Shown: positions 1 to 42,213 of the stretch, piece by piece
Numbering within the stretch: position 1 is the first letter of the stretch
How the letters are laid out: every line of letters begins with the position of its first letter
DNA from: Clostridia bacterium
GTDB lineage: Bacteria; Bacillota; Clostridia; Oscillospirales; Acutalibacteraceae
Direction of reading: 5' to 3'
Length of the DNA stretch: 42,213 nt
Assembly: GCA_017407755.1 (NCBI GenBank)
Contig: JAFQVY010000011.1
Location: 1-42,213, forward strand
Translations under genes and position numbers: made by a program
The notes under the pieces: model-generated
The model's database searches: none
What the model was told of the DNA's origin: nothing
The model's input: the letters and a program-made list of their open reading frames with translations, nothing else

Positions 1-84
1 CGGCACCTCCCGTAGTTTTTCGGAATAATCCGGCCTCCCTCAAAAAAGGCACAAAAAAATAAGCCCCCTTTATGAGGTAAAGAC

Positions 85-113
85 ATTGTACCACATAAAA
101 GTCAAGCCGTCAA
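85..113 (-). promoter_or_regulatory. Putative sigma-A promoter, leftward
   Basis: On the minus strand TTGACG (108-113) and TACAAT (85-90) are 17 bp apart. The pair points off the left edge and precedes a leader of roughly 75 bases ending in a Shine-Dalgarno-like GGGAGGTG. The served gene lies outside the window, so this rests on motif and position only. Confidence 0.45.
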
Positions 114-301
114 CACCTTTTTTTACAAAAATGTCATTTTTTAACTTTATGTTACAAATTGCCCTTCCCTATTAAAGAATAGCTTACATTTTGCATAAAT
201 AACCCTTAGCCAAGGTGGGCAATTCCGCCTTTGGACAGGTTCATATATATATCAGCTGAGATTAACGGCAGGATTAAGCATTTGCTAATATGAAAATTTC
301 A

Positions 302-320
302 GGGAGGGTTAACCCCTCCC
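302..320 (-). terminator. Possible glyS terminator hairpin
   Basis: GGGAGGG (302-308) and CCCTCCC (314-320) form a 7-bp GC stem with a five-base loop, 24 bases beyond the glyS stop. The following minus-strand sequence is only weakly T-rich (TGAAATTTTC). It could be a weak intrinsic terminator or a repeat-like palindrome. Confidence 0.4.
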
Positions 321-343
321 CTACAATGAAAGTTTATTATTTA

Positions 344-1720
344 TCAGAACTGGAGTTTGTCATTAATATAAGAAACAAGCTCGCTTATAGGCATTCTTAC
401 CTGCTCCATTGTGTCACGGTCACGAACTGTAACACAGTTGTCCTCTAAAGAATCGAAGTCGTAGCAGATTGAGAAAGGTGTACCGATTTCGTCCTGACGG
501 CGGTAACGCTTACCAATAGAGCCTGCATCGTCAAAGTCAACCATAAAGTGCTTTGAAAGCATATCGGAAACTTCCTCTGCTTTCTCGGAAAGCTTCTTTG
601 AAAGAGGAAGGACTGCCGCCTTAAAGGGAGCAAGAGCAGGATGGAATCGCATTACAACTCTTGTATCCTTCTCGTCGATAACTTCCTCGTCGTAGCCTTC
701 TGTAACAATTGTAAGGAATAGTCTTTCAACACCTAAAGAAGGCTCGATAACATAAGGAATGTAACGTGAGTTATCTGTGGGGTCGAAATATTCAAGAGAC
801 TTACCGCTTGTATTCTGATGCTGAGTAAGGTCGTAGTCGGTTCTGTCGGCAACGCCCCAGAGCTCGCCCCAACCGAAGGGGAAAAGATACTCAAAGTCGG
901 TAGTAGCCTTGGAGTAGAAGCAAAGCTCCTCAGGAGAATGATCTCTGAGTCTTAAGTTTTCCTCTTTAATTCCTAAGGAGTAGAGGAAATCGCGGCAAAA
1001 TCCTCGCCAGTACTCGAACCACTCTAAGTCTGTGCCGGGCTTGCAGAAGAACTCAAGCTCCATCTGCTCAAACTCACGAACACGGAAAATGAAGTTACCG
1101 GGAGTAATCTCGTTTCTGAAAGACTTACCAATCTGAGCTACGCCGAAGGGAACCTTCTTGCGGCTGGTACGCTGGATGTTAGCGAAGTTTACGAAAATAC
1201 CCTGAGCAGTTTCGGGACGAAGGTAAATCTCACTCTTGCTGTCCTCGGTAACGCCCTGGAAGGTTTTAAACATAAGGTTAAACTGACGGATATCGGTAAA
1301 ATTAGACTTACCGCAGTTAGGACAGGGCACGTTATGCTCCTTGATATAATCAGACATCTGATTGTTGTCCCAGCCTGTTACGTTTGTACCGTCGAAATCT
1401 TCAATAAGGTTGTCGGCTCTGTGACGAGTCTTACACTCCTTACAGTCCATAAGGGGGTCAGAGAAGCCGCCGAGGTGGCCTGAAGCTACCCAAGTCTGGG
1501 GATTCATAAGAATTGCAGAGTCAAGACCTACGTTGTACTTATTCTCCTGCACAAACTTCTTAAGCCACGCTTTTTTGATGTTATTCTTAAGCTCTGCACC
1601 TAAGGGGCCGTAGTCCCAAGTATTGGCAAGACCACCGTAAATTTCACTGCCGGGATAAACAAAGCCTCTGCCCTTACAAAGAGCAACGATTTTTTCCATA
1701 GATTTTTCTGTGTTTTTCAT
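344..1720 (-). CDS. glyS: Glycyl-tRNA synthetase (alpha2 type)
   Basis: Class II aminoacyl-tRNA synthetase that charges tRNA-Gly with glycine in the cytoplasm. The 458 residues fit the single-chain homodimeric (archaeal/eukaryal/Gram-positive) form rather than the alpha2beta2 type. Visible marks are two CxxC pairs (93-96, 133-136), probably a zinc site in the insertion domain; RPETAQGIF (168-176); motif 2 around FRNEITP (201-207) followed by [18 protein letters not shown] (291-298); and motif 3 GVERLF (330-335). The C-terminal 100 residues are the anticodon-binding domain. The ATG start is preceded by AAAGGAGAG on the minus strand. It is monocistronic, divergent from pyrR, with its own near-consensus promoter. 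No T-box leader fits in the short upstream region. The call is secure. Confidence 0.97.
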
Positions 1721-1751
1721 AGATACTCTCCTTTACACACTATACCTTGTA

Positions 1752-1780
1752 ATTGTAAATCAAATAGAAATTATTGTCAA
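1752..1780 (-). promoter_or_regulatory. glyS promoter
   Basis: Minus-strand TTGACA (1775-1780) and TACAAT (1752-1757) are separated by 17 bp, about 30 bases upstream of the glyS start. The match to the sigma-A consensus is strong. Confidence 0.75.
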
Positions 1781-1802
1781 TATTTAGGTTAGTGCTTTTT
1801 CG

Positions 1803-1831
1803 TTGACTAAAATACATATTTATGGTAAAAT
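1803..1831 (+). promoter_or_regulatory. pyrR promoter
   Basis: TTGACT (1803-1808) and TAAAAT (1826-1831) are separated by 17 bp and lie 43 bases before the pyrR ATG. The short leader has no room for a PyrR-type attenuator. Confidence 0.65.
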
Positions 1832-1874
1832 GTATACAATTTTAGAAGTGAAATTTTGCTTACGGTGATTGTAT

Positions 1875-2408
1875 ATGAAATTTAAGGCTAAAATTTTAGA
1901 GGCGGCGGACATCAGCCGAATTTTAACACGAATGGCACACCAGATTGTTGAGAAAAACGGCGGTATCCAGAATGTTGTTCTTATAGGAATACGTACCCGC
2001 GGCGTGCCCCTTGCCCAAAGGCTCAGCGAAATTATTGAGCGTATTGAAGGCACAAAGCCCTTAGTCGGTGCGCTTGACATAACTCTTCACAGAGACGACC
2101 GCCACAAAGGCTCCTCCCCCACGCCCTGTGACACAAAGGTGGAATTTGATGTTGAGGGCAAGACCGTTGTGCTTGTTGATGACGTTATCTTCACCGCCAG
2201 AACTGCCCGTGCTGCACTTGACGCGGTTATGAGCTTGGGAAGGCCTTCAAGAATTCAGCTTGCGGCTTTTATTGACAGAGGTCACTCTGAGCTTCCAATC
2301 CGTGCAAACTTTGTTGGCAAAAACATTCCCACATCTTTAGAGGAAGTTATAGCCGTACACCTTGAAGAGTTTGACGGTGAGGATTCGGTTTCTATCTACT
2401 CAAAATAA
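1875..2408 (+). CDS. pyrR: Bifunctional PyrR: pyr operon regulator / uracil phosphoribosyltransferase
   Basis: Phosphoribosyltransferase-fold protein of 177 residues, the usual PyrR length. PyrR proteins bind pyr mRNA in response to UMP to promote attenuation, and many also convert uracil plus PRPP to UMP. The PRPP-binding loop [18 protein letters not shown] (98-115) is present, with a TRG element at 41-43 and the typical C-terminal [12 protein letters not shown]-like stretch (here [12 protein letters not shown]). ATG 1875 was chosen; an in-frame TTG at 1869 would add two residues, and neither has a strong ribosome site. It stands alone here, with no pyr biosynthetic genes or pyr attenuator nearby, so any regulatory targets are elsewhere. 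The thiT promoter starts only five bases after its stop. Confidence 0.93.
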
Positions 2409-2412
2409 ACTA

Positions 2413-2441
2413 TTGACAAACTTCGACTTTGGCTTTACAAT
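2413..2441 (+). promoter_or_regulatory. thiT promoter
   Basis: TTGACA (2413-2418) and TACAAT (2436-2441) with 17-bp spacing lie immediately after the pyrR stop and directly before the TPP aptamer. Transcription would start a few bases before the riboswitch. Confidence 0.75.
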
Positions 2442-2451
2442 AAAATAAAAC

Positions 2452-2551
2452 AAAACAGGGGTGCTGACGGCAAGTCGGCTGAGATAGAGGATATACGTGC
2501 TTCTCTGACCCTATAACCTGATACGGATAATGCCGGCGTAGGGAGTAGATT
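2452..2551 (+). promoter_or_regulatory. TPP riboswitch (THI element)
   Basis: The leader carries the conserved TPP aptamer signatures in order: GGGGTGC near 2458, GGCTGAGA near 2477, ACCCT followed by AACCTGAT near 2508-2521, and GGATAATGCCGGCGTAGGGA ending near 2544. These form the thi-box core that binds thiamine pyrophosphate. It sits between a promoter and a perfect terminator hairpin ahead of thiT, so the expected logic is premature termination when TPP is abundant. The call is secure; the exact outer limits of stem P1 are approximate. Confidence 0.96.
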
Positions 2552-2563
2552 CACTGATTATAT

Positions 2564-2598
2564 CAGCACTGCAGACCGGTATGCAGTGCTGTTTTTTT
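2564..2598 (+). terminator. Riboswitch-controlled intrinsic terminator
   Basis: CAGCACTGCA (2564-2573) and TGCAGTGCTG (2582-2591) form a perfect 10-bp stem with an eight-base loop, followed directly by seven T residues. It lies between the TPP aptamer and thiT, so it is the likely expression platform. Confidence 0.92.
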
Positions 2599-2638
2599 AT
2601 CTTCTGTTTTGTTTTAAATAATTTTAGGGGTGATTTAT

Positions 2639-3226
2639 TTGAATCAAACAAAGAAAAAACGCGGTCTTATGATTGCCGAAAGTGCAATTATGCTTGCACT
2701 TGGCACAGCTTTAAGCTTAATCGCTTTTGCACCTTGGCCTGCAGGCGGAAGCATTACTGTTTTCTCTATGCTTCCTGTACTTATTATTGCTTACCGCTAC
2801 GGTGTTAAATGGGGCTTTTTAGTAAGTGGCGTTTACGGACTTATTCAGATGATTTTGGGAATGAGCGCGCTCTCTTACGCCACCAATGCACTTGCCGCTG
2901 TTTGCATTATTCTTTTTGACTACATCGTTGCTTTCGGCGTGCTTGGCTTTGGCGGACTTTTCAGAAAAGTAAAGCTTCAGCCCGTAGGCTTTACACTTGG
3001 CGTTATTGTAGCCTGTGTGCTCAGGTTTTTGTGCCACTTCCTTACAGGAATTACCGTTTGGGCAGATTACGCCGACGGTATCTGGCCTGTTGTTATTTAC
3101 TCTCTCACCTATAACGGCTCTTATATGCTTCCTGAGCTTGTTATTACTGCCGCCGTTGGCGCAGTGCTTATGAGTTTTCTTGATTTCAGAAGCGAAAAAT
3201 TAAGACCTTTAAGAAAAGCACAGTAA
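2639..3226 (+). CDS. thiT: Thiamine ECF transporter substrate-binding subunit ThiT
   Basis: Small membrane S-component that binds thiamine and works with a shared energy-coupling module (EcfA, EcfA', EcfT) to import it. About six hydrophobic segments fill its 195 residues. ThiT-like stretches include the AxxWPAGGSIT region near the N-terminus, YGVKWGFLVSGVYGLIQ, and DYADGIWPVVIYSLTYNGSY, an aromatic-rich stretch typical of the thiamine-binding site. TTG 2639 is preferred because AGGGGTGA (2626-2633) is five bases upstream; a GTG at 2630 inside that site is less likely. It is under a TPP riboswitch, which supports the substrate. No ECF ATPase genes are in the window, consistent with a group II ECF system. 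Confidence 0.93.
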   Translation: MNQTKKKRGLMIAESAIMLALGTALSLIAFAPWPAGGSITVFSMLPVLIIAYRYGVKWGFLVSGVYGLIQMILGMSALSYATNALAAVCIILFDYIVAFGVLGFGGLFRKVKLQPVGFTLGVIVACVLRFLCHFLTGITVWADYADGIWPVVIYSLTYNGSYMLPELVITAAVGAVLMSFLDFRSEKLRPLRKAQ

Positions 3227-3234
3227 AAAGTTAA

Positions 3235-3268
3235 GCTCCCTTTGCCAAAAGCGAAGGGAGCATTTTTT
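3235..3268. terminator. Bidirectional terminator thiT / DUF1015 gene
   Basis: GCTCCCTTTGC (3235-3245) pairs with GCGAAGGGAGC (3251-3261) across a CAAAA loop, with one G-T wobble. The plus strand continues into a T tract, and A residues on the other side provide a weaker tail for the convergent gene ending at 3270. Confidence 0.85.
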
Positions 3269-3269
3269 A

Positions 3270-4550
3270 TTAGTCAAGCTTGTTCATAACAAGACCTGTA
3301 ATCATTTTGGGATAAAAATATGTAGATTTCTGAGGCATTTTCTCGCCGCAGGATGCTACGTCTCTGATTTCTTTAACCTTGGTAGGATTAAGCACAAAGG
3401 AGCACTGAGCCTTGCCCTCATCTACAAAGCTAATGGCTTCTTCGAAGAACTTTGTATAAGTAAGGTTAATCTGAGCCGCCATATTTTCTTTGTCAATGCC
3501 AAAAATCTTCTCTAACACCAGAGTGTGAAGAACAGTAACATCAAGGCTACGGGAAACAGCACTTAAATCGGGCAAAAGCTCATCCATAACCGAGATATCC
3601 TTAAGCGTAAGCTTATACCACTCACCCTCGCCTACATAAAAGCCAAAAGCTTTTTTGCCCTCTTTGTCTTCTGCTTCAAGCTCCGCCTCCATATTGTCAA
3701 CAGAGGTGAAAGCTTCGATGTCAAAATACTCTGAGCACTTACAAAGAACTTCGTCGCTGTCAAAATTTTCAAGGTCACGAACCAATCTGTGGGTTGGGAA
3801 AACCACAAGACCCGGGTGCTCCATATCCACAAGATAAATCATCTGAAAATCCTGAGCATCTCCCTCTTTGGAAATACCGTTTTCACGACAGTAGTTGCGG
3901 TAATTAAGGGCAGTTTCGTAGCGGTGGTGACCATCGGCAATGTAAATCTTTCTGTCTTTAAAATCAGACACCAATTTAGAAATCACGGCTTCGTCTTTAA
4001 CAATCCACAAGCGGTGGGTAACTCCGCCTTTGTCGGTAAGCTCAATGTCAGGTGTACGGGAAGAAACCTCATCAATGGTGTTAAGAGAGGTATGTTCCTC
4101 ATCCATATAAAGGCCGTAAATCTGGCTGAAGTTGCAGTTTGTAGCCTTCATAAGGTTGAGTCTGTCCTCTTTAGCCTTTGAAAGTGTAAACTCGTGAGGA
4201 AGCACAACGCCTTTTTCAAACTCCTCAACCTTTAGCCTTACTATAATACCCTTAACTGCACCGCTTTTACCGTAAGCGGTAAACTCCTCTTCATATACAT
4301 ATATTGCAGGAGCATCCTCACGGATTAATATGCCTTTTTCTTCCCAATCCTTTAAAACTGCAGCGGCGTCTGTGTATGGATTTTCGCCCTTTGGAAGCTC
4401 AAGACGGATTATGTTATGAGGGTTTTCAGAAATAAAAGCAACCCTCTCCTCTTCGCTGATAATATCATAAGGAGGGCAACAAAGCTTTTCAATCTCTCCT
4501 GCTTTTGAGGTATCAAAACGCATACCCTTAAATGCCTTAATATTTGCCAT
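3270..4550 (-). CDS. DUF1015 family protein
   Basis: Cytosolic protein of 426 residues matching the widespread, biochemically uncharacterised DUF1015 family. Recognisable family marks are the N-terminal FKGMRFD plus CCPPYDIIS stretch, the HEFTLSKAKEDRLNLMKA segment and the ADGHHRYETALNYR motif in the middle. The start was set at ATG 4550, with GGAGG nine bases upstream; a longer frame to 4631 lacks a ribosome site. It is monocistronic with a weak promoter of its own and converges on thiT. In other genomes the family often neighbours serine-biosynthesis genes, but nothing here supports a specific function. Confidence 0.88.
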   Translation of the reverse strand: MANIKAFKGMRFDTSKAGEIEKLCCPPYDIISEEERVAFISENPHNIIRLELPKGENPYTDAAAVLKDWEEKGILIREDAPAIYVYEEEFTAYGKSGAVKGIIVRLKVEEFEKGVVLPHEFTLSKAKEDRLNLMKATNCNFSQIYGLYMDEEHTSLNTIDEVSSRTPDIELTDKGGVTHRLWIVKDEAVISKLVSDFKDRKIYIADGHHRYETALNYRNYCRENGISKEGDAQDFQMIYLVDMEHPGLVVFPTHRLVRDLENFDSDEVLCKCSEYFDIEAFTSVDNMEAELEAEDKEGKKAFGFYVGEGEWYKLTLKDISVMDELLPDLSAVSRSLDVTVLHTLVLEKIFGIDKENMAAQINLTYTKFFEEAISFVDEGKAQCSFVLNPTKVKEIRDVASCGEKMPQKSTYFYPKMITGLVMNKLD

Positions 4551-4579
4551 AAATAAACCTCCGAAATCAGTATATTTTA

Positions 4580-4608
4580 AGTGTAACATAAAATATCTAT
4601 GCCGACAA
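4580..4608 (-). promoter_or_regulatory. Putative promoter of DUF1015 gene
   Basis: Minus-strand TTGTCG (4603-4608) and TACACT (4580-4585) are 17 bp apart and end 30 bases before the start codon. The match to consensus is moderate. Confidence 0.4.
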
Positions 4609-4640
4609 GAAGTAAAAATGAATTTCGACACGAAAATTTA

Positions 4641-4669
4641 TTGACAAATCTAAAATCCGTTGATATAAT
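4641..4669 (+). promoter_or_regulatory. tRNA gene promoter
   Basis: Perfect TTGACA (4641-4646), 17-bp spacer and TATAAT (4664-4669), 19 bases before the tRNA. This is a full-consensus sigma-A promoter, as expected for a stable RNA gene. Confidence 0.9.
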
Positions 4670-4688
4670 TACATTTGTCCTTAAATAA

Positions 4689-4765
4689 GGGCCAATAGCT
4701 CAGTTGGTTAGAGCAACCGGCTCATAACCGGTTGGTCCGGGGTTCGAGTCCCTGTTGGCCCACCA
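4689..4765 (+). tRNA. tRNA with CAT anticodon (Ile2 or elongator Met)
   Basis: A full cloverleaf can be drawn. The acceptor stem is GGGCCAA/TTGGCCC, the D arm has GCTC/GAGC, and the anticodon stem ACCGG/CCGGT closes a CTCATAA loop. The T arm is CGGGG-TTCGAGT-CCCTG with one G-T wobble, followed by discriminator A and an encoded CCA. The anticodon CAT reads AUG, or AUA if the cytidine is changed to lysidine by TilS. The loop CTCATAA and the GGGCC acceptor resemble Gram-positive tRNA-Ile2 more than elongator Met (often TTCATAC), but this cannot be settled by eye. Confidence 0.95.
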
Positions 4766-4772
4766 TCAATAC

Positions 4773-4807
4773 AAAGTATCCTCATTAGAGGGTACTTTTT
4801 GTTTTTT
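4773..4807 (+). terminator. tRNA terminator
   Basis: AAAGTATCCT (4773-4782) pairs with AGGGTACTTT (4789-4798) across a six-base loop, with one T-G wobble, followed by TTGTTTTTTT. It starts seven bases after the tRNA 3' end. Confidence 0.85.
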
Positions 4808-4815
4808 TAAATAAT

Positions 4816-4834
4816 ACAGGGACTCGAACCCTGT
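4816..4834 (-). repeat. Antisense tRNA T-arm fragment
   Basis: The minus strand reads ACAGGGTTCGAGTCCCTGT, a perfect T-arm (five paired bases around TTCGAGT). Sixteen of its bases are the exact reverse complement of 4740-4755 in the upstream tRNA. No acceptor stem, anticodon arm or CCA accompanies it. It is a tRNA remnant or an inverted partial copy rather than a gene. Confidence 0.7.
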
Positions 4835-4856
4835 GAGGGTGAGAAGCGTTAAGCAT

Positions 4857-4887
4857 AAAAAGCACTTTAGCAAGAAGGTGCTTTTTT
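4857..4887 (+). terminator. Terminator-like hairpin before HTH operon
   Basis: AAAAAGCAC (4857-4865) plus TTT faces AAGGTGCTTTTT, giving a stem of about 12 bp followed by T-rich sequence. It insulates the HTH operon promoter from the tRNA unit and could work in both directions. Confidence 0.7.
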
Positions 4888-4903
4888 ATTTTTTTAAAAA
4901 GTA

Positions 4904-4932
4904 TTGACAAGTTTCCTTGTCATTGTTATAAT
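4904..4932 (+). promoter_or_regulatory. Promoter of HTH/DUF3169 operon
   Basis: Perfect TTGACA (4904-4909), 17-bp spacer and TATAAT (4927-4932). The -35 box is embedded in the first of two palindromic operators, so a bound repressor would block RNA polymerase. Confidence 0.9.
4905..4922. promoter_or_regulatory. Operator 1, TGACAA-N6-TTGTCA
   Basis: TGACAA (4905-4910), six bases, TTGTCA (4917-4922); the inner G/C pair extends each arm to seven. It overlaps the -35 box. The likely ligand is the small HTH protein encoded just downstream, by inference from position and from the matching second site. Confidence 0.75.
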
Positions 4933-4937
4933 AAATT

Positions 4938-4955
4938 TGACAAGAATAGTTGTCA
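4938..4955. promoter_or_regulatory. Operator 2, TGACAA-N6-TTGTCA
   Basis: Exactly the same half-sites and the same six-base spacing as operator 1, centred 33 bp further downstream (about three helical turns) and just past the -10 box. The spacer bases differ between the sites, so it is the half-sites that are conserved. Confidence 0.75.
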
Positions 4956-4983
4956 TTTTTACAAAACGGAAGGAGTGAAGTGT

Positions 4984-5187
4984 ATGCCCCTTAACAACAG
5001 GCTAAAGGAATACCGCTCAAAACTTGGAGTAAATCAACAGGAAATGGGCGCTTTGGTTGGCACATCCCGACAGACAATAAGCCAGATTGAGCGCGGGGAC
5101 TATTCCCCGTCTGTTACCCTTGCACTAAAAATTGCCAAAGTGTGCGATGCATCGGTTGAAGATATTTTTATTTACACGGAGGACTAA
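4984..5187 (+). CDS. Small XRE/Cro-family transcriptional regulator
   Basis: A 67-residue protein that is almost entirely one helix-turn-helix domain. NQQEMGALVGTSRQTISQIERG (residues 17-38) contains the turn and the recognition helix, followed by a short VEDIFIY tail. It has no sensor domain. ATG 4984 was chosen because GGAAGGAG lies eight bases upstream; a GTG at 4975 falls inside that site. It is the first gene of a two-gene operon: the next gene's ribosome site overlaps its stop. Two palindromes flank the -10 region, so autorepression is likely. Small XRE proteins of this type next to a membrane protein are common in Firmicutes; the inducing signal is unknown. Confidence 0.9.
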   Translation: MPLNNRLKEYRSKLGVNQQEMGALVGTSRQTISQIERGDYSPSVTLALKIAKVCDASVEDIFIYTED

Positions 5188-5191
5188 GAAA

Positions 5192-5977
5192 ATGAAAAAT
5201 AAGAAGAATACTGTCTTAAAATCAGTAATTGCTATTATCGTTATCTTTTTAGCGGCGGGAGCTTTAGGTTATTTCGTAGGAAGCTCATCAGGCAAGTTTG
5301 AAAGCCTTGATTTATCCTTAATCAAGGATATAGCTAAAAATGCGCTTATTTATGTAACACCAATACTATTTTTATTAACTGTAGCTTTTATTGCGGTATT
5401 TACCCTTGTTACATATTTAAACAGCAAAAAGACATTTGAAAAATGGGACGGCGAGGACGAAGAAGTCATAGAAAAAGCAGAAAAGCTTATTGATGCTTCT
5501 GTTTCTGTTTTAACTATCGGTATGATTGTTGAGCTCACTCTTTACGGAGCGTTTACATACGCTGTGAACAGCTTAATGAGCAGAGAACTGTTTATAGATT
5601 TGTTCCCGCTGATTATGGGGTTTCAGGTTTTGTTTGTATTGGATATGATATTTACAATTTTTATGCAAAGAGCCTGTGTAGAGCTCGTAAAGAAAATCAA
5701 CCCCGAAAAGAAAGGCGAAGCTTTAGCAATTAACTTCCAAAAAGAATGGGAAGGCAGTATGGACGAAGCACAAAAGCTTATGACCTTTGAAGCAGGCTAC
5801 AAGGCTTACAAATTTATGAATTATGCTTTTATTGCAGCTTGGGTGCTTTGCATTATGGGCAGTTATTTCGGATTAGGGCTTGCACCTACTGCTATAGTGT
5901 CTGTGCTGTGGCTTTTGATGACTGTATCTTATTTGGTATCAGGCTATAAGATTCAGTACAAAAATAAAAAAAGGTAA
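5192..5977 (+). CDS. DUF3169-like integral membrane protein
   Basis: A 261-residue polytopic membrane protein with about six hydrophobic segments (roughly 10-31, 51-75, 103-127, 135-158, 208-228 and 232-252). A charged cytosolic-looking loop (78-102, rich in E, D and K) and a second loop (160-207) separate them. Length, topology and an upstream HTH partner fit the uncharacterised DUF3169 family. ATG 5192 has GGAGGA (5178-5183) eight bases upstream, overlapping the regulator's stop, so the two genes are probably translationally coupled. An upstream extension in the same frame lies inside the regulator gene and is spurious. No catalytic motif is seen; a role in envelope stress or in signal input to the regulator is only inferred from the pairing. 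Confidence 0.8.
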   Translation: MKNKKNTVLKSVIAIIVIFLAAGALGYFVGSSSGKFESLDLSLIKDIAKNALIYVTPILFLLTVAFIAVFTLVTYLNSKKTFEKWDGEDEEVIEKAEKLIDASVSVLTIGMIVELTLYGAFTYAVNSLMSRELFIDLFPLIMGFQVLFVLDMIFTIFMQRACVELVKKINPEKKGEALAINFQKEWEGSMDEAQKLMTFEAGYKAYKFMNYAFIAAWVLCIMGSYFGLGLAPTAIVSVLWLLMTVSYLVSGYKIQYKNKKR

Positions 5978-6023
5978 GCTTTTTCTTTCGGTTTGACATT
6001 ATAAATAATATTCTTAAATCGAG

Positions 6024-6052
6024 TTGCAAAAAGTAGACAAATACTATATAAT
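6024..6052 (+). promoter_or_regulatory. Promoter of zinc-ribbon gene pair
   Basis: TTGCAA (6024-6029), 17-bp spacer, TATAAT (6047-6052), 30 bases before the first gene. Confidence 0.65.
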
Positions 6053-6082
6053 TATCTTACTAAACAAAGGGAGGTTTATTTT

Positions 6083-6742
6083 ATGAAATACTGTACAAAA
6101 TGTGGCTGTCAGTTAGTTGACGAGGCAAGATTTTGTAACGCTTGCGGCAAACCGGTTGAAGTAATGAGTGCTCAGCCTGTAGCAAGTGAAAATCCTTATG
6201 CCAGCGAAAAAGTTTCTGTATCTACACGATACATAGCTCAGTCTGAGTCTTTTGAGACTAAAACAGAAGAAGACTTAAGAGCAGAGGAACAGGCACTTTT
6301 AGACAGATTCAGCATAGGGCTCAAGCACGAAAGAATGGCTTGGAAATTTGTGGGTATTTTTTACTTAATAGGTGCTGTTTTCTTTATTGCGGCAGGTCTG
6401 TTTTTCGGCATTGCCACTCTTGCTGTTGGAAACGTTCACTTAGAAGAATACGGTGTATTTCTCGCAGGCTTTTTGATGTATGTATTTATGGGACTTATGT
6501 ACCTGCCTGTTGCCATTATCAATCTCGTTATGAAAAACAAGCTTGAAAAGTACCGTGCAAAGCTTTACACCGATTGCCAAGACGGTATAGGTCATTTTTC
6601 TGTTGGCTCAATTATTTTCTGCGCTTTCTTTAACGGCGTTGCTCTTGTATTTAACATTGTTTACTTCATTCAGGCTAAAAATAATGCCGCGGTAATTGAG
6701 CGAATCAAATTAAATCAAGAATCATATAATTCACAAATGTAA
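6083..6742 (+). CDS. Zinc-ribbon membrane protein (copy 1)
   Basis: A 219-residue protein with an N-terminal zinc ribbon (C4, C7, C18, C21: CTKCG...CNACG), a polar linker to about residue 70, then a conserved RFSIGLKHERMAWK segment. Two or three hydrophobic helices follow, and the C-terminus ends in KLNQESYNSQM. The zinc ribbon should face the cytosol and may bind a partner protein. Function is unknown. The downstream gene is a clear paralogue starting 15 bp later, so the pair arose by tandem duplication and is co-transcribed. The ATG is preceded by GGGAGG. Confidence 0.82.
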   Translation: MKYCTKCGCQLVDEARFCNACGKPVEVMSAQPVASENPYASEKVSVSTRYIAQSESFETKTEEDLRAEEQALLDRFSIGLKHERMAWKFVGIFYLIGAVFFIAAGLFFGIATLAVGNVHLEEYGVFLAGFLMYVFMGLMYLPVAIINLVMKNKLEKYRAKLYTDCQDGIGHFSVGSIIFCAFFNGVALVFNIVYFIQAKNNAAVIERIKLNQESYNSQM

Positions 6743-6757
6743 TGAAAGGAAGATATT

Positions 6758-7384
6758 ATGAAATACTGTTCTAACTGTGGCAGTGCTTTGGAAGATAGTA
6801 TGAACTTCTGTAGCTCCTGCGGTGCTTCGGTAAACACTGATGAGGCTAAAAAAGCCAAAGAGCAAAACTGCCTTGACAGGCTCTCTGCAGGATTAAAGCA
6901 CGAAAGACTTTGCTACAAAATTTTCGGAATTGCCTGGACTGTAATTGCCTCATTTATTTTAATTTTAAGTATATTTATGCTTATAGGTGGCTCTCTTATT
7001 GCTGAAAATGCAGTAGATTATTCAGTAGAGTATAACGGAAGCGAGTATTACATCGAAGATTTCGATGTAGAACCGGATGCCGTAGCAAGTGCTTTATTTA
7101 TAGGCTTGGGTTCAGGGTATATTTCAATGGCTCTCATATTCTTAGGAGTCGGCATTGTAAACTTTGTACTTGCAAGCAAGGTAGGCAAATATCGCAACAC
7201 ACTTTATAAAGACTGCACAAACGGTGCCAACCATGCAAGCTCTGTAGGCTCAATTGTTCTTGCCGCTTTCTTTAACGAGGTCGCTTTGATTTTTGTAATC
7301 ATCAACTTTGTATTTATGAAGAGAAACGCTCAAACTTTTGAGTCAATAAAAGCTAACCAGAAAAGCTATAACGAACAGTTATAA
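6758..7384 (+). CDS. Zinc-ribbon membrane protein (copy 2)
   Basis: A 208-residue paralogue of the preceding gene. It has the same four-cysteine zinc ribbon (C4, C7, C18, C21), the shared RLSAGLKHER segment, the shared KYRNTLYKDC and AAFFNEVALIF stretches and the shared C-terminal IKANQKSYNEQL. It differs in having a much shorter linker after the ribbon and an extra acidic loop (YNGSEYYIEDFDVEPD) between membrane segments that may lie outside the cell. GAAAGGAAG precedes the ATG. No function is known; the two may form a hetero-oligomer. Confidence 0.82.
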   Translation: MKYCSNCGSALEDSMNFCSSCGASVNTDEAKKAKEQNCLDRLSAGLKHERLCYKIFGIAWTVIASFILILSIFMLIGGSLIAENAVDYSVEYNGSEYYIEDFDVEPDAVASALFIGLGSGYISMALIFLGVGIVNFVLASKVGKYRNTLYKDCTNGANHASSVGSIVLAAFFNEVALIFVIINFVFMKRNAQTFESIKANQKSYNEQL

Positions 7385-7392
7385 TGAAAAAT

Positions 7393-7425
7393 CCCCGCTC
7401 ATCAGTTGATGAACGGGGTGTTTTT
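7393..7425. terminator. Bidirectional terminator
   Basis: CCCCG-C-TCATCA (7393-7404) faces TGATGA-A-CGGGG (ending 7418), a long stem with one internal mismatch. The plus strand follows with seven T residues. It separates the zinc-ribbon pair from the convergent operon ending at 7426. Confidence 0.88.
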
Positions 7426-10400
7426 TTACTTAATTTTATTTTTAGCCTCTGTAAGCATAAGCTTAATTCGGTTAAGCTGATTAACTTCGCTGGCACCGGG
7501 GTCATAGTCTACTGTTGCAATATTCGCCTGAGGCAGTGCTGAGCGTACCGCCTTAAGAACGCCTTTGCCTACAATATGATTGGGCAAGCAGCCAAAGGGC
7601 TGAATGCATACGATATTGGGCACGCCGTTTTCTATAAAGTGAACCATTTCAGCAGTTAAGAACCAACCCTCGCCGTACTGATTTCCTATTGAGATAAATC
7701 GGCTTGCAGTTTTTGCAAGCTCCTTCATAGGAGTTGAAGGCTCAAACCGCTTGCTCTTTTTTAAAGCCTTTGCAGCAGGAAGGCGTACAAAGTTAAGCAT
7801 TTTGCCCAGTGCGGCACCGCCTATTTTAGAGCTTAATTTACCGCCTAAGTTTTTGTGGCGGAAACCTCTGCCGTAGCCGCTGTAAATAAAGAAATCAAGA
7901 AAATCCGGCACAACCGCTTCGGCGCCTTCTTCTTCAAGTCTTTCAACTAAGTTGCCATTGGCAAGCGGCATATACTTAACTAAAATTTCGCCCACAATAC
8001 CAACCCTTGGCTTTTTCTCGTCGGTTAAGGGGAGGTTGTCAAAATCCTTAACAATAGCCTTGCAGGTATTGATATATGTATAAACCGAGAAATGCTTATT
8101 TTTAACCTGCTCAGCACAAATATCAAGCCACTTACGCTTTAAGGCGTCAGCACTTCCCTTTTCTTTTTCATAAGGCCTTGTGCGATAAAGACACTTCATA
8201 ATAAGGTCGCCGTAAACAAGACCTGCGCCACCTCTTATCATCATAGGAACAGTAAGCTTAAAGCCTGGATTTGACTCCAATTTACTTAAATTAAGAGAAA
8301 TTACGGGAATGTGTCCTAATCCCTCTCGCTCTAAAGCTCGGCGGATAAATCCGATATAGTTGGTAGCACGGCAACAGCCGCCGGTCTGAGTCATAAGAAT
8401 TGCAAGCTTAGAAGTATCATACTTGCCGCTTTTAACCGCACTAAGCAATTGACCTACCATTATAAGAGAGGGATAACAAGCGTCGTTATTGACACACTTA
8501 AGTCCCATATCAACAGCAGAGCGGTTGTCGTTATCAAGAATAACGAAGTTATAATTGTAAGCTCTGAAAACCGCCTGCACAAGCTCAAAATGCATCGGTG
8601 CCATTTGCGGAGCAATAATAGTATAACGCTCATCTCGCATTTTTTCGGTAAAAATTGCACGGTGATAAGCAGTTGAAGTCTCCTTATGCTTAACGTTATT
8701 TCTGTCACGCTCTGCAATAGCCGCCATAAGGGAGCGGATACGGATTCTTGCACCGCCGAGGTTATTAACCTCGTCAATTTTAAGAACAGTGTAAAGCTTG
8801 CCGCTTGCCTCTAAAATTTCGGCAATCTGGTCAGTTGTAACCGCATCAAGACCGCAACCAAAGGAGTTAAGCTGTAAAAGCTCGGCGTCATCTCTATGGC
8901 GGACAAACTCTGCCGCACGGTAAAGACGTGAGTGATAACTCCACTGGTCAGTAACCCTTAATGGTCTCTCTACCTTTACGTCTTCAGGAATGCTGTCCTC
9001 AGTAAGCACGTTAAAGCCGTAAGAGGCAATCATCTGGGGTATTCCGTGGTTAATCTCAGGGTCGCAGTGATAGGGTCTTGAAGCAAGGACAATCATATTG
9101 CCCTTTTCAGCTTCCGTTTTGCGAATAATCTCTGCTCCTTTTTCGCGGATATCCGCTTTCGCCTTCATAAGCTCCTGCCAAGCTTTTTTGGAGGCTTTTT
9201 TAGTTTCCGCAGGCTTTATGCCAAAAGTCTCACTAAACACCTTTGCCACTCTGTCGGTTAAGGTTTTTTCATCTGAAAAAGCCACGAAAGGATGAATAAA
9301 CTGAGCTTTGCCTGAGGTGATATTTTCTACGTTGTTGTTAATATTTTCCGGAGTACCGATAACAATTGGACAGTTATATTTGTTTTTTGCACCTTCTTCA
9401 GGTCTTTCAAAATAAACGCTGGGATAGAAAATCCTGTTGCAACCGTTTTTTATGAGCCACTCAATGTGACCGTGGGCAAGCTTTGCAGGATAGCAAAGAC
9501 TTTCTGAAGGGATAGACTCCATACCCATCTCGTAAATCTCACGGCTTGAATACGGGGAAAGCACAACTCTAAAGCCAAGCTCCTTGAAAAGCCGTGCCCA
9601 ATAGGGGTAGTTTTCGTAAATATTAAGAACTCTGGGTATGCCGATTACACCACGCTTTGCCTTGTCCTCTGAAAGAGGAGTCAGAGAAAACATACGCTCT
9701 TTTTTATATTCGGTCATATCAAAGCCTTTTTTGTTTTCAGAAGAATTTCCTAAAGGTCTTTCACATCTGTTGCCCGAAATATGACGCTCTTTGCCACGGA
9801 ACGTGTTAACTGTCAGCAGACAGTTATTCTGACATTTACCGCAACGGATAGCCGTAGTTTTATATTTCAAGTCTTCAATTTCATCAAAGCTTAAAATGGT
9901 GCTTTCACCAACACTTCGCTCTTTTGCAATTAAAGCCGCACCAAAAGCGCCCATAAGTCCCGAAATATCAGGGCAAAGAGCATTTTTGCCTGTTAATTTC
10001 TCGAAGGCTCTGAGCACCGCTTCTGAACTAAAAGTACCGCCCTGCACCATAATATGCTTGCCTAAATCATTGGCAGAGCTGAGCTTGATAACCTTGAAGA
10101 GTGCATTTTTTACAACGCTGTATGCAAGACCTGCCGAAATATCCGAAAGGGTTGCCCCCTCTTTCTGGGCTTGCTTAACGTTAGAATTCATAAACACCGT
10201 GCAACGCGTGCCCAGATCTAAAGGATGAGGAGCAAAAAGTGCAGTTTTAGAAAACTCCTGAGCACTCTTGCCCATTGAAACGGCAAAATTCTCTAAAAAC
10301 GAACCGCAACCTGAGGAACACGCTTCATTTAAGAGCACGCTGTCAACTGAACCGTTTTTTATTTTTATGAATTTCATATCCTGACCGCCGATATCAAGCA

Positions 10401-11652
10401 TACACTCAACATTCTGGTCAAAAAATCTGGCACCTGTATAGTGGGCAATGGTCTCAACCTCACCAAAATCAAGCCTAAGTGCCGCTTTAAGAAGGCTTTC
10501 GCCGTATCCTGTGGAGCAAGCACCCTTGATAACAGCGGTATTTGGGAACTTCTTTGAAAGCTCTTTTAAAGCAATCTTAGCAGTATTTATGGGGGAAGTA
10601 TTGTTGCTTGAGTAAAAATCCCACAAAAGCTCGCCGCTTTCGCCGATAAGAGCAAGCTTTGTGGTGGTTGAGCCTGCATCAATACCAAGGTAGCAACCGC
10701 CTTTGTATGTACTTAAGTCACCGCGTTTTACTTTATTTTCTGCATGACGGTTTGCAAACGCCTTGTACTCTTCCTCGCTTTCAAAAAGCGGGTCAAGACG
10801 CTTTAATTCAAAGGTCATTTCACCTGCATTTTCTAAATCTGCGATTATATCCGAAAGTGCTTTTTCTGTGGAGCTTTCTGACATAAAAGCCGTACCTATT
10901 GCAGGAAAAAGATGTGAATTTTCAGGGTCAACCGTTGTATTTTCTGTAAGCTTAAGCGTGCGGATAAAGGCGGACTTAAGCTCAGTTAAAAAGTGCAAGG
11001 GTCCGCCTAAAAAAGCGACTGTTCTCCTTATGGGTTTGCCGCAGGCAAGACCTGAAATAGTCTGATTTACAACAGCCTGAAAAATAGACGCCGCCAAATC
11101 CTCTTTGGTAGCACCATCATTAATAAGAGGCTGAATGTCGCTTTTTGCAAAAACGCCGCAGCGTGCCGCTATGGGGTAAATCTGATTATAGCCTTTGGCA
11201 TACTCGTTAAGACCCTGTGCATCTGTTTGGAGTAACGCCGCCATCTGGTCGATAAAAGAACCTGTACCACCTGCACAGACGCCGTTCATTCTTTCTTCCA
11301 AGCCGCCTGTGAAATAAATAATTTTAGCGTCCTCGCCGCCAAGCTCTATAGCAACGTCAGTCTGAGGTGCAAGGCGTTTTATAGCCTCTGCCTCTGCCAC
11401 AACCTCCTGCACAAAGCCTATATTCATAAGCTTCGAAAGATTAAGGCTTCCGCTGCCTGTGACACTAAGCTTAAGGCTTACATCGCCAAGCACGGCTTTT
11501 GCCTCAATAAGCAAATCTTTAAATGTATCTCTGATATTAGCAAAATGGCGCATATACCGACCAAACACCATATTGCCGCTTTCGTCTAAAACGGCAAGCT
11601 TAACGGTGGTGGAGCCGATATCTGCGCCTGCTAAGTAAGTTTTCATACTCAC
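7426..11652 (-). CDS. Giant acyl-CoA dehydratase activase-like protein (two BcrA/BadF-type ATPase domains + DUF2229 + HgdB-like region)
   Basis: A 1408-residue cytosolic protein of the family annotated as 'acyl-CoA dehydratase activase-related'. Domain order: ASKHA ATPase 1 (about 5-260; DIGSTTVKLA at 11-20, ELGGEDAK 103-110); ASKHA ATPase 2 (about 320-580; GIDAGSTTTKL at 323-333, DIGGQDMKF 420-428); a four-cysteine motif (C604, C607, C611, C630); a DUF2229-like region (about 665-890); and a C-terminal part (about 1000-1400) resembling 2-hydroxyacyl-CoA dehydratase-type proteins. In HgdC-type activators two cysteines per subunit hold a [4Fe-4S] cluster between two monomers. Here each repeat has the equivalents (C126 and C165; C445/C449 and C484), so one chain could hold a whole cluster. 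The substrate is unknown. GTG 11652 was preferred (GAGGA six bases upstream); ATG 11646 is the alternative. It is the last gene of the degV-fakA-plsY operon, two bases after the plsY stop. Confidence 0.88.
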   Translation of the reverse strand: MSMKTYLAGADIGSTTVKLAVLDESGNMVFGRYMRHFANIRDTFKDLLIEAKAVLGDVSLKLSVTGSGSLNLSKLMNIGFVQEVVAEAEAIKRLAPQTDVAIELGGEDAKIIYFTGGLEERMNGVCAGGTGSFIDQMAALLQTDAQGLNEYAKGYNQIYPIAARCGVFAKSDIQPLINDGATKEDLAASIFQAVVNQTISGLACGKPIRRTVAFLGGPLHFLTELKSAFIRTLKLTENTTVDPENSHLFPAIGTAFMSESSTEKALSDIIADLENAGEMTFELKRLDPLFESEEEYKAFANRHAENKVKRGDLSTYKGGCYLGIDAGSTTTKLALIGESGELLWDFYSSNNTSPINTAKIALKELSKKFPNTAVIKGACSTGYGESLLKAALRLDFGEVETIAHYTGARFFDQNVECMLDIGGQDMKFIKIKNGSVDSVLLNEACSSGCGSFLENFAVSMGKSAQEFSKTALFAPHPLDLGTRCTVFMNSNVKQAQKEGATLSDISAGLAYSVVKNALFKVIKLSSANDLGKHIMVQGGTFSSEAVLRAFEKLTGKNALCPDISGLMGAFGAALIAKERSVGESTILSFDEIEDLKYKTTAIRCGKCQNNCLLTVNTFRGKERHISGNRCERPLGNSSENKKGFDMTEYKKERMFSLTPLSEDKAKRGVIGIPRVLNIYENYPYWARLFKELGFRVVLSPYSSREIYEMGMESIPSESLCYPAKLAHGHIEWLIKNGCNRIFYPSVYFERPEEGAKNKYNCPIVIGTPENINNNVENITSGKAQFIHPFVAFSDEKTLTDRVAKVFSETFGIKPAETKKASKKAWQELMKAKADIREKGAEIIRKTEAEKGNMIVLASRPYHCDPEINHGIPQMIASYGFNVLTEDSIPEDVKVERPLRVTDQWSYHSRLYRAAEFVRHRDDAELLQLNSFGCGLDAVTTDQIAEILEASGKLYTVLKIDEVNNLGGARIRIRSLMAAIAERDRNNVKHKETSTAYHRAIFTEKMRDERYTIIAPQMAPMHFELVQAVFRAYNYNFVILDNDNRSAVDMGLKCVNNDACYPSLIMVGQLLSAVKSGKYDTSKLAILMTQTGGCCRATNYIGFIRRALEREGLGHIPVISLNLSKLESNPGFKLTVPMMIRGGAGLVYGDLIMKCLYRTRPYEKEKGSADALKRKWLDICAEQVKNKHFSVYTYINTCKAIVKDFDNLPLTDEKKPRVGIVGEILVKYMPLANGNLVERLEEEGAEAVVPDFLDFFIYSGYGRGFRHKNLGGKLSSKIGGAALGKMLNFVRLPAAKALKKSKRFEPSTPMKELAKTASRFISIGNQYGEGWFLTAEMVHFIENGVPNIVCIQPFGCLPNHIVGKGVLKAVRSALPQANIATVDYDPGASEVNQLNRIKLMLTEAKNKIK

Positions 11653-11654
11653 TT

Positions 11655-12299
11655 TTAGTCCTCTTTTTCTTTTTTACCTTTTCCAAAAAAGTAAGTTTTA
11701 TTTTCGTTTCCCTTAATAAGTCTTTTAATGTTTTCTTTGTGAGAAATAAACACAACCACTGCCAAAGCTATGGCAATCAAATATGCTGTTACGTCATTGC
11801 TGTGTAAAACTACAAACAAAACAGCATAGCTTAATGTAGCACTTAAAGAACCCAGTGAAACATATTTTGAAAGAAGTGTAACTGCAAAAAGCACAGCCAA
11901 GGCTACAAGAAAAATCAAAGGGTCTGCCACAAGAATTGTGGTCATACCGCAGATAAAGCCCTTGCCGCCTTTAAACCCGTAATAAACAGGAAAAATATGA
12001 CCAAGCTGTGCAAAAAGTCCACAGAGAAGTGCCCCTGCCATATAAGAGCTTTCGGTAAAATGGCTTATTACAAAACCGCCGACACCGCAAGCGATAATTG
12101 TTTTTACAATATCAACAATGCAGACTATTGCGGCACTTTTGGCACCGTAAACACGCTTAACATTGGTAAAGCCTGCATTGCCTGAGCCGCTTTCTCTTAT
12201 ATCGGCATTATTCAACAGCTGAGTTACCATAATACCGCCGTTAAGACTGCCTAAAAGATAAGCAACTAAAATGCATGAAACAAAAATAAACCACTGCAT
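11655..12299 (-). CDS. plsY: Acyl-phosphate:glycerol-3-phosphate acyltransferase PlsY
   Basis: Integral membrane enzyme that transfers an acyl group from acyl-phosphate to glycerol-3-phosphate, the first acylation in phospholipid synthesis. All three family motifs are visible: SGSGNAGFTNVKR (37-49), GHIFPVYYGFKGGKG (100-114) and HKENIKRLIKGNENK (187-201), spread over 214 residues with about five hydrophobic segments. The start ATG follows AAGGAAG. It sits 12 bp behind fakA, whose product makes acyl-phosphate from free fatty acids, so the operon couples production and use of the same intermediate. Confidence 0.96.
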   Translation of the reverse strand: MQWFIFVSCILVAYLLGSLNGGIMVTQLLNNADIRESGSGNAGFTNVKRVYGAKSAAIVCIVDIVKTIIACGVGGFVISHFTESSYMAGALLCGLFAQLGHIFPVYYGFKGGKGFICGMTTILVADPLIFLVALAVLFAVTLLSKYVSLGSLSATLSYAVLFVVLHSNDVTAYLIAIALAVVVFISHKENIKRLIKGNENKTYFFGKGKKEKED

Positions 12300-12311
12300 A
12301 ATAACACTTCC

Positions 12312-13973
12312 TTATTCAACAGCAAAAATAAAGCTATAGATATCCTGACCGCCGTCAACCTCGTAAAACTCAACTAAGGGGAAGTTTTTAGAGGCATACT
12401 CGTGAACAGCACTAAGCTCCTCGGCAGTTGCATCTTTACCTGCAATTGCAATAATTACCTCTTTGCCTGTTTTGTCAATTGAGTCAAGCAAAGCAGTTGC
12501 GGCGCTTACCTTATCTTTTTCTACAGAAAGGATTGTTTTTTTAGAAAAGCCAAGCCAATCGTCCTTCTTGATTTCAAAGCCGTCCTGACTTGTATCTCTT
12601 ACTGCATAGGTAACAAGACCTGTTGTAACACCGCCGATAGCCATTTTAAGGTCATCAATAATAACGTCAATATCCTCAGAAGTTAAATCAAGCATTGTTA
12701 AAGCGGCATAGCCTTCGGCAATTGTTGTGCTTTCAACTACGCGGATATCTGAGTCTTTATAAAGCTCGCCCGCTTGCTTTGCGGCAAGTAAAATATTAGA
12801 ATTGTTTGGCAGTACGATAATTGTATCTGCATTAACTGCATCAAAAGCTTTGATAAAATCCTCGGAAGAGGGATTCATAGTCTGCTGACCGTCAACAATT
12901 GCATCGGCTCCTAAAGATGTAAACATCTCTTTTAAGCCGTCACCGCCTGCCACAGCCACAACACCGAATTTTTTACGCTCATTGCTTACAACTTCTTTTC
13001 TTTCAAAGCGGTTTTCAACGGTAGTTTCACTGTGCTGGATTGACATATTTTCAATCTTGACAGTAATAAACTCACCGAAAGTAAGACAAAAAGCCAACAC
13101 CTTGTCAGGAGTAAAGGTGTGCACATGAAGCTTTACCTTTGTGCCTGTTTTAAAGGCAACAATGGAGTCACCGCCGATACTCTCTAAATACTCAATAAGA
13201 GCATCAACAGAGAAAGCCTCTACGTCGGTTTTTTCGCTTCTTAACTGAACAAGAGCTTCAGTACAATAGCCAAACTCCATTTCGGTATTTTCGTCAAAGT
13301 TGCCTATAGGAGCTTCGGCACTAACTGTAGTAATCATTTTATCAGAAGTGATTTCCTCGCCTTTAAGTGCTTTATACATACCCTCAATAATGAAAGAAAA
13401 GCCTGCACCGCCGCTGTCGATTACACCTGCCTCTTTCAAAACGGGTAAAAGCTCGGGAGTGCGGTCTAAAGAAAGGTACATTTCCTTAATATAAGCCTTA
13501 AAAAACTGCTCAAGGGTGCTGTCTTCAGTAATTTTTGAAGTGGCAACGTCGGTTGCCTCTCTCATTACAGTAAGAATTGTGCCCTCGGTAGGAGTAATAA
13601 CAGATGAGTAAGCCTGTTTAACGCCTGCTCTGAAAGCCTCTGCAACCGCCTTTACGTCAGCAGTCTCAAAATCCTTCATACCAAGATTTATACCCTCGAA
13701 AAACTGAGAAAGAATAACACCTGAGTTACCTCTTGCAGAAAGGAGCATTCCCTCTGCAACCTTAGAGCAAACCTCGCTTACAGGTACATCACCCTCTGCA
13801 TTTGCCACAGAAGCACCACCCTCAATTGTGCGGCACATATTGTCGCCTGTGTCACCGTCAGGAATAGGAAAAACATTAAGGTCGTTAACTGTCTGTGCAT
13901 TATTTCTAAGGTTTGCGGCACCATTTTGCACCATCTGTGCAAACATTTCGCCTGTAAGGTTCTGTGTACCCAT
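12312..13973 (-). CDS. fakA: Fatty acid kinase catalytic subunit FakA (DAK2/DegV-associated)
   Basis: ATP-dependent kinase that phosphorylates a fatty acid held by a FakB (DegV) partner, giving acyl-phosphate. The 553 residues match FakA length. The N-terminal DAK2 domain carries NDLNVFPIPDGDTGDNM (30-46), in which D39, D41 and D44 are the expected metal/ATP ligands, plus the SARGNSGVILSQ loop. The middle domain and C-terminal DAK1-like domain follow. GGAGGACGAGT precedes the ATG. It is located directly behind a degV gene and ahead of plsY in a tight operon, which agrees with the assigned role. Confidence 0.94.
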   Translation of the reverse strand: MGTQNLTGEMFAQMVQNGAANLRNNAQTVNDLNVFPIPDGDTGDNMCRTIEGGASVANAEGDVPVSEVCSKVAEGMLLSARGNSGVILSQFFEGINLGMKDFETADVKAVAEAFRAGVKQAYSSVITPTEGTILTVMREATDVATSKITEDSTLEQFFKAYIKEMYLSLDRTPELLPVLKEAGVIDSGGAGFSFIIEGMYKALKGEEITSDKMITTVSAEAPIGNFDENTEMEFGYCTEALVQLRSEKTDVEAFSVDALIEYLESIGGDSIVAFKTGTKVKLHVHTFTPDKVLAFCLTFGEFITVKIENMSIQHSETTVENRFERKEVVSNERKKFGVVAVAGGDGLKEMFTSLGADAIVDGQQTMNPSSEDFIKAFDAVNADTIIVLPNNSNILLAAKQAGELYKDSDIRVVESTTIAEGYAALTMLDLTSEDIDVIIDDLKMAIGGVTTGLVTYAVRDTSQDGFEIKKDDWLGFSKKTILSVEKDKVSAATALLDSIDKTGKEVIIAIAGKDATAEELSAVHEYASKNFPLVEFYEVDGGQDIYSFIFAVE

Positions 13974-14001
13974 ACTCGTCCTCCAAAATCAATAATTTTT
14001 A

Positions 14002-14889
14002 TCAGCCCTCAAGCTCAACCTTTTTGCCCCAACCGTAAACAACTACAGCACCGGGACCAATTGATGCACCGATGATAGGACCGATATAATTAATATAAAT
14101 TTCGTCTGTACCAATAACTTCCTTAACCTTGTTTACAAGGTAGTCAACTTCTTCCTGAGGGCAGTCGGCATGGCCTACGAAAACTCGGCGGTCTTCTTCA
14201 CCCTGCATAGCATCATTAAGAAGGTTTACGATTTCATCCATAGATGCAAGTCTGCCCTTAACCTTTTTGATGGCAGTATTCTGGCCGTTAATGTCAGAAA
14301 TAATAACAGGCTTAACACCGAAGAGATTGCCAAAGAAAGCAGCAGAAGCCTTAACTCTGCCTGCACGCTTTAGATAATCAAGGGTATTAACAGTTGCAAA
14401 CTGGTTCATTCTGAGCTTATTTTCCTCAATGTAAGCTACAACCTCGTCAAAAGTTTTGCCCTCAGCTACAAGCTCGGCAGCCTTTATTGCAATAAAGCCT
14501 TCACCCATACAAGACATTTTAGGGTCGATGCAGGTAATTTTTGCCTCAGGATATTTTCCGCAGATTTCCTTAGCCACCATAATACCGGTGTTAACAGAGC
14601 CTGAAAGCACACCTGAGCAAGCAATGTAAATTACATCGAAGCCTTCCTCAACAAGCTTTGTAAACATAGCAGTAAACTCCTGTGCAGGCACCTGAGTGGT
14701 TGTTACTCTCTCGCCGCCGCGCATAATGTCGTAAAGCTCTTTTGCAGAGTAATACTCCCAGTCAAGAGAAGCAGGAGTTTCTTTTTCATTATGCACTGTA
14801 TTCATCTTTACATACTCAATGGAATATTTGTCTCTTAATTCCTTTGCAAGGTCAGAACATGAATCTGTAACAATCTTAATAGGTCTCAT
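14002..14889 (-). CDS. fakB: DegV family fatty acid-binding protein (FakB)
   Basis: Lipid-binding DegV protein of 295 residues that presents a fatty acid to FakA for phosphorylation. Family marks are TDSCSDL (8-14) near the N-terminus, TTTQVPAQEF (63-72) and CSGVLSGSVNTG (91-102), the segment that contacts the fatty acid carboxylate in this family. First gene of the fakB-fakA-plsY-activase operon, with AAGGAGAG before its ATG and a promoter at 14943-14970. Firmicutes often have several FakB paralogues with different chain preference; the preference here cannot be read. Confidence 0.93.
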   Translation of the reverse strand: MRPIKIVTDSCSDLAKELRDKYSIEYVKMNTVHNEKETPASLDWEYYSAKELYDIMRGGERVTTTQVPAQEFTAMFTKLVEEGFDVIYIACSGVLSGSVNTGIMVAKEICGKYPEAKITCIDPKMSCMGEGFIAIKAAELVAEGKTFDEVVAYIEENKLRMNQFATVNTLDYLKRAGRVKASAAFFGNLFGVKPVIISDINGQNTAIKKVKGRLASMDEIVNLLNDAMQGEEDRRVFVGHADCPQEEVDYLVNKVKEVIGTDEIYINYIGPIIGASIGPGAVVVYGWGKKVELEG

Positions 14890-14942
14890 TTTATAACTCT
14901 CCTTAATTAAAATAAAAGTAAACGCAAATTTTGCATATTACT

Positions 14943-14970
14943 ATTTTAACAAATTATGAACATCAGTCAA
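14943..14970 (-). promoter_or_regulatory. Promoter of fakB-fakA-plsY operon
   Basis: Minus-strand TTGACT (14965-14970) and TAAAAT (14943-14948) with 16-bp spacing, 53 bases before fakB. No FapR-like palindrome was recognised around it. Confidence 0.6.
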
Positions 14971-15304
14971 TAAAATTCATATTTTTTTGGTTTAACTCCC
15001 AAAAAGCAAGGATTTTTGCTCCAATTTTTTCTCAAATACGACAGATTTTGAAAGCCAATTTGTGCAAGACTAACAAGAGCATACAGGGTACGATTATCAA
15101 TTTTTAACAAGCAAAAAGCCGATTTTCCTTATAGAAGTTAATTATTACAGAAATATTAACAAGCCTATGTGAAAACTGTGTGATGTTTCTCTCCACATTT
15201 TAGGGAAAGTGGTAAAAAATAATATTATTTTAGGTTTTTTAACCAAAAAGCATCAGCAAAATATCCGCCGTTACTTCCTATATATAGAAAAAGACTCAAA
15301 CTCC
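14971..15304. other. Non-coding divergent spacer
   Basis: An AT-rich gap between the fakB operon promoter and the promoter of the rightward GT2 gene. Only short palindromes are seen (AGCAA/TTGCT near 15003-15021 and GGTT/AACC near 15234-15243). No reading frame, RNA motif or repeat was recognised. Confidence 0.5.
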
Positions 15305-15333
15305 TTGCCCGTACTGAAATAGTTGTGTATAAT
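15305..15333 (+). promoter_or_regulatory. Putative promoter of GT2 gene
   Basis: A weak TTGCCC (15305-15310), 17-bp spacer and a perfect TATAAT (15328-15333), 51 bases before the ATG. Confidence 0.5.
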
Positions 15334-15383
15334 GTTATTATACTAAATAGATATTACGCCCTGTTTAGATAAGGAGAAATATT

Positions 15384-16649
15384 ATGCAGGAAGTTGTAAG
15401 TTTTTTAAATTACCTTGTTTGCTTACTATTTATAATTTGCTATTCCTATCAGCTTTTTTACATAGCCGTTTCACTTTTTAAAAAGCCGGTTAAATACCCA
15501 AAGGCAAAAAAGCTTAACCGCTTTGCCGTTATGATTTGCGGCAGAAACGAAGAAGCAGTTATAGGCAACCTGATTAAAAGCATTAAAAATCAGCATTACC
15601 CTTCTGAGCTTATTGATATTTACGTATGTGCCGACAACTGCACCGACAACACCGCAATTGTGGCAAGAGACGCAGGTGCAATTGTTTTTGAGCGTTTTAA
15701 TAAAGAAAAAATCGGCAAAGGCTACGCTCTTAATTTCCTTTTCAAACGTGTTTTTGAAACCAGCGGTATGGATTTTTATGACGGTTATTTTGTTTTTGAT
15801 GCCGACAACCTTCTTGACAAACGCTATGTAAGAGAAATGAACAAAGCTCTTAACACAGGGCTTGTGGCGGTTACAAGCTACAGAAACTCTAAGAATTACG
15901 AAAGCAACTGGATTTCTGCAGGCTATGCCCTTTGGTTTTTACGCGAAGCACGATACCTTTCCAACGCCCGTATGATTTTAGGCGGAAGCTGTGCGGTTTC
16001 GGGCACAGGCTTTCTTATCAGCAAAGAAATAATTAAAAGAAACAACGGCTGGCACTATTACCTGCTTACAGAAGACATTGAATTTTCTATTGATACAATT
16101 TTAAGCGGCGACAAAATCGGTTACTGCTCTACTGCGGTTTTTTATGACGAACAGCCTGAAAAGTTTTCTGTTTCATGGAATCAGCGAATCCGCTGGGTTA
16201 AAGGCTATATGCAGGTTTTCAAAAATTACGGCAGAAGAATCCTTAAGGGAATTTTCGGCACAAACGGTTTTTCCTGCTACGACATGGCAATGAACCTTAT
16301 GCCCGCCTTTTACCTTTCAATGGCAAGCTGTGTTATCAACGTGCTTTCTTTTATCATTTCCGTTATTGCCGCACAGGGTCAGATTTTAGGTGTTCTTTTC
16401 TCGCTTTTACAGCTTATTTCTACCACCTATTCGCTGATGTTCTTAATCGGTGCCATAACAACAATAACCGAATGGAAAAAAATCAAGTGCAAAAACTGGA
16501 AGAAAATTCTTTATATGTTTACCTTCCCCTTGTTTATCTTTACATTTATCCCCGTTACTATCTGGGCAATTACCTTTGGCAAAGCCGACTGGAAACCTAT
16601 TAAACATGGGGTACAAAAATCCATCGAGGATATGGATAAGAAGAATTAA
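15384..16649 (+). CDS. Membrane glycosyltransferase family 2, processive type
   Basis: A 421-residue GT2 enzyme with an N-terminal membrane anchor (about 5-33) and roughly four C-terminal membrane helices (about 290-410) around a cytosolic GT-A domain. The processive signature is complete: ADNCTDN (83-89), the DAD metal motif (139-141), the TED catalytic motif (229-231) and QRIRW (267-271). This layout is shared by cellulose, hyaluronan and poly-N-acetylglucosamine synthases, so it probably makes or elongates a beta-linked polymer or lipid-linked sugar; the sugar is unknown. AAGGAG precedes the ATG. It is monocistronic and converges on glnN with a shared terminator. Confidence 0.88.
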   Translation: MQEVVSFLNYLVCLLFIICYSYQLFYIAVSLFKKPVKYPKAKKLNRFAVMICGRNEEAVIGNLIKSIKNQHYPSELIDIYVCADNCTDNTAIVARDAGAIVFERFNKEKIGKGYALNFLFKRVFETSGMDFYDGYFVFDADNLLDKRYVREMNKALNTGLVAVTSYRNSKNYESNWISAGYALWFLREARYLSNARMILGGSCAVSGTGFLISKEIIKRNNGWHYYLLTEDIEFSIDTILSGDKIGYCSTAVFYDEQPEKFSVSWNQRIRWVKGYMQVFKNYGRRILKGIFGTNGFSCYDMAMNLMPAFYLSMASCVINVLSFIISVIAAQGQILGVLFSLLQLISTTYSLMFLIGAITTITEWKKIKCKNWKKILYMFTFPLFIFTFIPVTIWAITFGKADWKPIKHGVQKSIEDMDKKN

Positions 16650-16650
16650 A

Positions 16651-16681
16651 AAAACGCTCACTTTTTAGTGAGCGTTTTCTT
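16651..16681. terminator. Bidirectional terminator GT2 / glnN
   Basis: AAAACGCTCACT (16651-16662) and AGTGAGCGTTTT (16667-16678) form a perfect 12-bp stem with a TTTT loop. A and T tails on the two sides serve both converging genes. Confidence 0.93.
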
Positions 16682-18775
16682 TTACATTGTAAACATTAAT
16701 CTGCCGTAAGAAGGATAGGGCCAATAGTCGTAGGAGGTGAGCTGCTCCATTTCGTCAGAAACGGCTCTGAGCTTTTCCATAGCAACAAGCACGTTGTTGC
16801 AGTAGTGGTAGGCTTCCCTCAAGGCGTCAACCTTTTTGCCCTCGATTTCCCTTACACACGCTTCAAGCTCTTCGGTAAATTCTGCAAACTGGTCAAGAAG
16901 CACCGAAAGCCTTTCGATAACCTTCATTTCTGCCTTGGCGGCAATTGAAGCGTTAATCTGGCGTTTTCTTAAAACGTTTCGGCTTATATCACCTATAAAG
17001 TGAGAAACCGCAGGGAAAATATCCTTTTTAGCCATATCAATCATTGTAAGAGCTTCGATATGAATAAGCTTTGAGTAATTTTCAAGCTGAATGTCGCGGC
17101 GTGCCTGAACCTCTAAAGAGGTGAAAATTTTGTTTCGCTCAAAAAGCTCAACATTCTTTTTATCAGCATAATGAGCCATAGCATCAGGCATTGACTTAAG
17201 GTTCATAAGTCCTCTGCGCTCGGCTTCATTAATCCATTCCTCAGCATAGTTGTTGCCGTTGAAGATAATATCCTTATGGTTACGGTAAACGTCGCTGATT
17301 ATCTCATTAACAGCCTTTTCTTTATCATCGGTCTTTTCTAAAATAGCGGAAAACTGTGAAAGCTGGTCGGCAACAATGGTGTTAATCATAATATTGGGAC
17401 AAGCAATATTAAGCGAAGAACCAAGGCTTCTGAACTCGAACTTGTTACCTGTAAAAGCGAAAGGTGAGGTACGGTTGCGGTCAGTTGTATCCTTTTTGAA
17501 ATCGGGCAAAACGTCAACGCCCATACCCATTCTTACTCGGTGAATATTCTGGTATTCCTCGCCGCTTTCAATGGCGTGAAGCACACCCTCAAGGTCTTCG
17601 CCGATAAATACCGACATAATTGCAGGAGGTGCCTCATGACCGCCTAAACGGTGGTCGTTGCTTGCGGTAGCAACAGAAATACGGAGCAAATCCTGATAAA
17701 GGTGAACACCCTTAATAGCCGCACAAAGAAACAGAAGGAACTGCTTATTCTCGTAAGGCTTCTTGCCGGGCTTTAAAAGATTTTCGCCTGTGTTGGTGGT
17801 AAGAGACCAGTTGTTGTGCTTACCTGAGCCGCTTACGCCCTCGAAGGGCTTTTCGTGAAGAAGACAAACAAAGCCGTGTCGCTGGGCGACATTCTTCATA
17901 ACCTCCATAGTAAGCTGGTTATGGTCTGTAGCTAAGTTTGTGGTGGTAAACACGGGAGCAAGCTCGTGCTGACAGGGAGCAACCTCGTTGTGCTCGGTTT
18001 TTGCATAAATGCCAAGACGCCAGAGCTCGTAGTCAAGCTCTTTCATAAAAGCGGCAACTCTGGGCTTAATTGCACCGAAGTAGTGGTCTTCAAGCTCCTG
18101 TCCTTTTGGAGGACGTGCACCGAAAAGGGTACGGCCTGTATACATAAGGTCACGGCGCTGAAGGTACATATCTCTGTCAATAAGGAAATACTCCTGCTCG
18201 GCACCAACTGTAGTTGAAACATGAGTAACGTCGTCTCTGCCCAAATTCTTAAGAAGTCTTAACGCCTCACTGCTGATTCTTTCCATAGAACGCAAAAGAG
18301 GTGTTTTTTTATCAAGAACTTCACCTGTATAGGAGCAGAAAACCGTGGGAATATAAAGGGTATTGCCCATAATAAAAGCGTAGGAAGTAGGGTCCCAAGC
18401 AGTGTAGCCTCTTGCTTCAAAGGTAGCACGGATACCGCCGTTTGGAAAAGACGAAGCATCACTTTCGCCCTTAATAAGCTCAGAGCCCGAAAACTCCATA
18501 ATAACCTTGCCGTCTTCGCCTATTGTCATAAAAGAGTCGTGCTTTTCTGCAGTAATGCCTGTCATAGGCTGGAACCAGTGAGTATAGTGGGTACAACCTC
18601 GCTCAATTGCCCAATCCTTCATACCTGTCGCTACTCCGTTGGCAACGGAGCGGTCCAAAGGCTCACCATTCTGAATTGTACGCTCAAGAGAATTAAAAAT
18701 ATCCTCCGGCAGATACTTTCGCATAGCGTCATCATTAAACACCATACAGCCGAAAAATTCAGGTATATTTTGCAT
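16682..18775 (-). CDS. glnN: Glutamine synthetase type III
   Basis: Makes glutamine from glutamate, ammonia and ATP. At 697 residues it is the large GSIII form of anaerobes and cyanobacteria, not the 440-470 residue GlnA. Recognised stretches are the GSIII-specific FFGCMVFND at the N-terminus, AEQEYFLID (192-200), [14 protein letters not shown] (261-274) and SGSGKHNNW (315-323), the substrate/nucleotide loop. ATG 18775 was chosen because AGGAGG lies eight bases upstream (18784-18789); a GTG at 18781 is only two bases from that site. Monocistronic, with its own promoter; no glutamine riboswitch was recognised in the short leader. Confidence 0.96.
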
Positions 18776-18811
18776 AAGCACGGCCTCCTAAAAAATAAAA
18801 ATCCACCCTTA

Positions 18812-18839
18812 AATATAACACTAAATAGACGTTTGTCAA
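18812..18839 (-). promoter_or_regulatory. glnN promoter
   Basis: Minus-strand TTGACA (18834-18839) and TATATT (18812-18817) with 16-bp spacing, 36 bases before the glnN ATG. Confidence 0.65.
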
Positions 18840-18917
18840 TGCTTTAATAAGCTCTTTGATAAACTTTTGTCATTCTGATTTACTAAGGCGGATTTTTTAC
18901 AGATTATTATGTGAAAA

Positions 18918-18948
18918 GTAGCAGTAATAATTATATGATTACTGCTAC
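18918..18948 (-). terminator. sfsA terminator overlapping the coding end
   Basis: GTAGCAGTAAT (18918-18928) and ATTACTGCTAC (18938-18948) form a perfect 11-bp stem. The minus-strand 5' arm is made of the last codons of sfsA and its stop lies in the loop. The transcript then reads CTTTTCAC, a short T tail. Confidence 0.7.
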
Positions 18949-19635
18949 CTCTTTATCAATCTCAATACTTTCAGGCGTTACTATACAGTCCATAGCAAGC
19001 ACCTTTACACCCTTATCTTTTGCAAGTCTTAAAGCATCTGCAAAATCGGGGTGCATTTCTTTGTGAGGGGTGAAGCTATGTATCTCTTTCATCTGTATCA
19101 CAAAAAGCAGATACGCCTCAAAGCCCGCCTCTTTTGCTTTTATAAGCTCTGAAATATGCTTGACGCCACGCTCTGTAGGTGCATCGGGAAACATTGCAAG
19201 TCCGTCATGCTCTAAGGTGACACCCTTTACTTCAACAAAGGCTTTTCGCTCACCGTCTTCAACGTATAAATCAAAGCGAGAGTCGCCAAAGCTTACTTCA
19301 CGCCTTATTTTTGCATTTGCAGAAAACAAGGGGTTGTCGCTTTTGAGCCACTCAAAAGCGGCGGCATTGGGAATCTGGGAATCCATATTGACAAAAAGAT
19401 TTTCCTTGCCCTCTCGCCTTTTTTCAACCGCCACCAAATCAAAGGCAGTTTTGCGGTTTGGATTTGAGGATTTCTCTAAATACACCGTAACACCGCTCTT
19501 TAAAAGCTCACGGCATCTGCCTGTGTTTTTTACGTGGACGGTGTGCTCAACGCCGTCTATAAGCACTTTGGCAATAAAGCGGTTTGGTCGGCTTAAGAAA
19601 ACACCTTTATAAATATTTTTATATTTCATATTCAT
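18931..19635 (-). CDS. sfsA: SfsA family nuclease-fold protein
   Basis: A 234-residue member of the SfsA ('sugar fermentation stimulation') family, now usually annotated as a DNA/RNA nuclease. It has an N-terminal OB-like part with VHVKNTGRCRELL (33-45) and a PD-(D/E)xK-type core: FD at 121-122 and EVK at 135-137, followed by the conserved MFPDAPTERG (148-157). Its first 17 bp overlap the end of the M18 aminopeptidase gene, so the two are an operon and probably translationally coupled; ATG 19629 is an alternative start. Cellular role is uncertain. Confidence 0.92.
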   Translation of the reverse strand: MNMKYKNIYKGVFLSRPNRFIAKVLIDGVEHTVHVKNTGRCRELLKSGVTVYLEKSSNPNRKTAFDLVAVEKRREGKENLFVNMDSQIPNAAAFEWLKSDNPLFSANAKIRREVSFGDSRFDLYVEDGERKAFVEVKGVTLEHDGLAMFPDAPTERGVKHISELIKAKEAGFEAYLLFVIQMKEIHSFTPHKEMHPDFADALRLAKDKGVKVLAMDCIVTPESIEIDKEVAVII

Positions 19636-20899
19636 TATCGGAATTTATTTTTAAAGAAGACGAAAAGAATGTCTTTAGAAGCTTTACCATTGTTTCGGTG
19701 TCCTTTTTTCCTGCAGTTTCAAAGGAAGAATGCATCGAAAGCTGGGCAAGACCTATATCGGCACAAATCATTGAAAGCTGGGTGTTTGCGATATTACCTA
19801 AAGTTGAACCGCCTAAAATATCTGCACGGTTATAATAATGCTGACACTGAACACCTGCTTTATCACAAAGCACTTTAAGAAGTGCACCTGAAAGTCCGTC
19901 TGTGCAATAGGTCTGGTTAGCATTATGCTTAATTACCACTCCGCCATTTAAAACACACTGATGGTTTGAGTCTGTGATTTCAGGGTGATTAGGATTAACT
20001 CCGTGGGCATTGTCGCAGGAAAGTAGCATACTGTTTGCCACCTTATCACTAAAAGACACCTCGCTTAAGCCTAATGTCAAGGAAAGCTTTCTGAGCACTG
20101 TACTCATAAAGGTAGAGTCCGCACCCTGTCTTGTTCGGCTTCCTACTTCTTCGCTGTCAAATACAGCTAAAACAGGAATGCTATTTAAAGCTTCGGCGTT
20201 TTTAAAAGCAACTAAAGATGCAAATACACACTGTAAATCGTCAAGTCGCGGCGAAGAAACAAAGTCATTCCACACTGCTCCCTTTTCACAGTTATAAAGC
20301 GTTAAATCAGTTGAAACAATATCATCTTCACTTACACCTGCAAGAACAGCCACCTTGCTTTTAAAGCTTTCGCTTTCAGCAAGGCTGAAAAGAGGCAACA
20401 AATCAAGTGCCGCATTATAAGCAACGCCCTCGTTAATCTTGCGGTTTAAATGGATTGCAACATTGGGGATAATTGCAGAGGGCTCTTTAAAATCAACAAG
20501 CCTTACACTTACTCCGTTTTCAGTTTTCACAAGCACTCTGCCTGCAATGGAAAGCGGTCGGTCAAGCCATGTTGAGTCTATCATACCGCCGTATTTCTCT
20601 GTACTGAGCCTTACATAAAACTTATCCTTAAGCTCAGGATTTTCTTTAATTTTAAATGCAGGGCTGTCACAGTGGCTTGCTGAAATCATAAACCCCGAAA
20701 AGTCGCCCAAGGGCACCTTAAAAGCAACTATCGACGAACCGTTACGTGTAACAAAATAATCCTTGCCCTTTTCGATATTCCAAGGCTTTCCCTCGAAAAG
20801 CTCGGTAAAGCCGCAACCTGAAAGCTCTGCCTTAATGCTTGCCACGCTGTGGTAAGCAGTAGGCGAAGCTTCTATAAATTTAAGCAAATTATTATTCAT
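19619..20899 (-). CDS. M18 family aspartyl/leucyl aminopeptidase
   Basis: Cytosolic zinc aminopeptidase of 426 residues that removes N-terminal residues, typically acidic ones, from peptides. Likely metal and catalytic residues are H76 and D78 (in SASHCDSP), D220 (in RLDDLQ), E250/E251 (in FDSEEVGSRT), D296 (in SCDNAHG) and H390 (in QLSMHSS). The order and spacing fit the M18 family (dodecameric ApeB/DAP-like enzymes). GGGTGATATT precedes the ATG. First gene of a two-gene operon with sfsA and divergent from the lipoprotein gene. Confidence 0.94.
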   Translation of the reverse strand: MNNNLLKFIEASPTAYHSVASIKAELSGCGFTELFEGKPWNIEKGKDYFVTRNGSSIVAFKVPLGDFSGFMISASHCDSPAFKIKENPELKDKFYVRLSTEKYGGMIDSTWLDRPLSIAGRVLVKTENGVSVRLVDFKEPSAIIPNVAIHLNRKINEGVAYNAALDLLPLFSLAESESFKSKVAVLAGVSEDDIVSTDLTLYNCEKGAVWNDFVSSPRLDDLQCVFASLVAFKNAEALNSIPVLAVFDSEEVGSRTRQGADSTFMSTVLRKLSLTLGLSEVSFSDKVANSMLLSCDNAHGVNPNHPEITDSNHQCVLNGGVVIKHNANQTYCTDGLSGALLKVLCDKAGVQCQHYYNRADILGGSTLGNIANTQLSMICADIGLAQLSMHSSFETAGKKDTETMVKLLKTFFSSSLKINSDNEYEI

Positions 20900-20927
20900 A
20901 ATATCACCCTAAGTTAAGTATAAAACA

Positions 20928-20956
20928 AATATATCACAACGAAAAAACTTTTTCAA
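20928..20956 (-). promoter_or_regulatory. Promoter of M18-sfsA operon
   Basis: Minus-strand TTGAAA (20951-20956) and TATATT (20928-20933) with 17-bp spacing, 28 bases before the start. Confidence 0.6.
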
Positions 20957-21011
20957 CTTTACTTTGACAAAGCACCTAAAACGAGGCAGTATTTTTTGTA
21001 ATTACTCACAA

Positions 21012-21040
21012 TTGAAAACGGTTGTTTATCTTGTTAGAAT
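21012..21040 (+). promoter_or_regulatory. Promoter of lipoprotein gene
   Basis: TTGAAA (21012-21017), 17-bp spacer, TAGAAT (21035-21040), 29 bases before the ATG. Confidence 0.6.
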
Positions 21041-21069
21041 AATATCGGAAACTATAGGAGGTACAGAAA

Positions 21070-22437
21070 ATGAGGAAACTGCTTGCCGCTGTTTTAGTAA
21101 CAATTTTATTAATTTCAACCGTAGGCTGCAAAGGTAACGTTAATACTCCGGCCGAACCTGAAACAAAAGCCGAAAACACAGGCTATGCATTTACTAAATC
21201 CACTCTTGATAAAAACGCCAAAAAGCTTTCTGAAAGATTTGATGAAATCGGTATAACCGAAGCTGATGTTACTTTTACACAAGCAATAACGTTTAAAGAC
21301 GGCACAGAGGGTGTAGTGTACCTTATCCGTGACACAGGTGCCATAAACTCAGGCATATTTTTCAAATATTTCTTGGTTGTTGAAACCGCTGACAAATATA
21401 TCATTGAAGAATTTGGTCCTTTCTGCGGAACAACTATATATGTAAACGACCTTGACGGTGATAATGCTGACGAAATTACCCTTTCTTGCAATACAGGCAG
21501 TACTGCGCTTACAAAAGTAGGTATAGTATATAGGATTGAAAATGATACACTGTGCGAAATTTTTCATTCCTCTAACAAAGACTACTGGGACACCGGTTTT
21601 AAGGGGAGTACCAAAGACAATTTTATGTTTGAGGTAACAAATTGCTTTACAGGCTATAGTTCACAATTTAAATTCAACGATAAACATTATACGGGCTTTT
21701 ATTATGACGAAAACGGCGACGTAATAAAAGAGGGCAAAATGGGACTACTCTCTTTCAGAAAATTTGAAACCGCTGATAAAGACGGCGACGGTGTATATGA
21801 AATTTATGCAGAGCAAATAGCATATCTTAACAGTATTTCGGATAATATAGGTATTGCTGAATGCACTATTAAATATAACACCGAAATAGATGATTTTGAG
21901 GTTATAAGTGCAGAATTTATTTCGGCTTATAATATGAGCGACGATTATCTTTACAGTCAGGGCGAATACTATAAAACCTATAGATACGAAGGCAGATATT
22001 TTTATAATATTATCGGTAAAGACGGCTCTGTTAAAAACGACGTACACGATAGAGTAAAGCTGCCTGATTTCAATATGCTAACCGATACATTATTGGAGGT
22101 TAAAATTCAGTCGGGCACAGGGCAGTCTACTAACAGTGCTTACTATTACGATGCAAAAGCTGATAAACTATCAAACATCTTTTTCTACGTTCTTGGCACC
22201 AACACCCGGCTTGTGGCAACCGTTAAGCTTGACGGCGACAACGTTTATGTATTAGTTGAGGATATCTTCGATAAAACAAAATACTGCAAGCGTTTTGACG
22301 GATTTTCCTCCCCTGTTTCAGAAAACTGCACAGACCCGATTCAAAGTGTGACCTTCTCAGATGACGGCAAAACCATAGAGGTTGTTTACCTTTCGGGCGA
22401 AAACTATAGAAAAACTTCTGAAACTTTTGAACTATGA
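21070..22437 (+). CDS. Secreted lipoprotein with acidic calcium-loop-like motifs
   Basis: A 455-residue exported lipoprotein. A basic start (MRKLL), hydrophobic core and lipobox-like STVGC place the lipidated cysteine at position 20, followed by a polar linker rich in E, K and T. The mature part is hydrophilic and rich in Y, D and beta-type segments. Two EF-hand-like acidic loops are visible, DLDGDNADE (127-135) and DKDGDGVYE (236-244), of the kind found in FG-GAP/VCBS-like repeat proteins, so calcium binding is plausible. No catalytic motif was recognised. GGAGGTACAG precedes the ATG; monocistronic between its own promoter and terminator. Confidence 0.8.
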   Translation: MRKLLAAVLVTILLISTVGCKGNVNTPAEPETKAENTGYAFTKSTLDKNAKKLSERFDEIGITEADVTFTQAITFKDGTEGVVYLIRDTGAINSGIFFKYFLVVETADKYIIEEFGPFCGTTIYVNDLDGDNADEITLSCNTGSTALTKVGIVYRIENDTLCEIFHSSNKDYWDTGFKGSTKDNFMFEVTNCFTGYSSQFKFNDKHYTGFYYDENGDVIKEGKMGLLSFRKFETADKDGDGVYEIYAEQIAYLNSISDNIGIAECTIKYNTEIDDFEVISAEFISAYNMSDDYLYSQGEYYKTYRYEGRYFYNIIGKDGSVKNDVHDRVKLPDFNMLTDTLLEVKIQSGTGQSTNSAYYYDAKADKLSNIFFYVLGTNTRLVATVKLDGDNVYVLVEDIFDKTKYCKRFDGFSSPVSENCTDPIQSVTFSDDGKTIEVVYLSGENYRKTSETFEL

Positions 22438-22452
22438 AATTCTACATAATTT

Positions 22453-22480
22453 AAGCTTCCCGCAAAGGGAAGCTTTTTTA
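22453..22480 (+). terminator. Lipoprotein gene terminator
   Basis: AAGCTTCCC (22453-22461) and GGGAAGCTT (22467-22475) form a 9-bp stem with a five-base loop, followed by a T run. Confidence 0.9.
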
Positions 22481-22490
22481 CAAACTTAAC

Positions 22491-22524
22491 TTAGATTTTA
22501 CAAAAAACTGCTTTTAGATTTTAC
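22491..22524 (+). repeat. Direct repeat upstream of phosphate transporter
   Basis: TTAGATTTTAC occurs at 22491-22501 and again at 22514-22524, a 23-bp period. A shorter TTTTACA starts at 22476. The repeats are 63 bases or more ahead of the Na/Pi cotransporter start. They might be a regulator site (PhoB/PhoP boxes are direct repeats), but this is conjecture. Confidence 0.45.
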
Positions 22525-22587
22525 GATAAATTCATAAAGTAATAAATGCACAAAAAAAATAAATAATATATTTTAGGATGTGTATTT

Positions 22588-24351
22588 ATGGATTTATTTG
22601 ACGTATTAACCCTAATCGGCGGTTTGTGTCTGTTCCTGTTTGGTATGAACATAATGGGTGACGGGCTTGAAAAATCTGCAGGAGGCAGCCTTAAAAAGCT
22701 TTTAGGAAAGCTTACCGGCAGTCGCAGTGCAGGCTTTTTAACAGGTATGGGAGTCACGGCTGTTATTCAGTCTTCCTCTGCCACAACAGTTATGGTAGTA
22801 GGTTTTGTAAACTCCGGAATTATGACCCTAAAGCAGGCAATAAACGTAATTATGGGTGCCAATGTGGGTACTACCATTACGTCTTGGATTTTGTCTCTTT
22901 CGGGTATTGAGGGCAATGCCTGGTACATCAAGATTTTAAAGCCCACTTCATTCACTCCAATACTTGCTCTTATCGGCATTGTGCTTTATATGATGTCAAA
23001 GAAAAACAAGCACAAGGATATTGGCGTTATTCTTTTAGGCTTTGCAACATTGATGTTTGGTATGGACACAATGTCTGGTGCTGTTTCGGGACTTAAAAAT
23101 GTTCCTGAATTTCAAAACCTAATGATTATGTTTAACGGCAGTCCCCTTGCTCCCCTGCTTGGTGTTCTTATCGGTGCAATTCTTACCGCAATCATTCAGT
23201 CTTCTTCCGCTTCCGTTGGTATTTTGCAGGCACTTTCTTCTACAGGTGCAGTATCCATTGGTGCATCAATTCCCATTATTATGGGTCAGAACATCGGAAC
23301 CTGTGTAACTGCACTTATCTCTTCAGTAGGCACTAACAGAAACGCTCGACGTGCATCAATTGTTCACCTTTCCTTTAACGTAATAGGTACAACAATTCTT
23401 CTTATCGTATTCTGGTTGGTTTCAGCACTGGTTCAGCCTGCAATTTTAGGCGAATCCGCAAATGAGTTTTCTATAGCTGTTTGCCACACTGCATTTAACG
23501 TAATCTGCACAGCTATTATGCTGCCTATGGCAGGACTCTTAGAAAAAATAACTTATGCTGTTGTTCGTGAGCCTAAGGGTACTGAGGGCAAAGACAAAAA
23601 GGTAGAGCTTGACGAGCGTTTAATGGAAACTCCCGCTATTGCTATTAATCAGTGCCACAAGGTTACTTCTCAGATGGCAGAGGTTTCTACTAATGCACTG
23701 AAGGCCTCCCTTACGCTCCTTGACAATTTCGATGAAGAAACTGCCGAGCAGATAAGGACAGACGAAGCCGCCGCCGACCACTACGAGGATATTTTAGGCT
23801 CGTACCTTGTAAAACTCAGCACCTATCCAATGTCTGACGCTGACTCCAACGAGGCAAACAAGCTTCTGTTTGTTATAGGCGACTTAGAAAGAATTTCTGA
23901 CCACGCCGTGAATATTCTTCGCTCGGCTGACGAAATCAAGACAAAGGATATTAAGCTTACAAGTGCCGCAAAAACAGAAATAAAGGCAATTACAGGTGCA
24001 GTTAACGAAATTATTGACCTTACGCTTAATGCATTTATCAGCACAGACCTTGATGCTGCCGCAAATATCGAGCCTTTGGAAGAGGTTGTTGACACTCTTA
24101 AGGTTCAGCTCAGAGCTAATCATATTCAGAGAATGCAGAAAGGCGAATGCTCTATTGAGGCAGGCTTTGTTTGGGCTGACATCATCACAAATCTTGAGCG
24201 AGTAAGCGACCACTGCTCAAATATTGCAGGCTGTATCATCGAAATGAGCCACGACAGAATGGATATTCACGAATACTATCACCGCACAAAGCACGGTAAT
24301 CCCGTGTTCGAGGCAAAGCACGCTGAGTACGCCGCAAAATATGCTATTTAA
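22588..24351 (+). CDS. Na+/phosphate cotransporter with C-terminal PhoU domain
   Basis: A 587-residue membrane protein of the NptA/YjbB type (Na/Pi cotransporter II family). Two inverted transmembrane repeats carry the signature QSSSATT (61-67) and QSSSASV (204-210). They are followed by more helices to about 310, and then a soluble all-helical PhoU-like domain (about 340-560) with the ERISDHAVNI and ERVSDHCSNIA repeats. It moves phosphate with sodium across the membrane; the PhoU domain probably regulates it. ATG follows AGGATG. Monocistronic with a clear terminator. Confidence 0.93.
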   Translation: MDLFDVLTLIGGLCLFLFGMNIMGDGLEKSAGGSLKKLLGKLTGSRSAGFLTGMGVTAVIQSSSATTVMVVGFVNSGIMTLKQAINVIMGANVGTTITSWILSLSGIEGNAWYIKILKPTSFTPILALIGIVLYMMSKKNKHKDIGVILLGFATLMFGMDTMSGAVSGLKNVPEFQNLMIMFNGSPLAPLLGVLIGAILTAIIQSSSASVGILQALSSTGAVSIGASIPIIMGQNIGTCVTALISSVGTNRNARRASIVHLSFNVIGTTILLIVFWLVSALVQPAILGESANEFSIAVCHTAFNVICTAIMLPMAGLLEKITYAVVREPKGTEGKDKKVELDERLMETPAIAINQCHKVTSQMAEVSTNALKASLTLLDNFDEETAEQIRTDEAAADHYEDILGSYLVKLSTYPMSDADSNEANKLLFVIGDLERISDHAVNILRSADEIKTKDIKLTSAAKTEIKAITGAVNEIIDLTLNAFISTDLDAAANIEPLEEVVDTLKVQLRANHIQRMQKGECSIEAGFVWADIITNLERVSDHCSNIAGCIIEMSHDRMDIHEYYHRTKHGNPVFEAKHAEYAAKYAI

Positions 24352-24358
24352 AATCAAT

Positions 24359-24390
24359 CATCCGCCCGATTAATCTGGCGGATGTTTCTT
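24359..24390 (+). terminator. Na/Pi transporter terminator
   Basis: CATCCGCC (24359-24366) and GGCGGATG (24377-24384) form a perfect 8-bp stem with a ten-base loop, followed by TTTCTTTT. Confidence 0.88.
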
Positions 24391-24402
24391 TTAACTAAAG
24401 CA

Positions 24403-24431
24403 TTGAAAATGCCTTGGCAATATGTTAAAAT
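24403..24431 (+). promoter_or_regulatory. Promoter of small GT2 gene
   Basis: TTGAAA (24403-24408), 17-bp spacer, TAAAAT (24426-24431), 29 bases before the ATG at 24461. Confidence 0.6.
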
Positions 24432-24460
24432 ATTTATATTATTTGACGAGGATGTGCTAT

Positions 24461-25273
24461 ATGGGTAAATTAGTAAGCGTTATTATGGGAATATATAACT
24501 GTGAAGAATATTTAGAAGAAGCCCTTAACTGCATAATTAATCAGACCTATACCAATTGGGAAGTTATTATGTGCGACGACGGTTCAAAAGACAATACAAT
24601 AGGAGTTGCACAAAAATTCGTAGATAAGTACCCCGACAAATTCCGATTACTTAAAAATGAGCAGAATATGGGTCTTAACTTCACGCTTAACAAGTGTCTT
24701 TACGAAGCAAAGGGCGACTATATCGCCCGTATGGATGGCGACGACCTGTGCTCACCTGAGCGTTTTCAAAAAGAAATCGACGTGCTTGAGAACAATCCGG
24801 ATATAGCAATTGTCAGCACCGATATGGAATTTTTTGATGAAAACGGAGTTTGGGGTAAAACCAATGTTAACCCAAATCCCACCAAACTGAACTTCATAAA
24901 AGCCACTCCTTTTTGCCATGCACCTTGTATGGTAAGGAAAGAAGCTTATTTTTCTGTTGAAGGGTATACTGTTGATAAAAGATTACTTAGAGTCGAAGAT
25001 TACCATTTGTGGGCAAAAATGTATGCTAACGGCTACAAGGGAGTTAATATACAAGAGCCTCTTTATCAAATGAGAGACGATAGAAATGCTCAAAATCGCA
25101 GAAAATTCAAATATAGAATCAACTCTATGTATGCTCATTTTCTTGCGACCAAAATGTTAAATTTACCGATTTATACATATATTTTTTGTTTTTTTCCTAT
25201 TATAAAAGGGTTGGTTCCTCCGTTTATATTCAACATCATTAGACGTAACAAGTACACTACTAAGCAATCATAA
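24461..25273 (+). CDS. Glycosyltransferase family 2
   Basis: A 270-residue GT-A fold transferase. It has the N-terminal VSVIMGIYNCEEYLEEAL strand-helix, CDDGSKDN for nucleotide contact, and the metal motif DGDD in ARMDGDDLCSPERF. A hydrophobic C-terminal tail may sit on the membrane. It most resembles amylovoran/capsule-type GT2 enzymes; donor and acceptor are unknown. ATG 24461 was chosen over an upstream in-frame start at 24422 because GAGGATG lies just before it and the promoter -10 box overlaps the extension. It faces the polysaccharide operon across a shared terminator, so it may act in the same pathway. Confidence 0.87.
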   Translation: MGKLVSVIMGIYNCEEYLEEALNCIINQTYTNWEVIMCDDGSKDNTIGVAQKFVDKYPDKFRLLKNEQNMGLNFTLNKCLYEAKGDYIARMDGDDLCSPERFQKEIDVLENNPDIAIVSTDMEFFDENGVWGKTNVNPNPTKLNFIKATPFCHAPCMVRKEAYFSVEGYTVDKRLLRVEDYHLWAKMYANGYKGVNIQEPLYQMRDDRNAQNRRKFKYRINSMYAHFLATKMLNLPIYTYIFCFFPIIKGLVPPFIFNIIRRNKYTTKQS

Positions 25274-25314
25274 CAAAACAAGTTTTAGCAATTACATTAA
25301 TATAATTACTATAC

Positions 25315-25351
25315 AAAAACAGAGCTTGAATTATTATCAAGCTCTGTTTTT
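25315..25351. terminator. Strong bidirectional terminator closing the polysaccharide operon
   Basis: AAAAACAGAGCTTGA (25315-25329) and TCAAGCTCTGTTTTT (25337-25351) form a perfect 15-bp stem with a seven-base loop and A/T flanks that serve transcription from both sides. Confidence 0.95.
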
Positions 25352-25394
25352 AATTTTACACTTTCACTACGCCAGTGGATTTTCATTAAAAAAT

Positions 25395-26573
25395 TTAAAG
25401 CTTTCTCCAGACCATTTTGTTGACCACGCCGGTATAGCTTTGGATAAGCTTAACGACCTTGGTAGAAACATTTTCCTCAATATAATCGGGCACAGGAATA
25501 CCGAAGTCGCCCTCGTTATTCATTTCAACTGCGGTCTCAACTGCCTGAGTAAGGCTGTTTTCGTCAATGCCAGCAAGCACAAAGCATGCCTTATCAAGGG
25601 CTTCGGGTCGCTCGGTAGAGGTACGAATGCAAACCGCAGGGAAGGGTCTGCCTTTTGAAGTGAAAAAGCTGCTTTCCTCAGGCAAGGTTCCGCTATCAGA
25701 AATTACCGCAAAGGCATTCATCTGCAAAGCGTTATAATCGTGAAAGCCTAAAGGCTCGTGGCTGATAACACGCTTGTCAAGCTTAAAGCCCGTTGTCTCA
25801 AGCTTTTTCTTGCTTCTGGGGTGGCAAGAATAAAGAATAGGCATATCGTACTTTTCGGCAATTTTATTGATAGCTGTAAAAAGAGAAGTAAAATTCTTCT
25901 GAGTATCAATATTTTCCTCTCTATGCGCCGAAAGAAGAATATACTTACCTTTTTCAAGGTTAAGCTTACTAAGAATATCACTTCTGAGAATGCTTTCATA
26001 ATTCTCGCTGAGCACCTCTGCCATAGGGGAGCCTGTAACATAAACCCTCTCTTTAGGAAGTCCGCACTCGTGAAGATACTTTCTTGCATGCTCTGAGTAT
26101 GCAAGGTTAACATCAGAAATAATATCAACAATTCTACGGTTGGTTTCCTCAGGCAAACACTCATCCTTGCAACGGTTGCCTGCTTCCATGTGAAAAATGG
26201 GAATATGAAGCCTCTTGGCAGAAATTGCAGAGAGACACGAGTTAGTGTCACCCAGAATAAGCAATGCATCGGGCTTAATATCTACCATAAGCTTATAAGA
26301 AGCCGATATAATGTTGCCTACTGTCTCGCCCAAATCCTCGCCAACGGCACTCATATAAACCTCAGGCTCCTGGAGCTTTAAGTCCTTGAAAAATACGCCG
26401 TTAAGATTATAGTCGTAGTTTTGACCTGTATGTGCAAGAATTGTATCAAAATACTTTCTGCACTTTTTAATAACCGCAGAAAGGCGGATAATTTCAGGTC
26501 TTGTGCCGACTATTATAAGTAATTTTAATTTGCCGTTGTCTTTGAACTTAATATTTGAAAAATCTCTGTTCAT
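25395..26573 (-). CDS. fnlC: UDP-N-acetyl-L-fucosamine synthase, C-2 epimerase step (FnlC/WbjD/CapG)
   Basis: A 392-residue enzyme of the UDP-GlcNAc 2-epimerase (WecB) superfamily. It carries VGTRPEIIRLS (22-32), GDTNSCLSAISAKR, HMEAGNRC (128-135) and the DSGTLPEESSF nucleotide loop. The RC(K)D after MEAGN and the position behind fnlA and fnlB mark it as the third enzyme, converting UDP-2-acetamido-2,6-dideoxy-L-talose to UDP-L-FucNAc. GAGGTAG precedes the ATG and only one base separates it from fnlB. Last gene of the operon. Plain WecB (UDP-ManNAc formation) is less likely given the neighbours. Confidence 0.9.
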   Translation of the reverse strand: MNRDFSNIKFKDNGKLKLLIIVGTRPEIIRLSAVIKKCRKYFDTILAHTGQNYDYNLNGVFFKDLKLQEPEVYMSAVGEDLGETVGNIISASYKLMVDIKPDALLILGDTNSCLSAISAKRLHIPIFHMEAGNRCKDECLPEETNRRIVDIISDVNLAYSEHARKYLHECGLPKERVYVTGSPMAEVLSENYESILRSDILSKLNLEKGKYILLSAHREENIDTQKNFTSLFTAINKIAEKYDMPILYSCHPRSKKKLETTGFKLDKRVISHEPLGFHDYNALQMNAFAVISDSGTLPEESSFFTSKGRPFPAVCIRTSTERPEALDKACFVLAGIDENSLTQAVETAVEMNNEGDFGIPVPDYIEENVSTKVVKLIQSYTGVVNKMVWRKL

Positions 26574-26574
26574 A

Positions 26575-27774
26575 TTACACTACCTCAAAAAATGTGTCCG
26601 GTCTGATAGGGTCAAAGCTTTCGTTAGCCCACATAAGGGTTACAAGATTTTCAGTTTCGCTTAAATTAATTATATTGTGGGTATACCCCGGAAGCATATG
26701 TACTGCTTCGATTTTTTCACCGCTGACGTAAAAATCCAGCACCTCGTCAGTACCGATTTTCCGCATCTGAATAAGACCTTCTCCGGAAACTACAATAAAG
26801 AATTCCCACTTACTGTGATGCCAATGCTGTCCCTTTGTAATGCCCGGCTTTGAAATATTTACAGAAAACTGTCCGCATTTCTCGGTTTTCAAAAGCTCGG
26901 TAAAGCTGCCTCTGGCATCAATGTTCATCTTAAGAGGAAAAGAAATCTTTTCCTTTGGTAAATAAGAAAGATATGTAGAGTAGAGCTTTTTGGCAAAACT
27001 GCCACTTGGAATTTCAGGCATAAGAAGGCTTTGGGGTTGAGCCTTAAAGCTATAAAGCAAATCTACAATTTCGCCTAAGGTGACTTTATGAGTAAGGGGT
27101 ACAGCACAAAACCTACCGCTATCTTTAAGCACTGTGTCAACGCCGTCAAATTCACAGTGATGCTCCTTGTTTTCTAAAGCATCAAGCATCTCATTAACAA
27201 TATCATCAATATAAACAAGCTCTAAAAGCGTGGTTCTGTCATTAACCTGTATAGGCAAATCGTTTGCAATATTGTTGCAAAAGGTTGCAACGGCACTGTT
27301 GTAGTTAGGTCTGCACCATTTTCCAAAAACATTGGGAAAGCGATACACCAAAACCTTACTGCCGACTTCTTTGCCGTAATTAAAGAACAGGTCCTCCCCT
27401 GCTTTTTTACTTTTACCGTAATCAGAACCCGAAAATCTGCCAAGCAAGGTTGCCTGAATTGAGCTTGAAAGCATAACAGGGCACTTGTTTGAATGCTTTT
27501 TCAGAGTATCCAGAAGTGTTTGAGCAAAACCGAAATTTCCCTCATAAAACTCTTCACTGCTTAGCGGACGGTTTACTCCTGCAAGGTTAAACACAAAATC
27601 CGCTTTATCACAGTAAGCTTCAAGCTCCTCCGGCGTTGAGTCTACATCATAAAGAAAAATATCCTCAATTATAAGCTCAGGTCGGGTTTTATCTTTTCCG
27701 TCTCTGATATTTTTCAGTGCCTCTGTTAAATTCCTGCCTACAAAGCCCTTGGCACCTGTGATGAGTATATTCAT
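26575..27774 (-). CDS. fnlB: UDP-L-FucNAc pathway reductase with C-terminal cupin (FnlB/WbjC/CapF)
   Basis: A bifunctional epimerase/reductase of 399 residues that turns the 4-keto-L-sugar nucleotide into UDP-2-acetamido-2,6-dideoxy-L-talose. The N-terminal short-chain dehydrogenase domain has NILITGAKGFVGRNL with its glycine-rich NADPH loop and YGKSK (119-123). The C-terminal cupin domain (about 300-399) carries HWHH (317-320), the metal-site histidines typical of CapF. ATG 27774 was chosen because AGGGTGA lies five bases upstream; a GTG at 27783 has no ribosome site. Five bases separate it from fnlA. Confidence 0.92.
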   Translation of the reverse strand: MNILITGAKGFVGRNLTEALKNIRDGKDKTRPELIIEDIFLYDVDSTPEELEAYCDKADFVFNLAGVNRPLSSEEFYEGNFGFAQTLLDTLKKHSNKCPVMLSSSIQATLLGRFSGSDYGKSKKAGEDLFFNYGKEVGSKVLVYRFPNVFGKWCRPNYNSAVATFCNNIANDLPIQVNDRTTLLELVYIDDIVNEMLDALENKEHHCEFDGVDTVLKDSGRFCAVPLTHKVTLGEIVDLLYSFKAQPQSLLMPEIPSGSFAKKLYSTYLSYLPKEKISFPLKMNIDARGSFTELLKTEKCGQFSVNISKPGITKGQHWHHSKWEFFIVVSGEGLIQMRKIGTDEVLDFYVSGEKIEAVHMLPGYTHNIINLSETENLVTLMWANESFDPIRPDTFFEVV

Positions 27775-27779
27775 AAAAC

Positions 27780-28823
27780 TCACCCTTTCATAGCTTCAAG
27801 CTCTTCTTGAATATATTTAAGCTCAAGGAGCTTTTCCTTTACTCCCTCAACATCTAAAAGGTTCGTGTTATTGGAATTAAACTCAGAAAGGTGAACGCGC
27901 TCCTTATTTCCTGAGGTGAAGAATTTGTCGTAATTAAGGTCGCGTTTGTCGCAGGGAACACGGTAAAAATCACCCATATCCTCTGCATTGACACACTCTT
28001 CGTTAGTCAGAAGAGTTTCGTACATTTTCTCGCCATGGCGGATTCCTATATTTATAATCTCTGTGTCAGGTCCGAACAATTCTGTTACAGCCTTTGCAAG
28101 GACTTCAATAGTGCAAGCGGGAGCTTTCTGAACAAGAATGTCACCGGACTGGCCGTTTTCAAAAGCGAAAAGCACCAAATCAACAGCCTCTTCAAGAGAC
28201 ATAATAAAACGAGTCATATTAGGCTCGGTAATTGTAATGGGTTTTCCGGCTTTAATCTGCTCAATCCAAAGGGGAATTACAGAACCACGTGAGCACATAA
28301 CATTGCCGTAACGAGTACAGCAAATCATAGTTTTTTCAGACGAAACTGTTCTTGATTTTGCCACAACCACCTTTTCCATCATTGCCTTGGAGGTACCCAT
28401 TGCATTTACAGGATAGGCAGCTTTGTCAGTAGAAAGGCAAATAACCTTGCTAACCCCACATTCAATAGCAGCAGTAAGCACGTTATCGGTGCCCAAAACA
28501 TTGGTTTTTACCGCTTCAATAGGGAAAAACTCACAGGAAGGCACCTGCTTAAGCGCTGCCGCATGGAAAATATAATCCACACCGTACATTGCATTTTTAA
28601 CGGATGCAAGGTCTCTTACGTCACCGATAAAAAACTTGATTTTATCAGCCTTTTGGGGCATTTTAGCCTGAAACTCGTGGCGCATATCGTCCTGCTTTTT
28701 CTCGTCTCTGGAAAAAACACGGATTTCCTTAATATCTGTGTCTAAAAAGCGGTTCAACACCGCATTACCGAAGGAACCGGTTCCACCGGTAATAAGTAAA
28801 GTTTTATTTTTAAATAGTGACAA
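27780..28823 (-). CDS. fnlA: UDP-GlcNAc 4,6-dehydratase / 5-epimerase (FnlA/WbjB/CapE)
   Basis: First enzyme of UDP-L-FucNAc synthesis, acting on UDP-GlcNAc with NADP. The nucleotide loop TGGTGSFG is at 12-19, catalytic STDKA at 131-135, and MGTSK (142-146) replaces the usual YxxxK, as in CapE/FlaA1-type enzymes. The NVMCSRGSVIPLW segment contacts substrate in this family. The start is taken as TTG 28823, because GGAGGAAG sits right before it and the protein then begins SLFKNKTLLITGG like its relatives; a longer frame to 28850 would read through the ribosome site. The 347 residues agree with the family. Confidence 0.92.
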   Translation of the reverse strand: MSLFKNKTLLITGGTGSFGNAVLNRFLDTDIKEIRVFSRDEKKQDDMRHEFQAKMPQKADKIKFFIGDVRDLASVKNAMYGVDYIFHAAALKQVPSCEFFPIEAVKTNVLGTDNVLTAAIECGVSKVICLSTDKAAYPVNAMGTSKAMMEKVVVAKSRTVSSEKTMICCTRYGNVMCSRGSVIPLWIEQIKAGKPITITEPNMTRFIMSLEEAVDLVLFAFENGQSGDILVQKAPACTIEVLAKAVTELFGPDTEIINIGIRHGEKMYETLLTNEECVNAEDMGDFYRVPCDKRDLNYDKFFTSGNKERVHLSEFNSNNTNLLDVEGVKEKLLELKYIQEELEAMKG

Positions 28824-28852
28824 TTTTACTTCCTCCACAAGTGCAAACAAAA

Positions 28853-30040
28853 TTATTTTACAGCTTTATGTAAATAACGTTTAATTTTTCTTAACGCTTT
28901 ACCTATAAAGCTTCTTTGTATACGTTTTGAAATAATATCTTTACGTGTAGGCAAAAGCAACTCTCTTACTAACTCCTCGAAATCTTCCGACTCAAACCTT
29001 TTAAAGAAATTTGTTCTATTTCTGTGTTCTGTAGATTTCGTAGAATAAGCCGGATTTTGCACCAGTGCATCATTGGCATCAACTTCTCGATAAATAAGAT
29101 TCATCTTAATTTTATCAAATACACTCTTGCCTTTATCGGTTTGAATCAGAACTAACGACGTACCCCTATCGTTTGTAAAGTCCGGGCACACTTGTTCACA
29201 TCCCCAAAAGTCACCTAAGGTAATATCGCTCGCTCTGTTTTGACCTTTAAACTCACAATTATAACATGATGACCTTGTACACAAACCATTAATAAAAGCT
29301 TTCATATAATAATTATTATCTGCTTTTTTAATAATTTCAAACTCATCTTTCGTTTTGACGCTTAAACAATATCTTTGCCAGCTATCTCTTTTGTCTCTGA
29401 AGTTTACACTTGCTACTTCGCCCAAAGAATTTGTAATTTGGTTTAAATACTCACTCCACACCCTTGGAGAAGGTACGCTATGGCAAATAATATCAACACA
29501 CAGCAATTTTTCGTATGGCTTTTTTAAAAAGCTTTTCAATGCTGCTACCTGACAAGGTGTACCCGAAAACAGCACCTCTTTATTTAAAAGTAAATCTTCT
29601 TTAACTTGAGCATACGAGTAACCAACATTACTTTGTGAATATTTCGAGCCTTGTAGCTTCTGTAACTCGCTTAAAGATGCAATTCTTTTATGCACAACAG
29701 AAAAATCTTCTGACAAAGCAGCACCGTATACTATACCGCCGCGTTTGATTATGCTTTCGGCTAGTGTTATAAAAACACCACCTGACGAACTTTCATTTAA
29801 TTTATCTAAATCTTTATTATATGCTGCAATAGCTATGGGAGATATAAACGTATTTATAGATTTAAATTCTAAAACAGCACATACAGATTGACAAAGCCCA
29901 CAGTTAATACAGCTGTCTTCATCTACTACGGGATATAAAAAGCCCTCGTAATCCGATTTCATTTGAATACATTTCTTAGGGCATATATTGAAACATGCAC
30001 CGCAACCTGTACATATAGATTTCTCAGCTAACTTCATCAT
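28853..30040 (-). CDS. Coenzyme F420 hydrogenase beta-subunit-like iron-sulfur protein
   Basis: A 395-residue redox protein. The N-terminus is a double [4Fe-4S] ferredoxin domain (C10, C13, C16, C20 and C44, C47, C50, C54), followed by an FrhB-like domain. That domain carries FSGTPCQVAALKSFL, ICHSVPSPRVWSEYL, a CYNCEFKG cysteine pair and DITLGDFWG. FrhB-type domains bind a flavin and pass electrons between ferredoxin-type clusters and a substrate. Members in polysaccharide clusters of anaerobes have no established reaction. It closely parallels residues 387-766 of the fused protein at 35484-37784. The stretch is markedly AT-rich compared with the fnl genes beside it. Either of two consecutive ATG codons may be the start. 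Confidence 0.85.
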   Translation of the reverse strand: MMKLAEKSICTGCGACFNICPKKCIQMKSDYEGFLYPVVDEDSCINCGLCQSVCAVLEFKSINTFISPIAIAAYNKDLDKLNESSSGGVFITLAESIIKRGGIVYGAALSEDFSVVHKRIASLSELQKLQGSKYSQSNVGYSYAQVKEDLLLNKEVLFSGTPCQVAALKSFLKKPYEKLLCVDIICHSVPSPRVWSEYLNQITNSLGEVASVNFRDKRDSWQRYCLSVKTKDEFEIIKKADNNYYMKAFINGLCTRSSCYNCEFKGQNRASDITLGDFWGCEQVCPDFTNDRGTSLVLIQTDKGKSVFDKIKMNLIYREVDANDALVQNPAYSTKSTEHRNRTNFFKRFESEDFEELVRELLLPTRKDIISKRIQRSFIGKALRKIKRYLHKAVK

Positions 30041-30068
30041 ATTATTTCACCATTGATAAAAGTTAAAT

Positions 30069-31613
30069 TTATCTGTTTTTATGGAATTTACTAACTACTT
30101 TCTTCAAAGGTTTTCTAAAAACATCTTTTTCATAACTATTAAAAGCAAGAAAATACATCAGCACAGCATAAATAACAGTAAAAATAATTACTCCTGCAAA
30201 GAATACAAACCAATTATCAACAACAACAAATCTAAATAAAACCAAGCCTGCCACAGTCATCAACAATGGAACAAGTGCCATTTTTAATATATTCTTCCAG
30301 AACAAAGGAATGTTAATACCTGTTATTTTGTAATAATAAATATTCATTATAATTCCTTGTCCTATTATATAAGAGATACAGGAACAAAGTGCAGCACCTA
30401 TAACCCCCATGCTGGGAACCAACAAATATGTAGAAATAACGTTTGCAATTGCAACGATTAAATATACGATGGAGCGGAATCTATGTTTATTTTGAGCCGT
30501 AACAATAGCTAAACCTGTATTTTGTATCAATGGTACACATAACGGAAACATTGTAAGCAAAGCAATCCAATATGCTTCGATATAATCTTCTCCGGCCCAC
30601 AATGAGATAAAATCCTGTCCAAACACAGTAAAACCGGAAGCTACCAATGCTACTATAATAAATTGTAGCCTACCTACTCGGACAAACAGTTCTGTCAATT
30701 GGATCTTCGGAGTGTTTTTTACTACCATACCCGTTACTTTTGGTGTTAAAACACCTGAAATAGAAGTGGACAAATTAATAACAATATTGTTAAAGGTTGC
30801 ACCAACATTATAAACCGCTACTGCAACACTTCCTGCCAACATACCTAAAATCACCTTATCAGTTGCCCAGAAAAGCATATCCACTATAGAACCAATAAAT
30901 ACAAATGCCGAAAAGCCCACCATCTCTTTTATTAGTGCTTTAGGCAAAACAGCAAAGCGGGGTCTTATATTCAACTTTTTGTAGCAATATACGATATTTA
31001 ACGGCAACATAGCAAATTGCATAATCGTAGCAGCTACTGTCATACCCACCGATCCATAACCTAAATAAAGGGCTACTAAATTAGCCAAAGGAGCAGCTAC
31101 AGTGGCGAGCATATCTACACATTTTCTGAAAATATACTTTTCATGTGCAGTTACCATAGAAGAAAATACACTTAAAGGAAATGAAAGAGCTGAATTAAAT
31201 GTCATTAATAAAACCAACACTTTCATTTTTTCAAGCTCGTTAACGGTCAAACCTCTATTAAAGATTGGCTCTATATTAAAGGCTATTACTGTACCGCAAA
31301 CTAAAACTAAAATTGCTAATGCACTGTACAAAAGCAAGAAAAAACCATAAGCTTTTTCTTCTGATTTCTTATCTCCTTCTGCACGATATTTTGCGATATA
31401 TCTGATAATTGTGCTTCCAAAGCCAAAACTCAACAGCGAAAGATACGCCACTGCCGAATGTGCTAAGGAATAAAGACCATACTCTGCTTGACCAAGCATT
31501 CTCAGCATTACTGGCGTATATAAGAAGGGAATAATCATTCCCAACACCAAATTAATATATGACAATATTACTCCAGAACGAAGTTGATTTTTTTGCAACG
31601 TAATCTCCTCCAT
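30069..31613 (-). CDS. wzx: Polysaccharide flippase (Wzx-like, MOP superfamily)
   Basis: A 514-residue membrane protein with about 12-14 hydrophobic helices, beginning LRSGVILSYINLVLGMIIPFLYTP, a typical start of oligosaccharide flippases. It should move the lipid-linked repeat unit across the cytoplasmic membrane. Its ATG shares one base with the stop of the pyruvyltransferase gene upstream (TAATG), so translation is coupled. No Wzy polymerase accompanies it in this operon. Confidence 0.9.
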   Translation of the reverse strand: MEEITLQKNQLRSGVILSYINLVLGMIIPFLYTPVMLRMLGQAEYGLYSLAHSAVAYLSLLSFGFGSTIIRYIAKYRAEGDKKSEEKAYGFFLLLYSALAILVLVCGTVIAFNIEPIFNRGLTVNELEKMKVLVLLMTFNSALSFPLSVFSSMVTAHEKYIFRKCVDMLATVAAPLANLVALYLGYGSVGMTVAATIMQFAMLPLNIVYCYKKLNIRPRFAVLPKALIKEMVGFSAFVFIGSIVDMLFWATDKVILGMLAGSVAVAVYNVGATFNNIVINLSTSISGVLTPKVTGMVVKNTPKIQLTELFVRVGRLQFIIVALVASGFTVFGQDFISLWAGEDYIEAYWIALLTMFPLCVPLIQNTGLAIVTAQNKHRFRSIVYLIVAIANVISTYLLVPSMGVIGAALCSCISYIIGQGIIMNIYYYKITGINIPLFWKNILKMALVPLLMTVAGLVLFRFVVVDNWFVFFAGVIIFTVIYAVLMYFLAFNSYEKDVFRKPLKKVVSKFHKNR

Positions 31614-32776
31614 TAAATGAGTTTATTAACCGCTTCTTTTCCTAAATATGCTTTATTAATATATTCCGGCATAATTTTCTCTAAATGCTCGCGAATTTTG
31701 CTTTCATTCTTTAAAAGCCATTCAAAGCCATTGGCTAACTCATCGGTATGGGTTAATTGCTGTACCGGCAAAACGTAGTTTTCTGACGTACCGAACAAAT
31801 CTTTAGCAATTCCTCGAGACTTAACCGAATAGCCTAAAACAAGTGTAGGAACACAAGTTGAATAAGCTGCAATAGTTGCATGAGTTCTTGCTCCAATAAA
31901 GAAACGGCAACGGGATATGTAACCTTTAAGTTCCATACAGTTATGGTCTTCAATCATAATTACCCTCTTGGTATTCTTAAACTCTTGATAGAGTTGATTA
32001 AGAGGAATTCTGTCGTCGTTACTTTCCCATACAACATGAGGAATTAATGCAATATTACAGGAAGTTTGACAAATTATATATTCTATTAATTTCCTATATG
32101 CATCAAGCACCATTTTACTGTTTTTGTTGCTTCGCATTATAAGAGGACTGACATTTATCCCGACCATGTTGCCTTCAATCCAACCTTCAGGCAAAGGCAG
32201 GTCCACTTTGTCCAATACAAATGCAGGATCGGAAACTAAAATTGTGTTAGGATTAACCTTTTTCAAGGCATTATAGGAAATGGTTTCTCTTGCAGTAATT
32301 AAATCATAAGAACCAATATCTTTCGCAATCTCGTTGTTTTTTAACAAATCAGGTTCTACACTGCAGCCCCAAAGTACTGTTTTTGCACCTTTTTTATGAA
32401 ACAAATGATTTTGTGCCGCTAAAAGCTCTGTTCCTCGATAGCAATAATTATCTCCGCCAATAGAAAAAGCAACATCACCCTTATTAACTGTGTCAAACAT
32501 TTTTTTCTTGCGATAATATATATTTTTATTTATAGATCCAGTAAGTTTGGTCTGAATTCTTGACACGATATCTTTATATGAAAATTTCTTAACAGAAATA
32601 TTTTCATCAGGTACAATAGTATCAACCACATCATCTGTACCATAATAAACATCCTGCTCAGTATTTATAGAATATAATATTATGTCGTTACCAAGAATTT
32701 TGGAAGATGCTCTTACAATCGCTTCACAGCCATGATTACCACTGCCGGCATGAGCATAAAATATCTTCTTTTTCAT
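31613..32776 (-). CDS. Polysaccharide pyruvyltransferase family protein
   Basis: A 387-residue CsaB/WcaK-type protein, expected to transfer a pyruvate group from phosphoenolpyruvate to a sugar of the glycan. It begins KKKIFYAHAGSGNHGCEAIVRAS, a nucleotide-fold-like first strand with the GNHG glycine turn. It has SIGGDNYCY in the middle and the conserved RTHATIAAY segment with its histidine near the C-terminus. The start overlaps the region right behind the acyltransferase stop, with AAGGTAG as ribosome site. This is the second pyruvyltransferase of the operon; the other is fused at 35484-37784. Confidence 0.87.
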   Translation of the reverse strand: MKKKIFYAHAGSGNHGCEAIVRASSKILGNDIILYSINTEQDVYYGTDDVVDTIVPDENISVKKFSYKDIVSRIQTKLTGSINKNIYYRKKKMFDTVNKGDVAFSIGGDNYCYRGTELLAAQNHLFHKKGAKTVLWGCSVEPDLLKNNEIAKDIGSYDLITARETISYNALKKVNPNTILVSDPAFVLDKVDLPLPEGWIEGNMVGINVSPLIMRSNKNSKMVLDAYRKLIEYIICQTSCNIALIPHVVWESNDDRIPLNQLYQEFKNTKRVIMIEDHNCMELKGYISRCRFFIGARTHATIAAYSTCVPTLVLGYSVKSRGIAKDLFGTSENYVLPVQQLTHTDELANGFEWLLKNESKIREHLEKIMPEYINKAYLGKEAVNKLI

Positions 32777-33316
32777 TTATGGTCTACCTTCATTTCTCAT
32801 TCTGATTATTTTTGCCGGAGACCCACCAACTATAGCATAATCAGGAATATCTTTTGTTACTATCGAACCCGCACCAATAATAACATGGTTACCAATTTTC
32901 ACACCTGGTAACATAATTACACGCGCACCAATCCACACATCATCACCAATATGTATAGGAGTTTCTTCTTCAAAACCTTGCTCACTCATGGGTATATCTA
33001 AACGGTCGTGTGCATGGCTATAAGAATACAAAATACATTCCGGCCCCATCATGACATCATTCCCAATATATGTCCTACCACTTATATAGCAATTCACTCC
33101 TATTCCACTATTATTTCCTATATGAATAGTAGGATTAAATTTTGCTCCTCGCTCAATATTAATATTCGAACCACATTTTTCTACAAATTTGCTCGTCATC
33201 CAACCACGAATCTTCTGTGCACGCGGCGACTGTACTGAAGATGGTAATTTGATACCCACCTTAAAATATAACCTTCTAAAAAAACTTCTTTTAACTTTTG
33301 TAAAAATTTTTTTCAT
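32777..33316 (-). CDS. Hexapeptide-repeat acyltransferase
   Basis: A 179-residue left-handed beta-helix acyltransferase of the NodL/maltose acetyltransferase type. Repeats of the [LIV]-G-x-x form run from about residue 65 to 165 ([33 protein letters not shown]), with the catalytic histidine probably in YSHAHD. It ends in [12 protein letters not shown]. It should O- or N-acetylate a sugar of the polysaccharide, with acetyl-CoA as likely donor. GAGGAG precedes the ATG. The N-terminal 40 basic residues are longer than in simple acetyltransferases. Confidence 0.9.
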
Positions 33317-33334
33317 TGTTACTCCTCAATTCTA

Positions 33335-34315
33335 TTATTTTTTTAAACGACTATAAATCATCAAGGGAATGGGGGTTTTTAACCGATATAACATAGAATA
33401 TATTTTATTTCTTGATATTAATGCATTAGTAACAACTTTTCTAAATTCAGTATTTGTCATTATACTCTTTAATACTGAATATTTTTTACTAAACGGATAT
33501 GATGATTTCAAAATAGCCTTTATAGATTTTTCGAATAAGATAAAAAACTCTCTATAGTAACATTCAGGTAAGGATTGTGGACTTACTATATTAACTGCTA
33601 CTCTATTAACCTCTTTAAATAAATCGATGTCGTGATAAATTTTTTTGCAGTCGACAATAGTTGATAAATTATTTCCTATTGGCCATTCATAGTGATATAA
33701 ACATTTATCTAGAAAATAAATATCCCCATCAATTGAGCTAAGATAACAAATATTAAATAAATAGTCTTCACCATTACTAAATTTTTTATTAAAACGTAAA
33801 TCATTTGCCTCAATAATATGACGGCTATATATTTTGCTCCAAGGAGATTTAAATCCATATAAAGTTAAACTTGTAAATTCATTTCTACTATATTTTTGGC
33901 AATTATCATTAGCTTTAGTTTCATAGGGTAAATAATTCTGTTGCCCTTCTGTAAAAAAGCCACACATAACTAAACCATTTGGTTTATATGCATCGAAAAG
34001 CTCTTTACACCAATCCTCTGCTGCCCAATCATCACTATCACAAAACATAACAAATTCGCCAGTTGCTATATCAAGTCCTGCATTTCTTGCTGAAGATACA
34101 CCGCCGTTTGGCTTATCTATAACAACTATTCTCGAATCCTGCGCTTCAAACTTTTTACATAAATCCAACGAATTATCTTTAGAACCATCATTAACTAAAA
34201 TGATTTCTATATTCTCGTAAGTTTGATTTATAAGCGAAGAAACACAGCGTTCTAAAGTTTTTTCAGCATTATATATCGGTACAACAATGCTGATTTTACC
34301 TGTTTTTTCACACAT
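33335..34315 (-). CDS. Glycosyltransferase family 2
   Basis: A 326-residue GT-A transferase. It has ISIVVPIYNAEKTLERC at the start, VNDGSKDNS, the SSARNAG segment and the metal motif DSDD in FCDSDDW. The C-terminal third is basic. ATG 34315 shares one base with the stop of the upstream GT4 gene (TGATG), so the two are coupled; a TTG one codon earlier is unlikely. It is very AT-rich (14 G+C in the 60 bases 33481-33540), suggesting acquisition from elsewhere. Sugar specificity cannot be read. Confidence 0.9.
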   Translation of the reverse strand: MCEKTGKISIVVPIYNAEKTLERCVSSLINQTYENIEIILVNDGSKDNSLDLCKKFEAQDSRIVVIDKPNGGVSSARNAGLDIATGEFVMFCDSDDWAAEDWCKELFDAYKPNGLVMCGFFTEGQQNYLPYETKANDNCQKYSRNEFTSLTLYGFKSPWSKIYSRHIIEANDLRFNKKFSNGEDYLFNICYLSSIDGDIYFLDKCLYHYEWPIGNNLSTIVDCKKIYHDIDLFKEVNRVAVNIVSPQSLPECYYREFFILFEKSIKAILKSSYPFSKKYSVLKSIMTNTEFRKVVTNALISRNKIYSMLYRLKTPIPLMIYSRLKK

Positions 34316-35475
34316 CAAGAAAACACCGTTCTTTCATATTCCTCTAAAGAATTAGCAAAATATTTTCTTCCGTTTTCCAATTCTGAAATAAAGCTGTTTT
34401 TCTTTTCCATGTTGTCCAATAAAGAACTAACAGCATTTGCGATTTCATCTGCATCAATATCCACAATCAAACCATTAACTCCATTTTCTATCTGGTCTCT
34501 CATGCCGCCTACATCAGTTGTTACAATAGGCTTGCACAAAACTTTCGCCTCTGTAATTGTTGTAGAATATGCTTCATAATAAGATGTTTGAACATAAATA
34601 TCGCAACAGTTGATAAACGGATAGGGATTATTCTGATTTCCTTCTAAAAAGAAGCAGTCCTGAACCTCAAACTCTTCAATCATTTGTCTTATACGGCTAG
34701 TCTGATTTCCATCTCCTATCCAGTGCCAACGCAACTTATACCCCTTAGAGCAAAGTTTGCTGCAAGCTCTAACCGCTAAATCAGCACCTTTTTCAGAGGT
34801 CAATCTTCCGACCGTGACGATGTCAATAGCAGTATCATCAAAACCCGCAGGAGTAAACTCTTTAGATTTAATAAGAATATTTTCAACATCACAAATGTTG
34901 CGCAAAATTATAAGTTTATTATTAGAAAAACTAAACTTACTTTCAAGCACCTTCGCACAATCACTTGAAACTGCAACAACATAATTGAATTTTGAAAAAT
35001 AGTTTTTATCCCTATTATACTCTTTTCCTGTTTTCTCGTAGGCACCATTATGATACCAAAGCACCTTTCGGTCAGCTGTTACTTTATCTATAACATATCG
35101 CGGAGAATAATCATGATGCGAGTAAGCAATTGCTACATCATATTTACCCGGCAATGGTTTAAAAGTTTTCCAAGGACTTATACCTAATTTAACACACAGC
35201 CTGTATATACAATATGATATAAATTTTGTAAAATTACGAAAAACACCGCCGTGATTTTGTATATCGTTAAACGTATTTTCAGTGTTCATCACGTACTTAA
35301 AATCGTCCAAAAAGTTCACTTTGCGTTTTATTTGGCTCTTAAGTATCGAATACTGAGAATTCATAAGCAAACAATCTACGGAATAATTATCTTCCGGTAA
35401 ACTGTTTATTAAATTCAGCAGGCACTTTTCAATGCCGCCTATACCTAATCCGTAACAAACAAATAATAATTTCAT
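34315..35475 (-). CDS. Glycosyltransferase family 4
   Basis: A 386-residue GT-B transferase. The N-terminal domain begins LLFVCYGLGIGGIEKCLLNL, the usual glycine-rich acceptor-side start. The C-terminal domain has VGRLTSEKGADLAVRAC and YVQTSYYEAYSTTITEAKVLCKP, the EX7E-type donor-binding motif. It probably adds a hexose or N-acetylhexosamine from a nucleotide sugar with retention. AAGGAAAG precedes the ATG, eight bases after the fused gene upstream. Confidence 0.9.
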   Translation of the reverse strand: MKLLFVCYGLGIGGIEKCLLNLINSLPEDNYSVDCLLMNSQYSILKSQIKRKVNFLDDFKYVMNTENTFNDIQNHGGVFRNFTKFISYCIYRLCVKLGISPWKTFKPLPGKYDVAIAYSHHDYSPRYVIDKVTADRKVLWYHNGAYEKTGKEYNRDKNYFSKFNYVVAVSSDCAKVLESKFSFSNNKLIILRNICDVENILIKSKEFTPAGFDDTAIDIVTVGRLTSEKGADLAVRACSKLCSKGYKLRWHWIGDGNQTSRIRQMIEEFEVQDCFFLEGNQNNPYPFINCCDIYVQTSYYEAYSTTITEAKVLCKPIVTTDVGGMRDQIENGVNGLIVDIDADEIANAVSSLLDNMEKKNSFISELENGRKYFANSLEEYERTVFS

Positions 35476-35483
35476 AGCTTTCC

Positions 35484-37784
35484 TTATGGATGCCGTCTGA
35501 TTCCAAGATGATACGTCACTGCTTTTAACGACTTCTTAAACTTTCCTTTAATCGACGCCGGCATCGTATACTTTTTTATTAACTTTTTGAACGGGAGCAT
35601 TGAATAATCTTCCCAGAATTTCTCTCTTCTTGAAGAAGGATAACTAGGCTTATACAAATTAGGCTGCATACAATTTTCAACTTTACAATCAAAGCTATCA
35701 AAAAAGTTTGATGCCTGATTAAAAACCGACTCACCTTTCGATGTATTTACCAAAACTAAAGATACGCCATGGTTATCGTTAAAATTCAGATCATACTTTT
35801 CTATACCCCAGAAATCTGCCATTGTTAAGTCACCCGGTCTGTATACGTTTGTAAACTGGCAATTGTAACAAGAAGGTCTAAACATTATACGCTGACAAAA
35901 CAAGTCCGTATAGTCACAGGCAGCTATTTTTTTGTTCTTTTTTTGCAAAACAAAAGTTTCGTAGTGAGACTCCCAACCAAAATCCTTATCTCTAAAGTTT
36001 GCTTCGATTATCTTATCATTATATTTTTCTTCTATAAAGCTTAAGTAATCTTTCCAAACCATAGGACTCGGAACTCCGTGACAAATCATATCACAACAAA
36101 CAAGTCTATCAGCACGAATTCTATTTTCTGCTAAGTAAGATTTCAGACCAGAAACCTGACATGGTGTACCAGAAAACAACACTTCCATACCATTTACTAA
36201 ATCTTTTTCTACTAACGGAAAAATATCGGTAGTGTCACTTTGAACATACTTAGCTTTCTTCATTAAATCACGTTCAGCTACGGTAGTAGCTCTTATATGC
36301 TTTACAGAAAAGTCATCCTGCATAGCAGCACCATACACTACTCCACCATTTTGCAAAACTACATCTGAAAACCCGACAAACGCTGCACCAGACCTGCTGC
36401 TCTCTCGTATTTGCAAATTTTTGTGCTTAATTCCGTATGCCTTTGGCAGATTTGCACTTCTTTTAGTTTTTTTAAATCCGCATGCGTTATCACATTTTCC
36501 ACAATTCACACATTTAGAAGTGTCCACTATGGGGTACCAAAAACCTTCTTTATCCCGTTTCATAGCAATAGCACCCATAGGGCAAACCACAGCACAAGAA
36601 GCACAACCGCAGCATAGATTTTTTTCCCGCATTCCTACATTAATATGTTTGGGTGATTCTTTTGCAAAAAATTGTTCCTTGGGCACATCGCCGTCCGAAA
36701 AAGCTGTCTTTAAAAAACTCATAGATTTCGCTCTTAAACTTGCTAAAATGGTATTTACCTTCTTATAATCAATATTATTACTAAGGTCTATATCGTCAAC
36801 CATTTTTACCTTACGGTTTAACAAGCCTGTTTGAGTTAATAATCCATCAATCCTACTCATCACTCCACCATTTTCATAAACATAAAACTGTTTTTCAAAA
36901 ATCAAAGATAAAGCAATCCCGTGGAATGAGTTGGTAACTAAAAACTCGGCACCTTTAAGTAAAGACAAAAACTTTTCTGGTCCACAGTTACCTTTTCTAC
37001 CTCTAAATTTACCTATTCGTGGAACATTCATAATATAAACGTCACAACCGAACCGCCTTTTAAGGCTTTTTATGGATATATCTGAATCTGGATTAGAATC
37101 AATTTGATGTACTAATATGTATGGTTTACGTGGACTTGCCGGAATCGGAATAGCTGACATTATTTCTTTTCCCGCAAGCAATGTAGGATCCAAAACAACT
37201 GGATATTTAACACCTGTAATTTCAGCTACATACTCAGATAATTTTTCTTCTCTAATTCCTATATATGTATCACTATCAAGAATCTTTTTCTTAAGCTGTA
37301 ACTCCATATCCAAAGGAAAAGGAACATCTTGAGAACTAGCAGCATATATTATTTTTTTAGCTTCGGTATCTATATCTAAAAAAAATACGGGATCAAATTT
37401 ATTACCTGTGATTTTATAGTTCCATATTTGATCGCTGCCTGAAATCAACACATCATAACTTAAACTCTTAATCTCTTCGGAACACATACATGTTTCGGAT
37501 TCATTTAGGTACTTTTGTCTAAAAGAAATAAACTCTTTTTCGCGCTTTCGTTTTCCAAAAAATCCCAATAATTCTACTCCGAGTTTTATGACAGCTTTTT
37601 TCTTATTAGATGAAGATAAAAAGTGTTTAAATGGAGTTACTCTGTCTTTAGTTCCGTTAAAATTATAATCTATAATATGAGTTTCTAACCCTTCCGCATC
37701 ACAAACAGCTTTTAGTGCATAGGCTTGTAATACAGCTCCGTAATTAAGGGCTCTATGAAATGTGAGAATTCCTGCTTTTTTCAT
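35484..37784 (-). CDS. Fusion: polysaccharide pyruvyltransferase + ferredoxin/F420-hydrogenase beta-like reductase
   Basis: A 766-residue two-part protein. Residues 1-365 are a pyruvyltransferase-family domain: GILTFHRALNYGAVLQAYAL at the start, LISGSDQIWN (113-122), a VLDPTLL strand (197-203) and the conserved NSFHG (285-289). Residues 387-435 are a double [4Fe-4S] ferredoxin (C391, C394, C397, C401; C425, C428, C431, C435). Residues 440-766 are the FrhB-like domain with SGTPCQ (538-543), CHGVPSP (568-574), CYNCQF (639-644) and ADFWG (656-660). The two halves match the two stand-alone genes of this operon. GGAGGTAATAATT precedes the ATG. The fusion implies that transfer of a three-carbon group and a redox step act together; the product is unknown. 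Confidence 0.88.
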   Translation of the reverse strand: MKKAGILTFHRALNYGAVLQAYALKAVCDAEGLETHIIDYNFNGTKDRVTPFKHFLSSSNKKKAVIKLGVELLGFFGKRKREKEFISFRQKYLNESETCMCSEEIKSLSYDVLISGSDQIWNYKITGNKFDPVFFLDIDTEAKKIIYAASSQDVPFPLDMELQLKKKILDSDTYIGIREEKLSEYVAEITGVKYPVVLDPTLLAGKEIMSAIPIPASPRKPYILVHQIDSNPDSDISIKSLKRRFGCDVYIMNVPRIGKFRGRKGNCGPEKFLSLLKGAEFLVTNSFHGIALSLIFEKQFYVYENGGVMSRIDGLLTQTGLLNRKVKMVDDIDLSNNIDYKKVNTILASLRAKSMSFLKTAFSDGDVPKEQFFAKESPKHINVGMREKNLCCGCASCAVVCPMGAIAMKRDKEGFWYPIVDTSKCVNCGKCDNACGFKKTKRSANLPKAYGIKHKNLQIRESSRSGAAFVGFSDVVLQNGGVVYGAAMQDDFSVKHIRATTVAERDLMKKAKYVQSDTTDIFPLVEKDLVNGMEVLFSGTPCQVSGLKSYLAENRIRADRLVCCDMICHGVPSPMVWKDYLSFIEEKYNDKIIEANFRDKDFGWESHYETFVLQKKNKKIAACDYTDLFCQRIMFRPSCYNCQFTNVYRPGDLTMADFWGIEKYDLNFNDNHGVSLVLVNTSKGESVFNQASNFFDSFDCKVENCMQPNLYKPSYPSSRREKFWEDYSMLPFKKLIKKYTMPASIKGKFKKSLKAVTYHLGIRRHP

Positions 37785-37792
37785 AGTAATTA

Positions 37793-38758
37793 TTACCTCC
37801 GAATTAGTTTCTTTACTTTACGGTAAACACTATACACTAATTTATAAAACCACGAAAAATGGTATATTAAAGTTACTTTTACTTTTAGTTTATTATTCAC
37901 TTTATAACCACACTTCAATACGTCATTAATCTCCGATTTAATTATTTTACAATCATCAGCCTTATTATTATCTAAACAAATAGCATAATATGTAATAAGC
38001 GAATCTAGATATCTGTTTGCAGCAAGGTTCTTTAATGATTCTACAGTTCGTGTTTTCTCATAAATATATTTATTAACCTTATAATTATCTAATCTCTTTT
38101 TTTCATAAGAAGTAACAAAACATGCAGACACACCAAATCTTGCTACGTAATTATACTTTGCATAATCCGCAAACACTATTATATTTGAATTGCTAATCGC
38201 CTCGAAGTTAAATAATATATCCTCATTAATTTTTATATCTTCTCTAAAACTCAATTTATCAACTATAGCTTTTTTGTAAAGTTTATTCCACAATCCTCCA
38301 TAAAGCATATAACCGCTTATCAAAGATTTTAGTGCTTGCTCCTGATTTTGTACATACACCTTCTTGGTATCATTTACAAGTCTTATTTCATCTCTAACAA
38401 TATGTTTATATCCACAGCAAGCAACATCCGCATTGTTTTCATTCAAAAACTTAACCAACAGCTCATACATATCTAAGTCTAAAGTATCATCACTGTCAAT
38501 AAATGAAAATAGCTCTCCGCTCGCAAGCTTTAATCCTTGGTTTCGTGCCGCGGATACGCCCTTGTTCTCTTGATGAAATACAATAATACGCCTATCCTTT
38601 TCAGCATAGCGATTACATATATCTAAGCTACCATCGGAAGAACCATCGTCCACCAAGATTATTTCAAGATTATTATAAGTTTGCTCAATTATGCTATCTA
38701 TGCATGCCGGTAAATACGGTTCGCAATTATATATAGGAACTATAACAGAAATTTTCAT
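37793..38758 (-). CDS. Glycosyltransferase family 2
   Basis: A 321-residue GT-A enzyme: ISVIVPIYNCEPYLPACIDS, VDDGSSDGS, SAARNQG and the metal motif DSDD in FSFIDSDDTLDLDMYE. The C-terminal part is basic and hydrophobic and probably membrane-associated. Its first bases overlap the stop of the upstream gene by four (ATGA). The very AT-rich coding sequence matches the neighbouring genes but not the operon ends. Confidence 0.9.
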   Translation of the reverse strand: MKISVIVPIYNCEPYLPACIDSIIEQTYNNLEIILVDDGSSDGSLDICNRYAEKDRRIIVFHQENKGVSAARNQGLKLASGELFSFIDSDDTLDLDMYELLVKFLNENNADVACCGYKHIVRDEIRLVNDTKKVYVQNQEQALKSLISGYMLYGGLWNKLYKKAIVDKLSFREDIKINEDILFNFEAISNSNIIVFADYAKYNYVARFGVSACFVTSYEKKRLDNYKVNKYIYEKTRTVESLKNLAANRYLDSLITYYAICLDNNKADDCKIIKSEINDVLKCGYKVNNKLKVKVTLIYHFSWFYKLVYSVYRKVKKLIRR

Positions 38759-39744
38759 ATATTCTCCTTTATTGCTTTGGGTAACGATTTATATTCTTCG
38801 GATTGCACATATTTCCAAGCGTCACTATACGCCTGTTTTATAAATTTTTTATTCTCTTTAGTCGTTTTTCCTAAAATATAGTAAATATTATCTATAATAA
38901 AAGAACAGGTGATTTTATACCAAAATGCAATGACTGCCAGAATCTTACAAAGAATATTTTTCTGTAAAGAATAAATAAATCTATGCCAAAACACTACACG
39001 ATTAAAAACACTAGAGTATATTACATTGGGTTTATTTCCATTTTTTGAAGTCTTAGCATCTAAATGCTCATAAAAAGCGTTTGAAACTACTATTGTTTTG
39101 TAGCCATTTATCCATGCTTTATAAAACATTGTTTGATCGTCCAAGGCAGAGTAACCATGGCTGTCAAGCCAAATTTCTTTGTCAAAATCAATATTTCTTA
39201 ATTTATGTATATCAGCAAAAAAGCATGTCCATGCAACCGACTGGGTTTCATAATATTTTGTATTGTTAATATCAAGATGCCTATTGAACGAATAACCCGT
39301 AGATTTCAAAACGGATACATATCTGTTATGTCTATGAAAAATAGTAGGAGTCGCACTGGCCATTAAAGTGGTAAATATTGTCTTAACACCTTTTGGAGGT
39401 AAAAAAGAGTATAGGGGGCCAGCTGACAATGCACCTATTCCATCTTTTATAGGCTCATATAGTTTTTGAACAAAACCCGGCTCAAATTTAACATCATCAT
39501 CACAAATCAACGCGTATTTAGTTTTACATTTTTCTATTCCGGTCATTCTTTGAATTACCATACCTTTGCGAGAAAAGTAAAACTTTTCATACCCAAGCTG
39601 TTCCTCCGGCAAATCATAGCCTATAGGCAATACTACGATCAATTCAACAGGTTTTGGCACAAGATTATCAATAGATTCAAGCAATGCACGATATTTATCT
39701 TTCGCTTTTCCCGTTGTACGTATAATAACAGAATAATCTATCAT
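38755..39744 (-). CDS. Glycosyltransferase family 2-like protein
   Basis: A 329-residue transferase starting YSVIIRTTGKAKDKYRALLESI. The metal motif DDD lies in YALICDDDVKFEPGF, followed by an HRHNRY-containing middle and a hydrophobic C-terminal segment. Unlike the other GT2 genes it lacks the VNDGS-type second motif and resembles the looser group of capsule GT2 proteins. ATG 39744 was chosen because AAGGTGG lies about nine bases upstream; a longer frame to 39789 has no ribosome site. It overlaps the next gene by four bases. Confidence 0.82.
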   Translation of the reverse strand: MIDYSVIIRTTGKAKDKYRALLESIDNLVPKPVELIVVLPIGYDLPEEQLGYEKFYFSRKGMVIQRMTGIEKCKTKYALICDDDVKFEPGFVQKLYEPIKDGIGALSAGPLYSFLPPKGVKTIFTTLMASATPTIFHRHNRYVSVLKSTGYSFNRHLDINNTKYYETQSVAWTCFFADIHKLRNIDFDKEIWLDSHGYSALDDQTMFYKAWINGYKTIVVSNAFYEHLDAKTSKNGNKPNVIYSSVFNRVVFWHRFIYSLQKNILCKILAVIAFWYKITCSFIIDNIYYILGKTTKENKKFIKQAYSDAWKYVQSEEYKSLPKAIKENI

Positions 39745-39804
39745 CAAAGTATACCACCTTTTAAATAACTTATATTTTTCAAAGACCATGATATTTTATT
39801 AACA

Positions 39805-40914
39805 TTATAAGACACTCAGCATATCTTCAACAGCTTTAACTGTATTTTCGGTACTAAAATACTTTCCTCTTTCCTTTGCACGCTTTGCATAATCTGCAAG
39901 CATATCGTCAGTTGTAAGAATATTCTTTATACCCTCATAAAGTGCTTCTTCGCTGTTTTCGGTTACGATACCGTATTCATTGTTTTCGCCTAACATTTCT
40001 TTCATGCCCGATACTTCAACGGTAACAACAGGTGTACCAACAATAAGCGCCTCAGTAGCAGCCGTTGAGAAACCCTCGGCAAAAGAAGCACAAACGAACA
40101 AGTCGCTTTTTGATACATACTTATAGGGATTGGTGTCGTATCCCAATAAGGTAACATAATCAGTCATATTGTCTTTTTGAATGATATTCGCCAGTTCTTC
40201 CTGCATGGGGCCGATTCCAAGAATATACAAATGAACAGGATACTTCTCGTCGTTAAGCTTTTTGAGCACTTTTAACAGTCTCACATATCCTTTTGACTGC
40301 TTAAGCGTACCGACCGCAATCAGCTTAAGCTTATTATCGTCCACAAACTTAACGTCAGTATCCTCAGCACTTTTTCTGATAAAATCAGACTCAACAGTGT
40401 TATATAAAACGCCAATTGGCTTCTTAAAATTCAAAATCGTGCTAAAATCATTTTTAACAAATTCAGAAACACATACAGTTCTATCAAATCTGTTGTAGCA
40501 TCTGATAGCCTCATTTTCATTTCTGAAAGATGAAGCCAAAGTTTTCATACGATGTTGCTCAACGTGTATCCACGAAACAAGCTTAGTGTCTTTATCAGGG
40601 CAGCCGCTGATAATTCGCGCAGAAGGACCTTCCAGATAAGAAACCTCTATATCGTAATGCTCTTTGATACAGAACTTATGCAAAAATTTCGGGGTAGAAA
40701 GCTTCATTATTTTGCTGTTGGCAGGAAAAGCCTTTTTAAAAACAGAGCGATATTTAATATGAGGCTTTAAAAATTGCTCATTCACTCCGCCGCCAAAAAT
40801 TGATATTACAGAAATATCAAATTTTGTGCTATCCATATTATTAACAAGATTTACAAGAACCTTTTCGGCTCCGCCCTGACCTAAGTCATGAATAAAAAAT
40901 AATACTTTTTTCAT
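39805..40914 (-). CDS. Glycosyltransferase family 4
   Basis: First gene of the polysaccharide operon, a 369-residue GT-B enzyme. It begins KKVLFFIHDLGQGGAEKVLVNLV. The C-terminal half carries AVGTLKQSKGYVRLLK and FVCASFAEGFSTAATEALIVGTP, a GT4 donor-site motif. The base composition is like the housekeeping genes (32 G+C in the 60 bases 40021-40080), unlike the AT-rich genes behind it. ATG 40914 was chosen; an in-frame GTG at 40929 is possible, and neither has a strong ribosome site. The promoter lies 40 bases upstream. Confidence 0.9.
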   Translation of the reverse strand: MKKVLFFIHDLGQGGAEKVLVNLVNNMDSTKFDISVISIFGGGVNEQFLKPHIKYRSVFKKAFPANSKIMKLSTPKFLHKFCIKEHYDIEVSYLEGPSARIISGCPDKDTKLVSWIHVEQHRMKTLASSFRNENEAIRCYNRFDRTVCVSEFVKNDFSTILNFKKPIGVLYNTVESDFIRKSAEDTDVKFVDDNKLKLIAVGTLKQSKGYVRLLKVLKKLNDEKYPVHLYILGIGPMQEELANIIQKDNMTDYVTLLGYDTNPYKYVSKSDLFVCASFAEGFSTAATEALIVGTPVVTVEVSGMKEMLGENNEYGIVTENSEEALYEGIKNILTTDDMLADYAKRAKERGKYFSTENTVKAVEDMLSVL

Positions 40915-40954
40915 AATACACGTACCCACAATATAAACCTACTTATTCTTATAT

Positions 40955-40983
40955 ATTTTACTATAAAGCGGTATGTATGTCAA
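40955..40983 (-). promoter_or_regulatory. Promoter of the 13-gene polysaccharide operon
   Basis: Minus-strand TTGACA (40978-40983) and TAAAAT (40955-40960) with 17-bp spacing. No other convincing promoter or terminator was seen among the following tightly packed genes, so it probably drives the unit to 25395. Confidence 0.75.
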
Positions 40984-41047
40984 CAAATTATGACAATATA
41001 GACAAAATTCAATTACTATACAAAATGCCGATAGATACGCTTCACAA

Positions 41048-41664
41048 ATGTTTTTTATACTTGCATTTGTGACCAACGTAAAAATACCGCAGAAATACGA
41101 AAATTTATTAACCGAAAACAATGTTCATATTTATACCGAACCTTTTGACTCTTTTTTTGATGACAACTATCTTTGGTGCTTGGCATTTTACAAACTATGT
41201 GCACTGAAAGCGATGGTGAGCAAATATAATTATGATAATTATATTTATACAGACGCCGATGTCTTTGTGCAAAAATCGCTTGACAAGGTTTTTTTAGAAT
41301 TAAGAGACAATATTTTATTATATGACATCAACCACGGGCTTTCCACACGCGATTATGAAATAAAGGCGACGAGTTCATTATATCTATTGCGGCATATAAA
41401 ATGAAGAATGTAATAAAAAATGCAGGGGCATACATCTTTAGATTTTGGACAGGCAGCTTTTATCTTGTATCAACCTGTTACACATGCAATGAAGTCGCAA
41501 TTTTGCATTTGCCCAGCGAAAAAGAACGAGGACTGGTAAAGCTATTCGATATCTTTTATAAAAAGCATAGTTTTCCTCGGAAAGAACGGGTGCACAAAAT
41601 CTTACACCTGACCCGCAAACCGCTTAAGTATCAAATAATTGATATAGCTAAAAAATTTCGGTAA
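41048..41664 (+). pseudogene. Frameshifted glycosyltransferase gene
   Basis: Two reading frames together make one protein. The first (from 41048) contains YIYTDADVFVQKSLDKVF, a DxD-type donor/metal motif (DAD at residues 69-71), and stops at 41404. The second frame is open before its apparent ATG at 41401 and reads DEFIISIAAYKMKNVIKNAGAYIF directly after the break, ending at 41664. The break lies at about 41364-41368, where one missing base (AAGGCGAC for an expected AAGGGCGAC) would restore K-G-D-E-F. No ribosome site precedes 41048 and the frame is open back to 40994, so the 5' end may also be lost. A capsule-type GT remnant is likely; a sequencing indel cannot be excluded. Confidence 0.72.
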
Positions 41665-41695
41665 TCACAGCACATTTTAACTTGAATATAACTAA

Positions 41696-41720
41696 AAGCG
41701 AGGTGAAATTCACCTCGCTT
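41696..41720. terminator. Terminator between GT remnant and radical SAM gene
   Basis: AAGCGAGGTGA (41696-41706) and TCACCTCGCTT (41710-41720) form a perfect 11-bp stem with a three-base loop, directly after the stop of the minus-strand gene, whose transcript then reads TTTTAG. It may also serve the plus-strand remnant. Confidence 0.85.
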
Positions 41721-42213
41721 CTAAAATTTAATTTCTTTAGGGAACGATTCCTTGCGCATAATTCCCCACATTTTATCGATATATGACAATGTATAAAAAT
41801 TTTCATAGTAGTGGTAATAAAAAGCACCTTTTAAGGTCATTTCATAAATACCGTCATATTCCTTGACAAATCCTAATCTCTTTGATAACCATAATTCAAA
41901 ACCGTACATTTTTTTGAGAGGAACACCAAAGAATTTTTCAAAATCTTTAATATTTACTTTTGTACTGTACGCCGTCCAAAACAACCAATAAATCATTCTT
42001 TGTCGTTTTGTAAAACGAATCGTCAAAGATGTAGCAAGGTTGTTCGAAGCGATTCTATCACAATATGATTCAACATTGAACGTATTAATTTTGAATTGTT
42101 CCTTAAAAAGACTGGTGGCAGAGCAACCAAACCCAAGAAAATTATCTCTAGTCATTGATGAGTATTTTGCATTCGGTTTGCTTGAAAAAGTCCAGATTGA
42201 ATCTCGTAGATAG
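41721..42213 (-). CDS. Radical SAM HemN/HemW-like protein, C-terminal part (runs off window)
   Basis: Only the last 163 residues are inside the window. An ATG at 42155 is internal: the frame stays open to the right edge and reads DSIWTFSSKPNAKYSSMTRDNFLGFGCSATSL without a break. That stretch corresponds to the end of the radical SAM barrel of oxygen-independent coproporphyrinogen oxidase-like proteins (compare the common 'lGlGpsAhS' motif). The rest is a HemN_C-type helical domain with a winged-helix-like YEMTLKGAFYYHYYENFY. The SAM-cluster cysteines lie outside the window, so haem synthesis versus another radical SAM role cannot be decided. Confidence 0.75.
   Translation of the reverse strand, partial: YLRDSIWTFSSKPNAKYSSMTRDNFLGFGCSATSLFKEQFKINTFNVESYCDRIASNNLATSLTIRFTKRQRMIYWLFWTAYSTKVNIKDFEKFFGVPLKKMYGFELWLSKRLGFVKEYDGIYEMTLKGAFYYHYYENFYTLSYIDKMWGIMRKESFPKEIKF

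What the first reader, a model, noticed from the sequence alone, without database searches (positions are those of the whole stretch)
35484..37784. Pyruvyltransferase fused to a ferredoxin/F420-hydrogenase-beta-like module
One 766-residue chain joins a CsaB-like pyruvyltransferase domain (1-365) to a double [4Fe-4S] ferredoxin plus FrhB-like domain (387-766). Both halves keep their key residues (NSFHG; eight cluster cysteines; SGTPCQ; CYNCQF). Pyruvyl ketal formation from PEP needs no redox step, so the fused reductase suggests a different chemistry. One example would be transfer of an enolpyruvyl group followed by reduction to a lactyl ether, as MurA/MurB do on UDP-GlcNAc. That reaction is speculation; the fusion itself is seen.
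Basis: partly seen in the sequence, partly recalled or inferred. Interest (0 to 1): 0.72.

Follow-up and report, generated by a model that had tools for sequence, protein, structure and literature searches.

The report
Fused enzyme for lactyl-ether sugars
A bacterium joins, in one protein, an enzyme of the family that attaches pyruvate to surface sugars and an electron-carrying reductase; the same kind of first enzyme is elsewhere joined to two unrelated reductases, one of them of the cell-wall MurB type, which points to a general way in which bacteria may make lactic-acid-decorated polysaccharides.

Summary
The fusion is real: 766 aa, minus strand, 35484-37784, PF04230 then ferredoxin/FrhB, in a run of polysaccharide genes. 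It is not CsaB. It is not an accident: of the best 80 named relatives of the FrhB half, 14 are fused to PF04230, 35 adjacent and 14 within 3 kb (63 of 68 assessable). The speculated chemistry gains strong comparative support. The same PF04230 clade occurs beside, or fused with, three unrelated flavin reductases: FrhB, nitroreductase and MurB, whose known job (recalled) is to reduce an enolpyruvyl ether to a lactyl ether. Closely related PF04230 proteins carry different reductases: E. coli plasmids (99% identical) and Gemmobacter/Paracoccus fusions (88%). The E. coli O124/O164 cluster, named beforehand from recall for glucolactilic acid, holds FrhB plus PF04230. All 3 Klebsiella K types listed with O-lactyl carry a pyruvyltransferase gene without pyruvylation. 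Best reading: PF04230 transfers enolpyruvyl from PEP; the reductase makes it a 1-carboxyethyl (lactyl) ether. Nothing was assayed; the sugar here is unknown; about a fifth of surveyed relatives have no reductase found nearby. Ten open-access searches, several with capped listings, showed no statement of this pathway; subscription reviews could not be checked.

The parts
35484..37784 (-). Fusion protein, 766 aa: PF04230 domain (residues about 1-365) + 2x[4Fe-4S] ferredoxin (387-440) + FrhB-like reductase (to 766)
36675..37784 (-). N-terminal half (residues 1-370): proposed PEP-dependent enolpyruvyl transferase, S-F-H motif type
   Evidence: function inferred
35484..36647 (-). C-terminal half (residues 380-766): proposed ferredoxin/flavin reductase of the enolpyruvyl ether
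   Evidence: function inferred
31613..32776 (-). Second PF04230 protein, stand-alone, on the WcaK side of the tree (GARTHA, R-x-H type)
28853..30040 (-). Second FrhB-like reductase, stand-alone (395 aa), directly after the flippase
30069..31613 (-). Flippase (Polysacc_synt) between the second PF04230 gene and the second FrhB gene
32777..33316 (-). Hexapeptide-repeat acyltransferase (Hexapep)
33335..34318 (-). Glycosyltransferase family 2
34315..35475 (-). Glycosyltransferase group 1, directly downstream of the fusion gene
37793..38758 (-). Glycosyltransferase family 2, directly upstream of the fusion gene
39805..40929 (-). Glycosyltransferase group 1
25395..28850 (-). Three genes with UDP-GlcNAc 2-epimerase, NAD epimerase + Polysacc_synt_C and Polysacc_synt_2 domains (probable nucleotide-sugar supply; pathway not tested)

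Best explanation
The fusion is a two-step enzyme for putting a lactic acid ether (1-carboxyethyl group) on a sugar of a surface polysaccharide. Step 1 (inferred): the PF04230 half transfers the enolpyruvyl group of PEP to one hydroxyl and releases it as an enolpyruvyl ether, instead of closing a second bond to a pyruvate ketal. Step 2 (inferred): the ferredoxin/FrhB half brings electrons through two [4Fe-4S] clusters to a flavin, which reduces the vinyl group to a lactyl ether, as MurB does to UDP-GlcNAc-enolpyruvate (MurB chemistry recalled). Shown here: the domain make-up; the repeated fusion and adjacency of the two halves; the replacement of FrhB by nitroreductase or MurB with the same PF04230 type; and the coincidence with lactyl-ether polysaccharides in Enterobacteriaceae. 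F420 is probably not the electron donor, since the genome has no CofD match and no CofG match over cut-off.
For: (a) 63 of 68 assessable named FrhB loci (best 80 of 572 confirmed) have PF04230 fused, adjacent or within 3 kb; adjacency in 34 of 58 non-fused loci against 9.1 (sd 2.65) expected from random gene order. (b) Three reductase folds with one PF04230 clade: of 23 plasmid hits H58-H80, 7 with FrhB, 7 with nitroreductase, 4 with MurB-like, 5 with none found; two of the nitroreductase rows are the same cluster in two strains. (c) Fusions to nitroreductase (849 and 871 aa) and to FAD_binding_4 + MurB_C (845 aa). (d) Swaps: E. coli plasmids L122/L128, PF04230 99.4% identical over 337 residues, nitroreductase versus FrhB; Gemmobacter/Paracoccus aestuarii fusions, PF04230 part 88% identical over 324 residues, whole match 68% over 500, reductase halves without any match; a quick tree needs 10 reductase changes. 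(e) E. coli O124/O164-family cluster: wzx-FrhB-PF04230; 4-O-[(R)-1-carboxyethyl]-glucose is reported for Shigella dysenteriae (PMC10609480, passage) and O124 is said to be identical to a Shigella O antigen (PMC5723341, passage). (f) Klebsiella: O-lactyl only in K22, K37, K66 (PMC6856556 Table 1); pyruvyltransferase genes in 4 of 46 non-pyruvylated types, K8, K22, K37, K66 (PMC4616057, passage); chance 2.6e-4. (g) Control: 0 of 30 best CsaB loci have FrhB, nitroreductase or MurB in the flanks held (1.5 kb a side, shorter in 2), by profiles made here.
Against: No enzyme assay, no structure prediction (tool switched off), no glycan data for this organism. Of 51 PF04230 genes of this clade in 40 class-level loci, 11 have no FrhB, nitroreductase or MurB in the stretch read and 4 more only beyond 3.5 kb; 5 of 23 plasmid hits likewise. 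So this PF04230 type does not always come with a reductase and may also make ketals. FrhB also sits beside R-x-H type PF04230 proteins (L050, L081, L118; window 28853/31613), and 11 of 85 tree rows have neither motif. Only the L. brevis MurB passes a MurB cut-off (TIGR00179, not NF010480), and its presumed catalytic serine (role recalled) reads threonine. That O124 and S. dysenteriae 3 are the matching types and that O164 lacks the group is recalled. The Klebsiella loci themselves were not at hand, and which types carry the one F420-hydrogenase and two nitroreductase genes is not in the main text. O58, also recalled as a lactyl serogroup, was not met.
Confidence: 0.8

Rival explanations
1. The PF04230 half makes an ordinary pyruvate ketal and the FrhB half reduces something else, such as a keto sugar of the same repeat unit.
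For: PF04230 is named for ketal-forming enzymes; some members of the clade stand without any reductase found (11 of 51); the window cluster has other sugar-modifying genes.
Against: Three unrelated flavin reductases, one of the MurB family, track the same PF04230 clade, with direct fusion to each; K22, K37 and K66 have a pyruvyltransferase gene and O-lactyl but no ketal; 0 of 30 CsaB loci have such a reductase in the flanks held.
Confidence: 0.12
2. The reductase acts first, making a lactyl donor (or a reduced PEP analogue) that the PF04230 half then transfers whole; or it reductively opens a finished ketal.
For: Gives the same final lactyl ether, so the cluster-to-structure match does not exclude it.
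Against: MurB reduces a sugar-bound enolpyruvyl, not free PEP (recalled); I saw no activated-lactyl or kinase gene common to the loci read, though this was not searched for.
Confidence: 0.06
3. The fusion and neighbourhoods reflect only the crowding of mobile polysaccharide genes.
For: These loci are recombination-rich; the E. coli plasmids carry many insertion elements.
Against: Adjacency 34 against 9.1 expected within the same loci; fusions in six separate places of a quick tree plus the nitroreductase and MurB fusions.
Confidence: 0.02

Closest known systems
MurA/MurB route to UDP-N-acetylmuramic acid
   Same: Proposed chemistry: enolpyruvyl transfer from PEP, then flavin-dependent reduction to a lactyl ether; MurB homologues sit in the reductase place in some relatives
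   Different: Transferase is PF04230, with no EPSP/MurA domain among the Pfam hits; acceptor is presumably a polysaccharide sugar; in this window the reductase is FrhB-like. The genome keeps its own murB elsewhere
CsaB / WcaK / Pvg1 polysaccharide pyruvyltransferases (PF04230, ketal-forming; Pvg1 recalled)
   Same: Same Pfam family, presumed PEP use
   Different: S-F-H in place of R-x-H; separate side of the tree from WcaK; linked to a reductase
FrhB/FdhB/FpoF F420-linked subunits, F420-dependent sulfite reductase (PDB 7np8), 8rja_E
   Same: Ferredoxin + FrhB make-up, sequence profile match
   Different: No hydrogenase genes among the neighbours; CofD absent and CofG not over cut-off in this genome; partner is a sugar enzyme
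E. coli O124/O164 O-antigen cluster
   Same: Adjacent FrhB and PF04230 genes between wzx and glycosyltransferases
   Different: Separate genes; this FrhB keeps only part of the ferredoxin cysteines

Membership tests
PF04230 polysaccharide pyruvyl transferase (N-half) | Pfam score over gathering cut-off | tested here: met
   95.5 bits against 25.3
CsaB (TIGR03609) | Score over the equivalog cut-off 213.1 | tested here: not met
   Not among the best 25 of 28 families of the fusion; stand-alone 31613-32776 only 54.7 bits
CsaB / WcaK ketal type | R-x-H motif (role in PEP binding recalled, not shown) | tested here: not met
   Fusion has NSFHG; WcaK has GTRLHS; CsaB loci GMRLHA and the like
FrhB/FdhB family (C-half) | PF04432 over cut-off plus ferredoxin cysteines | tested here: met
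   78.7 bits against 23.3; eight cysteines. PF04422 not reported for the fusion, present in 28853-30040
F420-dependent enzyme | Organism makes F420 (CofD, CofG) | tested here: not met
   CofD no match; CofG only 26.1 bits against 213.35 (genome 93.7% complete)
Lactyl-ether (1-carboxyethyl) synthase of MurA/MurB type | Enolpyruvyl ether intermediate and its reduction | not testable with these tools
   Needs enzyme assay and NMR
Lactyl-ether (1-carboxyethyl) synthase of MurA/MurB type | Genes co-occur with lactyl-ether polysaccharides | tested here: inconclusive
   O124/O164 and K22/K37/K66 agree, but the O124 structure is partly recalled and the Klebsiella sequences were not at hand
MurA-type transferase | EPSP synthase/MurA domain | tested here: not met
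   No such Pfam domain among the fusion's 11 hits

The most novel reading that the evidence does not exclude
PF04230 holds a large clade of enolpyruvyl (not ketal) transferases that, with one of three interchangeable flavin reductases (FrhB, nitroreductase, MurB), form a general modular pathway for lactyl ethers on bacterial polysaccharides, found in Bacillota, Bacteroidota, Pseudomonadota, Fusobacteriota and others, often as one fused protein; the reductase type may set the R or S configuration.
Probability: 0.72. Interest if true: 0.9.

Novelty: new variant of a known kind. Interest (0 to 1): 0.82.

Why it matters
Lactyl ethers are reported in surface polysaccharides of Shigella and Proteus (PMC10609480, passages), Klebsiella (PMC6856556, one section) and Salinivibrio (PMC8466920, passages). 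In the listings and passages seen I met no account of how any of them, muramic acid apart, is made. If right, a gene pair predicts this group from sequence, corrects the default label 'polysaccharide pyruvyl transferase', explains 'coenzyme F420 hydrogenase', nitroreductase and extra MurB genes in capsule and O-antigen clusters, and gives a second, evolutionarily separate solution to the MurA/MurB reaction.

Tried and rejected
CsaB-like naming of the N-half: rejected. Chance fusion: rejected. F420 as donor: unlikely. The S-F-H clade as a mark of lactyl synthesis by itself: rejected, since 11 of 51 such genes show no reductase in the stretch read and one of these (L238) is fused to a family-2 glycosyltransferase instead. 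ExoV as a ketal reference: no PF04230-like hit in the pSymB stretch fetched, which had no annotation; not used. DNA search of E. coli with the Klebsiella aerogenes pair: no match. Structure prediction: off; no solved structure matches the PF04230 profile at E 0.01.

The counts (also in notebook entry 4) were wrong for loci with several FrhB genes, because the script picked the weakest one; one search replaces them (14 fused, 35 adjacent, 14 within 3 kb, 2 at 3-10 kb, 3 none, 11 at a contig end, 1 not called; the 80 were the best of 572 confirmed). The trees are 'quick' trees with many open forks. For one search, nine rows's 85 were dropped to thin near-copies (one of them an identical row), plus L100_6 because of a long branch, and nine rows were added.

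Full report
OBSERVATION. The open frame is 35484-37784 on the minus strand, 766 residues, with a GGAGGT just upstream. Pfam finds PS_pyruv_trans at 14-305, a dicluster ferredoxin at 391-437 and FrhB_FdhB_C at 533-692, all over cut-off. The gene sits in a minus-strand run of glycosyltransferase, acyltransferase, flippase and sugar-epimerase genes. The same run holds a second, unfused set: PF04230 (31613-32776), flippase (30069-31613), FrhB (28853-30040). The genome (1.56 Mb, 93.7% complete) has four PF04230 and three PF04432 matches. One PF04230 protein of G002, a genome of the window's genus, is identical to one of Ruminococcus bromii YE282, so the window probably comes from the R. bromii group (inference).

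NOT AN ACCIDENT. Among 59 genomes of relatives (the window's own included) the fusion protein matches 52, though many matches are to ferredoxin stretches only; other fused copies are seen in G004, G029, G032 and G055. With the matched FrhB gene as reference: 14 fused to PF04230, 35 adjacent, 14 within 3 kb, 2 at 3-10 kb, 3 without (L059, L082, L102), 11 at a contig end, 1 not called; 63 of 68 assessable loci lie within 3 kb. Adjacency in 34 of 58 non-fused loci compares with 9.1 (sd 2.65) expected if gene order within the same loci were random. In the reverse direction, 52 of 291 class-level genomes have a PF04230 gene of this clade at E 1e-20; 40 loci taken from the top of that list, read with flanks of several kb, hold 51 such genes, 47 with the S-F-H motif: FrhB fused 3, adjacent 20, within 3.5 kb 13, farther 4, none 11. 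Pfam of 19 neighbours in the ten loci concerned found glycosyltransferases, a flippase, polymerases and assorted others, with a short-chain dehydrogenase in L209; the PF04230 protein of L238 is fused to a glycosyltransferase.

THREE INTERCHANGEABLE REDUCTASES. A Lactiplantibacillus plantarum plasmid PF04230 protein (34.6% identical to the N-half) has no FrhB gene beside it; after the flippase comes a nitroreductase. In L. plantarum LZ227 the same slot holds FrhB, in Levilactobacillus brevis 100D8 a MurB that passes the TIGR00179 cut-off (162.3 against 144.5) though not that of NF010480 (205.2 against 259). MurB-like genes directly follow PF04230 in Cetobacterium somerae and Novosphingobium P6W (130.5 and 124.2 bits to TIGR00179, under the cut-off). 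PF04230 is fused to nitroreductase in Paracoccus alcaliphilus and Gemmobacter fulvus and to FAD_binding_4 + MurB_C in Paracoccus aestuarii. One search matched 80 records; I went through the 23 rows H58-H80 and left out the 54 Sinorhizobium records (one, L125, was read and has FrhB) and the unlisted rest. Of the 23, 7 have FrhB, 7 nitroreductase, 4 MurB-like and 5 none found by annotation or by profile (H63, H64, H66, H70, H74). H58 and H59 are the same cluster; H77 rests on its annotation only; H75 is counted as nitroreductase although its own upstream neighbour is a truncated FrhB.

SWAPS. E. coli plasmids L122 and L128: flippase 84% and PF04230 99.1% identical in DNA, but the gene between is a nitroreductase in one and FrhB in the other. 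Each plasmid also holds a remnant of the other reductase before its other PF04230 gene. The Gemmobacter and P. aestuarii fusions are 88% identical over 324 residues of PF04230 and 68% over 500 residues in all, and then part: their reductase halves, nitroreductase and MurB, do not match at all. On an 84-row tree FrhB, nitroreductase and MurB need 10 changes of state (quick method, many open forks). A shared substrate for the reductases explains this most simply (inference). MurB is the one whose reaction is known (recalled): reduction of an enolpyruvyl ether to a lactyl ether.

KNOWN STRUCTURES. Of the Klebsiella K antigens in Table 1 of PMC6856556 (section 6 part 1 read), only K22, K37 (GlcA) and K66 (Glc) carry O-lactyl. 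PMC4616057 (passages) finds pyruvyltransferase genes in only 4 of 46 non-pyruvylated types: K8, K22, K37, K66; the other source lists K8 with a pyruvyl galactose. That all three fall among the four has chance 2.6e-4. PMC4616057 also counts 2 nitroreductases and 1 coenzyme F420 hydrogenase; K22 and K37 have indistinguishable loci but for one acetyltransferase frame (PMC3857182, passages), so 2 + 1 would fit K22, K37 and K66, but the types are not stated in the main text, the supplement was not open to me, and I did not see these sequences. The E. coli O124/O164-family cluster holds FrhB and PF04230 next to each other. The notebook entry, written before, names O124, O164 and O58 from recall as lactyl-ether serogroups; on later recall O164 lacks the group, and O58 was not met. 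PMC10609480 (passage) gives 4-O-[(R)-1-carboxyethyl]-D-glucose from S. dysenteriae; PMC5723341 (passage) says O124 is identical to a Shigella O antigen; the match O124 = S. dysenteriae 3 is recalled. 5 of 5426 E. coli genomes have this cluster; FrhB is annotated in all 5; PF04230 is one feature in 2 and two pieces in 3. The O164 cluster is 98-99.9% identical to O124 (PMC4732683, passage); whether the split copies are O164 is untested. Further E. coli clusters with the pair are O69 (2 of the 3 genomes hit were read) and IAI1; I could not confirm their structures.

CONTROLS. WcaK lies in the colanic acid cluster among wzxC, wcaL and wcaM, with no reductase annotated between wzxC and galF. CsaB is over cut-off in 155 of 291 class-level genomes; the 30 best loci have 0 FrhB, 0 nitroreductase and 0 MurB in the flanks held (1.5 kb a side, shorter in 2 of 30), by profiles built here from few sequences. 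CsaB/WcaK bear R-x-H where the reductase-linked type bears S-F-H: in the 85-row set 69 are S-F-H, 5 R-x-H (WcaK, window 31613-32776, L050, L081, L118), 11 neither. Three of the R-x-H rows are nevertheless next to FrhB, so FrhB also goes with the other type; what those make is open.

MECHANISM. Inferred: enolpyruvyl transfer by the N-half, release instead of ketal closure, then reduction by the C-half. The genome has no CofD match and only a weak CofG match, so ferredoxin and flavin rather than F420 are the likely route; solved relatives of the C-half include F420-dependent sulfite reductases and 8rja_E. Its ordinary murB is elsewhere, so the fusion is not needed as the peptidoglycan enzyme (inference). 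Fusion would hand a labile enolpyruvyl ether straight to the reductase (inference). The acceptor sugar is unknown.

NOVELTY. Ten searches of the open-access library showed no paper stating that PF04230 plus a reductase makes lactyl ethers; several listings were capped (30 of 954), and of 15 papers opened I saw passages, or one section in PMC6856556. Only PMC4616057 held pyruvyl transferase, F420 hydrogenase, polysaccharide and carboxyethyl together, in gene counts and a reference title. The reviews by Liu and co-workers (2008 and, by recall, 2020) were not held or not seen and may contain the proposal for single clusters. The reaction type is known from MurA/MurB; the enzyme families and their modular exchange are what seems new here.

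Noticed in passing
L122, L128, L129 (E. coli plasmids): Small IS-rich plasmids carry cassettes of flippase, reductase, PF04230 and glycosyltransferase (with a wzc remnant in L128 and L129); reductases differ between cassettes.
   Followed up: partly
L130 and two further E. coli genomes (H119, H120): PF04230 of the O124/O164-family cluster is annotated in two pieces in 3 of 5 genomes while FrhB stays whole; such strains are predicted to lack the lactyl group.
   Followed up: partly
L131:9768-11150, L132:8203-9558, L134:6850-8214, L005:1849-3279, L125:9052-10476: FrhB proteins of Enterobacteriaceae and Sinorhizobium keep only part of the ferredoxin cysteines (alignment).
   Followed up: no
L090:5119-7242, L094:11645-13723: Fused proteins whose FrhB half scores weakly; in L090 several cluster cysteines are lost; another FrhB gene stands nearby.
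   Followed up: no
L078, L093, L095-L097, L099, L101, L103, L108, L109, L111, L113, L119: The fused gene recurs across Oscillibacter/Dysosmobacter and relatives, which hints at a conserved polymer there.
   Followed up: no
L124:5974-8589, L146:2492-5029: Between PF04230 and the reductase both fusions share a further stretch (about residues 390-528 of L124) with no Pfam hit.
   Followed up: no
L238:3197-5230: PF04230 fused behind a family-2 glycosyltransferase (677 aa).
   Followed up: no
L006:11998-14244 and 20288-23914 (Pseudobutyrivibrio xylanivorans plasmid pNP95): Two PF04230/FrhB sets on one plasmid, one PF04230 annotated as two overlapping frames; Butyrivibrio polymers with carboxyethyl galactose are recalled from the literature.
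   Followed up: no
window 28853-32776: Second PF04230 (R-x-H type), flippase and FrhB in the same gene run; contig C10 of the same genome has another R-x-H PF04230 with FrhB about 2 kb away.
   Followed up: partly
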